From the NCBI RefSeq assembly GCF_014174255.1, contig NZ_JABEQJ010000018.1:1-64000 (forward strand): a DNA stretch of 64,000 nt, given 5' to 3'. The notes beneath the pieces were generated by a model, which worked only from the letters and a program-made list of their open reading frames with translations, was not told the origin of the DNA and did not search any database. Source of the stretch: Gluconacetobacter sacchari. GTDB lineage: Bacteria > Pseudomonadota > Alphaproteobacteria > Acetobacterales > Acetobacteraceae. A program made the position numbers and the translations under genes. Below are positions 1 through 64,000 of the stretch, in pieces; the stretch's first letter is position 1, and every line of letters begins with the position of its first letter.

Positions 1-358
1 CAAACCCAGGCTAAACCCAGATCAACCAAACCCTAACAAACCTACTCTTCGCAGGCCATCAGAACGCCGCCAACATATCCCTTCCATTCCAGATTCTATT
101 GTCAATGAACAAGTCCGAAGCAGTTGTCCCGTTCGGTGAGGCGGGTTTTACGGAGATCGGGGAGGGATGTCAACGCGCTCGGAAATCGTGCCGAAACAAT
201 GATTTTACCCCGGAAAACTGCCGCCCCCAAGAGGGAACCCACACCCGTCTGTGGATAAAGAGTGGAAAAGAAAATGAACTTTTTTCTGCATTTCCATGTC
301 AGGGCCACAAGGCCCCTGAATGGGGTGGCGCATCGCGCGGCGCCACCCCGCCAACCCG
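1..358. other. Left-edge intergenic region, no gene recognised
   Basis: No reading frame here shows a recognisable protein and no tRNA fold is visible. The first bases contain a short repeated AAACCCAG word. A sequence identical to the consensus DnaA box (TTATCCACA, minus strand) lies at 250-258, alone. The clpB terminator hairpin occupies the right end. A gene lying mainly off the left edge cannot be excluded. Confidence 0.5.
322..349 (-). terminator. Hairpin downstream of clpB
   Basis: Perfect 10 bp inverted repeat (GGGGTGGCGC at 322-331, GCGCCACCCC at 340-349) starting 10 bases after the clpB stop. A second shorter hairpin (AGGGCC/GGCCCT) follows at 301-316. There is no strong U-run directly after the stem, so it may act as an mRNA 3'-end stabiliser as much as an intrinsic terminator. 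Confidence 0.55.
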
Positions 359-2962
359 TCAGCCTTCTGCGATCGACCGGCCGTTGATGGTCAGGCCCTT
401 GTCGTCGGCCGACACCCTGATGCGCTCGCCATCATGGATGGTGCCATCCAGCAGCAGCCCTGCGAGCGGGTTTTGCAGGCTCCGCTGGATCACGCGCTTC
501 AGGGGACGCGCGCCATAGACCGGATCGTACCCTTCCTCGGCCAGCCAAAGATGCCCGGGTTCGTCCAGGTCCAGTTCGATATGCCGGTCGTCCAGCAGCT
601 TGCGCAGCCGCGCGATCTGGATATCGACGATCCGTGTCATGTCCGTCCGCTGGAGGCGGGAGAACAGGATGATCTCATCCAGCCGGTTGAGGAACTCCGG
701 CCGGAAGTGATTGCGCACCACCTTCATGACCTCGGCCTGCACCATATCGGTGGATTCGTTGTCCGGCAGGTGGGCCAGGACGTCGGACCCCAGATTGCTG
801 GTCAGGACGATGATGGTATTGCGGAAATCGACCGTCCGCCCCTGCCCGTCGGTCAGGCGCCCGTCATCGAGCACCTGGAGCAGGATATTGAAGACATCCT
901 CGTGCGCCTTCTCGACCTCGTCGAACAAAATCACCTGATAGGGCCGGCGCCGCACGGCCTCGGTCAGCACCCCACCTTCCTCGTACCCGACATAGCCCGG
1001 CGGCGCGCCAATCAGGCGGGCGACCGCGTGCTTCTCCATGAACTCGCTCATGTCGACGCGCAGCAGGGCCTTCTCGTCGTCGAACAGGAAGCGCGCCAGC
1101 GCCTTGCACAATTCGGTCTTGCCCACCCCGGTCGGACCGAGGAAGAGGAACGAGCCGATCGGCCGGTTGGGGTCCTGCAAGCCCGCGCGGGCTCGCCGCA
1201 CCGCGTTCGCCACGGCCTTCAGCGCCGGCTCCTGCCCCACCACGCTGCGGCGCAGTTCGTCTTCCATCCGCAGCAGCTTGGCCCGCTCGCCTTCCAGCAT
1301 GCGGTCCACCGGCACCCCGGTCCAGCGCGACACGATGGAGGCGATGCCCTGCTCGGTCACGGCCTCGCTGACCAGGCCGGCACCAGCGGCGGCACTTTCG
1401 TTCGCCTCCTGCGCGCTGGCGATCTTCCCCTCCAGAGTGGGGATGACGCCGTACATCAACTCCGACGCCCGGCCCAGATCGCCGCGCCGCTGGGCAACAT
1501 CGACATCCGAGCGCGCCTGGTCCAACTGTTCCTTCAGCTTCTGGATCGCGTTCACCCGATCCTTCTCGGCGTGCCAGGACGCCGACATGGCGTTCGATTT
1601 TTCCTCGACTTCCGCCAGTTCGGCTTCCAGCTTCACCAGACGCTCGCGGCTGGCCGAATCATCCTCCTTGCGGATGGCCTCGCGCTCGATCTTGAGCTGA
1701 ATCAGCCGGCGGTCGAGTTCGTCCAGCTCCTCCGGCTTGCTGTCGATCTGCATGCGCAGGCGGCTGGCGGCCTCGTCCACCAGATCAATCGCCTTATCAG
1801 GTAGGAAGCGGTCGGTGATGTAGCGGTTGGACAGCGTCGCCGCCGCCACCAATGCATTGTCGGTGATCCGCACCCCGTGGTGGAGTTCGTACTTCTCCTT
1901 GATGCCGCGCAGGATCGAGATCGTGTCGGGCACCGACGGCTCGCCCACATAGACCGGCTGGAACCGCCGGGCCAGGGCCGCGTCCTTCTCGATATATTTG
2001 CGGTACTCGTCCAGCGTGGTCGCGCCGATGCAATGCAGCGTGCCGCGTGCCAGCTCCGGCTTGATCAGGTTGGACGCATCCATCGCGCCATCGGTCCTGC
2101 CGGCCCCGACCAGCGTATGCATCTCGTCGATGAACAGGATCACCTGCCCCTCGGCGCCTTCGATCTCCTTGAGCACGGCCTTCAGCCGCTCCTCGAACTC
2201 GCCACGGAACTTGGCACCCGCCACCAGCGCGCCGAGATCGAGCGACAGCAGCCGCTTGTTCTTCAACGCCTCCGGGACATCGCCATTGACGATGCGCTGG
2301 GCCAGCCCCTCGACGATCGCGGTCTTGCCCACGCCGGGCTCGCCGATCAGGACCGGGTTGTTCTTGCTGCGCCGGGCCAGAACCTGGATCGCGCGGCGGA
2401 TTTCCTCGTCGCGCCCGATCACCGGGTCCAACTTGCCCTGCTGGGCGATCTCGGTGACATCGCGGGCGTATTTCTTCAACGCGTCGAAGCTGGCCTCGGC
2501 GTTCTCGCTGGTCACGGTACGGCCCTTGCGGATATCGGCGACCGCCTTATCCAGCGTCTGCGGCGTCGCGCCCCCGTCACGCAACGCGCGACCGGCCGGC
2601 GTGTCCGAAGCGGCGATGGCCACCAGCAGGCGGTCCTGCGCCACATATTCGTCACCTGCCTTCTGCGCCGCGGTCTGCGCCGCATCCAGCAGACGGACCA
2701 GATCGGGCGTCGCCTGGGGCTGGCCGGCTCCCCCGCCCTGCACACGGGGCAGCTTGGCCAGCGCGGCCTCGACCGCCGCCTGAATGGCGGGCGGCTGCCC
2801 GCCGGCGGCGCGAATCAGCGCTGACGCCGCGCCTTCCGGGTCATCCAGCAGCGCCTTCAGCACATGTTCAGGCGTCAGTTGCTGATTATACTCACGCACC
2901 GCGATCGTCTGCGCGGCCTGAAGGAACCCGCGCGACCGTTCCGTAAATTTCTCGATATTCAT
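359..2962 (-). CDS. clpB: ATP-dependent disaggregase ClpB
   Basis: This is a cytosolic hexameric AAA+ chaperone that pulls polypeptides out of aggregates together with DnaK/DnaJ/GrpE. The 867-residue length is typical of ClpB. In order, it has a Clp N-domain (two repeats, about 1-145), a first AAA module with Walker A GEPGVGKT near residue 206 and Walker B FIDEMH, a coiled-coil middle domain (about 410-525), a second AAA module with GPTGVGKT near 608, and a C-terminal small domain. The middle coiled coil separates it from ClpA. The ATG at 2962 opens the normal [11 protein letters not shown]-terminus. Upstream at 3049-3080 there is a good RpoH-type promoter, and a hairpin follows the stop, so it is probably a monocistronic heat-shock gene. 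Identification is secure. Confidence 0.98.
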
Positions 2963-3048
2963 GATCCCATGTCCCTACTCACTCAGGCGACCTGAAGCTG
3001 GGAGTGCCATCCCTGCTAAGGAGGCAATGGCACACCGTCCGGGCTCTC

Positions 3049-3080
3049 AGATGGGCGTAATGAGGCACTGTTACAAGGGG
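3049..3080 (-). promoter_or_regulatory. Heat-shock sigma factor (RpoH) type promoter of clpB
   Basis: Read on the minus strand, CCCTTGTAA (3079-3071) is followed after 15 bases by CCCATCT (3055-3049). This matches the alphaproteobacterial and E. coli sigma-32 pattern CTTGAA, 13-17 bases, CCCATNT with one mismatch in the -35. It lies about 87 bases before the clpB start codon. Promoter use is inferred from the match and from the known heat-shock control of clpB. Confidence 0.65.
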
Positions 3081-3204
3081 CTGGACGTGCCGGGCCAGTC
3101 AGGACGACGCGTCCATCCAACGACGATGGCGACATGAGGGCTCATGGGGCACGCGGTTGTCCGGCATGATGGCTGGCGCCAGCGCGCCCCCCGATCCAGG
3201 CGCC

Positions 3205-4137
3205 CTACATCTGGTTGACAACGGGCCGGCCATCGCCAATCCGCGTCATCTGTTCCGCCAGGAACCTGCGAATGCGCGGCAGGAACGCCGAACTGTTGCC
3301 CCCCAGATGGGGTGTCAGGAGAAAATTGGGCGCGCTCCATAATGGATGGCCCTCCGGCAAGGGCTCCGGGTCGGTCACATCCACCGCGGCCGACAAACGT
3401 CCGGAATAGAGTTCGACCGCCAGGGCGTCCTGATCGACGACGCCGCCGCGCCCGACATTGACGAACAGGGCGCCGTCCTTCATCGCGGACAATACGGCCC
3501 AATTAACAAGATGCGCGGTCGCCGGCGTCAGGGGCAGGCTACTCATCAAGATGTCGGTGTCGGACAAAAGCCCGACGAGGTCGCCAATTCCATGGATATC
3601 GCCATGCTCGTCCCGGCGAGCCGTCTGGCCGATCCGAATGGTCTCGACATCGAACGCGGCGAGCTTACGATGAAGTTCCTGCCCGATGCTGCCGTAACCG
3701 AGAAGAGCGACCTTCCGATCGGTCAAGGTCAGGCGGCGTTCCTCCTGCCAGATCCCCCGGCTCATGTTCCGGGCGGCGACATCGATCCCTCGCAGTGACG
3801 CAATGGCAAGGCCGATGGCCAATTCCGCCGTCGACGCCGCATGCACGCCGCGCGCGCTGCACAACAATACTCCGGGAGGCACCCTGCCGAGCAGATTGTC
3901 CACCCCCGTACTCTGCGTCTGCACCAGCTTGAGGCGCGGCAGCGAGGCAAGACGTTCCACCGTCCGGCTGGAATGCGCGTACGGCGTGATAACGGCGTCG
4001 ATGACGGACAGATCACGGACGGACGGCTCCGCATCATCATCCCAGAGCACAAAGTCGATCGCCGGACACCGTTCTTCCAGATAGGCCTTCAACGCCCTGT
4101 CCGGAACCGACACCACCCTGATTCCCAGATCCGCCAT
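3205..4137 (-). CDS. D-isomer-specific 2-hydroxyacid dehydrogenase
   Basis: NAD(P)-dependent reduction of a 2-oxoacid to the D-2-hydroxyacid, or the reverse. The protein has 310 residues when started at the ATG at 4137, which is preceded by GGGAGAAG; a longer reading to 4587 runs into the divergent gene and is rejected. The NAD-binding glycine motif GYGSIG is at residues 147-152. The catalytic triad of the family is visible as Arg230 (NVGRGG), Glu259 (DPEPLPEGHPLW) and His277 (TPHLGG). The substrate is not readable from the sequence. It is divergent from the TonB receptor across a 172 bp spacer holding a long palindrome, so it probably belongs to the same regulated cluster and reduces a keto intermediate made from, or imported with, the same compound. 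Confidence 0.88.
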   Translation of the reverse strand: MADLGIRVVSVPDRALKAYLEERCPAIDFVLWDDDAEPSVRDLSVIDAVITPYAHSSRTVERLASLPRLKLVQTQSTGVDNLLGRVPPGVLLCSARGVHAASTAELAIGLAIASLRGIDVAARNMSRGIWQEERRLTLTDRKVALLGYGSIGQELHRKLAAFDVETIRIGQTARRDEHGDIHGIGDLVGLLSDTDILMSSLPLTPATAHLVNWAVLSAMKDGALFVNVGRGGVVDQDALAVELYSGRLSAAVDVTDPEPLPEGHPLWSAPNFLLTPHLGGNSSAFLPRIRRFLAEQMTRIGDGRPVVNQM

Positions 4138-4193
4138 CGCCTTCTCCCTTTTTTCAGACAAAACGATCATGCCAGAACATTTCGATTGACGAA

Positions 4194-4228
4194 AGACAAT
4201 ATGCTGACCACGATACAGCATATTGTCT
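4194..4228. promoter_or_regulatory. Long palindromic operator in divergent promoter region
   Basis: Perfect 13 bp inverted repeat, AGACAATATGCTG (4194-4206) and CAGCATATTGTCT (4216-4228), with a 9-base spacer. The arm centres are 22 bp apart, about two helical turns. It lies between the divergent dehydrogenase and TonB receptor genes, with a TTGACG at 4186-4191 touching its left edge. This looks like a dimer/tetramer-binding operator. The IclR regulator encoded about 5.6 kb downstream is the nearest candidate, which is inference. Confidence 0.7.
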
Positions 4229-4309
4229 CTCCGACATTGCATGGACGCCGATGCCCGGGTCCATGAGATGGCTATCCGTTCTCCGCAACCTTGAAATGGT
4301 GGGTGCCGA

Positions 4310-6646
4310 ATGACGACTTCAAACCAGAATTGTTTGATTCGATTTCGAAATAATAGCCATCGGGCGCTGCTCGCCATGCTGTGCTGCTCGGCCGCCACGA
4401 TTGCGGCGACGGGGGCGCGCGCCGCCGACATGGCCGCACCGAAACAGCCGGCCCGCACGCTGTCGCATGCCCCCGCGCAACACGCAGCGCATCCCGGCCC
4501 CATGGCGAATGAGGCGATCACTGTCGATGGCCTGCGGAATTCGCCGCTCAACCTGCGCAAATCGCAGCATGTCGGCGAAGTCGTCACCCATATCAGTGCA
4601 TCGGACCTGGCGGTGCATCACGTTGACACGCTACAGAACATCCAGAATCTGGTGCCGAACCTGACGATCCAGCCGCAGGGTGCGACGGCAAACAACAATT
4701 TCAGCCTGCGCGGCGTAGGGTTCAAGGATTTCACGTCGAACAATACGCCTTCGGTCATGACATATGTCGATGGCGTCGCCTATCCGATCGGCTTCATGAC
4801 ATCGGGCCTGATGTACGATCTCGCAGGCGTCGACGTCATGCCGGGGCCGGTCGGATACACCCATGGACAGGCCGTGACCGCCGGCGAGGTCAATATCACC
4901 ACCAACACTCCGACCGACACGTTCCATGCCGGCGTTTCCGAAGATATCGCCAGCTATGCCCGCAGCCGCACGTCGCTTTACGTGTCGGGGCCGATCTCGA
5001 ACAGGCTGCGCTACCGCATAGCGGGCTATACCGCCCATGGCGGCGGATACCAGATCAATCGCTATAATGGCGAGCATCTGGGCGATGCGAACGAAGGCGC
5101 ATTGCGCGGCAAACTGGACTGGGACGTCGATTCCCGGACGAGCATCAATGTGACCGGACACTGGGCGCAGGACGATTCCGACACGCCGGGCGTGTTCAAC
5201 GTCAAGGATCTGGTTACGCCCTTCATCGCACCGGACACTAACAACCTGATCACGGGCTGGGGGTTTCGTCCGGCCTTCACCAAGATGATCGGCGTGCCCG
5301 CCAATACCAAGCCCTTTCGCAACGACACCACCTGGGGCATCGACCTGACGGGCCGGCATGATTTCGGGTGGGCGGAACTCAAGTCCATCAGCGCCTACGA
5401 GGCGATGTACATCCATAACCTCCTGGATCTCGACTCCACAAACGTCGCGACGGATGACCAGTATTTCACCAACAATTCGAACGTCTTCTCACAGGAAGTA
5501 TGGCTCTCGAACGAAAATCGGCCCAACCGTTTCCAATGGACGATCGGCGCCTATTATGCGCGAACGGCGACCAAGGCCAGATTCTTCTACGATTTCTCCG
5601 GGTCCGGCCCCAAGCTTCGCCCCTATATCGAGGCGACCCGCTACAATCAGGATATCCAGGCCTTCAACCAATACGCCACCGCCTCCTATCGCCTGGCGCC
5701 ACGGTGGAAACTCTCTGCGTCTGTCAATCACGAATCCGACGATCGGCATCTGTCGAACCTGGAGACCATTCAGTACGGTTTCAGCGACGTCCATTTCCCG
5801 ACCCATGGCGCATTGACGAATGAATTCGGCGGCAAGGGCGAGCTAGATTTTCAAGCCACGTCGAATGTCCTTGTCTTCGCCGATGTCCGCAAGGGGTTCA
5901 AGCCGGGCGGCTTCACGGCAAACAACACCGTTATTTCCCAGCAGCTCAATCCCTACAAGCCGGAATCCCTTCTGGCCTATGAAGGCGGGATCAAGACCGA
6001 CTGGCTCGATCATCGCCTGCGGGTGAATTTCGACGGTTTCTACTACGATTACCACGATCAGCAGATCCTGAGCCTGGAACTGGTTCAAAGTTACGGGCTG
6101 GTAGGCGATTTCGTGAATATCCCCAAATCGACGATATGGGGCCTGGAGGGCGAAATCGATGCGAATCCCCTGCCCGGCCTGTTTCTGGAACAGCATTTCG
6201 GCTATCAGAGAGGTCGCTACGACGATCTGAAATTCCTCAACACGACCGCCGTCTATGCCAATTACGCCAAGACCGGCGTCTTTACCCCAGCCTATACCAG
6301 CTATGACGGCTTCGATTCCGGCATCCCCAAACTGACATTGAACGGCAATGTCAGCTACGTGATGCACCCGAACCGGAAATGGGATGTGACATGGCAAGGC
6401 GATTATTCCTACCGTGGCTCGCAGCTCGACGTACCGGGCAATGAGATCTATCGGCTGCCGGCCTATTTCCTGATGGGCATGAGCCTGAACGTGGCGCCGC
6501 ACCATGGGCGCTGGTCCGTCGGCGTCTATGTCTCCAACCTGCTCGACCGCCGCTATGTGGTCACGAAAGACAACGGATACAACTCATTCTACGGCATTCC
6601 CGGCGCGCCGCGCTTCGTTGGTGCCACGATGCGCTATGATCTGTGA
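4310..6646 (+). CDS. TonB-dependent outer-membrane receptor
   Basis: Outer-membrane beta-barrel for energy-dependent uptake of a scarce or bulky ligand. The 778 residues begin with a signal peptide ending near GARAAD. A plug domain follows (about 65-190, with the LQNIQNLVPNLTIQP and FSLRGVG stretches), then a 22-strand barrel with repeated aromatic beta-strand pairs. The C-terminus MRYDL is typical except that the last residue is Leu rather than Phe. The plug resembles receptors of the catechol/aromatic or vitamin group more than siderophore receptors; no ligand is assigned. It is the first gene of a forward cluster with the MOSC protein, reductase, RidA-like protein and MFS carrier. That layout suggests import across both membranes followed by chemical conversion. 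Confidence 0.92.
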   Translation: MTTSNQNCLIRFRNNSHRALLAMLCCSAATIAATGARAADMAAPKQPARTLSHAPAQHAAHPGPMANEAITVDGLRNSPLNLRKSQHVGEVVTHISASDLAVHHVDTLQNIQNLVPNLTIQPQGATANNNFSLRGVGFKDFTSNNTPSVMTYVDGVAYPIGFMTSGLMYDLAGVDVMPGPVGYTHGQAVTAGEVNITTNTPTDTFHAGVSEDIASYARSRTSLYVSGPISNRLRYRIAGYTAHGGGYQINRYNGEHLGDANEGALRGKLDWDVDSRTSINVTGHWAQDDSDTPGVFNVKDLVTPFIAPDTNNLITGWGFRPAFTKMIGVPANTKPFRNDTTWGIDLTGRHDFGWAELKSISAYEAMYIHNLLDLDSTNVATDDQYFTNNSNVFSQEVWLSNENRPNRFQWTIGAYYARTATKARFFYDFSGSGPKLRPYIEATRYNQDIQAFNQYATASYRLAPRWKLSASVNHESDDRHLSNLETIQYGFSDVHFPTHGALTNEFGGKGELDFQATSNVLVFADVRKGFKPGGFTANNTVISQQLNPYKPESLLAYEGGIKTDWLDHRLRVNFDGFYYDYHDQQILSLELVQSYGLVGDFVNIPKSTIWGLEGEIDANPLPGLFLEQHFGYQRGRYDDLKFLNTTAVYANYAKTGVFTPAYTSYDGFDSGIPKLTLNGNVSYVMHPNRKWDVTWQGDYSYRGSQLDVPGNEIYRLPAYFLMGMSLNVAPHHGRWSVGVYVSNLLDRRYVVTKDNGYNSFYGIPGAPRFVGATMRYDL

Positions 6647-6682
6647 ATGTCACGAGGGAATCATGGAAATGGGCCAGGCAGC

Positions 6683-7150
6683 ATGACCGGTCGTGTCTGC
6701 GGAATATTTACCGCCGAAGTCGCCGCGCAGGAAATGATGGACCACCAGGAGTGCCGTCTGCTGGCGAATGTCGGAATCGAAGGCGATCGCTACGCCAGGC
6801 GCATCGGGCGATGGTCCGACCGCCCCAAGACGGAACATCAGATCTCGTTTATCGAGCTGGAAGTTCTGCACCAGATCTACGATGAGACCGGGGTGGTGCT
6901 GACCCCACGGGAATCGAGAAGAAATATCATCACCTATGGCGTGCGCCTGAACGATCTTCTTGGGCGCACGATCAGGGTCGGAAAGAGCGCACTGGTCTAT
7001 GTCGAGAAGCTGAATCACCCCTGCAAATACCTGGAGCGTCTGATCGACAAGCAGGTAATGTCCAGCCTGCTCGGCCGATCCGGCCTGAACTGCCAGGTCG
7101 TCTCGGGCGGCATCGTGCGCCTGGGCGACCGTATCGAGACGGTTCTCTAG
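6683..7150 (+). CDS. MOSC domain protein (molybdenum cofactor sulfurase C-terminal-like)
   Basis: MOSC domains bind the molybdenum cofactor. Stand-alone members (YiiM, YuaD type) reduce N-hydroxylated compounds using electrons from a partner reductase. The 155 residues show the family core: TPRESRRNI near 74-82, DLLGRTIRVG at 91-100, and the Mo-ligand motif HPCKYL with Cys114. The start at 6683 gives the natural N-terminus. It overlaps the stop of an upstream seven-codon reading frame (6663-6686) that has its own GAGGGA. An in-frame ATG at 6647 directly after the receptor stop is an alternative start. The next gene is a flavin/2Fe-2S reductase two bases downstream, the expected electron donor. 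Substrate unknown. Confidence 0.85.
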   Translation: MTGRVCGIFTAEVAAQEMMDHQECRLLANVGIEGDRYARRIGRWSDRPKTEHQISFIELEVLHQIYDETGVVLTPRESRRNIITYGVRLNDLLGRTIRVGKSALVYVEKLNHPCKYLERLIDKQVMSSLLGRSGLNCQVVSGGIVRLGDRIETVL

Positions 7151-7151
7151 C

Positions 7152-8090
7152 GTGGCGGTGAGACTGTTGATGAAGGCGAGCGTCGATCGGATCGTTGACG
7201 AAGGGGGCGGCATTCGCTCCTTCTACTTCAAGCCGCAGGACCGCCGGGAATTCCCGCCCGTTCCCCCCGGCGCGCATACGCTGCTGCGCGTCAGCAAGGG
7301 GGTGATGCGTCAATATTCGCTCTGCACGCCGCCCGGCGACCCGCGCTATCGCATCGCGATCCACCTTGACGCGGGCGGCCGCGGCGGATCGCGATTCATG
7401 CATGAATCCGCGCGGGTCGGCGATATCTTCTACCTGTCCTATCCCCAGCCTGACTTTCCGTTGGACCTCGATCTGCCGTCCTACCGTTTCTTTGCCGGCG
7501 GTGTCGGCATCACCCCCATTCTGTCCTTTCTCCATGCCCTGCGCGGACGATCGTGCCGGGTGCGGCTCCATTATTTTGTCCGCGCCGATGAGCGCGTGCC
7601 GTTCGAGCGCGAAATCCGCGCCTTATGTCCGCAGGCCGAGATTATCGATCCCGGAAAGGAGGGGCGCGTCGCGCTCACGGACCTGCTGCGCGGCGCGGAA
7701 GGCGACGCGATCTACTGCTGCGGCGGCGCGCCGTTCGTTTCCGCATTGCAGCAGGCGGCAAAATCGCTGGGTCTGCCGGATATCCACGCGGAATCGTTCG
7801 TGGCCGGGGTCAAGACGGGCCATCTGGGCGACCCGTTTATCATGGACCTGCCGCGCAGCCGCCATGTGCTGCACGTCCCTTCGGATCGAACCATGCTGGA
7901 GGTCCTGCTCGGGGACGGTGTCGACATCGACTATGCCTGCGAGGCCGGCGTCTGCCGAAGCTGCATCGTCGACGTGATCGAAGGTGAGATCATTCACCGC
8001 GACCAATGCCTGACCGACGAGGAGCGCCGGACGCTGATGACACCCTGCGTCTCGCGCGGGCGAGGCCGGATCGTCATCAACTCCCTCTGA
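7152..8090 (+). CDS. Phthalate-dioxygenase-reductase-type flavin/2Fe-2S oxidoreductase
   Basis: This protein transfers electrons from NAD(P)H through flavin to a C-terminal plant-type ferredoxin domain. The 312 residues run as FAD/FMN-binding barrel (RQYSLC near residue 52), NAD-binding domain (GGVGITPILSFL near 115), and 2Fe-2S domain with ligands Cys263, Cys268, Cys271 and Cys299 (C-x4-C-x2-C-x27-C). This order is that of PDR/VanB-type reductases. The start is GTG at 7152, one base after the MOSC stop. No Rieske oxygenase subunit is nearby. The MOSC protein is the likely electron acceptor, so the pair would act as a two-component version of the MOSC-ferredoxin fusion seen in YcbX. Confidence 0.9.
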   Translation: MAVRLLMKASVDRIVDEGGGIRSFYFKPQDRREFPPVPPGAHTLLRVSKGVMRQYSLCTPPGDPRYRIAIHLDAGGRGGSRFMHESARVGDIFYLSYPQPDFPLDLDLPSYRFFAGGVGITPILSFLHALRGRSCRVRLHYFVRADERVPFEREIRALCPQAEIIDPGKEGRVALTDLLRGAEGDAIYCCGGAPFVSALQQAAKSLGLPDIHAESFVAGVKTGHLGDPFIMDLPRSRHVLHVPSDRTMLEVLLGDGVDIDYACEAGVCRSCIVDVIEGEIIHRDQCLTDEERRTLMTPCVSRGRGRIVINSL

Positions 8091-8127
8091 AGACGGGATC
8101 AGAATTCAAAACCAAGGAGAGAATGTC

Positions 8128-8523
8128 ATGGACATGAAGACCCACACCATCGCGCCGGCGAACCTCCCCGCCGGCAGCGGCTGGAGCCATATCGTAACGG
8201 CATCGGGGACGTTCGTCGCCATTTCGGGCCAGGTCTCGGTGGATGCCGGCGGTCGCCTCGTGGGCAAGGACGATGTCGAGGCACAGATCCATCAGGTCTA
8301 CCGGAACCTGGCCGCGTGCCTGGACGCGATCAATGCCAGCTTCGCCCACGTCATCAAGCTGACTTACTACGCCACCGACATCAAGACCGCGCTGCCGCTG
8401 ATGCGCCGGATCCGCCCGACCTATATCGGAATGGACAAACCACCGGCCAACACATTCGTCGAGGTCACCGCCCTGGCCAGTCCTGATTTCCTCTTCGAGG
8501 CCGACGCATTCGTGGTCCTGTAA
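8128..8523 (+). CDS. RidA/YjgF-family protein lacking the deaminase arginine
   Basis: RidA proteins hydrolyse reactive enamine/imine intermediates. The family fold is clear over all 131 residues (SGWSHIVTASG, the ISGQVSVDAGG strand and the NTFVEVTAL strand). The catalytic arginine of archetypal RidA, normally in the P-x-R-[ST] context before VEV, is replaced by Asn108 (PPANTF). This is as in Rid subfamilies without measured imine deaminase activity, so a ligand-binding or different hydrolytic role is possible. AAGGAGA precedes the ATG by about nine bases. It lies between the reductase and the MFS carrier and is probably cotranscribed with both. Confidence 0.85.
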   Translation: MDMKTHTIAPANLPAGSGWSHIVTASGTFVAISGQVSVDAGGRLVGKDDVEAQIHQVYRNLAACLDAINASFAHVIKLTYYATDIKTALPLMRRIRPTYIGMDKPPANTFVEVTALASPDFLFEADAFVVL

Positions 8524-8546
8524 TCCAACCCGGAGGGACCGGCGAC

Positions 8547-9752
8547 ATGCCACGCATCACCAGCCAGACCGCCGTCGTCGGCCTGCTGTTCGTCCTCTAC
8601 ACGGTCAATGGGGTCGATCGGGTCTGCCTGTCGATCGCCATGCCGCTCCTGGCCGACCATTATCATTTTTCACCGATGCAGGAAGGGATTCTGTTCAGCA
8701 GCTTCTTCTGGACCTATTGCCTGTTCCAACTCCCTTCCGGACTGCTGCTGGACAGGGTGCTGCCGTCGGTCGTGATCGTGGCTTCGGTGGCGTTCTGGGG
8801 CGTCGCCGCCGCGCTGTCGGGCGCGGCGATGGGGTTCGGCACATTGCTGGTGACGCGCCTGATGCTGGGCCTGTTCGAGGCGCCATTCATGCCCGCCGCC
8901 AATATCATCGTCCAGCGGACCGTGGGCAGCGCCGCCCGGCAGGGGCGGATCACGATCATCGACAGCGGGGCCGCGTTCGGGGCCGCCTTCGGGTCATACG
9001 CCGCCTCGGCGATCGTCGCCGCCACGGAGTCGTGGCGGCTTGCCTTCCTGATCACCGGCGGCGCGGCGGTCTGCCTGGCACCGCTGGCGTGGCGACAATT
9101 GGTCGCACGCCGGACGACGGCCCGCCCGCCCGCCATGCCGTCCGGCCGGCGGGTCGGACGGTCGACGGAGCGCGGCATTCTGACGCGTGACGTCCTTTAC
9201 ATGTGTCTGGGCCGGGTCGCCTTTGCCAACGTGTTCTTCGGCTTTGCCTCCTGGGCCCCGTCGCTGCTGATCGCCCGCCGCCATATCAGCCTGGAAATCG
9301 CCGGTCTCATCACAGCCCTGATGTTCGTGGCCGCCGGCTTCGGCGAGATCGCGGGAGGGATCGTCTTCAGCCGCCTGCGTTGCCGGCTGGGGTTCGATCC
9401 CGCGCTGCGGATGACGATCTGCCTGTCGGGCGCGGTGGCCCTGGTGGCGCTGGTCGCCGCGAATGCCATCGGCACCCTCGCTCTCTGCGCCGGCACGCTG
9501 ATGATGGGACTGTTCTTCTATATGTTCGGCGGGATCTACTGGGTCATTCCCGCGGCGATCGCACCGGAAGGCCGGCTGGGGCTGGTCGGGGGGATCCTGA
9601 ATTTCTCCGGCACGTTCGGAGGCATCACGGTCGGCATCATCTCCGGCTGGATCGTGAAAAACTGGGGCTATGGAGCACTGTACGGATATTTTGTCGGCTG
9701 CATGGGCTTGTATATTCTGTTTTCGATGTGCCTGCGCCCCGGGCGGCGGTGA
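8547..9752 (+). CDS. MFS transporter, anion:cation symporter (ACS)-like
   Basis: Inner-membrane secondary carrier of 401 residues with twelve predicted hydrophobic segments. The N-terminal MFS signature is present (GVDRVCLSIAMPLLADHY, then PSGLLLDRV between helices 2 and 3), with a second half starting near residue 210 (GRVAFANVFFGF). The N-terminal pattern resembles ACS-family carriers for organic anions such as sugar acids and hexuronates. CGGAGGGA precedes the ATG. As the inner-membrane partner of the TonB receptor four genes upstream it would complete an uptake route. Substrate unknown. Confidence 0.88.
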   Translation: MPRITSQTAVVGLLFVLYTVNGVDRVCLSIAMPLLADHYHFSPMQEGILFSSFFWTYCLFQLPSGLLLDRVLPSVVIVASVAFWGVAAALSGAAMGFGTLLVTRLMLGLFEAPFMPAANIIVQRTVGSAARQGRITIIDSGAAFGAAFGSYAASAIVAATESWRLAFLITGGAAVCLAPLAWRQLVARRTTARPPAMPSGRRVGRSTERGILTRDVLYMCLGRVAFANVFFGFASWAPSLLIARRHISLEIAGLITALMFVAAGFGEIAGGIVFSRLRCRLGFDPALRMTICLSGAVALVALVAANAIGTLALCAGTLMMGLFFYMFGGIYWVIPAAIAPEGRLGLVGGILNFSGTFGGITVGIISGWIVKNWGYGALYGYFVGCMGLYILFSMCLRPGRR

Positions 9753-9875
9753 CCGCGCGCCGGTGCCGGTCGGTTTCCTCTCGGCAGGAACTCCGCTATC
9801 GTAGACGGTATGGCTATCTGTATCCTGCTGGATATGGATCACACCCGACCGATAATACGGAGCGACAGGATCGTC

Positions 9876-10733
9876 ATGGCGCCATCAGGTCAGAGATCGA
9901 CCAGAGTCCTCACGGAAAGACAGCCGGCAGAGCGGTCTTCCCCCAAGGGTGACGAAGCGGGCCTGAGCCCGAAATCCAAGTCGCCGGCCATCAACCGCTC
10001 GTACGACATCCTCGACCTGCTTGCGAGCGCGCGCGCGCCGGTCCTGTCGCGGGCGGATATCACGCAGCAGATCGGGCTGCCGCGCTCATCGACGGCAAAC
10101 CTGCTGAGCGCGCTGGAGGAATGCGGCCTGGTCGAGCGGACGGGAAACGACTATTCGCTGGGTCGCAAGATCGTTACGCTGGCAAGCGCCTACCTCCGCA
10201 AATTCGATCCGGTCCAGGAATTTTATCGATATTGCTCCAATTCGGATATCCTGAAGGACGAAACGGTCCGGATCGCCATACTGGACCGGAATGAAATCAT
10301 CTATATCGCCCGGTACGAGGGCCATCCCGCCATTCACCTGACCTCGAATATCGGGGATCGCATGCCGGTATCGCTGTCCGCGGTCGGCAAGGCCATCGTC
10401 GCGCGCCTGGATGACGAAGACGTGCAGAAAATGTTCTCCGGGACCAGGATCCTGCCGGTCATGACGGAACATTCGATCCGGACCCTTCCCCAGCTTCGCA
10501 AGGAACTGAAGGAGACGCGCCTGCGCGGCTACGCGATCGAGGACGAGGAAGCCACGCCCGGCGTCGTATGCCTGGGCATGGCGGTGCCCACCCGCGGCGT
10601 GAACGGCCCCAAGATGGGCGTATCCGTCAGTTCCGTGAAGGTCACGTTCGATCAGCAGCGGCATGCCCGGCTGCTCGAAGGCTTGCAGAACCTGGTCCGC
10701 GCCATCGGCAGCCCGTTGGACGGCATGGAATAG
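9876..10733 (+). CDS. IclR-family transcriptional regulator
   Basis: The protein has an N-terminal winged helix-turn-helix (INRSYDILDLLAS, then ITQQIGLPRSSTANLLSALEECGLV) and a C-terminal effector-binding domain (MPVSLSAVGKAIVARL, RGYAIEDEEATPGVVCLGMAVP). These are the two halves of IclR proteins, which usually control catabolic genes in response to a small organic acid. The frame extends upstream to an ATG at 9810. The ATG at 9876, preceded by CAGGA, is preferred because the stretch between looks like promoter sequence. It gives 285 residues. The gene ends the forward cluster, and the palindrome at 4194-4228 is a plausible target. Confidence 0.9.
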   Translation: MAPSGQRSTRVLTERQPAERSSPKGDEAGLSPKSKSPAINRSYDILDLLASARAPVLSRADITQQIGLPRSSTANLLSALEECGLVERTGNDYSLGRKIVTLASAYLRKFDPVQEFYRYCSNSDILKDETVRIAILDRNEIIYIARYEGHPAIHLTSNIGDRMPVSLSAVGKAIVARLDDEDVQKMFSGTRILPVMTEHSIRTLPQLRKELKETRLRGYAIEDEEATPGVVCLGMAVPTRGVNGPKMGVSVSSVKVTFDQQRHARLLEGLQNLVRAIGSPLDGME

Positions 10734-10797
10734 CCCCCAGGGCTCTGCCGCTTCCCGAGCTCGCCCGGCCGGAAAGGCGACCCAACGGGCAGATCCG

Positions 10798-11343
10798 TCA
10801 CTGGAAGCGGGGCGAGACCTCCTTGACCGCCGCCACCGCGCAGGCTTCGTCCAGCTCGCCCCCCGGCGCGCCGGAAACACCCAGCCCGCCGAGCACCGAA
10901 CGATCCGCCCGGCGCAACAGCACGCCGCCAGGCACGAACAGAACCTGCGGAATCGTGTTCAGCGCCCCGTTGGCGGGCCCGGTGACCTTGGCGGCGATCA
11001 GCGCGCTGGTCGTGTCCTTGTCGAAGGTCATGCCGTAGGCATAGGCCGTGTAGGCCTTGCGGTAGGATACCGACAGCGATTGCAGCGGCACGGTGTCCCC
11101 TTTGATGATCGCCTGTTCGTGGCCGGAGGGATCGACCACGGCGGCGGTCACGGACCAGCCGCGCGCCGCACAGATCCGCACCGCCGCCGCCGCGAGCTGG
11201 TCTGCGATCTCCCACGCCAATTTCTGGGTGGTGATGACGGCCGGCCCGGCGGCCCGCGCCGGGCCGGCCGTCAGCGTGCCCGCGACCATGCCGGACGCGA
11301 GCAGGCCTGCCGCCATGCGGCGATATGCTGCCATGGCTCTCAT
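10798..11343 (-). CDS. GlcG/HbpS-family (DUF336) exported protein
   Basis: The 181 residues begin with a signal peptide (MRAMAAYRRMAAGLLASG, cleavage near PARAAG) followed by the GlcG/HbpS fold: VVDPSGHEQAIIKGD, SYRKAYTAYAYG, and the glycine-rich GGVLLRR to GGLGVSGAPGGELDEACA stretch. Family members bind haem or act in glycolate, propanediol and similar operons; the role here is unknown. Its ATG overlaps the stop of the upstream aldo/keto reductase (ATGA), so the two are translationally coupled. The exported form suggests periplasmic haem or cofactor binding rather than cytosolic chaperoning. Confidence 0.83.
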   Translation of the reverse strand: MRAMAAYRRMAAGLLASGMVAGTLTAGPARAAGPAVITTQKLAWEIADQLAAAAVRICAARGWSVTAAVVDPSGHEQAIIKGDTVPLQSLSVSYRKAYTAYAYGMTFDKDTTSALIAAKVTGPANGALNTIPQVLFVPGGVLLRRADRSVLGGLGVSGAPGGELDEACAVAAVKEVSPRFQ

Positions 11344-12398
11344 GCCTTGCCGACGATGGGGCCAAGCAGCAGCAGGTCGGCCGCCGACAGACGATCCGAC
11401 GCCGTGCGGGCCTGATGCCAGTATGGATAGAGCAGCGGCGGCGCGCTGGCGGCATCCAGCCGGCCCATGTCTTCGGCCGACAGGGTAAGTTCGGCGGCTT
11501 TCAGATTATCGGCCAACTGGGCGTCGGTCCGCGCCCCGATCACCACCGAGGTGATGGCCGGACGCTGCGCGACCCAGGCCAGCGCCACCTGCGCGGCAGA
11601 GACACCCCGTTCCGCGCCGATCGCCACCAGCACCTCGACGACATCGTACAGTTTTTCGACATCATAGACCGGAGGCTCACCCCACTGGGCCAACTGGCGC
11701 GTGCCCTCGGGTTCGGGCTTGCCGCGCCGATGCTTGCCGGACAGCAGGCCCCCGGCCAGCGGGCTCCATACCTGCACGCCGATGCCCTGGTCCAGCGCCA
11801 CCGGCAGCAATTCGTATTCGGCCTCGCGCGCCTGCAACGAATAATAGATCTGCTGCGCCACCGGCGCGATCAGCCGGTGACGCTCGGCCGTGCCCAGCGC
11901 CTTCATCAGGTGCCAGGCCGAGAAATTGGACACGCCGGCATAGCGGATCTTGCCCGAGCGGGTCAGCGTGTCCAGCGCCTCCAGCGTCTCGTCCAACGGG
12001 GTCTGGCCGTCCCATTCATGCAGGTAATACAGGTCGATATGGTCCCGGCCCAGGCGGCGCAGGCTGGCCTCGGCCGCCGCGACGATATGGAAGCGCGACA
12101 GGCCGGCATCGTTCGCCCCCTCGCCCATGCGAAAGCGCGTCTTGGTGCTGACCAGGATGTCCGACGACCGGCCCTTCAACGCCGCGCCCAGGATTTCCTC
12201 CGACACGCCGGAGGAATAGATGTCGGCGGTGTCGAAGATATTGATCCCGGCCGCGATGCACATGTCGATCTGCCGCTGCGCGCCCGCGAGATCGGTATTG
12301 CCGGTCTTGGCGAATGCCCCCTTGCCGCCGAACGTCATGGTGCCGAGCGTGAAGGCGGAAATCCGCAGGCCGGAACGGCCGAGCTGGCGATAATGCAT
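11340..12398 (-). CDS. Aldo/keto reductase
   Basis: NADPH-dependent reductase of aldehydes or ketones with a TIM-barrel fold of 352 residues. The family tetrad Asp-Tyr-Lys-His is visible: FDTADIYSSG (Asp, Tyr), STKTRF (Lys) and YYLHEWDG (His). GVSNFSAWHL and the C-terminal NADP site (VVIGARTDAQLADNLKA) are also clear. AGGAGG precedes the ATG at 12398. It is divergent from a LysR gene with a palindrome between them, so LysR control of the aldo/keto reductase-GlcG pair is likely. Physiological substrate unknown. Confidence 0.93.
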   Translation of the reverse strand: MHYRQLGRSGLRISAFTLGTMTFGGKGAFAKTGNTDLAGAQRQIDMCIAAGINIFDTADIYSSGVSEEILGAALKGRSSDILVSTKTRFRMGEGANDAGLSRFHIVAAAEASLRRLGRDHIDLYYLHEWDGQTPLDETLEALDTLTRSGKIRYAGVSNFSAWHLMKALGTAERHRLIAPVAQQIYYSLQAREAEYELLPVALDQGIGVQVWSPLAGGLLSGKHRRGKPEPEGTRQLAQWGEPPVYDVEKLYDVVEVLVAIGAERGVSAAQVALAWVAQRPAITSVVIGARTDAQLADNLKAAELTLSAEDMGRLDAASAPPLLYPYWHQARTASDRLSAADLLLLGPIVGKA

Positions 12399-12469
12399 GA
12401 GGTGCCTCCTGTAACGGATCGATCAGCGGGACTATGGGCGCACGGGGCGGAGAATGATAACCGTCAAAA

Positions 12470-12487
12470 CCGGAAAACAGTTTCCGG
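12470..12487. promoter_or_regulatory. Palindrome in AKR/LysR divergent promoter
   Basis: CCGGAAA (12470-12476) and TTTCCGG (12481-12487) flank four bases, 12 bases upstream of the LysR start codon. Its position and dyad symmetry fit a LysR-type autoregulatory site, although it lacks the exact T-N11-A core expected of many LysR operators. Confidence 0.5.
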
Positions 12488-12499
12488 AAAGAGCGGATA

Positions 12500-13408
12500 A
12501 TGCGCGATATTGACGAGATGCGGGTCATGGTCGAAATCGCCCGGCAGGGCGGCCTGTCGGCGGCGGCGCGGCATCTGGGCCTTGCCCCGTCGGTGGTCGG
12601 CGACCGGCTGGCGCGGCTGGAACGCCGCCTGGGCACGCGCCTGCTGGTGCGCACCACCCGGCGCCAGACCCTGACCGAGGCCGGCCGCGTCTATCTGGAC
12701 GAGGCGACCGCGATCCTGGCGGCGACCGAGACGCTGGAGGCAAAGGTTCGCGAGACGACCGGCGCCCCGGGCGGCAAGCTGCGCGTGACCGCGCCCACGC
12801 CATTCGGGCGCCTGCGACTGGCACCGTTCGTCGCGGATTTCGTCCGCCGCCATCCGGGTATCCGCGTGCATCTGACATTGGAGGACCGCATGGCCGACAT
12901 CGTCGGCGAGGGGTTCGACATCGCCATTCGCGGCGCGCCGGTGGTCGATACCACCCTGACCGGCCGCCGCCTGATGGAAAGCCGCCGCGTACTGGTGGCC
13001 AGCCCGGACTATCTGGCGCGCCGGGGCACGCCGGACTGTCCCGCCGACCTGGTCCGCCATGACTGCCTGGTCGCCAACATGACGGGCGAATGCCGGGCCA
13101 CATGGCGCTTCGGCCGCGGCGAGACCGCCCGATCATGGCGGATCGACGGGCTCCTGGCCTCCAGCAATTCGGAACTGCCGGTGCAGTGGGCACTGGCCGG
13201 GCTGGGCCTGACCCAGAAATCGCTCTGGGAAGTCGAGGACTCCATAGGCGCCGGACGGCTGGTGCCGGTGATGGAACCGTGGGAGCCCGACCCCGTCACC
13301 TTCTATGCCATCCACCCCGTCAGCACCGCCCATTCGCAGAAGATCGCGCTGTTCATCGGCGACCTGCTGCAACAGGGCGGCATCGCGAGCGATCAGACGG
13401 CGCCGTAG
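12500..13408 (+). CDS. LysR-family transcriptional regulator
   Basis: The 302 residues have an N-terminal helix-turn-helix (MRVMVEIARQGGLSAAARHL, then RLARLERRLGTRLLVRTTRR) and a substrate-binding domain from about residue 90 (GKLRVTAPTPFGRL; ALAGLGLTQKSLWEV). This is the PA2758/DmlR-like branch. It is divergent from the aldo/keto reductase pair. The 3' end overlaps the convergent FAH gene by 16 bases. Inducer unknown. Confidence 0.94.
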   Translation: MRDIDEMRVMVEIARQGGLSAAARHLGLAPSVVGDRLARLERRLGTRLLVRTTRRQTLTEAGRVYLDEATAILAATETLEAKVRETTGAPGGKLRVTAPTPFGRLRLAPFVADFVRRHPGIRVHLTLEDRMADIVGEGFDIAIRGAPVVDTTLTGRRLMESRRVLVASPDYLARRGTPDCPADLVRHDCLVANMTGECRATWRFGRGETARSWRIDGLLASSNSELPVQWALAGLGLTQKSLWEVEDSIGAGRLVPVMEPWEPDPVTFYAIHPVSTAHSQKIALFIGDLLQQGGIASDQTAP

Positions 13409-14088
13409 GCCACGTCCAGCGTGCCGACCCCCACACAGGCCGCATGCAGCACGTCCCCCGGCCGCACCGCGCCGACGCCCGCCGGCGTGCCGGTCATGAC
13501 CAGGTCCCCCGGTGCCAGGGCGACGAAGGCACTGAGCTGCGAGACGATATCCGCGACCGGCCAGATCATGTCCGACACATCGCCCTGTTGCCGGACCACG
13601 CCATTCACCGAAAGTGTGATGGGGCCATGATCCGGATGGCCGATCGCGGCCACGGGCGCTACCGGCCCGATCGGGCAGGACTGGTCGAACCCCTTGGCCA
13701 GCGCCCACGGCCGACCCGTCTTCTTGGCCTCGGCCTGCAAGTCGCGGCGCGTCATGTCCAGACCCAGCGCATAGCCATAGATATGCGACAACGCCTGATC
13801 CGCCGGGATATCCCGGCCGCCGGTGCCGATCGCCACCACCAGTTCGACCTCGTAATGCAGATTGGCGGTCCTGACCGGAAAGGGCAGCACGCCGCCGCCA
13901 GGGACGACGGCGTCGCCCGGCTTGGCGAAGAAGAAAGGCGGCGCGCGATCCGGATCGCCCCCCATCTCGCGCGCATGGTCGGCATAGTTCTGCCCGACGC
14001 ACCAGATCCGGCGCACCGGGAAACGGGCATCGGTCCCGATGACGGACAGGCTGGGCTGCGGCGGAGGCGAAATGACGTAATCGGTCAT
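13393..14088 (-). CDS. Fumarylacetoacetate hydrolase (FAH) family protein
   Basis: Mg-dependent C-C hydrolases or decarboxylases acting on acylpyruvates, fumarylpyruvate or oxaloacetate. With the ATG at 14088 (preceded by AGGAAA) the protein has 231 residues, the normal size of small FAH proteins. Motifs include IWCVGQNYADHAREMG near 27, the metal-binding acidic YEVELVVAIG stretch, KGFDQSCPIGPV and GDLVMTGTPAGVG near the C-terminus. The reading frame extends upstream to 14169 but without a ribosome site. It is divergent from the class III aminotransferase. Together they could process an amino/oxo acid, but the substrate is not readable. Confidence 0.9.
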   Translation of the reverse strand: MTDYVISPPPQPSLSVIGTDARFPVRRIWCVGQNYADHAREMGGDPDRAPPFFFAKPGDAVVPGGGVLPFPVRTANLHYEVELVVAIGTGGRDIPADQALSHIYGYALGLDMTRRDLQAEAKKTGRPWALAKGFDQSCPIGPVAPVAAIGHPDHGPITLSVNGVVRQQGDVSDMIWPVADIVSQLSAFVALAPGDLVMTGTPAGVGAVRPGDVLHAACVGVGTLDVAYGAV

Positions 14089-14276
14089 GATCGGTTTCCT
14101 GAAGACGATCGGATTGAAGGGCCGGCAGGAAATACGCCGGATGGCCGGGTACCGTGGCAGCCGCGCCAACTGGCCACATATATTGGCGAAACTGGCTCTA
14201 CAAGCGTGTCGCCGGAACGCCTGATATCTCGCACCCGAGACTCCCGGACGCCCGCAGCACCCGAAAAGACCCGATC

Positions 14277-15659
14277 ATGTCCTTTCCCGCAACATTGAAC
14301 GACCCCGCCCACATCGTGGAGATGGACCGCGCCCATGTCTGGCATCATCTGACCCAGCACAAGGCGTTCGAAACCGCGGAACCGCCCGTCTTCGTCGAGG
14401 GACGAGGGCTGCGCCTGTGGGACATCCACGGCCGCGAATTGCTCGATGCCACCTCGGGCGGGGTGTGGACGGTCAATGTCGGCTACGGCCGGCGCAGCAT
14501 CGCCGACGCCGTGCATGCCCAGCTTCTTGCGCTCAATTACTACGCGGGCAGCGCCGGCTCGGTGCCCGGATCGGTCTTCGCCACCAGATTGCTGGAGAAG
14601 ATGCCCGGCATGAGCCGTGTCTATTACGGCAACTCGGGATCGGAGGCGAACGAGAAGGTCTTCAAGATGGTGCGGCAGATCGCCGCCCAGCATCACGGCG
14701 GCCGCAAATGGAAGATCCTGTACCGCGAACGCGATTATCACGGCACGTCGCTCGGCGCCCTGTCGGCATGCGGCCAGCCGCAGCGTTGCGCCGATTACGG
14801 CCCGTTCGTCCCCGGCTTCGTCGAAATTCCGCATTGCCTCGAATATCGCGCGCAGTTTCACGATGCCGCCGATTACGGCCAGGCCTGCGCCGATGCGATC
14901 GAAGCCATCATCCTGCGCGAGGGCCCGGATACGATCGGCGCCCTGTGCCTGGAACCGATCACCGCCGGCGGCGGCGTCATCACGCCGCCGCCCGGCTATT
15001 GGGAGCGCATCCAGGATCTCTGCCGGCGCTACGAGATCCTGCTGCATATCGACGAGGTCGTCTGTGGCCTGGGCCGGACCGGCACCTGGTTCGGCTACCA
15101 GAATTACGGCATCCGCCCCGATTTCGTGACGATGGCCAAAGGCGTCGCCTCGGGCTACGCCGCCATCGCCTGCACCGTCACGACCGAGGCGATCTTCGAC
15201 CAGTTCAAACGCGCGGCGCCCGACGACATGGATTATTTCCGCGACATCTCGACTTTCGGCGGATGCCTGGCCGGCCCCGCCGCGGCGCTGGAGAACATGC
15301 GCATCATCGAGGATGAAGGGCTGTTGAACAACACGCTCCTGATGGGCGCGCGCCTGCACGCCAACCTGCTCGGCCTGATGGGCCGCCATGCATCCATCGG
15401 CGAGGTCCGGGGCAAGGGCCTGTTCTGGGGCATCGAACTGGTCGCCGACCGCACCACCCGAGCCCCGCTGGACGAGACGATCGTGCAGCGCGTCGTCGCC
15501 GAATGCCGCAAGGCAGGCGTCCTGATCGGCATGACCAACCGCAGCCTGCCGTCCTTCAACAACACGCTCTGCCTCAGCCCGGCCCTGGTCGCGACGGCGG
15601 AGGATATCGACCGGATCGGCGAAAGCATCGATCGGGCCCTGACAGCCTGCCTGGGCTGA
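14277..15659 (+). CDS. Class III pyridoxal-phosphate aminotransferase
   Basis: Omega-aminotransferase of 460 residues; members use taurine, beta-alanine, putrescine or similar amines with pyruvate as acceptor. The PLP-binding lysine is Lys288 in TMAKGVASGY. Other family marks are YYGNSGSEANEKVFKM near 115, RERDYHGTSLGALSACG, and HIDEVVCGLGRTG near 260 carrying the cofactor-binding Asp. The overall pattern is closest to taurine-pyruvate-type enzymes, which is inference. The ATG at 14277 was chosen over longer forms because MSFPATLNDP opens the conserved part. It is divergent from the FAH gene. Confidence 0.9.
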   Translation: MSFPATLNDPAHIVEMDRAHVWHHLTQHKAFETAEPPVFVEGRGLRLWDIHGRELLDATSGGVWTVNVGYGRRSIADAVHAQLLALNYYAGSAGSVPGSVFATRLLEKMPGMSRVYYGNSGSEANEKVFKMVRQIAAQHHGGRKWKILYRERDYHGTSLGALSACGQPQRCADYGPFVPGFVEIPHCLEYRAQFHDAADYGQACADAIEAIILREGPDTIGALCLEPITAGGGVITPPPGYWERIQDLCRRYEILLHIDEVVCGLGRTGTWFGYQNYGIRPDFVTMAKGVASGYAAIACTVTTEAIFDQFKRAAPDDMDYFRDISTFGGCLAGPAAALENMRIIEDEGLLNNTLLMGARLHANLLGLMGRHASIGEVRGKGLFWGIELVADRTTRAPLDETIVQRVVAECRKAGVLIGMTNRSLPSFNNTLCLSPALVATAEDIDRIGESIDRALTACLG

Positions 15660-15705
15660 GCGCGGCTCTTCATGCGAGGGGCCCCGGGGCTGCCGCCCCG
15701 TGCAA

Positions 15706-16245
15706 TCAGGAGAACAGGGATTTGCGCATCCGCACCAACGGCACCGCGGTACCGTCCACGTTCGCTTCGACCGTCTCGACGGGCGCATATCCGCTGGCGA
15801 CGTAAAGCGGCTGGCCGCTCAGCGTCGCCATCAGTTCCACCGTGGAATATCCCCCGGCACGCGCCGCCTGTTCGCAGCCCGCAAGGATCACCCGGCCGAT
15901 CCCCTGCCGCGCGCAACGCGGATGGGTGTACATGGCCCGGATCTTCGCGGCATCGCGGGCGGGGTCGAGAAGCTGGGGGTCGCGCAGATCGGTACTATGG
16001 TCGCCGCCATAGAGCGTCGCGCGCCGGCTCCAGCCGCCGCAGCCCACGATCGCGCCGTCCCGCTCGGCCACCAGATAGGTGCCGTCCGCGACGAGCTGGG
16101 TATCCAGCCCCATGATCGCCCGACTAGCTACGATCTGTTCCGGCGTGAGGAATCCGGCCTGCAAGGTCTCGATCGCCCGCGCGATCAATGTTTCCAAGGC
16201 CGGAAGATCGGCCACGGTCGCCCATCGGGTCGCGATGTCCGTCAT
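15706..16245 (-). CDS. GNAT-family N-acetyltransferase
   Basis: Acetyl-CoA-dependent N-acetyltransferase of 179 residues. The GNAT core is visible: YLVAERDGAIVGCGGWSRR (strands 2-4) and the acetyl-CoA pyrophosphate loop RCARQGIGRVIL (R/Q-x-x-G-x-G/A). The YVASGYAPVETVE ending completes the fold. The ATG at 16245 overlaps the stop of the upstream methyltransferase (ATGA), so the two form a coupled pair. Substrate unknown. Confidence 0.88.
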   Translation of the reverse strand: MTDIATRWATVADLPALETLIARAIETLQAGFLTPEQIVASRAIMGLDTQLVADGTYLVAERDGAIVGCGGWSRRATLYGGDHSTDLRDPQLLDPARDAAKIRAMYTHPRCARQGIGRVILAGCEQAARAGGYSTVELMATLSGQPLYVASGYAPVETVEANVDGTAVPLVRMRKSLFS

Positions 16246-17018
16246 CGGCCCTGCGCCGTCGTGCAATGCCATGCGATGATCGACACCGGGAAATGAAAGC
16301 GGATGCCGGTCGGGCCATGCCCCGCGCCGACGCCGAGACGATCCTGCCCCGACGCGATATCGGCCTCGAACAGCGCCGTCAGCGCCGGCATATCCTGCGA
16401 ATCGGCAAGCGTGTCGAGTTGCGCTTCAAGTCGATATCCGTCAATCATCGCCTCCTCCAGTCCGGCTTCGCGTCCGATCCGGCACAATTCATCCAGCGTC
16501 AGGGCGCTGGTGTGCGACGGGTCCCGCAACCGTTCCATCGCATCATAGGCATCCCGCGTCGCGGGCGAAGGCGTCGCGTCGATGACGACGATCCGACCGT
16601 TCGGGCGGCACACACGCTTCATCTCGGCCAGCACCCTGGCGGGATCCGGCATGTGATCGAAACTATAGCGTGTCGTCACCCGATCGAAAACGGCATCGGA
16701 ACATGGCAATACCGTCGCGTCGCCCACCTGCCACGCCATGTTCGCCGCCCCCTGCGCATATTGGCGCTTCCGCGCCTGGGCGATAATCGCCGGCGTCAGG
16801 TCGATACCGGTCACCCGACGCACCCGCTCCGCCATCGCGCAGGCCAGAATACCGGAGCCGCAAGCGACATCGAGAACCGAAACGTCCGGATCCAGGGCAC
16901 AGGCGGCAAGGGTACGCGCCATGGCGTCGGCCTCGGGATGGGCGGGCAGATCGGCAAACGGCTGGGCCCAGCGGATAAACTGGTCGACAATGCGCTGATT
17001 GTGCGGGGTATAGGTCAT
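16242..17018 (-). CDS. Class I SAM-dependent methyltransferase
   Basis: The protein has 258 residues when started at 17018, where GAGGATGAG precedes the ATG. SAM motif I is VLDVACGSG (48-56), followed by an acidic motif II (VTGIDLTP) and the motif IV region (RVTTRYSFDHMPDP). This is the UbiE/Methyltransf_11 type. It does not look like the housekeeping UbiE, which has a different length and termini. It is cotranscribed with the GNAT gene and divergent from a broken AraC gene, which may once have regulated it. Confidence 0.88.
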   Translation of the reverse strand: MTYTPHNQRIVDQFIRWAQPFADLPAHPEADAMARTLAACALDPDVSVLDVACGSGILACAMAERVRRVTGIDLTPAIIAQARKRQYAQGAANMAWQVGDATVLPCSDAVFDRVTTRYSFDHMPDPARVLAEMKRVCRPNGRIVVIDATPSPATRDAYDAMERLRDPSHTSALTLDELCRIGREAGLEEAMIDGYRLEAQLDTLADSQDMPALTALFEADIASGQDRLGVGAGHGPTGIRFHFPVSIIAWHCTTAQGR

Positions 17019-17105
17019 CTCATCCTCATGGATCGAACGAGGAGATAGCCAGAGATGGACCAGACCGGCTAACGCTTGTCGGCCATAGATGGACGGAAAC
17101 CGGCC

Positions 17106-17688
17106 ATGCATCGTCTTGACGAGGAACACACCCAGGCCGTTCTCCGCGCACATGGCCTCGACCGACCGATCGGGATCGGGATCGGGATCGGCTTCGCCTT
17201 CCGCTACGCCAGCCGCAACGTTCTCTATGACTGGCACCCCCACCCCTATCATCAGTTGATCTACGCGGCCGCCGGCCCGGCACAGATCGAAACCGGACAG
17301 GGGCGCCATGTTCTGCCGCGGGGGCGCGCCGCCTGGATACCGGCCGGGACCCGCCACCGCTCGCTCGTCAGCGATCATGTCGGCGCCTCGCTGTATTTCT
17401 CGCCCGAGGCCGTCACCGACCCGTCGACCCATGTAACGAATTCTGGTCGCGAGCCCGCTGATGCGCGAAATGGTCCTGCACGCGACGCGCTGGGAACGTG
17501 GCGCCAGCGAGACCGATCCCCTCGCCGACAGCTTCCTGCGCGTCCTTGCCCTGCTCTGCGGCGAATGGCTGGAAGCGGCCGACGTCGGCTATTCCTCGCT
17601 CAGCGCCTTCGCGAAAGCCTTCGCCCGGATCGTCGGCAAACGCCCGGCCCGGTTCAGGCAAAATCACCTGACGAAGCGCGAGCCCTGA
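17106..17688 (+). pseudogene. Broken AraC-family regulator
   Basis: The first frame encodes a cupin-type sensor domain (DWHPHPYHQLIYAAAG, then GRAAWIPAGTRHRS). It loses homology after about 17435. The family sequence resumes one frame over (ASPLMREMVLHATRW near 17455, then SSLSAFAKAFARIVGKRPARF near 17590-17660). Net frame change is +1. A second lesion is visible downstream: sequence jumps from a CGEWLEAA helix directly to the second helix-turn-helix, so roughly one DNA-binding motif (about 40 residues) is missing. Both lesions together make a non-functional gene. It is divergent from the methyltransferase-GNAT pair. Confidence 0.8.
17168..17191. repeat. GATCGG hexamer tandem repeat (4 copies)
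   Basis: Four perfect copies of GATCGG inside the AraC pseudogene, encoding alternating Ile-Gly. The unit is six bases, so copy-number change would not alter frame. Probably a slippage product in a gene no longer under selection. Confidence 0.85.
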
Positions 17689-17732
17689 AATTTTGAAAAT
17701 GAAACAAAAATACCCACACGAGGGCACACGCG

Positions 17733-18362
17733 ATGACTTTTCAGCAGAATGGATTACGCGCCCTCATTTCGCAAAGCCCGCTTCTGAACCCAGTTCTCGA
17801 GCACTGGACGCAGATAGCGCTGCCCCACGCATGGCTGGTCGCGGGAGCCATCGCACAAACGGTCTGGAACCATGCGTTCGGCCTGCCACCCGACCACGGC
17901 ATCGACGACATCGACATCGTCTATTTCGATGAAAATCTCGGCGAAGACGCCGAAGCCGCGCACGCGGCGCGCATCGAACGCCTGTTCGCCGGACTGCCCG
18001 TCCGGGTGGATGTCAAGAACCAGGCCCGGGTACATGTGTGGTACGAAGAAAAGTTCGGGTACCCCATCATGCCCTATCGGTCGGTGGAACAGGCCATCAC
18101 GACATTCCCGACGACGGCGACAGCGGTGGGCGTGCGTCCCGGCAACGGGGCATTCGCGCTTTGCGCGCCCTTTGGGCTGTCCGATCTGCTGGCACCTGTC
18201 GTCCGTGCCAACAAGAGACAGATCACCCGCGAACTCTACGAAAAGAAGACGGCGCGATGGCGCGGCCATTGGCCGGACCTGACCGTCATCCCGTGGGACC
18301 AGCAGGCAGGGTCCGGAAAAAGCGCCGGGCGGGCACAACCGCCCGCCCGGCCCGTATCGTGA
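17733..18362 (+). CDS. DUF925-type nucleotidyltransferase-family protein
   Basis: The 209 residues match the pol-beta-like nucleotidyltransferase family PF06042: WLVAGAIAQTVWNHAFG at the start and the acidic active-site stretch GIDDIDIVYFDEN, then RVDVKNQARVHVWY and YRSVEQAITTFPTTATAVGVR. No cellular role is established for the family. The last about 17 residues (GSGKSAGRAQPPARPVS) are encoded by the ilvC terminator hairpin on the opposite strand and are unlikely to be conserved. The stop codon lies immediately before the ilvC stop of the convergent operon. Confidence 0.85.
   Translation: MTFQQNGLRALISQSPLLNPVLEHWTQIALPHAWLVAGAIAQTVWNHAFGLPPDHGIDDIDIVYFDENLGEDAEAAHAARIERLFAGLPVRVDVKNQARVHVWYEEKFGYPIMPYRSVEQAITTFPTTATAVGVRPGNGAFALCAPFGLSDLLAPVVRANKRQITRELYEKKTARWRGHWPDLTVIPWDQQAGSGKSAGRAQPPARPVS
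18317..18350 (-). terminator. Intrinsic terminator of the ilvBNC operon
   Basis: On the minus strand, a perfect 10 bp stem (arms CCGGGCGGGC at 18325-18334 and GCCCGCCCGG at 18341-18350, six-base loop) is followed three bases later by five T. It starts 13 bases after the ilvC stop and lies wholly inside the 3' end of the convergent nucleotidyltransferase gene. Confidence 0.85.
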
Positions 18363-19424
<1,062 letters not shown>

Positions 19425-19940
19425 TCAGATCGTCCGGGGCCCCCGGATGATCGCGGCCACGCCCGTACGGGACACCTCGGCCAGGCCGAGCGGACGCATC
19501 AGGTCGATGAACGAATCGAGCTTGTCGGTCGCACCGGTCAGCTCGAAGACGAAGGATGTGGCGGTGGTATCCACCGCGCGCGCGCGAAAGGCCTCGGCGA
19601 TGCGCAGGGCCTCGGTCCGGGCCTCGCCGGTCGAGACGACCTTCACCAGCGCCATTTCACGCGCGACATGCGGGCCCACCTGCGTCAGGTCGGCCACGCG
19701 ATAGACCGGCACCAGCCGCCCGACCTGGGCCTTGATCTGCTCGATCACCTGCGGCGTGCCCGAGGTCACGATATTGATGCGCGACTGATGGCGTGACTGC
19801 TCGACCGGGGCCACGGTCAGGCTTTCGATATTGTAGCCGCGCCCGGAAAACAGCCCGATCACACGGGCCAGCACACCGCTTTCGTTTTCCACCAGAATGG
19901 AGATGACCGCGGAGACAATCGTCTCGTCCTGCATGGTCAT
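19425..19940 (-). CDS. ilvN: Acetolactate synthase regulatory (small) subunit
   Basis: The 171 residues carry an N-terminal ACT domain (AVISILVENESGVLARVIGLFSGRG; NIESLTVAP) that binds valine for feedback control, and the C-terminal ALS_ss_C domain (FVFELTGATDKLDSFIDLMRP). AGGAA precedes the ATG. It lies between ilvB and ilvC in the usual alphaproteobacterial order. Also called ilvH in this group. Confidence 0.97.
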   Translation of the reverse strand: MTMQDETIVSAVISILVENESGVLARVIGLFSGRGYNIESLTVAPVEQSRHQSRINIVTSGTPQVIEQIKAQVGRLVPVYRVADLTQVGPHVAREMALVKVVSTGEARTEALRIAEAFRARAVDTTATSFVFELTGATDKLDSFIDLMRPLGLAEVSRTGVAAIIRGPRTI

Positions 19941-20039
19941 GATGGGAATTCCTGAACAGAACCCGGCCCGGGGCGAACCCCGGTGCCGGCATATATAAAA
20001 GGAAGCGGCCGCGCAGGCCGGGGGCGAAGACGCGTCGGA

Positions 20040-21866
20040 TCAGACCAGCATGCGGCCCTCGGCGCTGACCTTGACCTCGCCTTCCTGCTCCGGGCCCAGA
20101 AGCATCTGGTTATGGGCCGCGCCGGACGGGATCATGGGGTAGCAGTTCTCGTCCTGCGCCACGCAGATATCGGCCACCACCGCACCGGGCTCGGCCAGCA
20201 TGGCGCGGATCACGTCGTCCAGCTCGCCCACGCAGGTCGCGCGCATCCCTTTGGCGTGGAAACTCTCGGCCAGGCGGACGAAATCCGGCAGCGCCGCGCT
20301 GTAGCTTTCGGAATAGCGCGAGCCATGCAGCAATTCCTGCCACTGGCGGACCATGCCCATATACTGGTTGTTCAGGATGAAGATCTTCACCGGCAGGCGA
20401 TACTGCGCGATGGTGCCCAGTTCCTGGATGTTCATCAGGGTCGAGGCCTCGCCCGCGATGTCGATCACCAGCGCGTCGGGATGCGCGATCTGCGCCCCCA
20501 CCGCCGCCGGCAGGCCATAACCCATGGTGCCCAGCCCGCCGGAGGTCAGCCAGCGGTTCGGCCGGTCGAACTGGAAATGCTGCGCCGCCCACATCTGATG
20601 CTGCCCGACCTCGGTCGAGACGAACGTGTCGCGCCCGGTCTCCATCGCCAGTTCATACAGCCGGCGCACGGCGTGCTGCGGCCGGATGATCGCCGAGGGC
20701 GCCATGTCCTGGTCGAAATGCAGGCTGCGAATGCCGCGCCATGCCTCGATCTGCCGCCACCACTGGGCCAGCGCGGCCGGATCGGGCGCGCCGTCCTGAC
20801 GCTCCCATTCCTCCAGCATCATCTCGATCACCCGGCCGGCATCGCCGACGATCGGCACGTCGACCTGCACGATCTTGTTGATCTGCGAGGGTTCGATATC
20901 GGCATGGATCTTGAACGAGTCCGGCGAGAACGCGTCCAGCCGCCCGGTCACCCGGTCGTCGAACCGCGCACCCAGCGCGACCAGCACGTCGCAGCCATGG
21001 GTGGCCAGATTGGCCTCGTAGGTCCCGTGCATGCCCAGCATGCCCAGGAACTGCCCGTCGGTGGTCGGATAGGCGCCCAGCCCCATCAGGGTCGAGGTGC
21101 AGGGGAACCCGGTCCTGCGCACCAGCCGGCCCAGCGCCTCGCTGGCCTGCGGGCCGGCATTGATGACGCCGCCGCCGGTATAGAACAGCGGACGGCGCGC
21201 GCGCTTCATCGCCGCGACGGCGCGCACCACCGCCTCGCGCTCCGGCTCGATGCGCGGACGGTAGGACGGATGCGGCGCGCGCGATGCCGGGGCATAGGGC
21301 GCCGGCCCCACCGTAATGTTCTTCGGCAGATCCACCACCACCGGGCCGGGGCGGCCGCTGCGGGCGATGTGAAAGGCCTCGTGCGCCACGCGCGCCAGGT
21401 CGGCCGGGTTCTTCACCAGGTAATTATGCTTGGTGGCCTGACGGGTGATGCCCGTGGTGTCGGCCTCCTGGAACGCATCGGTGCCGATCAGCGGCACGCC
21501 GACCTGCCCCGTGAAGCACACCACCGGGATGGAATCCATCAGCGCATCCACCAGGCCGGTCACGGCATTGGTCGCGCCGGGGCCGCTGGTGACCAGCACC
21601 ACCCCGACCTTGCCGGTCGAACGCGCATAGGCCTCGGCCGCATGCACCGCCGCCTGCTCGTGCCGGACCAGAATATGACGCACCGCGTTCTGCCGGAACA
21701 GCGCGTCATAGATCGGCAGCACCGCGCCACCCGGATAGCCGAAGATAACCTCGACCCCCTGCTCGACGAGAACGCGAAGCAGAACCTCGGCGCCGGAAAG
21801 GACAATGTCCGCTCCATGGGCATGGGTGTTCGGCTTCAGGTCGTTCAGGTTGGGTGTCGCGTTCAT
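20040..21866 (-). CDS. ilvB: Acetolactate synthase catalytic (large) subunit
   Basis: ThDP-dependent condensation of two pyruvates, or of pyruvate with 2-oxobutyrate, the first common step of branched-chain amino acid synthesis. The protein has 608 residues from the ATG at 21866 (GGAGGAGCAGG upstream). The N-terminal PYR domain has FGYPGGAVLPIYDAL and the catalytic Glu in RHEQAAVHAAEAYAR. The central FAD-related domain and the C-terminal ThDP domain (DIAGEASTLMNIQELG, ILNNQYMGMVRQWQELL) follow. Often named ilvI in this group. No leader peptide with runs of Val, Leu or Ile codons was seen in the 70 bases upstream. Confidence 0.98.
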   Translation of the reverse strand: MNATPNLNDLKPNTHAHGADIVLSGAEVLLRVLVEQGVEVIFGYPGGAVLPIYDALFRQNAVRHILVRHEQAAVHAAEAYARSTGKVGVVLVTSGPGATNAVTGLVDALMDSIPVVCFTGQVGVPLIGTDAFQEADTTGITRQATKHNYLVKNPADLARVAHEAFHIARSGRPGPVVVDLPKNITVGPAPYAPASRAPHPSYRPRIEPEREAVVRAVAAMKRARRPLFYTGGGVINAGPQASEALGRLVRRTGFPCTSTLMGLGAYPTTDGQFLGMLGMHGTYEANLATHGCDVLVALGARFDDRVTGRLDAFSPDSFKIHADIEPSQINKIVQVDVPIVGDAGRVIEMMLEEWERQDGAPDPAALAQWWRQIEAWRGIRSLHFDQDMAPSAIIRPQHAVRRLYELAMETGRDTFVSTEVGQHQMWAAQHFQFDRPNRWLTSGGLGTMGYGLPAAVGAQIAHPDALVIDIAGEASTLMNIQELGTIAQYRLPVKIFILNNQYMGMVRQWQELLHGSRYSESYSAALPDFVRLAESFHAKGMRATCVGELDDVIRAMLAEPGAVVADICVAQDENCYPMIPSGAAHNQMLLGPEQEGEVKVSAEGRMLV

Positions 21867-21936
21867 GTCCCTGCTCCTCCATCCGGCGTGTTTGATGCGG
21901 GACCACAGGCCCCTCCGGACGGAATGTCGGGTGGGT

Positions 21937-22935
21937 TTAGGGAAACTGCCGGCCGGCGTCAATCCGCTTTAGAATAAAAGAAATGAGATCGGCGTAATTT
22001 CTTTCCATTTGTTGCGTATCGGTGCCGAAGCGGGCGTCGCTCACCCGTGTATCGACCGCTTCGGCCAGGTCGTGATGGGCGAACCAGGTCGTCTGCCGCC
22101 GCGTATAGCGGCCGGTCGCCAGCACAGCGCGGCGCGCCGCCTCGTCCAGCGCCAGTTCCCCGCGCAGATGCGCGGCCAGTTCGGGCACGCCATGCGCTCG
22201 CATCGCCGGCAGGGCCGGCGACAGGTCCCGCGCCAGCAGCGCGCGCACTTCCTCCAGCGCGCCCGCCTCCAGCATCGCCGCGAACCGCCGCGCGATGGCC
22301 GCGCGCAGCATATCGCGCGGCGGTTCCAGCCGCACCGCCACCCGGTGGCAGGCCAGGGGCGGCAGCGTCGCCTCCCGCCGCCAATGGGCCATGCCGTGCC
22401 CGGTGCCCGACCAGACCTCCCACGCGCGGGCCACGCGCTGGCCATCGGAAGGGCGCAGGGTCGCCGCGCTTTCGGGGTCGACCGCCGCCAGCCGGGCATG
22501 CAGGGCCGGCGACCCTTCCTCCTCGACCAGTCGGCGCGCCTCCGCCCGGGCATCGGCACCGGGGTCGGGGATATCGGTCAGCCCGTCGGTCAACGCGCGC
22601 AGATACATGCCGGTGCCGCCACACAGCACCGGCACCTTTCCACCCGCCCAGGCAACCTCGATTTCGCCGATCGCCCGGCCCCGCCACCAGGCGACGCTGC
22701 CGGCCTGCGCGGCGGGCAGCACACCATACAGACGGTGCGGCACCGCGTCTTCGTCATCCGGGCCCGGGCGGGCGGTCAGGATCCGCAATTCGCGATAGAC
22801 CTGCATCGAATCCGCATTGACGATCACGCCACCGACCGCGCGCGCCACCGCCAGCGCCAGCGCGGACTTGCCCGAGCAGGTCGGCCCGGCGATCACCACC
22901 ACCGGCCGCCGGGACGGATCCACCGCTTGCGTCAT
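21937..22935 (-). CDS. miaA: tRNA dimethylallyltransferase
   Basis: Adds the dimethylallyl group to A37 of tRNAs reading UNN codons. The 332 residues start at the ATG at 22935 (AAGGCGG upstream). The P-loop GPTCSGKSA is at 17-24, followed by VNADSMQVYRELRILTARP (substrate/Mg binding), GGTGMYLRALTDG, and GRYTRRQTTWF near the C-terminus. It lies 70 bases before ilvB in the same direction, so read-through into the ilv operon is possible. The start is only 30 bases from that of divergent serB, so their promoters must overlap the coding regions or each other. Confidence 0.97.
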   Translation of the reverse strand: MTQAVDPSRRPVVVIAGPTCSGKSALALAVARAVGGVIVNADSMQVYRELRILTARPGPDDEDAVPHRLYGVLPAAQAGSVAWWRGRAIGEIEVAWAGGKVPVLCGGTGMYLRALTDGLTDIPDPGADARAEARRLVEEEGSPALHARLAAVDPESAATLRPSDGQRVARAWEVWSGTGHGMAHWRREATLPPLACHRVAVRLEPPRDMLRAAIARRFAAMLEAGALEEVRALLARDLSPALPAMRAHGVPELAAHLRGELALDEAARRAVLATGRYTRRQTTWFAHHDLAEAVDTRVSDARFGTDTQQMERNYADLISFILKRIDAGRQFP

Positions 22936-22965
22936 GCCGCCTTCCCTGTCACACGCCTGTTCGTC

Positions 22966-23862
22966 ATGTCGCTGTCCCATACCATCACGCTCGTCGCCCG
23001 CCGCGACGCCACGACCCTGACCGACGCCGATGCCCGCGCCGCGCGGGACATGGTGAAGGGCGGCGTCCCCGTCATCCTCTCGCCCGGCGAGGCGGTGGAC
23101 ATTCCCAGCCCGGCCCCCCACGCGGGCATGCCGACGCTGGACACGATGCGCGCCGTCTTCGGCCCGCGCCAGATCGACGTCCTTCTGACGCGTTCGCGCG
23201 GACGACGCAAAGGGCTTCTGGTCGCGGACATGGACAGCACCATCGTCGCCAACGAAACGCTGGACGACCTGGCCGCCCATGCCGGCATCGGCGAACGGAT
23301 CGCCGAGATCACCCGCCGCTCGATGAACGGCGAGATCGATTTCGCCGCCGCCCTGCGCGAACGCGTCTCCCTGCTGGCCGGCCTGCCCGCCACCCTGCTG
23401 GAAACCGCGTGGAAGGACGTCCGCCTGACCGAGGGGGCGCGCGACCTGGTGGCCACCATGCGCGCGCGCAACGCCCGCACCGCGCTGGTGTCCGGCGGCT
23501 TCACCTTCTTCACCGGCCGCGTCGCCGCCCTGTGCGGCTTTGCCGAACACCACGCGAACGTGCTGGAGATCCGGAAAGGCATCCTGACCGGCTCGGTCGA
23601 GGAGCCGATCCTGGGCCCCGACGCCAAGCTGGCCCATCTGCGCCGCCTGGCCGGGGACGGGCGCCTGAAACCCGCCGCCACCATGGCGGTCGGCGACGGC
23701 GCGAACGACCTGGCCATGCTGAAGGATGCCGGACTGGGCATCGCCTTCCACGCCAAGCCGATCGTCCGCGCGGCGATCGGCAACCGGGTGGACCATGCCA
23801 GCCTGCGCGCGCTGCTGTTCGCGCAGGGATATCCGGCGGCGTCGTTCGTGAGTGAGGAGTGA
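22966..23862 (+). CDS. serB: Phosphoserine phosphatase
   Basis: Last step of serine synthesis, phosphoserine to serine. The 298 residues have an N-terminal domain and a HAD core. The nucleophile motif is DMDSTIVANE with Asp88 and Asp90. Motif II is ALVSGGFTFF, and motif III/IV is PAATMAVGDGANDLAMLK. Starting at the ATG at 22966 gives MSLSHTITLVARR. It is divergent from miaA. Confidence 0.96.
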   Translation: MSLSHTITLVARRDATTLTDADARAARDMVKGGVPVILSPGEAVDIPSPAPHAGMPTLDTMRAVFGPRQIDVLLTRSRGRRKGLLVADMDSTIVANETLDDLAAHAGIGERIAEITRRSMNGEIDFAAALRERVSLLAGLPATLLETAWKDVRLTEGARDLVATMRARNARTALVSGGFTFFTGRVAALCGFAEHHANVLEIRKGILTGSVEEPILGPDAKLAHLRRLAGDGRLKPAATMAVGDGANDLAMLKDAGLGIAFHAKPIVRAAIGNRVDHASLRALLFAQGYPAASFVSEE

Positions 23863-23868
23863 GCCTTT

Positions 23869-23984
23869 TCTTTTTCTGAAGAAAAAGAAGAAAAAAGACT
23901 TTTATCCGTTCAGGGACTTCGCGTGTCCCCAGAAAAATCTCCCAAACGAATCAAAGTTTTTTGGTCCTTTTTTTTCAAAAAAAG
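23869..23984. repeat. A/T-tract palindromes between convergent genes (bidirectional terminator-like element)
   Basis: Two AT-only palindromes stand out in GC-rich DNA. The first is TCTTTTTCT / AGAAAAAGA with a two-base centre (23869-23888). The second is CTTTTTTT / AAAAAAAG around 23967-23984. They lie between the convergent ends of serB and the CDF transporter. Similar intergenic poly-A/T blocks recur in acetic acid bacterial genomes as far as I recall. Bidirectional termination is the simplest role. Confidence 0.6.
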
Positions 23985-23992
23985 AACAGCCT

Positions 23993-24928
23993 TTACCGCT
24001 TCCCCCGCGCCATCCGCGCCGACGCATCTTGCGCCTCGATGAACACATGCGTCACCTCGGGCACCGCCGCACGGATCTGTTCCTCGATGTGCGAGACCGT
24101 CCGTTCCACGTCCCCGGCGCTCAACCCGTCGTCGAAATCCAGGCTCAGGGCCACCAGCACGTCCGACGGGCCGAAATGGATCGAGCGCATTTCGTTCAGT
24201 CCCAGCACGCCGGGTTCGCGCAGGGCCAGGGTCCGGACCCTGGCCAGGGATTCCGCCGCCATGCCCTCGCCGGTCAGCAGCGACTGGGTTTCCCGCGCCA
24301 GGAAGCCGGCGGTCACGGTCAGGATCACGCCGATCAGGATCGAAGCCACGCCGTCGAGCAACGGCAGGTCCAGCGTTTCCGACAGGATATTGCCCAGCAG
24401 CGCGACCATCAGCCCGCACAGCGCCGCCGTATCCTCGAACAAGACGGTGAAGACGGTCGGGTCCTTGCTGTGGCGCACCGCCTCGATCCAGCCGCGCCGG
24501 CCCTTGCCGTGGCGACGGAACTCCCGCAGCGCCGTCAGCCACACCGAGCCCTCGAACAGGATGGCCAGCGCCAGCACCACATAATTCACGACGACATGGT
24601 CCACCGGCTGGGGATGGCGGATCCGGCTGACCCCCTCGATCACCGAGACGCCGGCCCCGAGGCCGAAGATCAGCAGCGCCACGACGAAGGTCCAGAAATA
24701 CAGCTCCAGCCCGTAGCCGAACGGATGCAGGGCGGTGGCCGGCCGCGCGGCGCGGCGCAGCCCCACCAGCAGCAGCATCTGGTTGCCGGTGTCGATCAGC
24801 GAATGAATCGCCTCGCTCAGCATCGCGGCGCTGCCGGTCAGGAAGGCGGCGACGAACTTGACGACGGCGACCAGCAGATTGCCTCCCAGGGCCGCATAGA
24901 TGACGAAACGGGACGATGAGCGGGCCAT
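23993..24928 (-). CDS. Cation diffusion facilitator (CDF) transporter, SLC30A9-like
   Basis: Proton-coupled divalent metal exporter of the inner membrane. The 311 residues start at the ATG at 24928 and carry about six transmembrane segments. The metal site motifs are SEAIHSLIDTGNQ (TM2, His and Asp) and FEDTAALCG (TM5). The cytosolic C-terminal domain (GPSDVLVALSLDFDDGLS; VTHVFIEAQD) completes the protein. The HSLIDTGNQ variant is the ZnT9-like branch rather than FieF. Metal not assignable. Confidence 0.9.
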   Translation of the reverse strand: MARSSSRFVIYAALGGNLLVAVVKFVAAFLTGSAAMLSEAIHSLIDTGNQMLLLVGLRRAARPATALHPFGYGLELYFWTFVVALLIFGLGAGVSVIEGVSRIRHPQPVDHVVVNYVVLALAILFEGSVWLTALREFRRHGKGRRGWIEAVRHSKDPTVFTVLFEDTAALCGLMVALLGNILSETLDLPLLDGVASILIGVILTVTAGFLARETQSLLTGEGMAAESLARVRTLALREPGVLGLNEMRSIHFGPSDVLVALSLDFDDGLSAGDVERTVSHIEEQIRAAVPEVTHVFIEAQDASARMARGKR

Positions 24929-25130
24929 GGGCACTCCGGATAACGCCTGCCAAGCATAGACCGGATCCCGCCCGCGTCGAGGCGGCCCGCAAGGAAAACC
25001 GGCCCGCGAGGCGGCCGGCAGTTGCGGGCGGGTCGGCACGCCCCTTATACATGGCGGCTGACGATCCCCGTTTCGGATCGGATCATGGACCGGCCGCTCC
25101 GGCCGCGTTCCCTTTCGCGCGGAGTGTCAG

Positions 25131-25970
25131 GTGCGCACCACTGTCGTCCAGATGGCCCCCGGCTCGTCCCTGCCGGACAATATCGCCCAGGCACGCGACC
25201 TGGTCGCCGCCGCCGTCGCCGCCGACCGGCCCGACCTCGTGGTGCTGCCCGAAATCTGGAGCTGCCTGGGCGGCACGGCCGAGACCAAGTTCGCCAACGC
25301 CGAGGAACTGCCTACCCCCGGCGCCACGGCCGGCGCCGGCCCGCTCTATCGTTTCCTGTCCGAGACCGCGCGCGCCCACGGCATCACGCTGCATGGCGGC
25401 TCGATCGGCCAGCGCCATGGCGACAGGCTGCTGAACACCAGCCTGGTCTTCGGCCCCGACGGGGTGGAGCGCGCGCGCTACAGCAAGATCCATCTCTTCG
25501 ACATCACCACCCCCGGCGGCGAAGGCTACCGCGAGAGCGATACCTATGCCCCCGGCAGCGAGATCGTGACCCTGCCGGTCGGGCCGTTCACCGCCGGGCT
25601 GGCCATCTGCTACGACCTTCGCTTCGGCGAGCTGTTCCTGGCCCTGCGCCGGCGGGGGGCGAACGTGATCGTGCTGCCGGCGGCCTTCACCGCCGAAACG
25701 GGCGAGGCCCACTGGGCCACCCTGCTGCGCGCCCGCGCGATCGAGACCCAGTGCTGGGTCGTGGCCTGCGGCACCACCGGCACCCATGTCGACGCGGGCG
25801 GCCACCCCCGGCGGACCTATGGCCATTCCATGGTCATCGACCCGTGGGGCACCGTCGTCGCCCAGGCCGCGAACGGCATCGGCTGGGCAACGGCGACCCT
25901 GAACCTGGAGCAGGTCGAACGGGTCCGCACCGGCATGCCGGTGCTGGCCCATCGCCGCCTGACCCCATAA
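25131..25970 (+). CDS. Carbon-nitrogen hydrolase, deaminated-glutathione-amidase (Nit)-like
   Basis: Nitrilase-superfamily amidase of 279 residues, starting at GTG 25131 (CGGAGTG upstream). The catalytic triad is visible as Glu41 (LPEIW), Lys119 (YSKIHLFD) and Cys160 (AICYDLRF). The KIHLFDI and CYDLRFGELF contexts resemble the Nit1/YbeM group, which removes deaminated glutathione or 2-oxoglutaramate; other amides are possible. nadK follows 43 bases downstream in the same direction. Confidence 0.9.
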   Translation: MRTTVVQMAPGSSLPDNIAQARDLVAAAVAADRPDLVVLPEIWSCLGGTAETKFANAEELPTPGATAGAGPLYRFLSETARAHGITLHGGSIGQRHGDRLLNTSLVFGPDGVERARYSKIHLFDITTPGGEGYRESDTYAPGSEIVTLPVGPFTAGLAICYDLRFGELFLALRRRGANVIVLPAAFTAETGEAHWATLLRARAIETQCWVVACGTTGTHVDAGGHPRRTYGHSMVIDPWGTVVAQAANGIGWATATLNLEQVERVRTGMPVLAHRRLTP

Positions 25971-26013
25971 CGACACCGATCCTGACGACAACGCCCCGGG
26001 CCATGACCGCACG

Positions 26014-26817
26014 ATGACCGACGTCCATCCCCCCGTCTGGCCCCATGCCGGCGCCCCGCGCCGCCTGTGCTTCGTCTCGGCCCCCAACGAGCAGGCCTGC
26101 CGCACGCGGGACGACCTGGTCGCCCGCTATGGCCAGTTCGCCCCGCCCGACGCCGATGCCGTCATCTGCCTGGGCGGCGACGGTTTCATGCTGGAAACCC
26201 TGCACAGCATGCTGGGCGAACCGACGCCGGTGTACGGGATCAATTGCGGTTCGGTCGGCTTCCTGATGAATCCCGCGCTGCCCGACGACCTGCCGGCCCA
26301 TCTGGCCCGCACCCAGGCCGCGACGCTGCACCCTCTGCGCATGTGTTCGGTCGACAGGGCCGGCGTGGAAACCACCGCCCTGGCCCTGAACGACGTGTTC
26401 CTGTTCCGGCAGACACGCCAGGCCGCCAAGATCGAAATCGCGGTCGACGACCGGGTGCGGATGCCGGAGCTGATCTGCGACGGCGTGCTGCTCTCCACCC
26501 CCGCCGGATCGACGGCCTACAACCTGTCGGCCCACGGACCGATCGTCCCGCTCTCGGCCAATCTCCTGCCCCTGACCCCGATCAGCGCCTTCCGTCCCCG
26601 CCGCTGGCGCGGCGCGCTGCTGCCCTCCACCGCGCGGGTGACGCTGACGATCCTGGAAAGCGAGAAACGCCCCGTCGCCGCCGTCGCCGATTTCACGGAA
26701 GTGCGCGACGTGGTCCGGGTCGAAATCGCGGAAGACCGCACGCTCCACGCCACCCTTCTGTTCGATGCGGACCAGAGCCTGTCCGAGCGCATCCTGGCGG
26801 AACAGTTCACCGTCTGA
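26014..26817 (+). CDS. nadK: NAD kinase
   Basis: Phosphorylates NAD to NADP. The 267 residues show the GGDGFML catalytic motif (54-60), GINCGSVGFLMN, LNDVFLFRQT, the conserved STPAGSTAYNLSAHGPIVP stretch, and PRRWRGALLPSTARV. It is short at the N-terminus, as usual for alphaproteobacterial NadK. Probably cotranscribed with the amidase. Confidence 0.95.
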   Translation: MTDVHPPVWPHAGAPRRLCFVSAPNEQACRTRDDLVARYGQFAPPDADAVICLGGDGFMLETLHSMLGEPTPVYGINCGSVGFLMNPALPDDLPAHLARTQAATLHPLRMCSVDRAGVETTALALNDVFLFRQTRQAAKIEIAVDDRVRMPELICDGVLLSTPAGSTAYNLSAHGPIVPLSANLLPLTPISAFRPRRWRGALLPSTARVTLTILESEKRPVAAVADFTEVRDVVRVEIAEDRTLHATLLFDADQSLSERILAEQFTV

Positions 26818-26882
26818 CCACCCCGCCGCAATTCCATTGGCGGTCGCCCCGCCTGATGACCGGGGCAATTGCAAAATTTATT

Positions 26883-26897
26883 TGCGATTAATTCGCA
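26883..26897. promoter_or_regulatory. Fur-type palindrome upstream of siderophore receptor
   Basis: TGCGATTAATTCGCA is a near-perfect dyad (TGCGA/TCGCA arms around TTAAT), in an AT-rich patch 38 bases before the receptor start. It resembles alphaproteobacterial Fur sites of the TGCxAAT-ATTxGCA form. The regulator is inferred from the iron-uptake genes downstream. Confidence 0.6.
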
Positions 26898-26934
26898 TAC
26901 GCATGATAGTGCGCCGCCCGAATGGAGAGCGCGT

Positions 26935-29157
26935 GTGACAGCCGTAATATTTTCTTCCAGACCCTTTTCGATGGCCGTCGGATTGCTGCTGGCCACGACA
27001 CCCGTCCTGGCGGCGGGGGCCACGCAGCCCAGGCCCGCCGAACAGATCCGGAGCGGCAAGGCCCCGGCAGCGCGGGAAAAAACGCCCGCCGATCATCCCG
27101 CCACCACGAAAGCCGAACATATCGTCGTCCGCGCCCGCCGTGCCGCGACGGTCGCCTCGTCGGCCACCAAGAGCGACACGCCGCTGATCGACACGGCGCA
27201 ATCCGTCACCGTCGTCACCCGTGCGGAAATGGACGTGCGCGGCGTGCTGAACCTGAACCAGGCCGTCCGCTACGCGGCGGGCGTCACACCAGACCTGCGC
27301 GGCGGGGTCGGCACGCGCTACGACCTGTTCCTGCTGCGCGGCTTCCAGGTACCGACCTTCCTCGACGGCCTTAAATTGCAAGGCAGCCCGACGGGCTATG
27401 CCGTCGCGCAGACCGACACCGCGCGCCTCGACCGGCTGGAAATCCTCAAGGGCCCGGCATCGGCGCTGTACGGCCAGTCCAGCCCGGGCGGCCTGGTCGC
27501 GCTGTCCAGCAAGCTGCCGACCAACCTGCGCTCCTATGGCGGCATCGCCGCAACCGGCGGCAGTTTCGACCTTTATCGCGTGGATGCCGATGTCGGCGGC
27601 TTCGCGACCGATGACGGCCTCGTTCGCTACCGGATCTACGGCACCGTCAACGGCCAGCACACCCAGCTCAGCAGGACAGGCAGCCGGCGCTTTTCCATCA
27701 GCCCGTCCTTCACCTTCGGCGGCGACGGGCCGACGACGCTGACGCTGCTGGGCAATTACCAGTACGACCCCGAGAACGGCACCTATGGCGGCGTCCCGCT
27801 GGTCGGCTCGCTCAAGCCCGCCTCGTTCGGCTACCTGCCGCGCAATTTCTACGATGGCGACACCTCGTTCGAGAAATTCAACCGCCGCCAGGGTGCGATC
27901 ACCTTTATCTTCAATCATCGGTTCAACAAGGACTGGAGCTTCACCTCGCGCGGCCGATACGACGATATCATGACCGAATATCGCAGCGTGTACGACATGG
28001 GATATTACGCCGACGAAAACGCGGGCCTCCTGAGCCGCTCCGCCATCGCGACCAGGGAACACGCGCACAATTTGGCCTTCGACAGCCAGTTCAAGGGCCA
28101 CGTGCGGACCGGCCCGCTGCGTCATACGATGATGTTCGGTTTCGATTACATGCAGCAGGATGCAACGGAAATCGGACAATATGGCGGCGCCCCCAACCTG
28201 GACATCTTCCACCCCGACTACCACATGGTCATCCCCACCCCGGCCCCGTGGGTAAACTACCGGACGGATTCCCATCAGGCCGGCGCCTACGGGCAGGATG
28301 AAATCCGCTGGAATCGCCTGATCCTGACAGGAAGTCTCCGTAACGACTGGTATCGCTCGCGCCAGGTCGACAATCAGTATGGCGGCACGACCCGGCAGCA
28401 CCCCACCCAGATCACATGGCGCGCATCGGGCCTGTACCATTTCGATTTCGGGCTGGCGCCCTATATCAGCTATTCGACATCCTTCCAGCCGCAATCCGGC
28501 CTGGTATCCTCCAATGGCGGCGCGACGCTCCACCAGGCGGACCCATCGGTCGGCAAGCAGCTTGAAGGTGGCGTGAAATATCAGCTTCCGGGCACCTCGC
28601 TCCTGCTGACCGCCGCCGGCTTCCATATCGAGCAGACCAATGTCCTGGTCGCCGTGGGCAGCACCGGCTATTCCACGCAGAGCGGATTGGTGCATTCCGA
28701 CGGTTTCGAGTTCGAAGCCCACGCCGAAGCCTTCCGGCACCTGATGATCGACGCCGCCGTCAGCGTCCAGAAGGTCCATGACGATTCCACCGGCAAGCCT
28801 CTGCTCCAGTCGGGCAGGGGCAATGCCTCGCTGTTCGCTTTCTACACGATCCCGTCCGGCCCGGCGAAAGGCCTCGGGTTCGGCGGCGGCATGCGCTACA
28901 CGGCAAGTGCCTATGGCGGCGAGGCCGATTACGGCAGCGTCCGGGTGCCGCAATACGCCGTCTTCGACGGATCGCTGCGCTACGACCTGTCCAATGCGTC
29001 GCGCTCGCTGCGTGGCTGGACCCTGTCGGCCAGCGTCCGCAACCTCTTCGACAGGAAATTCATCGCCAACTGCATGGCCTACGCGTCCTATGGACAGGAA
29101 TTCTGCTACTACGGCGAACGCCGCAATGCCCAGGCCACCATTGGCTACACCTGGTAA
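26935..29157 (+). CDS. TonB-dependent siderophore receptor
   Basis: Outer-membrane ferric-siderophore receptor. Start taken at GTG 26935, preceded by GGAGAG; a frame from 26869 would include the Fur-type site and is rejected. The 740 residues run as signal peptide (MAVGLLLATTPVLAAGA), a TonB-box/plug region (DTAQSVTVVTRAEMDVRGV, LLRGFQVPTFLDGLKLQG, GPASALYGQSSPGGLVAL), and barrel, ending with ATIGYTW (aromatic C-terminus). The plug pattern is that of FhuA/FpvA-type receptors for hydroxamate or mixed siderophores. It is followed by DUF3649, PepSY and DUF3325 genes, the usual iron-reduction/uptake arrangement. Confidence 0.94.
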   Translation: MTAVIFSSRPFSMAVGLLLATTPVLAAGATQPRPAEQIRSGKAPAAREKTPADHPATTKAEHIVVRARRAATVASSATKSDTPLIDTAQSVTVVTRAEMDVRGVLNLNQAVRYAAGVTPDLRGGVGTRYDLFLLRGFQVPTFLDGLKLQGSPTGYAVAQTDTARLDRLEILKGPASALYGQSSPGGLVALSSKLPTNLRSYGGIAATGGSFDLYRVDADVGGFATDDGLVRYRIYGTVNGQHTQLSRTGSRRFSISPSFTFGGDGPTTLTLLGNYQYDPENGTYGGVPLVGSLKPASFGYLPRNFYDGDTSFEKFNRRQGAITFIFNHRFNKDWSFTSRGRYDDIMTEYRSVYDMGYYADENAGLLSRSAIATREHAHNLAFDSQFKGHVRTGPLRHTMMFGFDYMQQDATEIGQYGGAPNLDIFHPDYHMVIPTPAPWVNYRTDSHQAGAYGQDEIRWNRLILTGSLRNDWYRSRQVDNQYGGTTRQHPTQITWRASGLYHFDFGLAPYISYSTSFQPQSGLVSSNGGATLHQADPSVGKQLEGGVKYQLPGTSLLLTAAGFHIEQTNVLVAVGSTGYSTQSGLVHSDGFEFEAHAEAFRHLMIDAAVSVQKVHDDSTGKPLLQSGRGNASLFAFYTIPSGPAKGLGFGGGMRYTASAYGGEADYGSVRVPQYAVFDGSLRYDLSNASRSLRGWTLSASVRNLFDRKFIANCMAYASYGQEFCYYGERRNAQATIGYTW

Positions 29158-29185
29158 TCGCCGCCGGGCCGCCGGGCGCACAGGC

Positions 29186-29452
29186 ATGAGCATGAGCATG
29201 CTCGTCCGCACGGCCACGGCCATCATCGGCGGGTACGGCATCGCGGCCATGGCCGCGATCACCCTTTCCTGGTGCCTGCCCTGGTCGCGCGCCGAAAACG
29301 TGACGGCCGGCCTGCTGGCCGGGTTGCTGCTCTGGCCGGCCATGGTCATGCTGGGGTTCGCGCTGCGCGCGTCGCTGCATGTCTGCATCGCCATCACGGG
29401 CATCGCCGCGGTGCTGGCGGCCCTGGCGCTACTCGGCGGGTGGCGACCGTGA
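29186..29452 (+). CDS. DUF3649-type small membrane protein
   Basis: An 88-residue protein with three hydrophobic segments (AIIGGYGIAAMAAITLSW, GLLAGLLLWPAMVMLGFAL, CIAITGIAAVLAALALL). In many proteobacterial siderophore loci a small protein of this kind stands between the TonB receptor and the PepSY protein; function is not known. Three in-frame ATGs (29186, 29192, 29198) make the exact start uncertain. Its stop overlaps the GTG start of the next gene, indicating coupling. Confidence 0.75.
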   Translation: MSMSMLVRTATAIIGGYGIAAMAAITLSWCLPWSRAENVTAGLLAGLLLWPAMVMLGFALRASLHVCIAITGIAAVLAALALLGGWRP

Positions 29453-30906
29453 GGCCCGGTTTCCGCGCCGCGATGACATGGCTGCACGACTGGACGGGCA
29501 TCCTCACCGGCTGGGTGCTGCTGGCGATCGTGCTGTCCGGCACCCTCAGCGTCTTCCGGTCCGAAATCAACGTCTGGATGCGGCCCGAACTGGCAGGGCG
29601 CACCGCCGATCCGGTGCGGGCCACGATCGCGGCCATCGACTGGCTGCACGATCATGCGCCCCGCTCGCCCGCCTGGTACCTCACGGCGGCAAATCCCCGC
29701 GCCCCGTTCACCTGGGCGGTCTGGCAGCAGCCGGACGGCCCGTTCGTCCAGCACGCGCTGGACCCGGCGTCAGGGGCGCCGGACACGATCCGCGACACGC
29801 TGGGCGGCGAATTCTTCTACCGCTTCCACTTCGAACTCCAGATCCCCTATCCGTTCGGCCGGCTGGTCGCCGCCGTCGCCGCGATGGCGCTGGTGCTGGC
29901 CCTGGTCACGGGCATCGTCGCCCATCGGCGGTTCTTCGCCGATTTCTTCACCTTCCGGCCGCACAAGGGGCAGAGAAGCTGGCTGGACGCCCATAACCTG
30001 CTGGGCGTGACGGTGCTGCCCTTTCACCTGGTCATCGCGTTCTCGGGCGCGGTCACGCTGGCCAGCCTGCTGCTGCCATGGGGCATCCTGTCCGCCTATC
30101 GCGGCGCGCCCGCCCAATTCCAGGACGCGCTCTCCCCGGCGATGGCGGCCCGGCCGGCCACCGGCACCCCCGGCACGCTGGCCCCGATGGAGCCGATCCT
30201 GCACGAGGCCGCCCGGCGCTTCGGCCCCGACGGAATCGGCCAGATCTATGTCTACAACCCCGGCGACGCCGCCGCGACCCTCATCGCCATCGGCGGCAAC
30301 GGCAGGCATGTCGGCTTCGACTCCCACGTGCTGCGCTTCGACGGCACGACCGGGCGCATCCTGGCCGACTATCGCGAACACAGGCCGATGATCTCGACAT
30401 TCGCCACGCTCTACGGGCTGCATGTCGCCCGGTTCGCGCCGCCGCTCACGCGGTGGCTCTATTTCGTCTGCGGCCTGCTGCTGGCGGCCGTCATCGCCAG
30501 CGGCCTGCGGCTGCGCACCCTGCGCCGCCGGCGGCAGGGCAAATCCACCGAAGCGGTCGAACGGCTGAATGCCGGCATGATCGCCGGCATCCCGGTCGCC
30601 TTCGCGGGCTATTTCCTGGCCAACCGCCTGCTCCCCGCCACCCTGCCCGACCGCGCGGGGCACGAAGTCCAGGCCGTCTTCACCCTCTGGGGCCTGATGC
30701 TGGTGCTGGCCGCCGCCCTGCCGTCCGCGACCGGCTGGCGCGTGCTGTCGGTGCTGGCCATGCTGGCGCTGGGGGGCGTCGCCGGCTTCAGCGCCCCGTG
30801 GCTGAACGGCATCGACCAGGGCGCGGCCATTGTCGCCATCCTGCTGGCGGCGGGCTTCGGCTACGCCGCCAGCCGCCGCCCCGCCCCCGGCGGCCGCGCG
30901 CGCTGA
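29449..30906 (+). CDS. PepSY-associated transmembrane protein (siderophore-reductase-like)
   Basis: Inner-membrane protein of 485 residues from GTG 29449 (GTGA overlap with the upstream stop). The first helix WLHDWTGILTGWVLLAIVLSG, the HFELQIPYPFGRL motif, GIVAHRRFFADFF and the DAHNLLGVTVLPFHLVIAFSGAV helix are standard for PepSY_TM proteins. Members next to siderophore receptors are thought to act as periplasm-facing ferric-siderophore reductases using conserved histidines to hold haem. An additional set of C-terminal helices (about 380-475) is present. Confidence 0.9.
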   Translation: MRPGFRAAMTWLHDWTGILTGWVLLAIVLSGTLSVFRSEINVWMRPELAGRTADPVRATIAAIDWLHDHAPRSPAWYLTAANPRAPFTWAVWQQPDGPFVQHALDPASGAPDTIRDTLGGEFFYRFHFELQIPYPFGRLVAAVAAMALVLALVTGIVAHRRFFADFFTFRPHKGQRSWLDAHNLLGVTVLPFHLVIAFSGAVTLASLLLPWGILSAYRGAPAQFQDALSPAMAARPATGTPGTLAPMEPILHEAARRFGPDGIGQIYVYNPGDAAATLIAIGGNGRHVGFDSHVLRFDGTTGRILADYREHRPMISTFATLYGLHVARFAPPLTRWLYFVCGLLLAAVIASGLRLRTLRRRRQGKSTEAVERLNAGMIAGIPVAFAGYFLANRLLPATLPDRAGHEVQAVFTLWGLMLVLAAALPSATGWRVLSVLAMLALGGVAGFSAPWLNGIDQGAAIVAILLAAGFGYAASRRPAPGGRAR

Positions 30907-30907
30907 C

Positions 30908-31225
30908 ATGGCCGCCGTCGCGATCCTGGGCGAACTGGCGGGGGCCCTGCTGCTGGCCCTTGGCAACGCGCGGGGCGGCCACGCGCTTCTGCGGCGCCCC
31001 GTCCCACCCGCCCGCCGCCGCCTGGCACGCAATGCCGGCTTCTGCCTGCTGGGCGCCGCGTTGTGGGGACTGATCCGTGCCGAGGGCGACCTGCTGTTCG
31101 CCCTGACCGCCTGGGCCCTGTCCAGCGGGTCGGCCTGCATCCTCGCCGCACTGGCCTGCACGATGCGCGACCGCGCACCCGTCCGGCCGACACCTCGCCA
31201 GACCGTCACCGGCCCCTTATCGTAG
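30908..31225 (+). CDS. DUF3325-type small membrane protein
   Basis: A 105-residue protein with about three hydrophobic segments (LGELAGALLLALGNARGG, AGFCLLGAALWGLIRAEG, LTAWALSSGSACILAALAC). It starts one base after the PepSY stop. DUF3325 proteins close many siderophore receptor/PepSY operons; role unknown. Its 3' end overlaps the convergent ABC ATPase gene by nine bases. Confidence 0.78.
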   Translation: MAAVAILGELAGALLLALGNARGGHALLRRPVPPARRRLARNAGFCLLGAALWGLIRAEGDLLFALTAWALSSGSACILAALACTMRDRAPVRPTPRQTVTGPLS

Positions 31226-31849
31226 AAGGTCCTGCATCTCGATGGCCGCCGCGCCGCAGGCGGCGACGAACGCCGCGTCATGCGACGAGAACAGGATCGT
31301 TTTCTCCTCTCCGGCGCAGCACAGCAGATGCGCCAGACGATCGCGGGCCTCCGGGTCCAGCCCGTTCGACGGCTCGTCCAGCACCAGCACGGGCGGGTCG
31401 CCGATCCAGGCCGCGCACAGCAGCATCTTCCTGCGCGTGCCCAGCGACATGGCATCGAAACGCGTACGCAGATGCCGGTCCAGACCGAACCCGCCGAGCA
31501 TGGCGCGAATGCCGGCACCGATCCCCACCCGCTTGGCGGCGGCAACGAACCGCAGAAGATCCTCCCCGGTCATGAACGGATAGACGGGGCTTTCATCGGG
31601 CACATAGCCCAGCCGCCGCCGCGCCGCCTCGGGCGATCGCGCCAGGTCGCGGCCGTCGATCACGACCCGCCCGGCCTCCAGCGGCCGCGCGCCGGCCAGC
31701 AGGCGCAGCAGCGTGGACTTGCCGATGCCGTTCTCGCCCCGCAGGGCATGCACCCCCGTCCCGAGATCCAGCGCGATCCCGTCGAAGATCGTCCGCCCAT
31801 GCATGGATGCCCGAAGCCCCGCGCAGGCCAGACGCCCCCCGCCGGTCAT
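31217..31849 (-). CDS. ABC transporter ATP-binding protein
   Basis: A 210-residue ATPase with Walker A GENGIGKS (38-45), signature MSLGTRRKM (variant of LSGGQ), Walker B VLVLDEPSNGLDP and switch histidine LFSSHD. All catalytic motifs are intact. The short form without extra domains resembles CcmA-type exporters. Its ATG overlaps the permease stop (ATGA). Substrate unknown; its place behind the siderophore operon suggests, but does not prove, a link to metal or siderophore handling. Confidence 0.88.
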   Translation of the reverse strand: MTGGGRLACAGLRASMHGRTIFDGIALDLGTGVHALRGENGIGKSTLLRLLAGARPLEAGRVVIDGRDLARSPEAARRRLGYVPDESPVYPFMTGEDLLRFVAAAKRVGIGAGIRAMLGGFGLDRHLRTRFDAMSLGTRRKMLLCAAWIGDPPVLVLDEPSNGLDPEARDRLAHLLCCAGEEKTILFSSHDAAFVAACGAAAIEMQDLLR

Positions 31850-33051
31850 CGTGACACCGCCGCCATGGCGGCACCCGACCACCCCACGGCCAGCAGCAGG
31901 CTGAGGACCAGCCGATGCCGCCCGCCATGCAGGACCGGCCAGCGCAGCAGCACCAGCAACGCCTGCCCCGCCACCGCCAGCCCGGCAGCGATCGCCGGCG
32001 ACACGCCCCCCAGCCGCGCCTGCGGCCGAAACAGGATCGCCAGCGGCACCAGATTGACCAGCATCAGCAGGCCGGTATCGCGCAGCGGCCAGTAGCGCGG
32101 CGGCAGCGGCAGCGCGGCCAGATACCCGGCGGCCGCGCGATGCGCGTCGGCCAGGATACGGTACAGGCCCGCCAGCAGCAGCCCGATCGCCGCCACGGCC
32201 ACGATCATGGCCGGCACGGCGCGGCTGTCGAAATCGAACAGCACCACCAGCCGCGCCACCCCCAGGGCCAGCGCCACCGCCGCCCCGACCCGCAGGGCGG
32301 ACACGACCGGACGCGCCGCCAGAACCCCGCACTGAACGCGCAAGGCCGGTGCCATGCTCCCGGCACGGTCGAACGCCGGCACCACCCGCCCCTCCCGGCG
32401 GGGCCGCCAGCGTCCACCCGCCACGGCCAGACGCGCCATGACGGCCGGCACGGCCACGGCACCGGCGAGCACCACTCCCAGCACCCCCCAGCGTGCCCCG
32501 CCCGCCGGCGCATCCAGCCCGACCGCCAGCAGCATGTCCCCAACCCCAACCCCGCCCAGCAGCGCCCACCGCCGGCCGATAGCGGCATGCTGGGCCACCA
32601 CCGCCAGCCCCAGCACCACCGGAAAGCAGCACGCCGGATACGCCCCCTGCGCGTGCGCGACACGCATGGCGGCCAGCCCGGCCGCCGGAAGCAACGGACC
32701 GTTCGCAACCGCCAGCATGGTGGCCTCGACCGCCAGGCGCGCCGGGCGCGGCACCGGCAGCGTGCCCACATACGCCATGAACGCGCCGCCCCGCAGCGCC
32801 CGCCGCTGCGGCAGCACCCACAGCATGGCCGCCAGGTCGATCACGGCCGCCAGTCCGACATGCCCCGGCACGCCGATACCCGGCGCGACCACCGCCCCCA
32901 GCAGCGCGGCAAAGGCAAGAAACGGCCCGACGATCGGCGCCCCCGGCACCAGCAGGCTGGCCAGCAGCGCCCACTGCCAATGCCGCTCCAGCAGGCCGAT
33001 CCCCTCCCGGCCGTACCAGTGCAGACGCAGTCGTGCCAGACGACCATACAT
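31846..33051 (-). CDS. ABC-type integral membrane permease partner
   Basis: A 401-residue, very hydrophobic protein with at least ten predicted helices and an Ala/Val-rich composition. I recognise no family motif. Its role is inferred from translational coupling with the ABC ATPase. Start chosen at the ATG at 33051 (GGGGAG upstream) rather than the upstream ATG at 33171. A charged stretch between helices (RRPRREGRVVP) may be the cytosolic coupling loop. Confidence 0.7.
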   Translation of the reverse strand: MYGRLARLRLHWYGREGIGLLERHWQWALLASLLVPGAPIVGPFLAFAALLGAVVAPGIGVPGHVGLAAVIDLAAMLWVLPQRRALRGGAFMAYVGTLPVPRPARLAVEATMLAVANGPLLPAAGLAAMRVAHAQGAYPACCFPVVLGLAVVAQHAAIGRRWALLGGVGVGDMLLAVGLDAPAGGARWGVLGVVLAGAVAVPAVMARLAVAGGRWRPRREGRVVPAFDRAGSMAPALRVQCGVLAARPVVSALRVGAAVALALGVARLVVLFDFDSRAVPAMIVAVAAIGLLLAGLYRILADAHRAAAGYLAALPLPPRYWPLRDTGLLMLVNLVPLAILFRPQARLGGVSPAIAAGLAVAGQALLVLLRWPVLHGGRHRLVLSLLLAVGWSGAAMAAVSR

Positions 33052-33151
33052 GCCGCGCTCCCCCTTCAGGCCGCCCCGCCAACCGGCGCGGCGCATTTGA
33101 CCCACAGCACCCTGTTTCGTCGCGGATGCCAAGGCGTCGCGCCAGGTCGAA

Positions 33152-33660
33152 TCAAGGCGCATTGGCGGCACAGTTCACGGTTTGGAAGCCCTGCGGGCGT
33201 TCGCCCCCGGCCCCCATCACGCCGATCAGGTGGCGCGCCAGGGCGTCGGCGGCGACCGCCAGCGGCGCCATGGCATGGGCATACAGGCCCAGATTGCTGA
33301 CGACCCGCTTCCTGTGATGGTCGATCGGGATATGACGCAGCGTCCCCCCCGCAATTCCGGCTCGATTCCGACCTGGGTCATGAACGCGACGCCGGCGTTG
33401 CGCAGCACGAGCTGCTTCATCAGTTCGATCGATCCCACGTCGTACCGGCAACATTCCTGGCGGACGGCAGGCGGCAGCAACGCATCGAGCTGTGCGCGGT
33501 TGGCAAAATTCGATTTGGACAGGATGATGGGCATGTCGACATAGTCCAACAGGACGGATGCCCGTCGCCACGCGCGATCGCGCCAGGAATGTCCCGCTGA
33601 TCGGCGAACAGCCTCCCTGTCGCGCATACGCACGATAGCGAGCGATTTCCCGGCTGGATA
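33152..33660 (-). pseudogene. Truncated LysR-type regulator (C-terminal half)
   Basis: Only the effector-binding half of a LysR protein is present: LDYVDMPIILSKSNFANRAQL, SIELMKQLVLRNAGVAFMTQVGIEPELRGG in one frame, then TLRHIPIDHHRKRVVSNLGLY and a normal C-terminus in the next frame. The frame change falls at a run of seven C (plus strand 33343-33349). The DNA-binding domain is absent; upstream sequence belongs to the divergent MFS gene region. It is a remnant whether or not the homopolymer is a sequencing artefact. Confidence 0.78.
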
Positions 33661-33860
33661 TGACGCATCCGATACCGTTTCGGCATCGGATTGCCCTAAA
33701 ATCTATGCTTTCCAGTACAACGGAGCCGTCACTACGTTACGACTTCGGACTGGAAACTCCTCCTCGTTTGCAGGCAGCATCCATCATCGATCACCGCCCG
33801 TCCGGGAAGCGCCGCCACGCCGGCGCGTCCCGGAGCAGAGAGGGAACAGGACCGTTTCGC

Positions 33861-35093
33861 ATGACTTCCGGAATACTCTCCCCGTTGCCTGCGCAATCGC
33901 GACCCGCCCGCCCCCGGCTGCCCTGGGCCAGCGTCGCGGGGTCGGCCATCGGATATGCGATGGACGGGTTCGATTTCCTGCTGCTCGGCTTCATCATGCC
34001 GGCCCTGGTCGGGGACCTGCATCTCAACCTGGTTCAGGGCTCGTGGCTGGTCACCGCCACGCTGCTCGGCACCGTCGCCGGCGGCCTGGGTTTCGGCCTG
34101 CTGTCGGATATGCTGGGGCGCATTCGTATCCTCGCCGTCAGCATCTTCGTCTTCGCCCTCTTTACGGGCCTGTGCGCTTTCGCGCAGTCCTATGCCCAAC
34201 TGCTGGTCTGCCGCGTGATCGCCGGGGTCGGACTGGGCGGAGAATTCGGAATCGGCATGGCCCTGGTGGCCGAATCCTGGCCGCCGGCCTATCGCGCCCG
34301 GGCCTCGTCCTATGTCGGCATCGGCTGGCAGGCCGGGGTCTTTCTCGCGGCGCTCGCCACCCCGCCGCTGCTGCCGCTGATCGGCTGGCGCGGCATGTTC
34401 CTGCTCGGCGCGGTTCCGGCGCTGGTCGCGGTTTTCATCCGGCGCGGACTGGCCGAACCGGCGCCCGGCCCACGCCCGGCGCCCGCCCGGCCAAAGCCGT
34501 CATTCCACCTCTTGCTGGGCAGCGCCGCCGCGCGCCGAACCGCGCTGGGCATCCTGATTCTCTGTTCCGTCCAGAATTTCTGTTATTATGGCGTCATGAT
34601 CTGGCTGCCGAACTATCTGGCGGGCCATTTCGGCTACAGCCTGACCCGCACGGGGCTCTGGACCGCCGCGACGGTCCTGGGCATGGCGGCGGGCATCGCC
34701 GCCTTCGGTCATATGGCCGACAGGGTGGGGCGCAAGATCGCCTTCCGGACCTGGATGGGCGGCGCCGCGATCATGGTCGTCGTCTATTCCCTGATGACCT
34801 CGCCGCCGGGCCTGCTGGTCGCGGGTGCCATCATGGGCTTTTTCGTCAACGGCATGATCGGCGGCTACGGCGCCCTGATCAGCGATTCCTACCCCGCGAG
34901 CATACGCGCGACCGCCCAGAATCTGCTGTTCAACGCCGGCCGGCTGGTCGGCGGGTTCGGTCCGGTCGCGATCGGCTCGCTATCCGCCTCGTGGGGAATC
35001 GGCAGGACGATCGCCATCCTCTCGGTCCTGTATCTGGTCGATATCGCCGCGCTCGCCCTGATCAGCGACCGGCGGGAGATGCCGGCATCATGA
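33861..35093 (+). CDS. MFS transporter
   Basis: Twelve-helix secondary carrier of 410 residues from the ATG at 33861. The signature GYAMDGFDFLLLGFIMPAL near residue 33 and the loop LLSDMLGRIRIL, plus ESWPPAYRARASSYVGIGWQAG, are typical of the aromatic-acid/sialate-type MFS branch (AAHS/SHS). It is flanked by a truncated LysR and a truncated TonB receptor. It may be the surviving inner-membrane part of a decayed uptake locus. Confidence 0.88.
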   Translation: MTSGILSPLPAQSRPARPRLPWASVAGSAIGYAMDGFDFLLLGFIMPALVGDLHLNLVQGSWLVTATLLGTVAGGLGFGLLSDMLGRIRILAVSIFVFALFTGLCAFAQSYAQLLVCRVIAGVGLGGEFGIGMALVAESWPPAYRARASSYVGIGWQAGVFLAALATPPLLPLIGWRGMFLLGAVPALVAVFIRRGLAEPAPGPRPAPARPKPSFHLLLGSAAARRTALGILILCSVQNFCYYGVMIWLPNYLAGHFGYSLTRTGLWTAATVLGMAAGIAAFGHMADRVGRKIAFRTWMGGAAIMVVVYSLMTSPPGLLVAGAIMGFFVNGMIGGYGALISDSYPASIRATAQNLLFNAGRLVGGFGPVAIGSLSASWGIGRTIAILSVLYLVDIAALALISDRREMPAS

Positions 35094-35095
35094 CA

Positions 35096-35851
35096 GCCTG
35101 TTCCGACCGTCATCCGCGGCCCGTCGACGAACTCGCGACCATCGTCAGCCATGAGGCGGTAAACCGCGAATACCGGAACATGATGCTGCTCGGACAGCAA
35201 TATTTCTATTACAACGCGCCCTTCGCCGGTTATTCGCAGGACCAGCTTCCCAGCAACAGCCAGGCCGCGCGCGCACTGGGCGGTGTGACATATGCGTCCT
35301 ACTGCACCAATCCGGTCAACACCCAGACCTAAGGCGGCGATTTCAGCCTCGATTACCTGTGGAACACAGGGCGCTACGGATCGTTCGATTTCCGGGTCGG
35401 CGTCAATTTCTCCGACAATGAAATCCGCAGCTACAACCAGACGCCGGCGGTCCTGCATAACCTCGGCCTGCAAAGCTTCAATACCTATGCCGAGGAAATC
35501 CTGCTCCATACCAGCCCCAAGAACAGGGAAAATCTCGACATCACCTGGAAATACGGAAAGTGGTCGATCTTCGCGCAGGAACTGCGCTACGGCTCGACCC
35601 TGTTCCTGCCGTCACCCGCCCTGCCGGGCGTATCCGAAAATCCGGCGATGCTGACAAATCTGGAAGTGTCCTACCGCATCCTCCCGCGCTGGACCATCGC
35701 CCTCGGCGGCCGGAATGTCGGCAACAAGTATCCGACGCGCGTGCCCTATGGCATCCGTGGAAAATTGCAGAACCAATCGCTCTATTCCTATTTCGGACCC
35801 TATGGATTCAGCGGCGGCATGTATTACGCGCGCACGTCGCTCGACTTCTGA
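35096..35851 (+). pseudogene. Truncated TonB-dependent receptor with in-frame stop
   Basis: A reading frame starting directly after the MFS stop encodes only the C-terminal part of a TonB receptor barrel: NREYRNMMLLGQQYFYYNAPF, then a TAA at 35330-35332 in NTQT-stop-GGDFSLDY, then RYGSFDFRVGVNFSD, NLEVSYRILPRWTIALGGRNVGNKYP and terminal SLDF. The plug and most of the barrel are missing. A single T-to-A change (TAT to TAA) would explain the stop, since TYGGDFSLDY is a normal receptor sequence. Confidence 0.8.
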
Positions 35852-36026
35852 TAGCCTGTTTGGAAACACACGCGCGATCACGAGAATCCGCTTGCCCGCC
35901 CGTCATATCGATTTTACAATGATACCGACCATGCAGCCACGCTCCCTACCCTGACCGCCAGCCGGCGTCTGAACCGCTCCCCCGTCACCACACCGGACAG
36001 CGACCGGACAACGGAAAGGACATCAA

Positions 36027-37364
36027 TTGGCATCAGGCCGCCTCGACTCCGCTCCGGCAGCATCGCTGCGCATCCGCCATATCACCATGATCTCGCTCGG
36101 CGGCGTCATGGGGGCCGGCTTCTTCATCGGCGCGTCGGGCGCCATCGCCATGGCCGGCCCGGCGGTGCTGCTATCCTACGCCTTCGCCGGCATCCTGATC
36201 TATTTCGTCAACCTGATCCTGTGCGACCTGCTCGGGCGCACGCCCCATCGCGGATCGTTCGTCAGCCAGGTCGGCCACATTCTCGGCCCGCGCTGCGGCT
36301 TCGTCATGGGCTGGACCTACCTGCTGGTCTGGGTCACCACCCTGGCGGCGGAAATCATGGCGGCCGCCTCGCTGCTCGCCCCGCTGGTGCCGCTTCCCTA
36401 CTGGCTGCTGGAATTGCTGGTGCTGGGCAGCATGACCGTTCTCAATCTCGCCTCGGTGCGCGGATATGGCGAAATCGAATATGGCCTGTCCTTCACCAAG
36501 GTCGCCGCCGTGCTGGTCTTCCTGGGCATCGGCGCCACCGCCCTGGCCAGGGGTCACCATGTCGCCCACGCCGCGTTCCTCGATGGCGGCCTGTTCCCGC
36601 ACGGCGCCGTGGCCATGCTCAGCGCCGTGCCCGTCGTCGTGTTCTCCATGGCCGGGACCGAAATCGGCACCATCGCCGCGCTGGATTCCGACCGGCCGCA
36701 GCAGAACATCGCCCGTATCGCCCGCACCATCGCCATCCGCCTGCTGGGCTTCTACCTGTCCTCGGTCGCCGTCATCCTGTGCATCCTGCCCTGGCGGACG
36801 GTCGTCCCCGGCCATTCGCCCTTTCTCCAGGTCCTGGGCGCCCTGCACATTCCCTTCGCGGACGGGATGATGACGATCGTTATCCTCGCCGCCGTTCTCT
36901 CCACGCTGAATTCCGGCCTCTATGCGTCGTCCCGGATCCTGCGCGATGTCGCGCTGGCCGGCAACGCGCCCGCCAGCCTGCGGGCCACGGGCGCGGCCAG
37001 CGGCATTCCGCATCGGGCCGTGCTGTGGGTGGCCGCCTCCAGCGCCGCCGTCGCGGCCTCGGCCATCCTGTCACCGACGCTTGTCTTCTCCTTCCTGATC
37101 AGCGTCGTCGGTGTCTTCATCATCGCGGGCAACATGATGGTCGTCGTGGCCCGGCTCTGCCTTGTGCCCGACGGCCGCCGTTCCGCGCGCTTCACGCTCG
37201 CGGGCCTGGCCGCCGTCCTCGTCGCGATGGCCGTCGATCCCCATGCGCGCCACGAACTGGCCCTCGGCAGCATCGCGATCGGCGGCATCTTCCTGCTGGA
37301 ATGTATCGTCTCGGCTCGTCGCCGCCGCAGGAAGCCAGCCGGGGCCGATCACGTCCCCGGATAG
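36027..37364 (+). CDS. APC-family amino acid permease
   Basis: Inner-membrane amino acid:proton symporter of 445 residues with twelve helices. TM1 carries the unwound glycine motif SLGGVMGAGFFIGAS. The following LLSYAFAGILIYF and VVFSMAGTEIGTIAALDSDRP are typical of the AAT/GABA permease branch. The start is TTG at 36027, preceded by AAAGGA; no in-frame ATG occurs before TM1. The 3' end overlaps the convergent DedA gene by 16 bases. Substrate not assignable. Confidence 0.88.
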   Translation: MASGRLDSAPAASLRIRHITMISLGGVMGAGFFIGASGAIAMAGPAVLLSYAFAGILIYFVNLILCDLLGRTPHRGSFVSQVGHILGPRCGFVMGWTYLLVWVTTLAAEIMAAASLLAPLVPLPYWLLELLVLGSMTVLNLASVRGYGEIEYGLSFTKVAAVLVFLGIGATALARGHHVAHAAFLDGGLFPHGAVAMLSAVPVVVFSMAGTEIGTIAALDSDRPQQNIARIARTIAIRLLGFYLSSVAVILCILPWRTVVPGHSPFLQVLGALHIPFADGMMTIVILAAVLSTLNSGLYASSRILRDVALAGNAPASLRATGAASGIPHRAVLWVAASSAAVAASAILSPTLVFSFLISVVGVFIIAGNMMVVVARLCLVPDGRRSARFTLAGLAAVLVAMAVDPHARHELALGSIAIGGIFLLECIVSARRRRRKPAGADHVPG

Positions 37365-38116
37365 GCGGCCAGCGCCGTCGCTTCCCGCATCGCCTGCCGC
37401 GTCAACCGCTTTTCGTTCTTGCGCAGGAAAAGGCCCGCACCGACCAGACCGGCGAACGCCACGATGCCGATGCCAACCCCCACCGGCCCCGAAACCTGCG
37501 AAATCCTGCGCCCGAGAGCATAGGTGCCCAGCGCATAGCCACCCGCCCAGCATGTCCCGCCCAGCGTATTGAAGAGCATGAAGCGGCGCCAGCGCATGTT
37601 GCACGCCCCGGCCAGCAGCGCCACGAACACCCGCAGCAGCGAAACGAAGCGCCCCAGAAAAACGATGGTGCTCCCCTGGCGGCTGAACAGATAGCGCCCG
37701 AGGATCAACCGCTCATGCGTCAGGCCGATGCGGGCGCCATGCTCTTCAAGCAGCTTCATGCCGAAATGCCGCCCGATCATGTAGCCGCAATTGTCGCCGA
37801 TGATGGCCCCGGCGATGGCGGCCAGCGCCACCCCCTGAATCGCCAGGTGATGCGTCTTGAGACAATAGAGCGACGCCGTGATGATGCAGGTTTCAGCGGG
37901 GACGGGAACGCCCATGCTCTCCAGCAAGACGGCCAGGGTCACGATGCCATAGCCATAATGATGCAGCAGACTGTCCAGATGCTGAAGCAGCGACGCTATC
38001 CTTGCGCTGACCGACAGGCATGGAGTGATGGAGGCAAACGGCCCGCCGGGAAAAGAGGCGCGAGCGCATGACAGCCCTGCCCCGGCAGGCGGCGCCGGCC
38101 CGGCCGCCCGCCCCAC
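37349..38116 (-). CDS. DedA-family membrane protein
   Basis: The DedA/SNARE-associated fold is clear: LAVLLESMGVPVPAETCIITASLY, GAIIGDNCGYMIGRHFG, and the signature FLGRFVSLLRVFVALLAGACNMRWRRFMLFN with its two arginines. DedA proteins scramble or flip lipid carriers and act in membrane homeostasis. The frame opens with an ATG at 38116, 10 bases after the aroE-family stop. The first about 40 residues are Pro/Ala/Gly-rich and unlike the family, so the true start may be a rare codon nearer the first helix. Confidence 0.85.
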   Translation of the reverse strand: MGRAAGPAPPAGAGLSCARASFPGGPFASITPCLSVSARIASLLQHLDSLLHHYGYGIVTLAVLLESMGVPVPAETCIITASLYCLKTHHLAIQGVALAAIAGAIIGDNCGYMIGRHFGMKLLEEHGARIGLTHERLILGRYLFSRQGSTIVFLGRFVSLLRVFVALLAGACNMRWRRFMLFNTLGGTCWAGGYALGTYALGRRISQVSGPVGVGIGIVAFAGLVGAGLFLRKNEKRLTRQAMREATALAAYPGT

Positions 38117-38126
38117 ACCGCGCGGA

Positions 38127-38984
38127 TCAGTCCCCGGCGCCGAAAATATCCTGGAGCGCGCGTTTCATCACACCGGCATCGAGCGTTTTTTCCAGCCACA
38201 GCTCGACGCCGATCACCCCCTGGTTGACCAGCATGCCCAGCCCGTCGAGCGGCGTGCAGCCACGCGCCTTCGCTTCGCGCAGAAGACGCGTCTTCGGCGG
38301 GTTCGGGATCACATCGGCCACGATGAGCCCCTTTCTCAGGCTGTCGAGCGCGACCGGCGGGATCGCGTCCCTGTCGCCCAGCCCGATGGAGGTGGCGTTG
38401 ATCAGGATGTCGACATCCTCCGGCACCCGCGCCTCGCCCTCCCACGGCATGGCGCGCGCGTCGCCGCGCGTATGGTCCCGCACCAGCGCCGCGATGGTTT
38501 CCGCCTTGGCGGGATCGCGATTGACGATCGTGACATGGCCGGTGCCGGCAAGCCCCAGTTCCACCGCGATCGCCCGGGCGGCTCCCCCCGCGCCCAGCAG
38601 CATGACCTTCGCGCCGCGCGGATCGGCCACCTCCCGCAACGAGGCCAGGAAGCCCTTGCCGTCCGTATTGTCGCCGGTCAACCGGCCGTCGCGGATCGTC
38701 ACGCAGTTCACCGCGCCGATGATCCGCGCGGACTCGGACAGGGCATCCAGATACGGGATCACCGCGACCTTATGCGGCAGCGAGCAGTTGAACCCCACCC
38801 ATTCCATGGCCTTCGCGCCTCGCACGGCATCGGCCAGGTTCCCGGGCTTCACGTCGCAATTGATATAGCGCGCGTCGATATCGTGATGACGATAGGCCGC
38901 CTCGATCATGGCGACCGTCGGATTGTCGGCGCACGGCGTGGAGAACGATCCGGTCAGGATGCTCAGGAAGCGTCTGTCACTCAT
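38127..38984 (-). CDS. Shikimate dehydrogenase family protein (divergent AroE)
   Basis: The 285 residues show an AroE fold: NCSLPHKVAVIPYLD near 68 (catalytic Lys in PHK), NTDGKGFLASL near 106 (catalytic Asp), the NADP loop LLGAGGAARAIAVELGLAG near 130, NATSIGLGD and GLGMLVNQGVIGVELW. The N-terminal substrate motif of true AroE, G-x-P-[IL]-x-H-S-x-S-P, is replaced by TGSFSTPCADNPT. This places it in a separate subfamily whose substrate is probably not plain shikimate. CGGAG precedes the ATG. Confidence 0.85.
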   Translation of the reverse strand: MSDRRFLSILTGSFSTPCADNPTVAMIEAAYRHHDIDARYINCDVKPGNLADAVRGAKAMEWVGFNCSLPHKVAVIPYLDALSESARIIGAVNCVTIRDGRLTGDNTDGKGFLASLREVADPRGAKVMLLGAGGAARAIAVELGLAGTGHVTIVNRDPAKAETIAALVRDHTRGDARAMPWEGEARVPEDVDILINATSIGLGDRDAIPPVALDSLRKGLIVADVIPNPPKTRLLREAKARGCTPLDGLGMLVNQGVIGVELWLEKTLDAGVMKRALQDIFGAGD

Positions 38985-39102
38985 TCGGCACTCCGAAAAT
39001 GGGGATTGCGGTACCGTCGCATAGCTATGCATGCTGGCCACCCGATGTCCAAGGCCGGGACGTCGGCCATGGGCAATTGCACGAATCTGGGGGATCCAGC
39101 CG

Positions 39103-39264
39103 ATGACATCGCATCCGAAGGAAAAAGCCGAGCAAATGATCAAGGAACTCGGCGCACAGGCCCTGGCCGAGGCCGAGAAGCGCTACGGCGTGGCGCTGGA
39201 GATGCTGGACCTGAAGGACCAGGGTTTCTGGCTCGACGTGATCGACCGCATCAAGAAGCACTGA
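39103..39264 (+). CDS. Small conserved-looking protein of unknown function
   Basis: A 53-residue, charged, probably all-helical protein (MTSHPKEKAEQMIKELGAQA, then ALAEAEKRYGVALEMLDLKD, ending DRIKKH). GGGGGAT lies about seven bases before the ATG. Heptad-like spacing suggests a short coiled coil. I do not recognise a family. It borders the left end of the tRNA-Leu element. Confidence 0.6.
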   Translation: MTSHPKEKAEQMIKELGAQALAEAEKRYGVALEMLDLKDQGFWLDVIDRIKKH

Positions 39265-39343
39265 CCGCCCCCGGGCCAGCCCCGTCCGGCACAGGCGGGG
39301 CGGTTCGGGTCCGGACAGGAATCCCTCTTTCGATACCATGAAA

Positions 39344-39372
39344 GTGGTGCGAACTGCGGGACTCGAACCCGC
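39344..39372. repeat. Distal attachment-site repeat
   Basis: 29 bases identical to 42112-42140. The sequence is the CCA-bearing acceptor/T-arm end of tRNA-Leu(UAA), without the rest of the tRNA, marking the far end of the integrated element. A 12 bp palindrome TGGTTGCAACCA follows at 39379-39390, a possible recombinase-binding site. Confidence 0.9.
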
Positions 39373-39592
39373 TCTCTTTGGTTGCAACCAGTCAGACAAC
39401 CCATTGAAACAGACCGATAATTTCAGACGAAATCATCCTTCGCATGGTGACCGCGGGTTCACTGTGCGGGCAAACCCGTGGGGCAGTCAAGATGCAACGT
39501 CGACTTTTAGATATCGCACGCAGTAATGATAGTATTGCTCACTTTCAAACGAAAAGTATTTAGATTAAACCATTATTTTTTAAGGGAATGTC

Positions 39593-40402
39593 ATGATTAC
39601 TGTAAGAACCATAATCGAAGAAACTGTTAATTACGTAACGGAAAATAGTATATATAAAAACCTCTATATCAAACCAAGAGCGAAGGAATACGCCAATATA
39701 CCACAATACAAAGGAAAGTGGTTTTTATATCCGAGTATAGATATAAGGTCTTCTGGAGTGGATACTTCATTTTGGTTTAGTCCGGAGGCAGTTTCTATAT
39801 TCCACAATAATAAAAATTTATTTTCGCATGCTTTATCGAAAAAATTTGGAAAAGATAGGGTTTTTATTCGTAAGCGGTGTGGGTATGCTGTGATTGTAAA
39901 ATTTGACAAATTAAATAATAAAGAATTATTTATAAATGATTGTGAAAACATAAAAAATATTCATTCTTTAGGTGAGCAATTTATTGATATGATGGAAGTA
40001 TGTGATGATTTAGTTTCAATGCTAGGTGTTTACAGATCACAGCAGGAACTTGAAGAAGAAACTGAGAGAGGTGTTGAGCAATTAAATGAGGAGTGGACAA
40101 ATGAGAAGCAGATTGAATTTTTACAAAAAAATATAGGTCATGAGCTTCCAGAACAAGAAACGGTTCAGATTATTCGGTATAAAAGGAACCCTGCTGTAGT
40201 CGTTGCAGCTAGGTGGCGTGCTGATGGTCATTGTGAAGAGTGTAAAAAACCGGCACCATTTAAACGACAGTCTGATGGCAAGCCTTTTCTAGAGGTTCAT
40301 CATATTCACCCGCTATCTCAAGGCGGAGTAGATAAAATAGATAATGTGAAAGCGATTTGTCCTAACTGTCATCGCAAATTGCATTACGGAATTGATCAAT
40401 AA
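39593..40402 (+). CDS. HNH endonuclease, restriction/defence type
   Basis: A 269-residue protein with a C-terminal HNH nuclease domain. The zinc-binding cysteine pairs are in CEECKKPAP and CPNCHRKLH, and the active-site motif is EVHHIHPLSQGG with downstream DNVKAICPNCH, as in McrA-like modification-dependent endonucleases. The N-terminal about 185 residues (FLYPSIDIRSSG, DTSFWFSPEAVSIFH, RVFIRKRCGYAVI) have no family I can name and may be a modified-base recognition module. AAGGGA precedes the ATG. Very AT-rich codon use marks recent transfer. It is the only intact cargo gene of the island. Confidence 0.85.
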   Translation: MITVRTIIEETVNYVTENSIYKNLYIKPRAKEYANIPQYKGKWFLYPSIDIRSSGVDTSFWFSPEAVSIFHNNKNLFSHALSKKFGKDRVFIRKRCGYAVIVKFDKLNNKELFINDCENIKNIHSLGEQFIDMMEVCDDLVSMLGVYRSQQELEEETERGVEQLNEEWTNEKQIEFLQKNIGHELPEQETVQIIRYKRNPAVVVAARWRADGHCEECKKPAPFKRQSDGKPFLEVHHIHPLSQGGVDKIDNVKAICPNCHRKLHYGIDQ

Positions 40403-40445
40403 GAATTTTTATATTGAAAGTGAGCGACGAAGCGAAGCCAGCCGT

Positions 40446-40645
40446 GCAAACCAGCGGACACGTTGTGTTCCGATGGTTTGCAAACTGGTCAGGGGGAGAG
40501 CAATGCTCTCCCCCGTGAACCCCCTCTTTTCCATACTTATACTGCCCTGCAAGGTGCAGGCTAAAAAGGGAGGTTTCTGTGCTTTAGGGGGTCAACGGGG
40601 GAGGTCACTCCCCCTTGCCAGATGTCGAATGGGTAGCCATTCGAC
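40446..40645. repeat. Hairpin-dense noncoding stretch inside the island
   Basis: Four clean inverted repeats in about 200 bases: GCAAACCA/TGGTTTGC (40446-40481), GGGGGAGAG/CTCTCCCCC (40492-40514), GGGGGAG/CTCCCCC (40597-40614) and GTCGAATGG/CCATTCGAC (40624-40645). The region lies between the convergent ends of the nuclease and recombinase genes (40403-40660). The last hairpin may end recombinase transcription; the rest have no assigned role. No protein-coding signal was seen. Confidence 0.65.
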
Positions 40646-40660
40646 ACTGCTGGCTCCCTT

Positions 40661-42023
40661 TTAAAGAGTCACGTTTGCAAAGGCTGTTTCTGGGTAGCTG
40701 ATTGTCTCTACTGTCTGGCTGAGGTTGGCGGTGGTTATGCCAGTCAGATAGGTGGTTGTCCCTTGGCTTTTGTGAGTTGCTTCATGTCCCAGCAGGCGGT
40801 CAATCCAGACTTCCCTGATATTGGCATCCGCGTTTCGAAGTTGGGTCGATACGGTGTGCCGGAACGAGTGAAAGGTGATTTCTGCTGGCAGGCCAATGCG
40901 GGTCTTAAGCAATGAAAAGGCCCTGCCAAGGGCTGCGCCCCTGACACCCTGTTTCGAGGTTTCCAGACCCGGAATTAGATAAGGGCCGTCAGTGGTATCC
41001 TTAAGGGCCAGAACTCCTGCTTTAATCAGCTTTGAGTGGACTGGCACTACACGAGTGCCTGCTTCCGTCTTGGGTGCCCGCCGGTTTCGGTGTGAGGTCG
41101 GATAAGGAAGCAAGGGATACCGTCAGCGGTTTGGAGGTCTTCCTTGCGTAGGGTGCAGATTTCACCCAGCCTCATACCTGAGTAGGCTGCAATCAGGGTG
41201 ACAAGCTTGAAGGTCTGTTCTGGTACGGACGTGCTGTGCCATGAGGCAGAGGTCAGCAAAGTCAGTTCTCTGGCCGTCCAGCTTCTGCGTATGGTCTTTT
41301 GCCCATTCTCAAAATTCCAGCCTGTCCACGGATTGCGCGTGACCAGTTCCCGCTGGTGTAACTGGTTCCAGAGGGCAGAGAGGCGCATCATATGGTTTTT
41401 GACACTCTTACCACTCAAGGTTGGTAAACCTTCTTCTCTGGCCCGTTGTGCTTCTTCTTCAAGGGTAAGACTGCTTTTGCGTTTGCCCAGTGATGCTGGC
41501 AGAGAAAACAGCAGGTCACGGAATGCCCCAGCTTTCTCGCCACCAATAATGGACACAGGAGCATCTCCGAAAGCTTGAAGGAATAGATGTACTGCCCGCC
41601 GGGTCGCTTTCTTGGTGTCAGCGCTGGCATGAGGACTATCCAACACGAAGCGTATCAGGGCATCGGAGAGCATCAAGGTGGCTGCTTTGTCCGTTTTCTT
41701 TACTGTCCGGGGTTTGGGCATCGGTGCTGAAACTGGCATGGACCTCGTTTCCTGAGCGGATGAAGGCAGGTTCACGCTCTGCAAATCCCGCAGTGAAACC
41801 CACAGTCCCTCAAGCCTGCTTAAAGCGTCTGGTTCAGAGAGGGCTAGATGGGCCTGAGAGAATAACTCAGTGGTTCTGGCGTGAAGCAGAGAAGCGCGTT
41901 TGCGGGCCTCATTCTGGTAGCCGGTTTCAGTGAAACCCAGATTTCCCGCCGGTTTAGGGCTGCTCGCAGGGCAGGGGGAACGATACGGCGGAAGTGGTAA
42001 GTGGTGCCTCGGACACGGAGCAT
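40661..42023 (-). pseudogene. Tyrosine recombinase/integrase with two frameshifts
   Basis: Phage-type integrase of about 455 residues if repaired. The N-terminus (MLRVRGTTYHFRRIVPPAL, start 42023, GAGGGA upstream) is the DUF6538 type. The arm/SAM-like domain and the catalytic domain follow: AYSGMRLGEICTLR (Arg I), THE-equivalent TFHSFRHTVSTQL (HxxR) and LLGHEATHK. Reading frame is lost at about 41925 and again at about 41085. At each, one A appears missing from a GAAACCGG context (CCGGTTTC on the plus strand). The catalytic Tyr lies near the end (TTTYLTG). It is the integrase of the tRNA-Leu element. Confidence 0.85.
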
Positions 42024-42111
42024 AGAATCTTCCCTCAGTGGGGAAGGACGATGGAGCAAAGACAGCCTTTGCCCCTCTATCAGCCGAAAAATCGTGCTAT
42101 TTCAGGTCTCT

Positions 42112-42140
42112 GTGGTGCGAACTGCGGGACTCGAACCCGC
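42112..42140. repeat. Proximal attachment-site repeat (inside tRNA-Leu)
   Basis: 29 bases identical to 39344-39372, spanning the T-arm, 3' acceptor strand and encoded CCA of the intact tRNA-Leu gene. The integrated element restores the tRNA 3' end. Confidence 0.9.
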
Positions 42141-42198
42141 ACGCCCTTGCGGGCGCAAGATTTTAAGTCTCGTGCGTCTACCATTCCGCCAAGTTCGC
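42113..42198 (-). tRNA. tRNA-Leu (UAA)
   Basis: Minus strand, 86 bases including encoded CCA. Acceptor stem GCGAACT/AGTTCGC with discriminator A. The anticodon stem CGAGA/TCTTG holds the loop CTTAAAA, anticodon TAA. A long variable arm (GCCC-GCAA-GGGC) is typical of tRNA-Leu, and the T-arm reads GCGGGTTCGAGTCCCGC. It serves as the attachment site of the adjacent element. Confidence 0.97.
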
Positions 42199-42261
42199 CC
42201 GGCCTGCCGTCTAGCATACCCACGCGGCGGACGAAATGCGTCGGCGGCGCCTTTCGTCAGA

Positions 42262-42984
42262 TCACGCGGCGCGCAGCAGGCCCGGCCCATGCCGACGCAG
42301 CCAGGTCTCCGCCCTGTGGCGGTGCGGCGTCAGCCCGGCCACCAGCACCCAGAAATCCGGGCCGTGATTCATGTGGCGCAGATGCGCCAACTCGTGGGCG
42401 ACCACGTAATGCTGCACATCCGCCGGGGCCATCACCAGCCGCCAGTTCAGCATGACCGTGCCATCGGCGCTGCAACTGCCCCACCGGCTGCTGGTATCCT
42501 TGATCACGATCCGCCGCGGCCGTAACCCGGCCGGCCCGCCGATCTGCGCCAGCCGCGCCCCCAGCCGCCGCCCGGCTTCCTCCCGCAGAAAAGCCGTCAG
42601 GCGCCGGCGCAGGAACGGCGCCTCGCCGCTGACCTTCACCACGTCGTCCTCGATCCACACCCCCCGCCGCCCGTCCGGGCAATGGGCGATCGCATGCGGG
42701 CGTCCGTCCAGCAGCACCTCGCCGCCATCATGCCATGGTACCGCCGCCGGCAGATGATCCAGCCGGGACAGCACCCAGACGGCATGGCTTCGCAGCAGCG
42801 TCAGACCGGCCGCGCGCTCCACCCTGGGCGGCAGGGTCATGACGATCTCGGCCTCACGCGCGTCGACCCGCAGCGACAGCCGCCGGGCCCGCGCCGAACG
42901 GCGCCAGCGCACCCGGACATCACGCCCCGCCAGCCGGACGATCTCCGCCTCCGCCGGCATCGGACCGGAGAGGCCGGCCGTCAT
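42262..42984 (-). CDS. YgjP-like (DUF45) zinc metallopeptidase
   Basis: A 240-residue M48-related protein with the zinc motif [16 protein letters not shown] near residue 193 (HExxH variant HELAH plus downstream His). The preceding [21 protein letters not shown] stretch is typical of the SprT/YgjP group. Physiological role poorly known. Its ATG overlaps the stop of the upstream YcgN gene (ATGA). Confidence 0.9.
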
Positions 42985-43463
42985 TCCGGCGCGCGCGCCC
43001 GGGGCCGGCGCGGGCGAGGCATCACGCCGGGCCAGTCGACGATATGATGTTCCAGCGGGCCGGCGCGCCGCTCGCTGATCGCCCGCCCCCGCACCGAAAT
43101 CCCGGCCTCATGCACGGTGTCGGGCGAGCCCGACACCAGCGGATGCCACCATGCCAATGTCCGTCCCTCGGCCAGCAGCCGATAGGCACAGGATGGCGGC
43201 AGCCAGTCGATCTCCCCCAGGGCCTCCGGCGTCAGTTGCACGCAGTCGGGCACCTTGCGCCGCCGGCAGGCATAATCCGAACAGAGGCAGCTTTCCAGGT
43301 CCAGCAGCCGGCAGGCAACGTCGGTAAACAGGATCTGCTCGGTCACGTCCTCGCGCAGCTTGTGCAGGCAGCAGCGCCCACACCCGTCGCAAAGCGACTC
43401 CCATTCCTCGGTCGTCATTTCGTCCAGACGGCGGGCCTGCCAGAACGGCTTTGTCTCGGTCAT
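42981..43463 (-). CDS. YcgN/UPF0260 cysteine-cluster protein
   Basis: A 160-residue YkgJ-family protein with a conserved cysteine cluster ([36 protein letters not shown]), likely binding iron or zinc. [14 protein letters not shown] and WHPLVSG are hallmarks of UPF0260/YcgN. Function unknown. Translationally coupled to the metallopeptidase. Confidence 0.93.
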
Positions 43464-43511
43464 GGCGACCGTCTTACCGAATCCCGCCGGCGGAGAGAAG
43501 AAAAACGCCGC

Positions 43512-43958
43512 CTATCCGTCCAGCACGCCCACCATCACTGCCCCCGCCACCGCCAGCGCCGCCGCCGCCAGCACCGCCGGCCCCAGCAACGGCAGCCACA
43601 GGCCGCGCAGGCGCGCCCCCCGCCCGGCCCCCAGCCCCCGCGCCGTACGCGCCAATCCGGGCGGCAGCCGGTCGAGCCCACGCAGCAGTGGCAACAGGAC
43701 CAGAGGAACCACGCAGACAGCCTGAATCACAACCGATGCCATCCCCCCGCCGCGCCAGGGGCCGGCCAGGGCAACCGCCCCCATCCAGCCGGGGATCGCC
43801 AGCGCCAGGGCACAGACCGTGGCCCCCGACAGGACGCGCCGCCCCATGGGGCGCGTCCGCATCAGCAGGCCGAACCCGCATGCCATCGCCGCCGCCACCC
43901 CTTGCACCAGCAGAGTAACGGCCAGTACCGGCGCACAGCCGGCCGGCGGGCCATTCAT
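43512..43958 (-). CDS. Half-size ABC permease fragment (Fe3+/thiamine/polyamine type)
   Basis: Only 148 residues with about four hydrophobic segments, whereas ABC permeases of this class have six or more (260-550 residues). A cytosolic EAA-like loop is readable (ARTARGLGAGRGARLRGLWLPLLGP), placing it as the C-terminal half of a BinPDT_inner permease. The start overlaps the upstream solute-binding gene (ATGA). With the degenerate ATPase two genes upstream, it looks like a decaying or repurposed transporter. Confidence 0.7.
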   Translation of the reverse strand: MNGPPAGCAPVLAVTLLVQGVAAAMACGFGLLMRTRPMGRRVLSGATVCALALAIPGWMGAVALAGPWRGGGMASVVIQAVCVVPLVLLPLLRGLDRLPPGLARTARGLGAGRGARLRGLWLPLLGPAVLAAAALAVAGAVMVGVLDG

Positions 43959-44962
43959 GGCGCAGCCAGCCAGTCCGCGAAACGCCTGGACAGGTCGGGC
44001 AGATGCTCCTGCCAGAAAACGGCGTTCATCGGCAGCGGCTGCACCGCCACATCATCGGGGCCCGCGTGATACAGCGCAGCAAACCGCGCCGTCTGCTCCG
44101 GCTGGGCCATGAAATGCAGCAGGCTGCGTGCCCGATCGCGCGTCGCATGGTCCAGGTCCGGCGCGACGCCCCACGACAGGCCGTCATCCAGGCTCTGCTC
44201 CCATTGCAGCCCGACATCGCGCTGCCCGGCCACCGCCGCCGTGACCTCGCCACCTGCCGCGCTGGTCATCAGCACGCTGCCATTGCCGATGATCCGCGCG
44301 GATTCCGCCGGGCTGGTCCACCACACGATATAGGGACGCAACTGGCTGAGCTTGCGGAACGCGCGCGCCACGCCTTCCGGCGTCGCCAGCACGGCATAGA
44401 TGTCGGCCGGCGCCACGCCATCGGCCATCAGCGCGATCTCCAGCGTCGAGCGCGGGTCCTTGCGCAGTCCCCGCTTGCCCGGATAGCGCACGACGTTCCA
44501 GAAATCACTCCAGTGCGGCGCCGCCGGAACGCGGCCGCGATCCCACGCCAGGGCGATCCCCTCGCGCAGGGCCGGCACGCCGCAGGCATCCGCGCTGCCG
44601 GGGGCGCCGCCCAGGCGCAGCAGCAGCCCCTGCATGCAGGCGGCGCGGGCGGTACTGTCTTCCATCAGCGCCACGGCCCAGGCACGGCCGCCGGCCTTGC
44701 GTCCGCCCGAAGGGCGCGGATCGCCGTTCCAGACATAGCGCAGAATGCCGACCCTCATCTGCGCGGCGAAGGGGCGGAAGAACGCCTTGTCCTGCGCCGC
44801 GCCCAAGGCGCCCCCCAGTCCATTCACCACCAGGGCATGCGTCCGCCACCCCGCCCACGCGGTCCCGCCGGTCGCCATGATCGCCAGCAGCAGCCCGATC
44901 AGAAGATGACGAAACGATCGGAGAATACGGAGCGGGCCGGACAGGGGGATGAACTTTCGCAA
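43955..44962 (-). CDS. ABC transporter periplasmic solute-binding protein
   Basis: A 335-residue exported protein with an N-terminal signal/anchor helix (HLLIGLLLAIMATGGTAWAGW). The type-II periplasmic binding fold is suggested by RVGILRYVWNGD, YPGKRGLRKDPRSTLEIALMADG, PYIVWWTSPAESARIIGNGSV and NAVFWQEHLPDL. This is the PotD/spermidine-like group. Ligand not assignable. It lies between the ATPase and the permease fragment. Confidence 0.78.
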   Translation of the reverse strand: MRKFIPLSGPLRILRSFRHLLIGLLLAIMATGGTAWAGWRTHALVVNGLGGALGAAQDKAFFRPFAAQMRVGILRYVWNGDPRPSGGRKAGGRAWAVALMEDSTARAACMQGLLLRLGGAPGSADACGVPALREGIALAWDRGRVPAAPHWSDFWNVVRYPGKRGLRKDPRSTLEIALMADGVAPADIYAVLATPEGVARAFRKLSQLRPYIVWWTSPAESARIIGNGSVLMTSAAGGEVTAAVAGQRDVGLQWEQSLDDGLSWGVAPDLDHATRDRARSLLHFMAQPEQTARFAALYHAGPDDVAVQPLPMNAVFWQEHLPDLSRRFADWLAAP

Positions 44963-45009
44963 GAGGCTGGATAACGGGAAACAGGACAGAACAGGCGGAG
45001 CCGACCACG

Positions 45010-46125
45010 CTAACGCATTTCACCCCGAAACGGAAAGGCCACCGCATGGGCCGGCTGCCAGGCCAGGCGCGCGGCCCGTCCGGCCACCAGCCCCGTCAGG
45101 TTCTGCGCCGGAGGGCGCCGGACCAGGACTTCCTGCCCATCCTCCAGGCGAAAGCGCAGCCGGATATGGTCGCCCATGTGATGCAGTCCCGCCAGCACCG
45201 CCGGCAGCGTGTCCTCGCCATCGTCATCGGCGCCCGGCCGGCCGGCCGGAAACAGGGTGGCGATCCGGTCGGGGCGGACACACAGCGTACACAACATGTC
45301 GCCCGCCAAACCCTGGCCGGCCATGGCCTCGACCCGCGCTCCGCTGGCCAGACGCACCGAAGCCAGATCGTCCTCGACCCACGCGACACGACCGGTCAGC
45401 GCGTTGGCATCGCCGAAGCCGGTGGCAACCCGGTCGCAGGCCGGCCGGTCGAACAATTCGGCCGCGCCGCCGATCTGCAACAGCGCGCGGCCGGACAGCA
45501 CGCCGATCGCGTCGCCCAGCAGCAACGCATCCTCGCGGTCTCCGGTCGTCAGGAGCAGCGTCAGGCCCTGCGCCCGCGCCACGCGGGCCAGCAGGCGGCG
45601 CATCGCCACCCGGTCCACACGCTCCAGCCCGGCGAACGGATCATCCAGCAGCAGGACGGAGGGCGCGAACACCAGCAACCGGCCCAGCCGCGCGCGCCAT
45701 TCATCCTGCGGGGTAAGAACGCGCGGCCGGCTGGACGCACGGCCGTCCAGCCCCAGCAGGGCCAGCACCGCGTCCACCCGCGCCGCCACCGCCGGACGCG
45801 CCATGCGGCGCGCCTCCAGCGGAAAGGCCAGGTTGCGCCGCACGGTCAGATGCGCGAACAGCGGATCGCGCGCGCTGAACAGCCCCAGCCCCCGATGCCC
45901 CGCCGGCCGCGCCGTCACGTCCCGCCCGTCGAGCAGGATCCGCCCGGCCACGCGCGGCAGATGGCCGGCCAGCGTATCGAGCAGGCGCGACAGATCGGCC
46001 GCCCGATCGCCCAGCAATGCCAGGCAGCCGCCAGGCGCGATGGAAAAGGACAGCGCGGGAGCGGCGGGCTCCACCGGCGCGCACACAAATCCGCGAACGT
46101 CAAGACGTGGAAGGAGGGGAGCCAT
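45010..46125 (-). CDS. Degenerate ABC ATPase (PotA/ThiQ-like) without Walker A lysine
   Basis: A 371-residue protein with the domain order of CUT/PotA ATPases, including a C-terminal TOBE domain (DMLCTLCVRPDRIATLFPAG, VRRPPAQNLTGL). Catalytic motifs are lost. Walker A reads G39-DRAADL-S46, so the GK[ST] core is missing. The Q-loop reads SARDPLFAHLTVRRN, and the signature LSGGQ is replaced by LTPQDEWRAR. Walker B is VLLLDDPFAGLE, with Asp for Glu, and the switch His is Gly-Asp in LLTTGDREDALLLGD. The frame is open and long, so it is not an ordinary pseudogene. ATP hydrolysis is unlikely. Start taken at the ATG at 46125. Confidence 0.75.
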   Translation of the reverse strand: MAPLLPRLDVRGFVCAPVEPAAPALSFSIAPGGCLALLGDRAADLSRLLDTLAGHLPRVAGRILLDGRDVTARPAGHRGLGLFSARDPLFAHLTVRRNLAFPLEARRMARPAVAARVDAVLALLGLDGRASSRPRVLTPQDEWRARLGRLLVFAPSVLLLDDPFAGLERVDRVAMRRLLARVARAQGLTLLLTTGDREDALLLGDAIGVLSGRALLQIGGAAELFDRPACDRVATGFGDANALTGRVAWVEDDLASVRLASGARVEAMAGQGLAGDMLCTLCVRPDRIATLFPAGRPGADDDGEDTLPAVLAGLHHMGDHIRLRFRLEDGQEVLVRRPPAQNLTGLVAGRAARLAWQPAHAVAFPFRGEMR

Positions 46126-46434
46126 GCGCGAAGCGAAACCTGCCTGGACGGAGCGAACGCCCCCGAGTGTAGACAAGCCGCATGAAAGATACGACCGATC
46201 TTGCGGCGCCGGCCCGTAAAATCGGCCCGAAGACAGGGCGGACGGCCGGCCGGCGCCGGCTGACGGGTCGTTGCCAAGGCGCGCGAACTGGCCGATCATC
46301 GGGCGCGAGACCCGCGCCGCCGCCCACCGTACGCCCAAGGCGGCCATCGCCAGCCGCGCCGCGATCAGCTATCTGGCCAGGCGGACATTCCGGCGGCACG
46401 CCCGCCAACGCAGCAGAGGGACGAAGCAAGGACC
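46126..46434. other. 309-base spacer between divergent ABC and holin-like genes
   Basis: Apart from the short coupled frame at 46271-46438 reported separately, I see no conserved gene. An ATG-initiated frame at 46182 (MKDTTDLAAPARKIGP) lacks a ribosome site and runs through the next gene out of frame. Divergent promoters must lie here; none is convincing by eye. Confidence 0.5.
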
Positions 46435-46438
46435 ATGA
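46271..46438 (+). CDS. Possible small basic protein, translationally coupled upstream frame
   Basis: A 55-codon frame from a TTG, ending in TGA that overlaps the ATG of the holin-like gene (ATGA). The product is strongly basic (RETRAAAHRTPKAAIASR, ISYLARRTFRRHARQ). The stop overlap hints at real translation, but no ribosome site is convincing and the family is unknown. The upstream member of YqjD/YqjE-type pairs sits in this position, which is only a loose analogy. Confidence 0.35.
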   Translation: MPRRANWPIIGRETRAAAHRTPKAAIASRAAISYLARRTFRRHARQRSRGTKQGP

Positions 46439-46875
46439 AGATAGCCGAACTTGGCAAAGCCACCCTCCAGGCGGAACTGACCGTCCGCCGCGAGATGGCC
46501 ATCCGCATAGGCAGGCAAGTGGCGTTCCTGGTCGTCGCCGCCGTGTTCGGCCTGCTGGCCATCCTGTCGGGACATGCGCTGCTCTGGGCCTTCGCGTACC
46601 AGACCCTGGGGTTCAGCGTGCTCGGCGCCGCCATCCTGGTCTTCCTGGTCGATGCCGCGATGGCGCTGGTGTTCCTGCTGCTGGGCCGCCGCTCGATCAT
46701 GACGGCGACCGAAATCCGTTCCCGCTTCGCCCGCGAACACGCAATGAACGAACTGCGGCAGGCCCTGGCCCTGACCGCCATCACCTCCGCCATCGCCGGG
46801 CCGGTCGGCCGTCAGGCCCTGCGCGCGATCCTGCACGCCATCCGCTCGCTCTTCGGCCGCAAGGCCGGCCTCTGA
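46435..46875 (+). CDS. Phage-holin-superfamily membrane protein (YqjE-like)
   Basis: A 146-residue protein with two hydrophobic helices (VAFLVVAAVFGLLAILSGHA and LGAAILVFLVDAAMALVFLL) between a basic amphipathic N-terminus (TLQAELTVRREMAIRIG) and a C-terminal helical tail. This is the Phage_holin_3_6/YqjE layout, usually linked to envelope stress and not to phage. AAGGACC precedes the ATG. Confidence 0.72.
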   Translation: MKIAELGKATLQAELTVRREMAIRIGRQVAFLVVAAVFGLLAILSGHALLWAFAYQTLGFSVLGAAILVFLVDAAMALVFLLLGRRSIMTATEIRSRFAREHAMNELRQALALTAITSAIAGPVGRQALRAILHAIRSLFGRKAGL

Positions 46876-47180
46876 CCCCTCGATCTCTCCCGCATCGCGG
46901 GAGAGACGCCAAAGTCGGTTGGGGACCATGCTGAAATTGCATTGGCCCCCGCCGATCATTTCTGGAAACGTGCCCGGCAGTCACAATTTCATGAGCATGC
47001 GGGACCATATGCGTGCGCATGACAGCAGGAAAGCCGGGTAGCGACAAGGATGGCGGACTCCGAGCGTAGTGCGCGGGCACGATCCTTTGGACGTCGTCTG
47101 ACCCATGAACATGCGGCCCGGCAGGGCCGGCCAGGCATTGCGCCCGCGCGGGCCCGGGCGATCGACCCGGCCGACCGGAC
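46876..47180. other. 305-base spacer with terminator-like hairpin
   Basis: A perfect 10 bp stem (TCTCTCCCGC/GCGGGAGAGA, 46884-46906) follows the holin-like stop, without a U-run. Further right a small palindrome ATGCG-TG-CGCAT lies at 47009-47020, inside the likely promoter region of the efflux operon. It could be an operator, but no regulator gene is adjacent. No coding signal seen. Confidence 0.5.
46884..46906 (+). terminator. Hairpin after holin-like gene
   Basis: Ten-base perfect stem with a three-base loop starting nine bases after the stop codon. Lacks a following T-run, so either factor-assisted or a stabilising 3' end. Confidence 0.45.
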
Positions 47181-49415
47181 ATGAGCATCCGGCTGGTCCC
47201 GCCGCACGCGGCGCTGCATGTCCCGCGTTCGCTGGCCCGGCTCGGCGGGTTCACCTTTCCCGAGTGGAAAGCGCTCCTGCCCACCATCGGCTATACCGCC
47301 CGCGCGCTGCTGTCGGTCGGGCTGGCCCTGTTCCTGTCGTTCTTCTTCCAGCTCCAGACGCCGATGTCGTCGGTCACGACGGTCCTGATCGTGGCCAACC
47401 CGGTCGTCGGCGCGATGGTCTCCAAGAGCTTCTGGCGCATCTTCGGCACGGTGATCGGGGCCGCGGCGGCCGTGCTGCTGATGGCAGCCTTTCCCCAGTC
47501 GCCGATGCTGTATTTCATGGGCCTGTCGCTCATCATCGGCCTCGCCTGCTGCGTGTCGACGCTGCTGCGGTTCTTCAAGGCCTATGCCGCGGTGCTGGCG
47601 GGCTACACCATCGTCCTGGTCTCGGTGTCCACCTTCGCCGACCCCGACGGCATCTTCATGGCGGCCATGTCGCGCCTGTCGGCGGTCACGGTCGGCATCG
47701 TCAGCACGGCGGTGGTGTTCCTGGTCACCTCGGTCAGCCGGCCGGAGAAGGTCCTGCGCCAGGTCGACCAGACATTGCGCACCATCACCAGCCTGTTCTC
47801 GCGCCCCGCGGACCTGGAAGACGCGCCCGCCGCCCGCACGCCGATGCCCGACGATCGCGGCCAGCCGCTGTCGTTCCGCGCCATGACGCTGACCAGCTAC
47901 GACGCGCGGGCCCGCCTGCTGTCGCAGGCCAACGCGCTGGTCGAATCGATCGAATATGCCGCCGCCGACAATTTCGCGATCGGCCGCCGGGCGGACGGCC
48001 TGCGCGCGGGCGTGGCCAGGCTGCTGGGGCTGCTCAGCACCCATCATCCGATCTGGCGGAACGAGCCTCCGGAAAATCCGCAGACGACCGCCGCCCGCGA
48101 CCTGGTGCATGAGGTCATGGCCGGCTTCGCCGTCGCGCCGCCGGAAAACCTGCACCTGGAAGACCCGGGCCAGATGCGCGCCCGCCTCGCCGCCGCCATC
48201 ACCACCCTGGACGCCCTGTCGGAGCAGACGAAAGACCTGCCCACGATCGCCTTCATCGACAACGAACGCGACATTCTGGCCCAACTGCACGAGGCGCTGG
48301 ACGATTTCGTGGGGCGGCAGGCCGATGTGCGGCCCATCAGCCTGCGGCTCTATTTCGACTGGCCCTCGGCGCTGCGCAACGGCACGCGCGGCGCGTTCGT
48401 GACCTTGCTGGGCTGCCTGATCTGGTATGTCTTCCGCTGGACGAACGGCGCCAACATGCTCACCTACCTGATCCCGGCCTCGTGCCTGCTGGCCACCAGC
48501 CCGGTGGCATCGCGCGCCAGCGCCCTGTTCGCCAGCGGCACCTTTGCCGCGATCCCCGCCGCCTTCATCTGCCAGACCTTCCTGCTGCCCCGGATCGACG
48601 GCTACCCGCTGCTGTGGCTGTCGCTGTCGATCTGCCTGCTGCCGGGCATCTGGCTGCAATTCCATCCCCGCCACGCCATGCGGGGCTTCGGCTATGCGGT
48701 ATTCTTCAACGCCATGGTGCAGATCCGCAACCCGATTTCCTATGACGACCTGTCGCTGATGAATGTCTGGCTGGCCTACCTGATCGCGGTGATCGGCCTG
48801 GCGCTGGTCTTCCGGGTCATCCTGCCCTCCGACCACCGGCTGGATACCGGCCGGCTGGTGATGTCGATCAACCGCGCGACCCAGCGGCTGGCGCGCCTGC
48901 CGTTGCACCGTCAGGTCGACTGGCCGGTGTGGGAGAACCTGCAAATGCAGAAGATCCTGCGCATGATCCAGCGTTTCTCGCTGGTCGCCCCTCCCAGGCG
49001 CGTCTACGAAACCACCGACGCGGCGTTCATCTGCGTCTCGGTGGGGCGCCTGATCGCCCGGTTGCGGCACCTGGCACGGAATCCGGCGGTCCACGAGCAC
49101 GACCGCGTACGCACGCTCCTGGCCCTGGCCTCCTTCCGGCATCTATGCCGCCAGCCGGCCCGCACCGCGCAGATGCTCCGTACCGCGGCGCAGGAGGTGA
49201 TGCGCGATGTCGAGGACCGCCCCGCCCTGTCCCACGTTCCCACCCGGCGCATTGCTGCCTGCCTGGAACAGGCATCGCTCCTGGTAGACTCGGCCCCCGG
49301 ATTCTTTCACAAACAAGGCCCCTTGCAATTGCCGGGCGACATGCCCGGCGCCAACGGCAGACTGAATATGGCCATCCCGCCCCAGGCGCGTTCGTTCGGA
49401 ATGAGAGTCGCGTGA
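47181..49415 (+). CDS. FUSC-family inner-membrane efflux protein (AaeB-like)
   Basis: A 744-residue protein with two blocks of about five to six helices separated by a soluble stretch, the FUSC/AaeB architecture. Block 1 begins ALLSVGLALFLSFFFQLQTPMSSVTTVLIV, and block 2 begins SALRNGTRGAFVTLLGCLIWYVF. The TPMSSVTTVLIV motif is highly typical. AaeB-type proteins expel hydroxylated aromatic acids. It leads a four-gene operon with DUF1656, HlyD-type adaptor and NodT-type outer-membrane factor, a complete tripartite pump. Substrate unknown. Confidence 0.93.
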   Translation: MSIRLVPPHAALHVPRSLARLGGFTFPEWKALLPTIGYTARALLSVGLALFLSFFFQLQTPMSSVTTVLIVANPVVGAMVSKSFWRIFGTVIGAAAAVLLMAAFPQSPMLYFMGLSLIIGLACCVSTLLRFFKAYAAVLAGYTIVLVSVSTFADPDGIFMAAMSRLSAVTVGIVSTAVVFLVTSVSRPEKVLRQVDQTLRTITSLFSRPADLEDAPAARTPMPDDRGQPLSFRAMTLTSYDARARLLSQANALVESIEYAAADNFAIGRRADGLRAGVARLLGLLSTHHPIWRNEPPENPQTTAARDLVHEVMAGFAVAPPENLHLEDPGQMRARLAAAITTLDALSEQTKDLPTIAFIDNERDILAQLHEALDDFVGRQADVRPISLRLYFDWPSALRNGTRGAFVTLLGCLIWYVFRWTNGANMLTYLIPASCLLATSPVASRASALFASGTFAAIPAAFICQTFLLPRIDGYPLLWLSLSICLLPGIWLQFHPRHAMRGFGYAVFFNAMVQIRNPISYDDLSLMNVWLAYLIAVIGLALVFRVILPSDHRLDTGRLVMSINRATQRLARLPLHRQVDWPVWENLQMQKILRMIQRFSLVAPPRRVYETTDAAFICVSVGRLIARLRHLARNPAVHEHDRVRTLLALASFRHLCRQPARTAQMLRTAAQEVMRDVEDRPALSHVPTRRIAACLEQASLLVDSAPGFFHKQGPLQLPGDMPGANGRLNMAIPPQARSFGMRVA

Positions 49416-49609
49416 TGCTGACCGAGTTCAATTTCTTCGGCGTCTTCATGGCGCCGATCGTCGTCTACGCGGTCGCCGCCCTGCCGGTGACGATGCTGAT
49501 CCGCTTCCTGCTGTGGTGGAGCGGGATCATGAAATGGTTCTGGCATCTCGCGCTGTTCGAGGTCGCCTTGTACACGTCCGTTCTATGCCTGATGATCCTG
49601 TTCGTCTGA
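49415..49609 (+). CDS. DUF1656 small membrane protein of the FUSC pump
   Basis: A 64-residue protein with two helices (FMAPIVVYAVAALPVTMLIRFLL and HLALFEVALYTSVLCLMILFV) and the family start MLTEFNFFGVFMAP. DUF1656/AaeX-like proteins always accompany FUSC pumps. Its ATG overlaps the FUSC stop (TGATG), indicating translational coupling. Confidence 0.92.
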   Translation: MLTEFNFFGVFMAPIVVYAVAALPVTMLIRFLLWWSGIMKWFWHLALFEVALYTSVLCLMILFV

Positions 49610-49652
49610 GAAACGACCGAACAACTGCCCCCTTGCTAGGTCCGAGAGAGAC

Positions 49653-50564
49653 ATGCCCCTTCTACGCACCCTGATCCGCGTGGTCCTGACCCTGAGCGTC
49701 GTCGCGCTGGCGATCGTCCTGGGGGTGACCCTGTGGGACACGTACATGATCGCCCCCTGGACGCGCGACGGGCGCGTGCGCGTCTACGTGGTGGACGTGG
49801 CGCCCGAAATTCCCGGCACGGTGGTGCAGGTCCCGGTGGTCGACAACCAGTTCGTCCACAAGGGCGACCCGCTGTTCGTGCTGGACCCGGTGCGCTTCCG
49901 CCTGGCGATCCGCGAGGCCCAGGCCCGCCTGGACGGCGCGGAGGAAGAGCTGAAGCTGAAGCGCAACGACGCCAAGCGCCGCATGGGCCTGGGCGGCATC
50001 GTGTCGGCCGAGGAACAGGAAGTCTTCAACTCCAACGTGGCGACGCAGGTGGCGACGGTCGACGCGGCCCGCGCGGCGCTGGACCTGGCGAAGCTGAACC
50101 TGCAACGCTCGGTGCTGTACTCGCCGGTCAACGGCTACGTGACCAACCTGAACCTGCGGGTGGGCGATTATCTGACGGCGGGCCAGCCCCGCCTGGCGGT
50201 GATCGACGCGGATTCCTACTGGGTCAACGGGTATTTCGAAGAAACCAAGATGTGGGGCGTGCATGTCGGCGACGTGGCCCGGGTGAAGCTGATGGGCTAC
50301 AAGCAGATCATCCCCGGCCATGTCGTGTCGATCGCGCGCGGCATCAACGACCAGAACGGCAATCCGGACCGGCTGGGCTTGCAGGACGTCAACCCGATCT
50401 TCACCTGGGTCCGCCTGGCGCAGCGCATTCCGGTGCGCATCCATCTGGACCGTGTGCCCGAGAGCGTGACGCTGGCGGCCGGCATGACCTGCACGGTCAG
50501 CGTCGGCCCGCAATCGCGCAGCCAGAAGGGGCATCTGACCACCTGGCTGCAAGATCATCTGTAA
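49653..50564 (+). CDS. HlyD-family periplasmic adaptor of the FUSC pump (AaeA-like)
   Basis: A 303-residue membrane-fusion protein. It has an N-terminal helix (LTLSVVALAIVLGVTLW), the AaeA-type WTRDGRVRVYVVDVAPEIPGTV lipoyl start, a coiled-coil hairpin (about 85-150, EAQARLDGAEEELKLKRND), NLNLRVGDYLTAGQPRLAVID and the beta-barrel. It links the inner-membrane FUSC protein to the outer-membrane factor. Confidence 0.94.
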   Translation: MPLLRTLIRVVLTLSVVALAIVLGVTLWDTYMIAPWTRDGRVRVYVVDVAPEIPGTVVQVPVVDNQFVHKGDPLFVLDPVRFRLAIREAQARLDGAEEELKLKRNDAKRRMGLGGIVSAEEQEVFNSNVATQVATVDAARAALDLAKLNLQRSVLYSPVNGYVTNLNLRVGDYLTAGQPRLAVIDADSYWVNGYFEETKMWGVHVGDVARVKLMGYKQIIPGHVVSIARGINDQNGNPDRLGLQDVNPIFTWVRLAQRIPVRIHLDRVPESVTLAAGMTCTVSVGPQSRSQKGHLTTWLQDHL

Positions 50565-50580
50565 GGCCCCCGGCGCGAGC

Positions 50581-52101
50581 ATGACCAGCATGACGACGAA
50601 AACCCGACGGACCGGCCTGGTCCTGACCTCGGCGCTGCTCATGGCGGGCTGCACGGTGGGCCCGCGCTACCAGCCCGACCGGATGAAGCTGCCCGCGCAC
50701 TTCACCGAGGACGAACACCCCGCCACCGATGCCGAGATCGCGCGCACCACGGTCGAACTGAAGGATTGGTGGCACCGGTTCGGCGATGCCGAACTGGACC
50801 GGCTGGTCGACCGCGCGATCAGCGGCAATTACGACCTGCAAATCGCCGGCCAGCGCATCCTGGCGGAGCGCGCGCTGCGCGACAGCCAGGCATCGGCCTG
50901 GTATCCGCAGATCGACGCCCACACCACCGACGGCGATTCGCGCTTTTCCATCAACATCGACAACTGGCCGCTGCGCCCCGGCAATCCGGCCAACCGCCCC
51001 GGCGCGTCCTATCTTTCCTATGGCGTCAGCGCGAGCTGGCAGATAGACGTGTTCGGCCGCATCCGCCGCAGCGTCGAAGCGCAGGAACGCGCGGTGGAAG
51101 AGACGATCGAGGATCGGCGCGCGGTGCTGATGACCATGCTCTCGGCCCTGGTCAGCGACTATATGGTGCTGCGCGACACGCAGTTGCGGCTGGAGATCTC
51201 GAACCGCAACATCCGCGTGGCGCAGGAAGCCTACGACCTGACTCAGCGCCTGTATCTGGAAGGCGTGGGCAACACGTTGCAGATCGCGCAGGCGAAGGCG
51301 GAGCTGGACAGCCAGCTTGCGGCGCGCGAGCCGCTGCGCACCCACATCGCGCAGATCACGCATGCCATCGACGTGCTGATGGGCCAGATGCCCGGCACGA
51401 CGGAAGCCGAGCTGAAGATCGCCCGCCCGCTGCCGAAGGTGCCGGACTTCCCGGCGACGCTCCCCTCGATCGTGCTGGCCAACCGTCCGGATATCCGCCG
51501 GGCGGAACGCGCCTATGCCGAGGCCACGGCCCGGATCGGGGTCGCGGTGGCGCAGATGTATCCGAATTTCAGCATCCCGCTGAGCTTCAACCCCAACGCC
51601 TCGGCGATGTACCAGCTTTTCCAGGCCGGAGCGCTGAGCTGGCAGTTCTTCATGCTGGCCTCGCTCCCGCTGGCGCATGGCGGCAAGCTGACGGCGCAGG
51701 TGCGCGGCATGCAGGCGGCGGCGGAAGCCAGCCGGCTGGGCTACCGCCAGACGGTGCTGACGGCCTTCCGCGAGGTCGAGGACGCGATGGCGGCCTGGCA
51801 TGACGACGTGGAACATACCGAATTGCTGCACCAGGCCGCGACCGACAGCCGGCTGGCCAGCGACCGCGCCCGCAAGCTCTACAGCGCCGGCCTGGTGGGC
51901 TTCCTGGATGTGCTGACAACCGAGCGCACCGCCCTGGCCGCCGAAAACGCCGAGGCCGAGGCCCGGCTGGAACGGTTGCAGGACGCGGTCAATCTCTACA
52001 CCGCCATGGGCGCGGGCTGGCAGGGCGTGGCCGTCACCGCCACCAGCCTGCCCGTCTCGCTGGAAAAACAGAACCTCCTGGCGCGCGCCTTCAAGGAATA
52101 G
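50581..52101 (+). CDS. NodT-family outer-membrane efflux lipoprotein
   Basis: The outer-membrane channel of the pump, 506 residues. A lipobox LLMAGC near residue 24 follows a signal peptide, so it is a lipoprotein like OprM/NodT. The internal duplication is readable as two OEP halves (WWHRFGDAELDRLVDRAI near 60; LANRPDIRRAERAYAEATARIGVAVAQMYPNF near 300). Last gene of the efflux operon. Confidence 0.94.
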   Translation: MTSMTTKTRRTGLVLTSALLMAGCTVGPRYQPDRMKLPAHFTEDEHPATDAEIARTTVELKDWWHRFGDAELDRLVDRAISGNYDLQIAGQRILAERALRDSQASAWYPQIDAHTTDGDSRFSINIDNWPLRPGNPANRPGASYLSYGVSASWQIDVFGRIRRSVEAQERAVEETIEDRRAVLMTMLSALVSDYMVLRDTQLRLEISNRNIRVAQEAYDLTQRLYLEGVGNTLQIAQAKAELDSQLAAREPLRTHIAQITHAIDVLMGQMPGTTEAELKIARPLPKVPDFPATLPSIVLANRPDIRRAERAYAEATARIGVAVAQMYPNFSIPLSFNPNASAMYQLFQAGALSWQFFMLASLPLAHGGKLTAQVRGMQAAAEASRLGYRQTVLTAFREVEDAMAAWHDDVEHTELLHQAATDSRLASDRARKLYSAGLVGFLDVLTTERTALAAENAEAEARLERLQDAVNLYTAMGAGWQGVAVTATSLPVSLEKQNLLARAFKE

Positions 52102-52177
52102 GCGCCGGCGCGGCGGCACGCGCCCCCGGCCGATCGATCCCCTTCGCGACACGACCCTCCAGGGCACCCGCAACCGC

Positions 52178-52201
52178 GCCGGCGCGATGCCGCGCGCCGG
52201 C
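52178..52201. terminator. Hairpin after the efflux operon
   Basis: Arms GCCGGCGCG (52178-52186) and CGCGCCGGC (52193-52201). No T-run follows, so termination strength is uncertain. The rest of the 264-base spacer to the next gene is AT-rich near 52225-52300, a likely promoter region. A small frame at 52187-52369 there has no support as a gene. Confidence 0.4.
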
Positions 52202-52365
52202 CGGCGATCATTCGTCGCCCGTCGCGCGCATTATAAATTTATTTACGATCGCCGTATAAAATTCCGTCGAATGGTATTTCGGAAAAAAAGAATTTCAGGA
52301 CAAGACGAAGAAAAGCGACAGTCCAGTCGAAATTTTCCGCTGCGAGCCTTCTTTGGACGGACCAG

Positions 52366-54204
52366 ATGACAGACGACAGCACGCTGTATGACTCGATCAG
52401 GGAGTCAGGGCTCTTCGACGACGCCGCCTATATCGCCGCCAATCCAGACGTCGCCAGGAGCGGGATCGATCCGCTGCTGCACTACATCCGGCACGGCCAG
52501 CACGAGACCCGCCGCCTGCCCTTTCCGCAATTCGACGCCGATCGATATATCGCCGATTTCCGTCTGGAAACCGTGGAGGGCAACCCGTTTTTCGACCTGG
52601 TCGGTCGCAACAGGTACCGGCCCGACCACCCGACCGCCACCCTCTCGCCGTTCGAGATCTATCTCTACAATCTGCTTCTGCATCTCGATCTGTTTGACGA
52701 GAAATTTTATATCCGGACCAACCAGGATCTCAGGAATTCCGACCTTCCCCCCCTGGTCCATTACGTCAAGTACGGCATCCACGAGCTGACGCGAAACCCC
52801 AACCGGACATATAACAACCAGATCTATCTCCGCCAGTTCGGTCACGAGATCCGGCCCACGGAACCGTCCATCCTCCATTATATCCGCAACAATCTCGGCC
52901 GCGACTACTCCGATCGGGGCCTGCTTGAGAAATTCGATCGCGCGGCGCTTGCCCTCGCGACGCGGCGCCTGGAACAATTTCCTTTCTATTCCGACAAGGA
53001 TTATGAATTCCTCAATCGCGACATCGAGAATTCAACCCTTCTGCCCCACCAGCACGCGCTGCTCTACGGCCTGCCCGAGGGCCGCACGATCTTTTCGAAG
53101 ATGCGAATCGCCGAGATTCTGGGCGCGAAGATGGACGCCACCCCGACCTACCAGCCCGCGGGCCGCCCGGCCAGGAACCTGCCCACCCCGGGCAGCCTGG
53201 GCGTTTTCTACCATACCGGCGGCAATTGCTTCATCAGGGACATCGCCGAGGATCTCGTCTCCTATCTGCGATCCGCCGGCCTCAACGCCACGCTGGAAAC
53301 CGAGAAGACCCCCCTGCACGCAAAGCCCGAACTCTGCCTGTTCTGCGCGCCGCACGAGTTTTTCTTCCTCGACGGGGCGAAGCAATGGGAACGGGACGAT
53401 ATTCTCGGCTCGTCGCTGATGCTCAATACCGAGCAGCCGCAAACGCCATGGTTCAGCCGGGGCCTGATCTATCTCCTGATGTCCGCGGGCGTGATCGACT
53501 TCCTCTACCAGAACGTCGAATTTTTCGAGTCCGTCGGCATTCCCAGCTTCCATTTCGACCCGATCCCGGACAGCGCGCCGACGAGCATTCTGGAAAAGGA
53601 CCGCGTCGATCCGTTGTTTCGCGTCCTTCCCGACGATGCGAAGCACGATCCGCCGAACGGGGAACAGCGGCCTGTCGCCGCGCGCGGCATCGATGTCAGC
53701 TTTTTCGGCAATGCCTCCGCCCGCCGCGAGAAATTCTTCACCCGCAACGCCGCCATCCTCGCGGAGCGGACCTGCTTTCTCTACTACCGCAAGCAGCACG
53801 ACCCGATCCGGATGGAAGGCGCCAGCGAGATCCTGGCGCGCATGCCGTTCTATGTGGCCGAGAACAGCAAGATCTGCCTCAACATCCACCGCAATGACGA
53901 TCCGTATTTCGAATGGCACCGCATCATCAAGCAGGGCGCCGCCCGAGGCGCGGTGGTGGTCACGGAAGACTGCCTGCCGACGCCGCTTTATCGCAACGGC
54001 GTCCATTTCCTGACCGAGACCCCCCGTCATATGCCGCATCTGATCAACTGGCTGCTCGACACGCCCGACGGACGCGCGCGCGCGCAGCAGATCCAGGACG
54101 CCTGCCTTGGCCTCTTCCGCGACAGGAAGCTCCAGAAATCCAAGATCAACGATATTGCCGGGTTTATCGGCACCTTGTGGCAAAGGACCGCCGTCGATGC
54201 ATGA
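52366..54204 (+). CDS. Glycosyltransferase-like protein with NPDV-type N-terminal repeats
   Basis: A 612-residue protein. The first about 200 residues hold repeated units of about 45 residues of the form F-D-x-x-Y-I-x-x-N-P-D-V-x-x-[SG]-x-[DI]-P-L-x-H-Y (LFDDAAYIAANPDVARSGIDPLLHYIRHG; LFDEKFYIRTNQDLRNSDLPPLVHYVKYG). The C-terminal part (from about 277) has YHTGGNCFIRDIAEDLVSYL and NSKICLNIHRNDDPYFEWHRIIKQGAARGAVVVTEDC near 500, a pattern of CgeB/glycosyltransferase-family-1-like proteins. No classical GT motif is certain. It is the first of four tightly packed forward glycan genes and overlaps the next by eight bases. Confidence 0.72.
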   Translation: MTDDSTLYDSIRESGLFDDAAYIAANPDVARSGIDPLLHYIRHGQHETRRLPFPQFDADRYIADFRLETVEGNPFFDLVGRNRYRPDHPTATLSPFEIYLYNLLLHLDLFDEKFYIRTNQDLRNSDLPPLVHYVKYGIHELTRNPNRTYNNQIYLRQFGHEIRPTEPSILHYIRNNLGRDYSDRGLLEKFDRAALALATRRLEQFPFYSDKDYEFLNRDIENSTLLPHQHALLYGLPEGRTIFSKMRIAEILGAKMDATPTYQPAGRPARNLPTPGSLGVFYHTGGNCFIRDIAEDLVSYLRSAGLNATLETEKTPLHAKPELCLFCAPHEFFFLDGAKQWERDDILGSSLMLNTEQPQTPWFSRGLIYLLMSAGVIDFLYQNVEFFESVGIPSFHFDPIPDSAPTSILEKDRVDPLFRVLPDDAKHDPPNGEQRPVAARGIDVSFFGNASARREKFFTRNAAILAERTCFLYYRKQHDPIRMEGASEILARMPFYVAENSKICLNIHRNDDPYFEWHRIIKQGAARGAVVVTEDCLPTPLYRNGVHFLTETPRHMPHLINWLLDTPDGRARAQQIQDACLGLFRDRKLQKSKINDIAGFIGTLWQRTAVDA

Positions 54205-54985
54205 CAAGCCCTGGAAACCGCGGCCCGAGATCCTGTTCGAGCACGTCGCGCGCCGCCGGGGCACCAACCGTCACCATGTCTCGGTCATCGTCACCAACTA
54301 TCATTACGAACAGTATGTGGTGGCCTGCCTGGATTCGATCGCCGCGCAGACCCATGGCCCGCTCAGCCTGGTGGTGATCGACGACAATTCGAGCCGCGAC
54401 GCGTCCGTGACGACCATCATGGACTGGATGGCCGCCCACAAGCAGCGCTTCGTGTCGGCGCGATTGCTGCGCAACGTCATCAACCAGGGCCCCTCGGCAT
54501 CGCGGAACACCGCGATCGAATTCAGCCCGTCCGACACGGTCTTCATCATGGACGCCGACAACATGATCATGCCGTCGGCCATCGCCAAGCTTCATGCCTG
54601 CATGACCCGTTCCGGCGCCCAGGTCGTCTATTCCCAGCTTCTCGAATTCGGCACCCGCAACCAGATCGGCATGGCCGACCTCTGGGATGTCGAACGGATG
54701 TACAAGAACAACTATGTCGACATCATGGCCATGGTCGACAAATCCGCCTGGTCCCGGGTCGGCGGCTTCTCGCATATCGAAGAAGGCTGGGAAGATTATG
54801 ATTTCTGGCTCAAATTCATCGACCACGGCATCGACGTCGTCTTCCTGCCGGAAATCCTTTGCCAATATCGGGTCCACGAGGTCTCGCGAACCGCCACCGA
54901 GGCATTCAAATCCCACTACGACCTCGAGATCATCATGCGCTACCGCCACCCCAAGGCCCCGCTCCCGCTGCCGACGCGGGCATGA
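54197..54985 (+). CDS. Family 2 glycosyltransferase
   Basis: A 262-residue GT2 with VSVIVTNYHYEQYVVACLDSI at the start, nucleotide-binding VVIDDNSSRD, the metal-binding DxD as MDADN near 118, and GGFSHIEEGWEDYDFWLKF as the acceptor ED motif. Soluble, no membrane helix. ATG at 54197 overlaps the upstream gene; the stop overlaps the next ATG. Confidence 0.92.
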   Translation: MHDKPWKPRPEILFEHVARRRGTNRHHVSVIVTNYHYEQYVVACLDSIAAQTHGPLSLVVIDDNSSRDASVTTIMDWMAAHKQRFVSARLLRNVINQGPSASRNTAIEFSPSDTVFIMDADNMIMPSAIAKLHACMTRSGAQVVYSQLLEFGTRNQIGMADLWDVERMYKNNYVDIMAMVDKSAWSRVGGFSHIEEGWEDYDFWLKFIDHGIDVVFLPEILCQYRVHEVSRTATEAFKSHYDLEIIMRYRHPKAPLPLPTRA

Positions 54986-56433
54986 GCGCCATCATGAGCA
55001 CGCCGATCGGCTACAGTCATTGCAATCTTGATCTGAGCAACCAGAAACTCGCCCTTCTCGGGCTTGTGCAAACGGCCCTCGACCGAGGCGTCCACGCGAT
55101 CCGGCTGCCCGCCCTGGCTCCCTTTGTCTCTGGCGCGCCCGGCAACGCCGGCTCGCCGCTGGCCGAGACATGCCCCTTTGCCGATTATTACGACCTTGAT
55201 GCCCTGAAACGCTTCATGCGCATATTCGGTCTCGAGCTGATCGAAGACCCGGAAACGAATACCGAGGAACCATATGGCAGCTTCATGACGGGCGCCAGCG
55301 CCGTCGGCCTGTCCGGCGCACGCGGACTTGGCGCGCTCTATGGACATGTCTGCCAGTTCTTCTCCCACCTGATCCCGTCGATCCGCGTCGCAGAGACCCT
55401 CGCCACTTTCCGGAAGGAGGTGTACGATTCTCTCGCCATCAAGACTGCCCTGCATCTGTGCATCGACACGGACCTGTCGGAGGAAGCCGGCATCGTGGCG
55501 TGCGAGACAATCCTGCGCAAGGTCCAGTCCTGGCCCACCCTGGCCGAAACACCGATCTACGTCGCCTGTGAGGAGCAGACCCTGCCGGTCAGCAAGGAGA
55601 AGATCCGCCAGATGGCCAGAAACGGATATGGCCTGGATCTGGTCTGGAAGAGCGACCTCCTGACCGGGCAGGCACTGGCCGCGTGGAACAGTCTCGACCT
55701 TTCCCTGCTTGATTTCGAGACCGCGCTGGCTGCCAGCCTGTTCATCGGCAACAGCCACTCGACCTTCTCCAATCTGGTCTCGTTCGAGAAATTCTGTCGC
55801 GATCGAACAAATATCCAAAACCATGCCATCCATAACGGCCAGGAGGCGACCTTGACGCAGCGCCGTGACAACGGCGTGGAATGCGATCCGATCCTCGTCG
55901 CCACCTCCCTGCTGCAACGCCTGCCCCTGGTCCCGCTCGGCACGCACGATTGTCGCTGGCCCGCAGCGATCCACGCCCATGTCGCCGGATTCGGCGACAT
56001 GGAAAGCACGACAGCACCGGTACCCGGTCTGGCGGGCGGTGACCTCGTCGTCGGCAGTCCGCGCGACGACGGGCGGTGGATCTGCGGCATCGCAATTGCC
56101 ATCGAGGAAATCGCCGGCATCGCAATCGAATATCGCGTTCTGGACGATACCGGACAGTGGAGCGACTGGGTCGCGAACGGTGCCTTTGCCGGGTACCATT
56201 CAGATCACCGGGCCTTGCGGGGGGTCGCGATCCGGCTGGCGGGCCCCGCCGCGCTTCACTACGACTGTCTATATGGTGCCACATTCGCGGAATCGGACAC
56301 ATGCATCATGCGCGCTAACGGCGAGGCCTGCCAGTCCCCGGATCAGAGGGCCGTGACCTGCCTGCATGTCCTGTTTCGTCCAGCCTTCGGCGCATGCCCG
56401 CGCGCCTCCCGTTCCATGCCGACGATCCTCTGA
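54982..56433 (+). CDS. O-fucosyltransferase-like protein with C-terminal ChW-like module
   Basis: A 483-residue protein. The N-terminal about 330 residues resemble bacterial O-FucT/GT65-68-like enzymes: GYSHCNLDLSNQKLALLGLV near the start, IKTALHLCIDTDLSEEAG, and SLFIGNSHSTFSNL near 255 (the nucleotide-sugar G-N-S-x-S-[ST]-F-S motif). The C-terminal about 130 residues include YRVLDDTGQWSDWVANGAFAG and GVAIRLAG. That is the pattern of ChW repeats (G-x-W-x-x-W-V-x-x-G-x-x-x-G ... I-x-L) known from Gram-positive surface proteins. A paralogue with the same architecture lies at 60871-62283 on the other strand. Assignment is by pattern only. Confidence 0.7.
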   Translation: MSAIMSTPIGYSHCNLDLSNQKLALLGLVQTALDRGVHAIRLPALAPFVSGAPGNAGSPLAETCPFADYYDLDALKRFMRIFGLELIEDPETNTEEPYGSFMTGASAVGLSGARGLGALYGHVCQFFSHLIPSIRVAETLATFRKEVYDSLAIKTALHLCIDTDLSEEAGIVACETILRKVQSWPTLAETPIYVACEEQTLPVSKEKIRQMARNGYGLDLVWKSDLLTGQALAAWNSLDLSLLDFETALAASLFIGNSHSTFSNLVSFEKFCRDRTNIQNHAIHNGQEATLTQRRDNGVECDPILVATSLLQRLPLVPLGTHDCRWPAAIHAHVAGFGDMESTTAPVPGLAGGDLVVGSPRDDGRWICGIAIAIEEIAGIAIEYRVLDDTGQWSDWVANGAFAGYHSDHRALRGVAIRLAGPAALHYDCLYGATFAESDTCIMRANGEACQSPDQRAVTCLHVLFRPAFGACPRASRSMPTIL

Positions 56434-56446
56434 CAGCCGCGCTGCC

Positions 56447-59371
56447 ATGCCAGACAACGCCTTACCCTACCGATACTCCTGGGACCATTTTGATCTCGCC
56501 TGGATAAGGGATACCTATCCGGAAACCCGGGAGATCATTGGCGGCGACACGGCCGATATCGGCGATCTGCCGCGGCTTGCCGGACTCTGCGGCTACTCGC
56601 CCAATCCATATTTCGACGAACGCTATTATGTCGCGCGTTATCCTGACGTGCGCCAGGCCATCGACCAGGGGCGCTACCTGTCCGGATTCGATCACTACCG
56701 GAAGGCCGGCCATCGCGATCGAAACCCCCACTGGCTGTTCAGTGAACAATATTATGTCACCACCAATCCCGACATCGGCCGCCTGCTGCTCAACGACTCC
56801 AGCCTGCGCAACGGATACGACCACTACCTCCGCTTCGGCGATGCCGAGTTCCGCACCGGCTCATGGTTCTTCGATCCGCTCGAATATATAAAATCGACCA
56901 CGAACGAGATCATCCGGACCCCGTTTTCCCATTATCTTTTGCATCCTTCTGGATATTCCAACAGCGCGTGGTTCGATACCGACTGGTACATGGCCACCTA
57001 CCCGCAGGTTCTCGACGCCATCCGGCGCGGCGAATGGCGTTCGATCCTCCATCACTACCTGCACAACAAGAGTGACGGGCACTTCGACCCCTGCCCGTAT
57101 TTTTCCGAACGTTTCTATGTGCAGTCCAATCCGGACATTCGCGACGCCATCCTTTCCGGCCAATTCAACAGCGGATACGAGCATTTCCTCCTCTACGGAT
57201 TGAGGGAACGCCGTCAGCCGCACCCTGACGTCGATCTGGCCCGCTACGCCTGCGTCCCTGCCGTTCAGGAAGATCTGCGGAGCGGTCGCCGTCCGAATCC
57301 CTTCATCGCCTATTGCCGGGACAAGGGTGCCCCCCCCGATATCGACGCCATTCTCGAACAGACGGAAGACGCCACGAAATACGCGTTCGAGAAGAAATGT
57401 ACCGTCCTGTCGTTCAATGCCGCTCGCCGGCCGCTCGATTTCTCGCACGGACGGCCGGATGTCAGCGTCATCATCGCCCTGCACAATCATTTCGACATGA
57501 CCATCAATGCCCTGACGGCACTGCGCGCATCGCATGACGGAGGCATCCAGTTGATCCTGGTCGATGGCGGCTCCCAGGACGAGACGCGCGATCTGGAACG
57601 CTATGTCAGAGGGGCCACGATTCTGCGCCTCCCCGGCAATGTCGGCTTCGTTCGGGCGTGCAACGCCGCAATCGAGCATGTTGCCGCCCCCTTCGTCCTG
57701 TTCCTGAACAACGATACCGAAATCCAGCCCGGATCGATCGCGGCCGCCTTGCAGCATTTCCGCCGCCATTCTTCTACCGGAGTCATCGGAGCGAAGCTGA
57801 TTCGCACCAATGGATTGCTCCAGGAAGCCGGTACGATCATCTTTCGCGACGGTAGCGTCGCCGGCTATCTGCGAGGCAGACGCCCCGACAGTCCGGAGGC
57901 GAATTTCGTCCGTCGGGTCGATACATGCTCCGGCGCCTGCCTGTTCACCCGTACCGACCTCCTGCGTCGCCTCGGCGGCTTCGACGAAGCTTATATTCCG
58001 GCCTATTATGAGGAAACGGATTATTGCGTCCGGGTCTGGAAATCCGGATCCGAGGTCGTCTACGATCCGTCGATAAACGCCATCCATTACGAATACGGCT
58101 CCTCGGACCACACCTCCGGGGCAGGCTACATCAACCGCAACCGGCTGATCTTCAACGGCCGTCATACCGACTTCCTGGCGCGCAAGCTCGTCCGGTCCGA
58201 ACGCACCATCGCCACCGCCCGCTCCCCATTCCGGCCCGGTGCCCGGCGCATCCTGTTTGTCGAGGATCAGATTCCCCTCCGACAGTACGGCTCCGGCTTC
58301 ACACGCGCGAACGATATCGTCACGACGATGGCAATGGCGGGGCATGAAGTCACCCTCTTCCCGATTTTCAAGCCGCTGGTTCATCCAAGCCATCTTCATG
58401 CCGCCTTTCCCGACACGGTGGAGATCATATGGGACCGCGACCTGCCTGACCTGGAGCGTTTCCTCGCGCAGCGCGCCGGGCTTTATGATGTGATCTGGGT
58501 GTCCCGCACCCAGAATGTCCGCCGGCTGATCCCGGTGATCGAGCAAACGGCCCACCTGATGCCCCAAACCATGCTCGTCGCGGATACCGAGGCCGTCAGC
58601 GCGGTCCGCGACGAGCAGAAGGACCGGCTGCACGGCATGACCGACGAACAGATGCCCAGCCTGACGGAGCGTCTGCGCGCTGAGTTCGAATGTCTGTTCA
58701 TCGCCAGCCGAATCGTCGCCGTCAATGCCCGCGACGCCCGCCTGCTGAGCGACCACGGCTTCGCCGACGTTCGCGTGTTGGGCCACATGCAGACCCCCCG
58801 CCCAGGCGGCAGACCGTGGACCGAACGATCCGGCCTGCTCTTCGTCGGCGCGATCCATCATCGCGATTCACCGAATTTCGACGCCCTGGAGTGGCTGGTG
58901 ACACAATTGTGGCCGATGCTGGAACCCTTGCTACCCGACGATGCAAAACTGTTGGTGGCCGGCCATATCGGACCGGCAGCTTCGCTGGCCGGCCTGCCGC
59001 AATCGCCGCGCATCGTCTATCTCGGCGAACAGGCCGACCTAACGCAATTTTACGACAGCGCCCGGCTGTTCATCGCACCCACCCGCTACGCGGCCGGCAT
59101 CCCCTACAAACTCCACGAGGCTGCCGCACATGGCCTGCCAGCCGTCGCGTCCGACATTCTCTGCCGGCAACTGGACTGGGCCGATGGTGACGAGATTCTT
59201 TGGGCACGCGCGAACGACTCGACGGACTTCCTCCGCGTTATCACCAACGCGTACGACAATCCGACATTATGGGCCCGGCTGCGCTATAATATGCAGGCTC
59301 ACATCGCCATGGAGAACGATTATCGCCTCTATACCCGGCTGATCGAGGGGATTCTGACCTCGACCGGATGA
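56447..59371 (+). CDS. Repeat-bearing GT2-GT4 bifunctional glycosyltransferase
   Basis: A 974-residue protein. About residues 45-270 carry four to five NPDV-type repeats (FDERYYVARYPDVRQAIDQG, FSEQYYVTTNPDIGRLL, FDTDWYMATYPQVLDAI, FSERFYVQSNPDIRDAI), the same kind as in the protein at 52366-54204. A GT2 domain follows (VSVIIALHNHFDMTINAL near 338, LFLNNDTE near 420, YIPAYYEETDYCVRVW). A GT4-type C-terminal domain completes it (RILFVEDQIPLRQYGSGF near 600, LLFVGAIHHRDSPNFDALEWL near 795, ending APTRYAAGIPYKLHEAAAHGLPAV). It likely adds two sugars in succession to a polymer or protein. Confidence 0.88.
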   Translation: MPDNALPYRYSWDHFDLAWIRDTYPETREIIGGDTADIGDLPRLAGLCGYSPNPYFDERYYVARYPDVRQAIDQGRYLSGFDHYRKAGHRDRNPHWLFSEQYYVTTNPDIGRLLLNDSSLRNGYDHYLRFGDAEFRTGSWFFDPLEYIKSTTNEIIRTPFSHYLLHPSGYSNSAWFDTDWYMATYPQVLDAIRRGEWRSILHHYLHNKSDGHFDPCPYFSERFYVQSNPDIRDAILSGQFNSGYEHFLLYGLRERRQPHPDVDLARYACVPAVQEDLRSGRRPNPFIAYCRDKGAPPDIDAILEQTEDATKYAFEKKCTVLSFNAARRPLDFSHGRPDVSVIIALHNHFDMTINALTALRASHDGGIQLILVDGGSQDETRDLERYVRGATILRLPGNVGFVRACNAAIEHVAAPFVLFLNNDTEIQPGSIAAALQHFRRHSSTGVIGAKLIRTNGLLQEAGTIIFRDGSVAGYLRGRRPDSPEANFVRRVDTCSGACLFTRTDLLRRLGGFDEAYIPAYYEETDYCVRVWKSGSEVVYDPSINAIHYEYGSSDHTSGAGYINRNRLIFNGRHTDFLARKLVRSERTIATARSPFRPGARRILFVEDQIPLRQYGSGFTRANDIVTTMAMAGHEVTLFPIFKPLVHPSHLHAAFPDTVEIIWDRDLPDLERFLAQRAGLYDVIWVSRTQNVRRLIPVIEQTAHLMPQTMLVADTEAVSAVRDEQKDRLHGMTDEQMPSLTERLRAEFECLFIASRIVAVNARDARLLSDHGFADVRVLGHMQTPRPGGRPWTERSGLLFVGAIHHRDSPNFDALEWLVTQLWPMLEPLLPDDAKLLVAGHIGPAASLAGLPQSPRIVYLGEQADLTQFYDSARLFIAPTRYAAGIPYKLHEAAAHGLPAVASDILCRQLDWADGDEILWARANDSTDFLRVITNAYDNPTLWARLRYNMQAHIAMENDYRLYTRLIEGILTSTG

Positions 59372-59458
59372 ATAGGGCCACGCTCAGGTCAGAAAAATTT
59401 ATCTGCCGGCCTTTTTGTCAACTTGATATAATTTCGCGCTATATTCCCTCGCAACCCG

Positions 59459-60775
59459 TCAGTTCGCGATTTCATGTCCGAGCTTCAAGGGATACCAATG
59501 TCCGTGTTCATAGATGACTGGAACATGATCAGTGCTGTCGTTCAACATCATCCCTTCTTTGGCTGTCGTGATGCCAAGGATAGCCGTCCTGGATAAAGGC
59601 TGAAGTTGCATCGTTCCCTTCAAAACAAGGGAGCCGGTGTGGACCGACCCCGGGAGTACAATCGAACCGTCATCATGAATGGCCATTCGGACAGCATTGT
59701 TCGCCACGTATAGGAATCCTGCTTTCCTATCATAGAACATGATGTGCCGATTCTTGCCCTCCGCAGTACCGTCAGCTGACCAGTCCATGATACCGTCGAG
59801 CGGAAAACGGATCATCGCACCAGCCGCAACATTCATGTTGTTCCTGGCAAGTGCCAGGTCTATGAAGGCATTGTCATATGTTACCCGTGACGAACCGATC
59901 CCTGTATTAAAACGCGAATTGCTATCTGTTGTGAATTCAAAACCAGCTCCCACGACGTTTTGACACATTTCGGAGAAGGACCAGGTCACACTATTATCGA
60001 TTACAACGTCATTTGAATCCCAAGGGGGGGCTGACGCTCCGCTCCTCCCCGGCACGATAGCCTTGAAGATTCCACATTCTCCGCGAAAGCTTGCAGAAAT
60101 GGCATCAGAAGCAGAATATGACGTGAACGCCGACCAGGCGGGAACAGTCAGCGTTTTTGCAGACAGAAAGTAGAAGACCCGGTTTGATCGGCTGACATCA
60201 TATTGCGACACAGGGAGATCATCCCCATTCGCCATGATGTCGAATTCCATCCCCCATGTCTCGCCAACGGGTTGCGCGTGAGTCGTATCGGTGATCTGTC
60301 CGGCAAACCCCCAGACACCGTTGGTTCCACCCTTGACCACGCCGACCGCATAACCCTGGTCCAGAGCAGCCCCATTATTGGTCCCGTAACTGTAGAGATT
60401 CACATGTGTGCCGACGGTATTCCCGTTCGAACCCGAATGGGCATAAGCGGACACTTCGAGACCGGTAGAGCCTTCAGGGCCTTTATAATCGGTGTGCCAA
60501 TCGGTTGCCCAGTTATCGAGGGCCAACCGCATGATTGGCGCTTCCGACAAACCATGGTTCCATCGGCGCGCATAGGTCAGGGCATCAATCGAATAGGATT
60601 CCATAACATCGCCACTGGTGACGAATGGCGCAATAGTATTGTCGACGATCACGGGATCAAAAAAACGCCACAGCACGGTCTCACGGTTCTTTCTCGCTGT
60701 GGACAAAGGTGTGTCTGCATATGCGACGCCTAGAAACGCAAGCATAGCCAAGAGCAAGGCGAGTTTCCGTATCAT
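59459..60775 (-). CDS. Secreted tail-fibre-like protein
   Basis: A 438-residue exported protein with signal peptide MIRKLALLLAMLAFLGVAYA. The rest is a beta-rich sequence full of G, S, N and T, with phrases typical of phage tail-fibre or appendage repeats (GSTGLEVSAYAHSGSNGNTVGT, DGSIVLPGSVHTGSLVLKG, GITTAKEGMMLNDSTDHVPVIYE). No enzyme motif seen. Start taken at the ATG at 60775, not the upstream frame. It is the last gene of the reverse glycan strand and could be a secreted surface protein or glycan-binding target. Confidence 0.65.
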   Translation of the reverse strand: MIRKLALLLAMLAFLGVAYADTPLSTARKNRETVLWRFFDPVIVDNTIAPFVTSGDVMESYSIDALTYARRWNHGLSEAPIMRLALDNWATDWHTDYKGPEGSTGLEVSAYAHSGSNGNTVGTHVNLYSYGTNNGAALDQGYAVGVVKGGTNGVWGFAGQITDTTHAQPVGETWGMEFDIMANGDDLPVSQYDVSRSNRVFYFLSAKTLTVPAWSAFTSYSASDAISASFRGECGIFKAIVPGRSGASAPPWDSNDVVIDNSVTWSFSEMCQNVVGAGFEFTTDSNSRFNTGIGSSRVTYDNAFIDLALARNNMNVAAGAMIRFPLDGIMDWSADGTAEGKNRHIMFYDRKAGFLYVANNAVRMAIHDDGSIVLPGSVHTGSLVLKGTMQLQPLSRTAILGITTAKEGMMLNDSTDHVPVIYEHGHWYPLKLGHEIAN

Positions 60776-60870
60776 GTGATGAAAACGCTCTCGTTTGCAA
60801 CGCCGCCGTTTGCCAGTTCCTGAAGCAGCGCCTCGCCATTCCACTTCCATGCATCAATTTTCCAAAGAAT

Positions 60871-62283
60871 TTACCGAACTCTTTTTCTAAAGGATAACTG
60901 AAAAGATAATAATTTTCCGTTTCCACTGGGCGTTTTACAAAGCTCTCCATCTTTCGCGGTCACAATATCCTGATCCTCAGAAAAAACCGCGGCGTAGACG
61001 CACTCAAGCTCAAGCCTTGAGGGACCTACAATCTCCACGGCAAAACCGGACAGTGAGAGATGCTTACCACGCGTGCCGCAATACTCCCCATTTGAAACCC
61101 ATTCGGTTTCCACACCATTGCCAAGAAGGGCCTTGTAGCGCAGGCGAAGACTCGCTCCGTCAAGACTGATGAAAAAACCTTCTATGCGATACATATCTGG
61201 ATTGTATCTGGAACCGACAACTATATCCAATCCAAGAGGAAAACTGCATACAGAGTTCTTTGTTATATATTCGCCAAAATTTGAAACATGAGCCGAAATT
61301 TCCATCGGGAACGCAACATCATGTGGTGTTCTGTCAAAAAACGGCTCCCTGAGAAAAGTCCTGTCGATTGCGAGCGACGAGTTTGTACATATGCCATTAT
61401 CAAATCTTTCATCTATTCCGCCAGACTCACCATTATATATATAATGCCCCCTGACGGACTGTCGCGTTTTGCAGTATTTTTCAAATGCTGCAAAACAGGA
61501 AAACGTTGATTGGCTCGTCCCTATGAAATTTCTAGCGCCTGATGCAAGGAAAAAGTCAATCATAGACAATGTTAGCGAATCATATTGACTCACATCAATG
61601 AAGTCTGATTTCCAAAAAAGAGAGACACCCACTTCATTTTGCGCAATTTTATTTATATCCTCTTTTGGGATGGTCATATTTTTTTCATCGGACATCACAA
61701 AAGCTGAAGATAAAGATTCGCCAAATTTCCGCTTTGCTTTGGACAAAATCCTCAATGGCGTAGGGAAATTGTCTTCAGATGAGTGGCGATGCAGAACACT
61801 ATAACTATATGACTCCCAGTCCTTTTCAATTCGCATTTGAATACAATAATCAATTTTTTTTTCACCAAATATGCATTCTGATATCGGGCGAGCGAGATTC
61901 AAAATGTTATTATTCAGATTAAATGACCTGGAAATCTGACATGTTAAGTCATATAGCGCAGCATCTCCCTGCGTTCTGATCTCCCCAAAACGTTCCGCAC
62001 CTTCCCAAAAACACTCCGACGCATCAACGTCGTGATCGTCACCCGACGCGAATTCCTTTACGGGTATTGAAAAAGATTCAAGTACACGAACGATATTTTC
62101 TATATTATATAGAACAGAAAAAGGAACACGCCTGCCCTTTTCCGCCTGAAGTGGGTCGAAGACAACCATTGGAGGAAGTTTTATGCCTTTTTTTTCCCTC
62201 ATCGCACGATGAGACAAACCGATTATCGCGATTTTCTGATTGGTTAACCCTGCATCCGTTCCGTTATAAGTTATATAGTCCAT
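60871..62283 (-). CDS. AT-rich O-FucT-like protein with ChW-like module (paralogue of 54982-56433)
   Basis: A 470-residue protein with the same architecture as the forward-strand gene: TYNGTDAGLTNQKIAIIGLSH at the start, ARNFIGTSQSTFSCFAAF (the G-T-S-x-S-T-F-S equivalent of the nucleotide-sugar motif), and a C-terminal LRYKALLGNGVETEWVSNGEYCGTRGKHLSLSGFAVEIVGP segment that fits a ChW repeat even more closely than its paralogue. Codon use is markedly AT-rich against the GC-rich neighbours, pointing to recent acquisition. ATG at 62283; a TTG at 62304 is an alternative. Confidence 0.7.
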   Translation of the reverse strand: MDYITYNGTDAGLTNQKIAIIGLSHRAMREKKGIKLPPMVVFDPLQAEKGRRVPFSVLYNIENIVRVLESFSIPVKEFASGDDHDVDASECFWEGAERFGEIRTQGDAALYDLTCQISRSFNLNNNILNLARPISECIFGEKKIDYCIQMRIEKDWESYSYSVLHRHSSEDNFPTPLRILSKAKRKFGESLSSAFVMSDEKNMTIPKEDINKIAQNEVGVSLFWKSDFIDVSQYDSLTLSMIDFFLASGARNFIGTSQSTFSCFAAFEKYCKTRQSVRGHYIYNGESGGIDERFDNGICTNSSLAIDRTFLREPFFDRTPHDVAFPMEISAHVSNFGEYITKNSVCSFPLGLDIVVGSRYNPDMYRIEGFFISLDGASLRLRYKALLGNGVETEWVSNGEYCGTRGKHLSLSGFAVEIVGPSRLELECVYAAVFSEDQDIVTAKDGELCKTPSGNGKLLSFQLSFRKRVR

Positions 62284-62360
62284 TTTTTTTCTTTCATGTT
62301 CCAAAAATATATATAGACGAATTAAGCGCGTGCCCGATTATCCTCAGTCCGCATTTGTGA

Positions 62361-63359
62361 TCAGGGTTCCAGGGCGCTGGCATCCACAACGAATGGATCG
62401 AGGATACAATTCTCCCCTTCACGCTTTGTCCAATCGCGCTGATAGATTTCAAACAGTCCCTGTTCACCGCCGGATTGCAGTTGTTCGTAAAAACGAACCC
62501 AATGTTCGCCACCGACTTTCCGCCCAAGAAAGGCCTCGGCTTCCTTGATCGCCTTACCGCCGTTTGCGATTTTTCTCAGGAAATGTGAAAATGACCGGAT
62601 TGGAAATTCTCTGTAATAAAGGCCAAACTGAAATCCGCCAATATAGACGGGGGCTCGATTATCGACCAAGTTAATTTTGTGATTCCCCTGTTCAATGGCC
62701 ATGAACAGATTATTACGTCCGATAATCTTCGGAGGCACGACAAAGAGCGGACTTCGTAAATTCATTCTCTGCATAGACGAGGAACCGTTACAACTCAGAT
62801 CCTTATTACGAAAATGAATGGTTTTTGGTATTGAAACCGCATCGAATCGACTGTCTATTTTATCCAGTACAGCGATCCCATGTTCCGCAATCAAAAATTC
62901 GTCCGCATCCACCGGGATCACCCAGCGGATATCGGGCCAGATGGAAATGGCCAAGCGATACAGACCCGTCGTTTTTTCCGCTTGCATGTAACGCACCAAC
63001 GGGTCGCTCAGGACAAGAAGTTCAACGTCCTTATGGATAGTATTAAATCTTTTTAATATTTCTCCGGTGTCGTCAGTTGATCCATTATTGAGCACGATAA
63101 AACGTCGAATGCCAATATGATGCAACCATGTGAGGTTTTCTCCAATAATGTCCCCTTCGTCTTTCACCATCACCACCACTGCGGCCGCCATAAATGGCGT
63201 CCACGCTCCTTCTGGCGTTTTCAAAGGAGCATTCATTCCGAATATCTGAAGTTCGCTGTGAACAGCACCCGCCCAACAATAAGGATCGATCGGGGGCTGA
63301 TTAAGCAGCCCGTGGACGTTGAGATTCCAGATCAGTTCTTCGTAATGTTGATAGGACAT
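62361..63359 (-). CDS. Glycosyltransferase family 2/92-like
   Basis: A 332-residue enzyme. The Glyco_tranf_2_4/GT92-like core is AAVVVMVKDEGDIIGENLTWLHHIG, RRFIVLNNGSTDDTGEIL near 90 and VIPVDADEFLI (DxD). The C-terminal part FSHFLRKIANGGKAIKEAE is also typical. AAGGGA precedes the ATG at 63359. AT-rich relative to the window but less than its neighbour. Confidence 0.87.
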   Translation of the reverse strand: MSYQHYEELIWNLNVHGLLNQPPIDPYCWAGAVHSELQIFGMNAPLKTPEGAWTPFMAAAVVVMVKDEGDIIGENLTWLHHIGIRRFIVLNNGSTDDTGEILKRFNTIHKDVELLVLSDPLVRYMQAEKTTGLYRLAISIWPDIRWVIPVDADEFLIAEHGIAVLDKIDSRFDAVSIPKTIHFRNKDLSCNGSSSMQRMNLRSPLFVVPPKIIGRNNLFMAIEQGNHKINLVDNRAPVYIGGFQFGLYYREFPIRSFSHFLRKIANGGKAIKEAEAFLGRKVGGEHWVRFYEQLQSGGEQGLFEIYQRDWTKREGENCILDPFVVDASALEP

Positions 63360-63386
63360 ACATAAAATTCCCTTTTTATACACAGA

Positions 63387-64000
63387 TTAAGGAATAACTC
63401 GCCCTTCGATGGCCGGATTTCGCCATAGTTGCTTTGTCGGGCCAACCACGCGCACCGCACCCCGTCCACAACCATCATCGTCGCGCAGCACATGGTCCTG
63501 CACCGTTACGCTGAGGTTCGGATTATAGAACGGGTCGCCATCGCGCAGGATTCCGGCATGGCGTTCCAGCATCCGCCGCGTATCCTCGGGGTGCATGACC
63601 TGCTTCGTCACGCTGCGCGTGGCGCTCTCGTAATGATACAGCACGGTATGGCCGTCATACAGCACCTTGAACCCGGCCTCGCGCACGCGCAGGCACAGAT
63701 CGGTATCGTTGAATCCGATCTTGAAGGATTCATCGAATCCGCCGACCTGCTCGAAGACGGCGCGCCGCATCATCATGCAGGCGGCGGTGACGGCCGAAAA
63801 ATCGCGCACCGACGTCAGGCTGCAATTATAGCCAAGAACCCTCGCATCGCCCGGCCCATACACATCGCCGAACTTGAAGGCATGGTCCGCCGAGCCATTG
63901 AATCCCAGGATCACACCGGCATGCTGCACCCGCCGGTCGGGATAAAGCAGCAAAGCCCCCACCACCCCGACTTCCGGCCGGTTCGCCAGCCGGCGCATGC
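63387..64000 (-). CDS. Glycosyltransferase family 2, C-terminal part (truncated by window edge)
   Basis: About 205 codons of a GT2 enzyme whose N-terminus lies beyond the right edge. Visible are RPEVGVVGALLLYPDRRVQHAGVILG, SLTSVRDFSAVTAACMMMRRAVFEQVGGFDE and FNDTDLCLRVREAGFKVLYDG (the ED acceptor motif of rhamnosyl/galactofuranosyl-type GT2). GC-rich, unlike the two genes downstream of it. The first nucleotide-binding motif is outside the window. Confidence 0.85.
   Translation of the reverse strand, partial: MRRLANRPEVGVVGALLLYPDRRVQHAGVILGFNGSADHAFKFGDVYGPGDARVLGYNCSLTSVRDFSAVTAACMMMRRAVFEQVGGFDESFKIGFNDTDLCLRVREAGFKVLYDGHTVLYHYESATRSVTKQVMHPEDTRRMLERHAGILRDGDPFYNPNLSVTVQDHVLRDDDGCGRGAVRVVGPTKQLWRNPAIEGRVIP

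Follow-up and report, generated by a model that had tools for sequence, protein, structure and literature searches.

Two proteins encoded in the window, the stretch of 64,000 nucleotides from Gluconacetobacter sacchari analyzed here, combine an O-fucosyltransferase (O-FucT)-like N-domain with a C-terminal ChW-like module. This two-domain architecture of P0001 and P0002, observed earlier from the sequence, was confirmed. The computations show that the N-domain has a GT-B fold and falls within the fucosyltransferase superfamily (POFUT, NodZ, FUT8, AtFUT1), and that the C-domain consists of a triplet of degenerate ChW repeats, common to several other kinds of glycan enzymes. In our best reading, to which we give a probability of about one half, the locus is a variable glycan island in which the transferases have a docking module in common and may modify the secreted fibre-like protein encoded nearby.

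Two homologous proteins that are not sister copies

Both reading frames are open (Table 1), and the two proteins are homologous over their full lengths, as predicted (29% identity, 132 of 459 aligned columns identical, E 4e-62). The contrast in base composition was likewise borne out, with a GC content of 62.8% in P0001 versus 41.9% in P0002 and a third-position GC of 0.77 versus 0.39. Upstream of the cluster of glycan genes, two genes have a third-position GC of approximately 0.90.

Table 1. Positions of the analyzed features in the window.
Feature	Position	Strand	Remarks
Glycosyltransferase-like protein, N-terminal YIAxNPDV-type repeats	52366–54204	+	Pfam Glyco_trans_1_2, E 0.02, below cut-off
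Family-2 glycosyltransferase	54199–54985	+	ATGA overlap with P0001 start; start by eye, listed ORF from 54107
P0001	54982–56433	+	O-FucT-like domain ~residues 1–315, ChW-like triplet ~325–470; probable pseudoenzyme
C-I-D-T-D-L, P0001 residues 160–165	55459–55476	+	R-I-E-x-D-W in 12 of 13 copies
ChW-like triplet of P0001	55954–56391	+	Pfam, module alignment
1001-aa protein, GT2 + group-1 GT, N-terminal YYVxxYPDV repeats	56366–59371	+	ORF list, Pfam
Secreted fibre-like protein, downstream of P0002; candidate acceptor	59459–60775	-	Signal peptide and start by eye; listed ORF from 60850
P0002	60871–62283	-	O-FucT-like domain ~residues 1–315, ChW-like triplet 327–468
ChW-like triplet of P0002	60880–61305	-	Repeats taken as residues 329–374, 378–419, 423–470
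R-I-E-K-D-W, P0002 residues 151–156	61816–61833	-	Aligned with R240-N-D-A-D-W245 of CePOFUT1
Family-2 glycosyltransferase (PF13704), directly upstream of P0002	62361–63383	-	Pfam
3' part of 969-aa protein, two GT2 domains	63387–63998	-	Runs past the window to contig base 66296

The original prediction described the two proteins as paralogues, one of them acquired separately. They are homologous but not sister copies: in the tree of the N-domain, holding P0001 and P0002 together, a pair specified before the tree was built, was rejected (AU p 5e-6), which supports separate acquisition and leads us to reject a local duplication. A tree of the module only, from nine two-domain proteins, was poorly resolved; in it the two lay close together with weakly supported branches (42/5, 51/50), and it was not used. 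A phage origin of the pair was rejected, as a tblastn search with P0002 matched none of 50,697 phage records. A plasmid origin was also rejected, as 72,556 plasmid records contained neither a match of P0001 nor a near-identity match of window positions 52102–64000; P0002 matched 12 records, through the module only.

The fucosyltransferase fold, its candidate donor sugar and its catalytic residues

Pfam O-FucT (PF10250) matched all 13 copies of the N-domain at a limit of E 1 (best E 2.1e-15), and the scores of P0001 (25.3 bits) and P0002 (20.5 bits) both lie below the curated cut-off of 31.5. The STFS motif is found in both proteins (IGNSHSTFS and IGTSQSTFS). The predicted structure of P0002 (pLDDT 93.5, pTM 0.91) matched POFUT1/2 with a structural Z of approximately 18. 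In the structure comparison, carried out with the P0002 model, the top 43 rows were all fucosyltransferases (Z 18.6 to 13.6) and the next row had a Z of 7.4; the nearest solved structures to the N-domain were POFUT1/2, followed by NodZ, FUT8 and AtFUT1. These matches stop near residue 342 of the model, and the module is therefore covered by none of them. The profile comparison with POFUT1 (3zy2) gave E 5e-4 for the whole sequence, with NQ, RxxxDW and STFS in register, each stretch being weak alone. The O-FucT-like N-termini of the original prediction are thus upheld by both Pfam and structure.

The term O-fucosyl is a label for fold and family here. In this sense the earlier naming stands, but searches of the host genome, at the limits used, revealed no route to GDP-fucose. 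GDP-mannose synthesis is present in all ten hosts, including that of the window. At a limit of E 1e-30, which places weaker matches outside the scope, gmd was not found in the window's own genome (rated 100% complete) or in G652, G661, G092 and G073; it was found in five of the ten hosts, in four of them below the family's cut-off. Fucose pyrophosphorylase, the GDP-fucose salvage enzyme, was detected in none of the ten at the limit used. Because the host makes GDP-mannose and no GDP-fucose pathway was detected, a GDP-mannose or GDP-mannose-derived donor is likelier than GDP-fucose. We suggest that P0002 may be an active cytoplasmic transferase using a GDP-sugar, and that this sugar would be GDP-mannose, or one derived from it by an unrecognised route. 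It is also conceivable, if rather doubtful, that P0002 is a true GDP-fucose-dependent fucosyltransferase supplied through an unrecognised route. The 43 leading solved structures and the presence of gmd in half of the hosts, where fucose may therefore be the donor, are in line with this alternative, whereas the negative searches for gmd in five genomes and for the salvage enzyme in all ten argue against it. The occurrence of POFUT-like enzymes in hosts with no detected GDP-fucose route suggests that the fold may have other donors in bacteria.

For CePOFUT1, PMC3180450 describes the R240A and R240K mutants as inactive, N43 and W245 as critical, and F357 as binding the nucleotide. In the alignment, the equivalents of N43, R240, W245 and F357 in P0002 are N15, R151, W156 and F261; CePOFUT1 R40 is without an Arg equivalent in P0002. 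In P0001, Asn and Phe are conserved, but C160 and L165 take the places of the R240 and W245 equivalents, a change seen in 1 of the 13 copies. Directly after C-I-D-T-D-L, 11 residues are missing in comparison with P0002, and 13 in comparison with L053. P0002 keeps all four residues; the earlier description of two O-FucT-like enzymes needs correcting for P0001, which lacks two that are critical in POFUT1. From its sequence, P0001 is probably inactive as a transferase, and may instead be a non-catalytic partner. The gene has no visible pseudogenisation; the frame is open, the C-terminal module is intact and the start overlaps the preceding gene. These features would also fit a P0001 that is active by another mechanism, or a gap that is an assembly artefact, but the Arg-to-Cys and Trp-to-Leu replacements, the gap and the inactive R240 mutants make both unlikely.

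A degenerate ChW triplet shared by several glycan enzymes

The prediction of ChW-type C-termini, for which HMMER was used instead of HHpred, was substantiated. Pfam ChW (PF07538) was found in 30 of 31 aligned modules at a limit of E 1; of the pair, P0002 alone (26.4 bits) passes the curated cut-off of 22, versus 17.0 bits for P0001. Comparison of the repeats with hhalign related R1 to R2 (P 3e-5) and R2 to R3 (P 2e-5), and R1 weakly to R3 (P 0.034). The HMMs of R1 and R2 matched all three repeats of a canonical Nostoc three-repeat protein, and that of R3 clearly matched one. The predicted G-x-W-x-x-WV pattern is present in P0001 (TGQWSDWV) but lacks its first W in P0002 (NGVETEWV). The GW dipeptide is absent from both modules and present in many stand-alone ones. 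The module's own predicted structure is confident (pLDDT 90.7) and provides a basis for designing a binding test. Foldseek gave no match at E <= 0.001 and the best structural Z was 3.5, by which a new fold is not shown; a sequence search of the PDB with the module returned two rows, E 0.45 and 0.46.

The N-domain occurs in 13 copies in 10 of 397 family genomes. Nine of these copies, in seven genomes, are fused to the module, which is C-terminal in each, while four are without it. The two-domain order thus recurs in seven further proteins, as had been asked of other genomes; a scan of named genomes with P0001 gave 28 pattern matches and no relatives. P0002 matched 137 of 200 family genomes, nearly all listed rows via the module. 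Other fusions carry the module on GT61, GT90, GT2 + group-1 GT and methyltransferase proteins, and two neighbouring GSCFA proteins carry it N-terminally. Of 34 module loci, 25 have a group-1 GT homologue, either adjoining or fused, and another module-bearing gene is present in 4 of 12 O-FucT-like loci. ChW repeats have been described mainly from Gram-positive surface proteins; here they are found on several kinds of sugar-handling enzymes, and the module is not an isolated import.

This co-occurrence suggests that the triplet may dock the enzyme on an acceptor or partner common to the enzymes of one locus. A module that merely extends the transferase structurally or serves in oligomerisation, with no acceptor binding, would be consistent with the constant C-terminal position in the two-domain proteins, with the four copies that do without the module, and with the review PMC5817068, in which ChW repeats have no known ligand. 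The presence of the module on unrelated catalytic folds, and its N-terminal position in the GSCFA proteins, fits better with transferable binding or docking, and we regard a purely structural role as the lesser possibility. In Gram-positives, the predicted role of ChW is surface anchoring or protein interaction, and the proteins that carry it are mostly endolysins (PMC5817068). Anchoring at the cell surface, with the enzyme acting outside, would agree with this prediction and with the Tat-like leader seen by eye in the Nostoc three-repeat protein, but inspection by eye revealed no signal peptide in P0001, in P0002 or in the stand-alone family proteins. Furthermore, the N-domain is of a type that uses nucleotide sugars, which are found in the cytoplasm, and we regard an outside location as very improbable. 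As a common accessory of cytoplasmic-looking Gram-negative glycan enzymes, the module offers a new and testable idea of the ChW ligand.

The candidate acceptor and comparison with known systems

The weakest step of our best reading concerns the acceptor, which could be the fibre-like protein encoded beside P0002 or a surface glycan that the transferases of the locus build. The fibre-like gene follows P0002 on the 3' side and has the same orientation; a homologue lies 2.7 kb from the P0002 relative in genome G661. On the other side of P0002 lies the PF13704 gene, and a PF13704 gene is likewise found immediately upstream of the P0002 relative in Acetobacter cibinongensis. No homologue of the fibre-like protein was detected in the locus stretches of 10 of 12 O-FucT-like loci, and several O-FucT-like genes (Acidocella, Acidisoma) stand alone among housekeeping-like genes, as judged by eye; the fibre-like protein is thus not a general acceptor. 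PHROGs gave no match for the copy in the window and three weak matches (E 0.04 to 0.4) for that in G661.

A search for transferases near the fibre-like genes used 26 glycan-enzyme proteins as queries (phmmer E 1e-5), omitting for each locus those cut from it. It gave a match in 7 of 15 fibre loci and in none of 20 control stretches of seven kb (Fisher p 0.001). The controls were taken at hand-chosen positions on known contigs in 7 of the 15 genomes, not all fibre stretches reached 7 kb, and one query for the fibre locus of the window, the 969-aa GT, belongs to the same island. The seven positive loci are not independent, because G606, G189 and G142 belong to one genus, and the window, G744 and G174 to that of the window. 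The count of transferases near the fibre-like genes, 15 of 15, is from Pfam on neighbours picked by eye in fibre loci only. A more far-reaching proposal, which we put forward as speculative and on balance improbable, is that Acetobacteraceae have a modular, swappable system for glycosylating secreted fibre-like proteins. It would pair one secreted protein with one or a few adjoining transferases, the family of which varies. Some of these would be docked on the acceptor by a ChW triplet inside the cell, for which no solved relative was found, and the POFUT-like enzymes among them would use GDP-mannose-type donors, accompanied at this locus by an inactive POFUT-like partner.

Among known systems, the protein O-fucosyltransferases POFUT1 and POFUT2 of animals (PF10250) share with the window proteins the GT-B fold and the NQ, RxxxDW and STFS motifs in register, and are the nearest solved structures. 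Unlike them, the window proteins score under the Pfam cut-off, carry a C-terminal ChW triplet and have no detected GDP-fucose route in their host, and P0001 is without the Arg and Trp. The alpha-1,6-fucosyltransferases NodZ and FUT8 have the common superfamily fold (Z approximately 14 to 15.6), but match the P0002 model less strongly than POFUT does. The ChW repeats (PF07538) of Clostridia, Lactococcus and endolysins resemble the module in the Pfam match, the arrangement in triplets, the WV-x-NG core and the hydrophobic strand. In contrast to these, the repeats in the window are degenerate, have not kept GW and are accompanied by no visible signal peptide, and they are joined to glycan enzymes in Gram-negative bacteria.

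Two window proteins with an O-FucT-like domain

P0001 and P0002, the two window proteins under study, are homologous over their full length (29% identity, E 4e-62 in a pairwise comparison). Pfam detected both O-FucT and ChW in each, as in the original prediction of a transferase-like N-domain followed by a ChW-like module, with only the ChW of P0002 passing the cut-off. A third match in the same genome, located on another contig, comprises the module only; it resides in a 378-aa protein, the gene for which adjoins a group-1 glycosyltransferase gene.

Coordinates of the features discussed (window positions unless contig bases are stated)
Feature	Position	Strand	Remark
P0001	54982-56433	+	483 aa, open frame
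P0002	60871-62283	-	470 aa, open frame
Fibre-like secreted protein	59459-60775	-	adjoins P0002
Outer-membrane efflux gene	50581-52101		left border of glycan genes
Phosphoketolase gene	contig bases 66395-68773		right border of glycan genes
Variable island	52102 to contig base 66395		
Glycosyltransferase	52366-54204		N-terminal repeats
Glycosyltransferase	56366-59371		N-terminal repeats
Low-GC stretch	39001-42000		

A seven-row profile of the N-domain (A2) identified 13 copies in 10 of 397 Acetobacteraceae genomes (E <= 1e-5), none of which lies in any of the 13 further genomes from the genus that this search covered. In 385 genomes drawn from the class, only the own genome was identified (E <= 1e-6). 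All 13 copies match Pfam O-FucT once the limit is relaxed to E 1, the best of them at 2.1e-15, and a PDB search with the profile retrieved POFUT1 (3zy2, E 5e-4) with three motifs in register. The AlphaFold2 model of P0002, made from a 35-row alignment, reached a pLDDT of 93.5 and a pTM of 0.91. Foldseek placed POFUT2 and POFUT1 on top for this model (E 6e-8); in a second structural comparison, the first 43 rows were all fucosyltransferases, with Z falling from 18.6 to 13.6, and the next row had a Z of 7.4.

Catalytic residues and sugar donor

For the POFUT1 reference CePOFUT1, R240A and R240K are reported as inactive, N43A as 25-fold and W245A as 12.5-fold reduced, and GDP binding by F357A as weak (PMC3180450). 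In the alignment, P0002 has N15, R151, W156 and F261 at the places of N43, R240, W245 and F357. P0001 has kept the Asn and the Phe, with C160 and L165 where Arg and Trp are expected, followed directly by a gap that leaves it 11 residues short of P0002 and 13 short of L053, another of the sequences compared. The motif R-I-E-x-D-W is kept in the other 12 of the 13 copies. Given the two replacements and the 11-residue gap, P0001 is unlikely to function as a POFUT-type transferase.

The gmd gene (TIGR01472, E <= 1e-30) was not found in the own genome or in the hosts G092, G073, G652 and G661. It was identified above the family's cut-off in G179 and below it in G096, G663, G705 and G748. Two of the 8 further genus members covered by this search, G174 and G680, also have it. 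Fucose pyrophosphorylase was looked for in all ten hosts and found in none, and GDP-mannose synthesis is present in all ten. Thus, given these results and the lack of a gmd match in the own genome, a literal reading of the fucose label is not warranted for the window proteins.

Origin, island and fibre-like neighbour

In the N-domain tree, P0002 clusters with the G661 and G652 copies (support 100/99) and P0001 has no supported partner; a topology holding the two together was rejected (AU p 5e-6). The module-only tree was too weak to decide their relation. Third-position GC is 0.77 in P0001 and 0.39 in P0002; two genes upstream have about 0.90. Elsewhere in the window, the low-GC stretch (0.45-0.55), which has positive GC skew, differs from most of the sequence.

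The efflux and phosphoketolase genes are 14.3 kb apart here. Nine further genus members carry both markers (E <= 1e-100). The two lie close together in seven of these, with gaps of 0.13-0.67 kb (G717, G731, G123), 11 kb (G042, G680) and 17 kb (G595, G627); in G756 the distance is about 210 kb or more, and in G768 they are on different contigs. The gaps of G042 and G680 hold other transferases and a secreted protein, and that of G595 holds a copy, 73% identical, of the 969-aa two-GT2-domain transferase, the gene of which runs past the window's end. The island is near-empty in three related genomes and 11 to 17 kb in four, and the contents of the three compared differ. The two tabulated glycosyltransferases and those of L137-L140 carry N-terminal repeats of the type YYVxxYPDVxxAI..HYxxxGxxExRxP; scanning the two tabulated proteins with Pfam assigned these repeats to no family.

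Fifteen of 394 family genomes, own included, have a homologue of the fibre-like protein (E <= 1e-6). Across these proteins (window copy, L080, L095-L099, L133-L140) the C-terminus is conserved and reads like EGMxVNDSDDHVPVIYENGHWYPMxLG, with L138 diverging. With neighbours picked by eye, a glycosyltransferase-family gene lies near the fibre-like gene in 15/15 genomes (gap 30 to 2,682 bases), or 14/15 by Pfam names, since Pfam does not name the G079 neighbour, DUF4422, a transferase. The others are O-FucT-ChW (window, G661), GT61 (G174, G054), GT2 or GT2 plus group-1 GT (G744, G606, G189, G142), GT25 (G030), Gly_transf_sug (G117, G713), GT8 (G682, G704) and GT17 with an F5/8C module (G759). IS elements seem to separate the two genes in some (G661, G079, G054). 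A blind query set matched transferases at 7/15 fibre loci versus 0/20 control stretches. The controls were hand-chosen positions in 7 of the 15 genomes, and some fibre stretches fell short of their 7 kb; one query that counted for the window stems from its own island; and the positive loci are not independent, three being from one genus and three from that of the window. It is possible that the fibre-like protein and a swappable transferase of changing family form cassettes. As only 2 of 12 O-FucT-like loci have a fibre-like neighbour, it is a hint for P0002 and not for the O-FucT-like family. At L097 the neighbour of the fibre-like gene is a GT17 (10098-11585) that bears an F5/8 type C module at its C-terminus, again a binding-type module on a transferase in this setting.

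Distribution and structure of the ChW-like module

A search with P0002 itself matched 137 of 200 family genomes, own included (E <= 0.001); among the matches listed, nearly all span only residues about 366-468, the module. The module profile (E <= 1e-5) identified 8 of 385 genomes in the class sample, four of the same family including the own, and 2 of 170 in the phylum sample, namely the own genome and another member of its family. Plasmid records matched by P0002, again through the module part, numbered 12 (10 Azospirillum, one Nostoc, one Acetobacter aceti).

Of the 13 N-domain copies, 9 belong to two-domain proteins, spread over 7 genomes. Hosts named from the contig scan (7 loci) are Acidocella (4 loci), Acidisoma silvae, Acetobacter cibinongensis and Acidiphilium rubrum, where separate genes encode N-domain and module. 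Searches of open-licence papers did not turn up the two-domain architecture, which may exist in print or in a database. A second module-bearing gene lies close by in 4 of 12 O-FucT-like loci (window, G705, G748 (C14), Acidiphilium rubrum), one of the 12, L073, ending at a contig end. By Pfam, other carriers are L045 (GT61, methyltransferase, module) and L038 (methyltransferase, module), both with ChW below cut-off, L044 (GT61, module, GT2), L042 (GT90, module) and L069 on an Azospirillum plasmid (TPR, GT2, group-1 GT, module). A custom HMM alone detected ChW in L041 (methyltransferase, module) and in GSCFA proteins of two Acidocella loci, where the module is N-terminal.

A group-1 glycosyltransferase homologue was found by BLAST in 25 of 34 module loci, a chosen set with flanks of mostly 1.5 kb. 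Where the N-part of the stand-alone family protein is present, 22 of 23 loci have one; at the remaining locus, on the Acetobacter aceti plasmid, the gene is there and was missed by BLAST. This stand-alone ChW-triplet protein has its own N-terminal domain (L003, most of L011-L029, L033, L060-L062, L071) and in several cases a Lys/Ala-rich tail; it is paired family-wide with a group-1 glycosyltransferase gene, L063 and L064 being fusions of the two.

Of 31 modules aligned, 30 matched Pfam ChW at a limit of E 1, the best at 2.5e-9. Predicted alone, the module reached a pLDDT of 90.7 and a pTM of 0.85; comparing its model with the PDB gave nothing at E <= 0.001, and the best structural Z was 3.5. 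No template for ChW is listed in a modelling paper of 2021 (PMC8078820). By hhalign the module reads like three repeats (R1-R2 P 3e-5, R2-R3 2e-5, R1-R3 only 0.034). The HMMs of R1 and R2 recognise all three repeats of the Nostoc plasmid protein, and that of R3 clearly matches one only. ChW repeats, for which the cited review gives no known ligand, are proposed there to work as triplets (PMC5817068).
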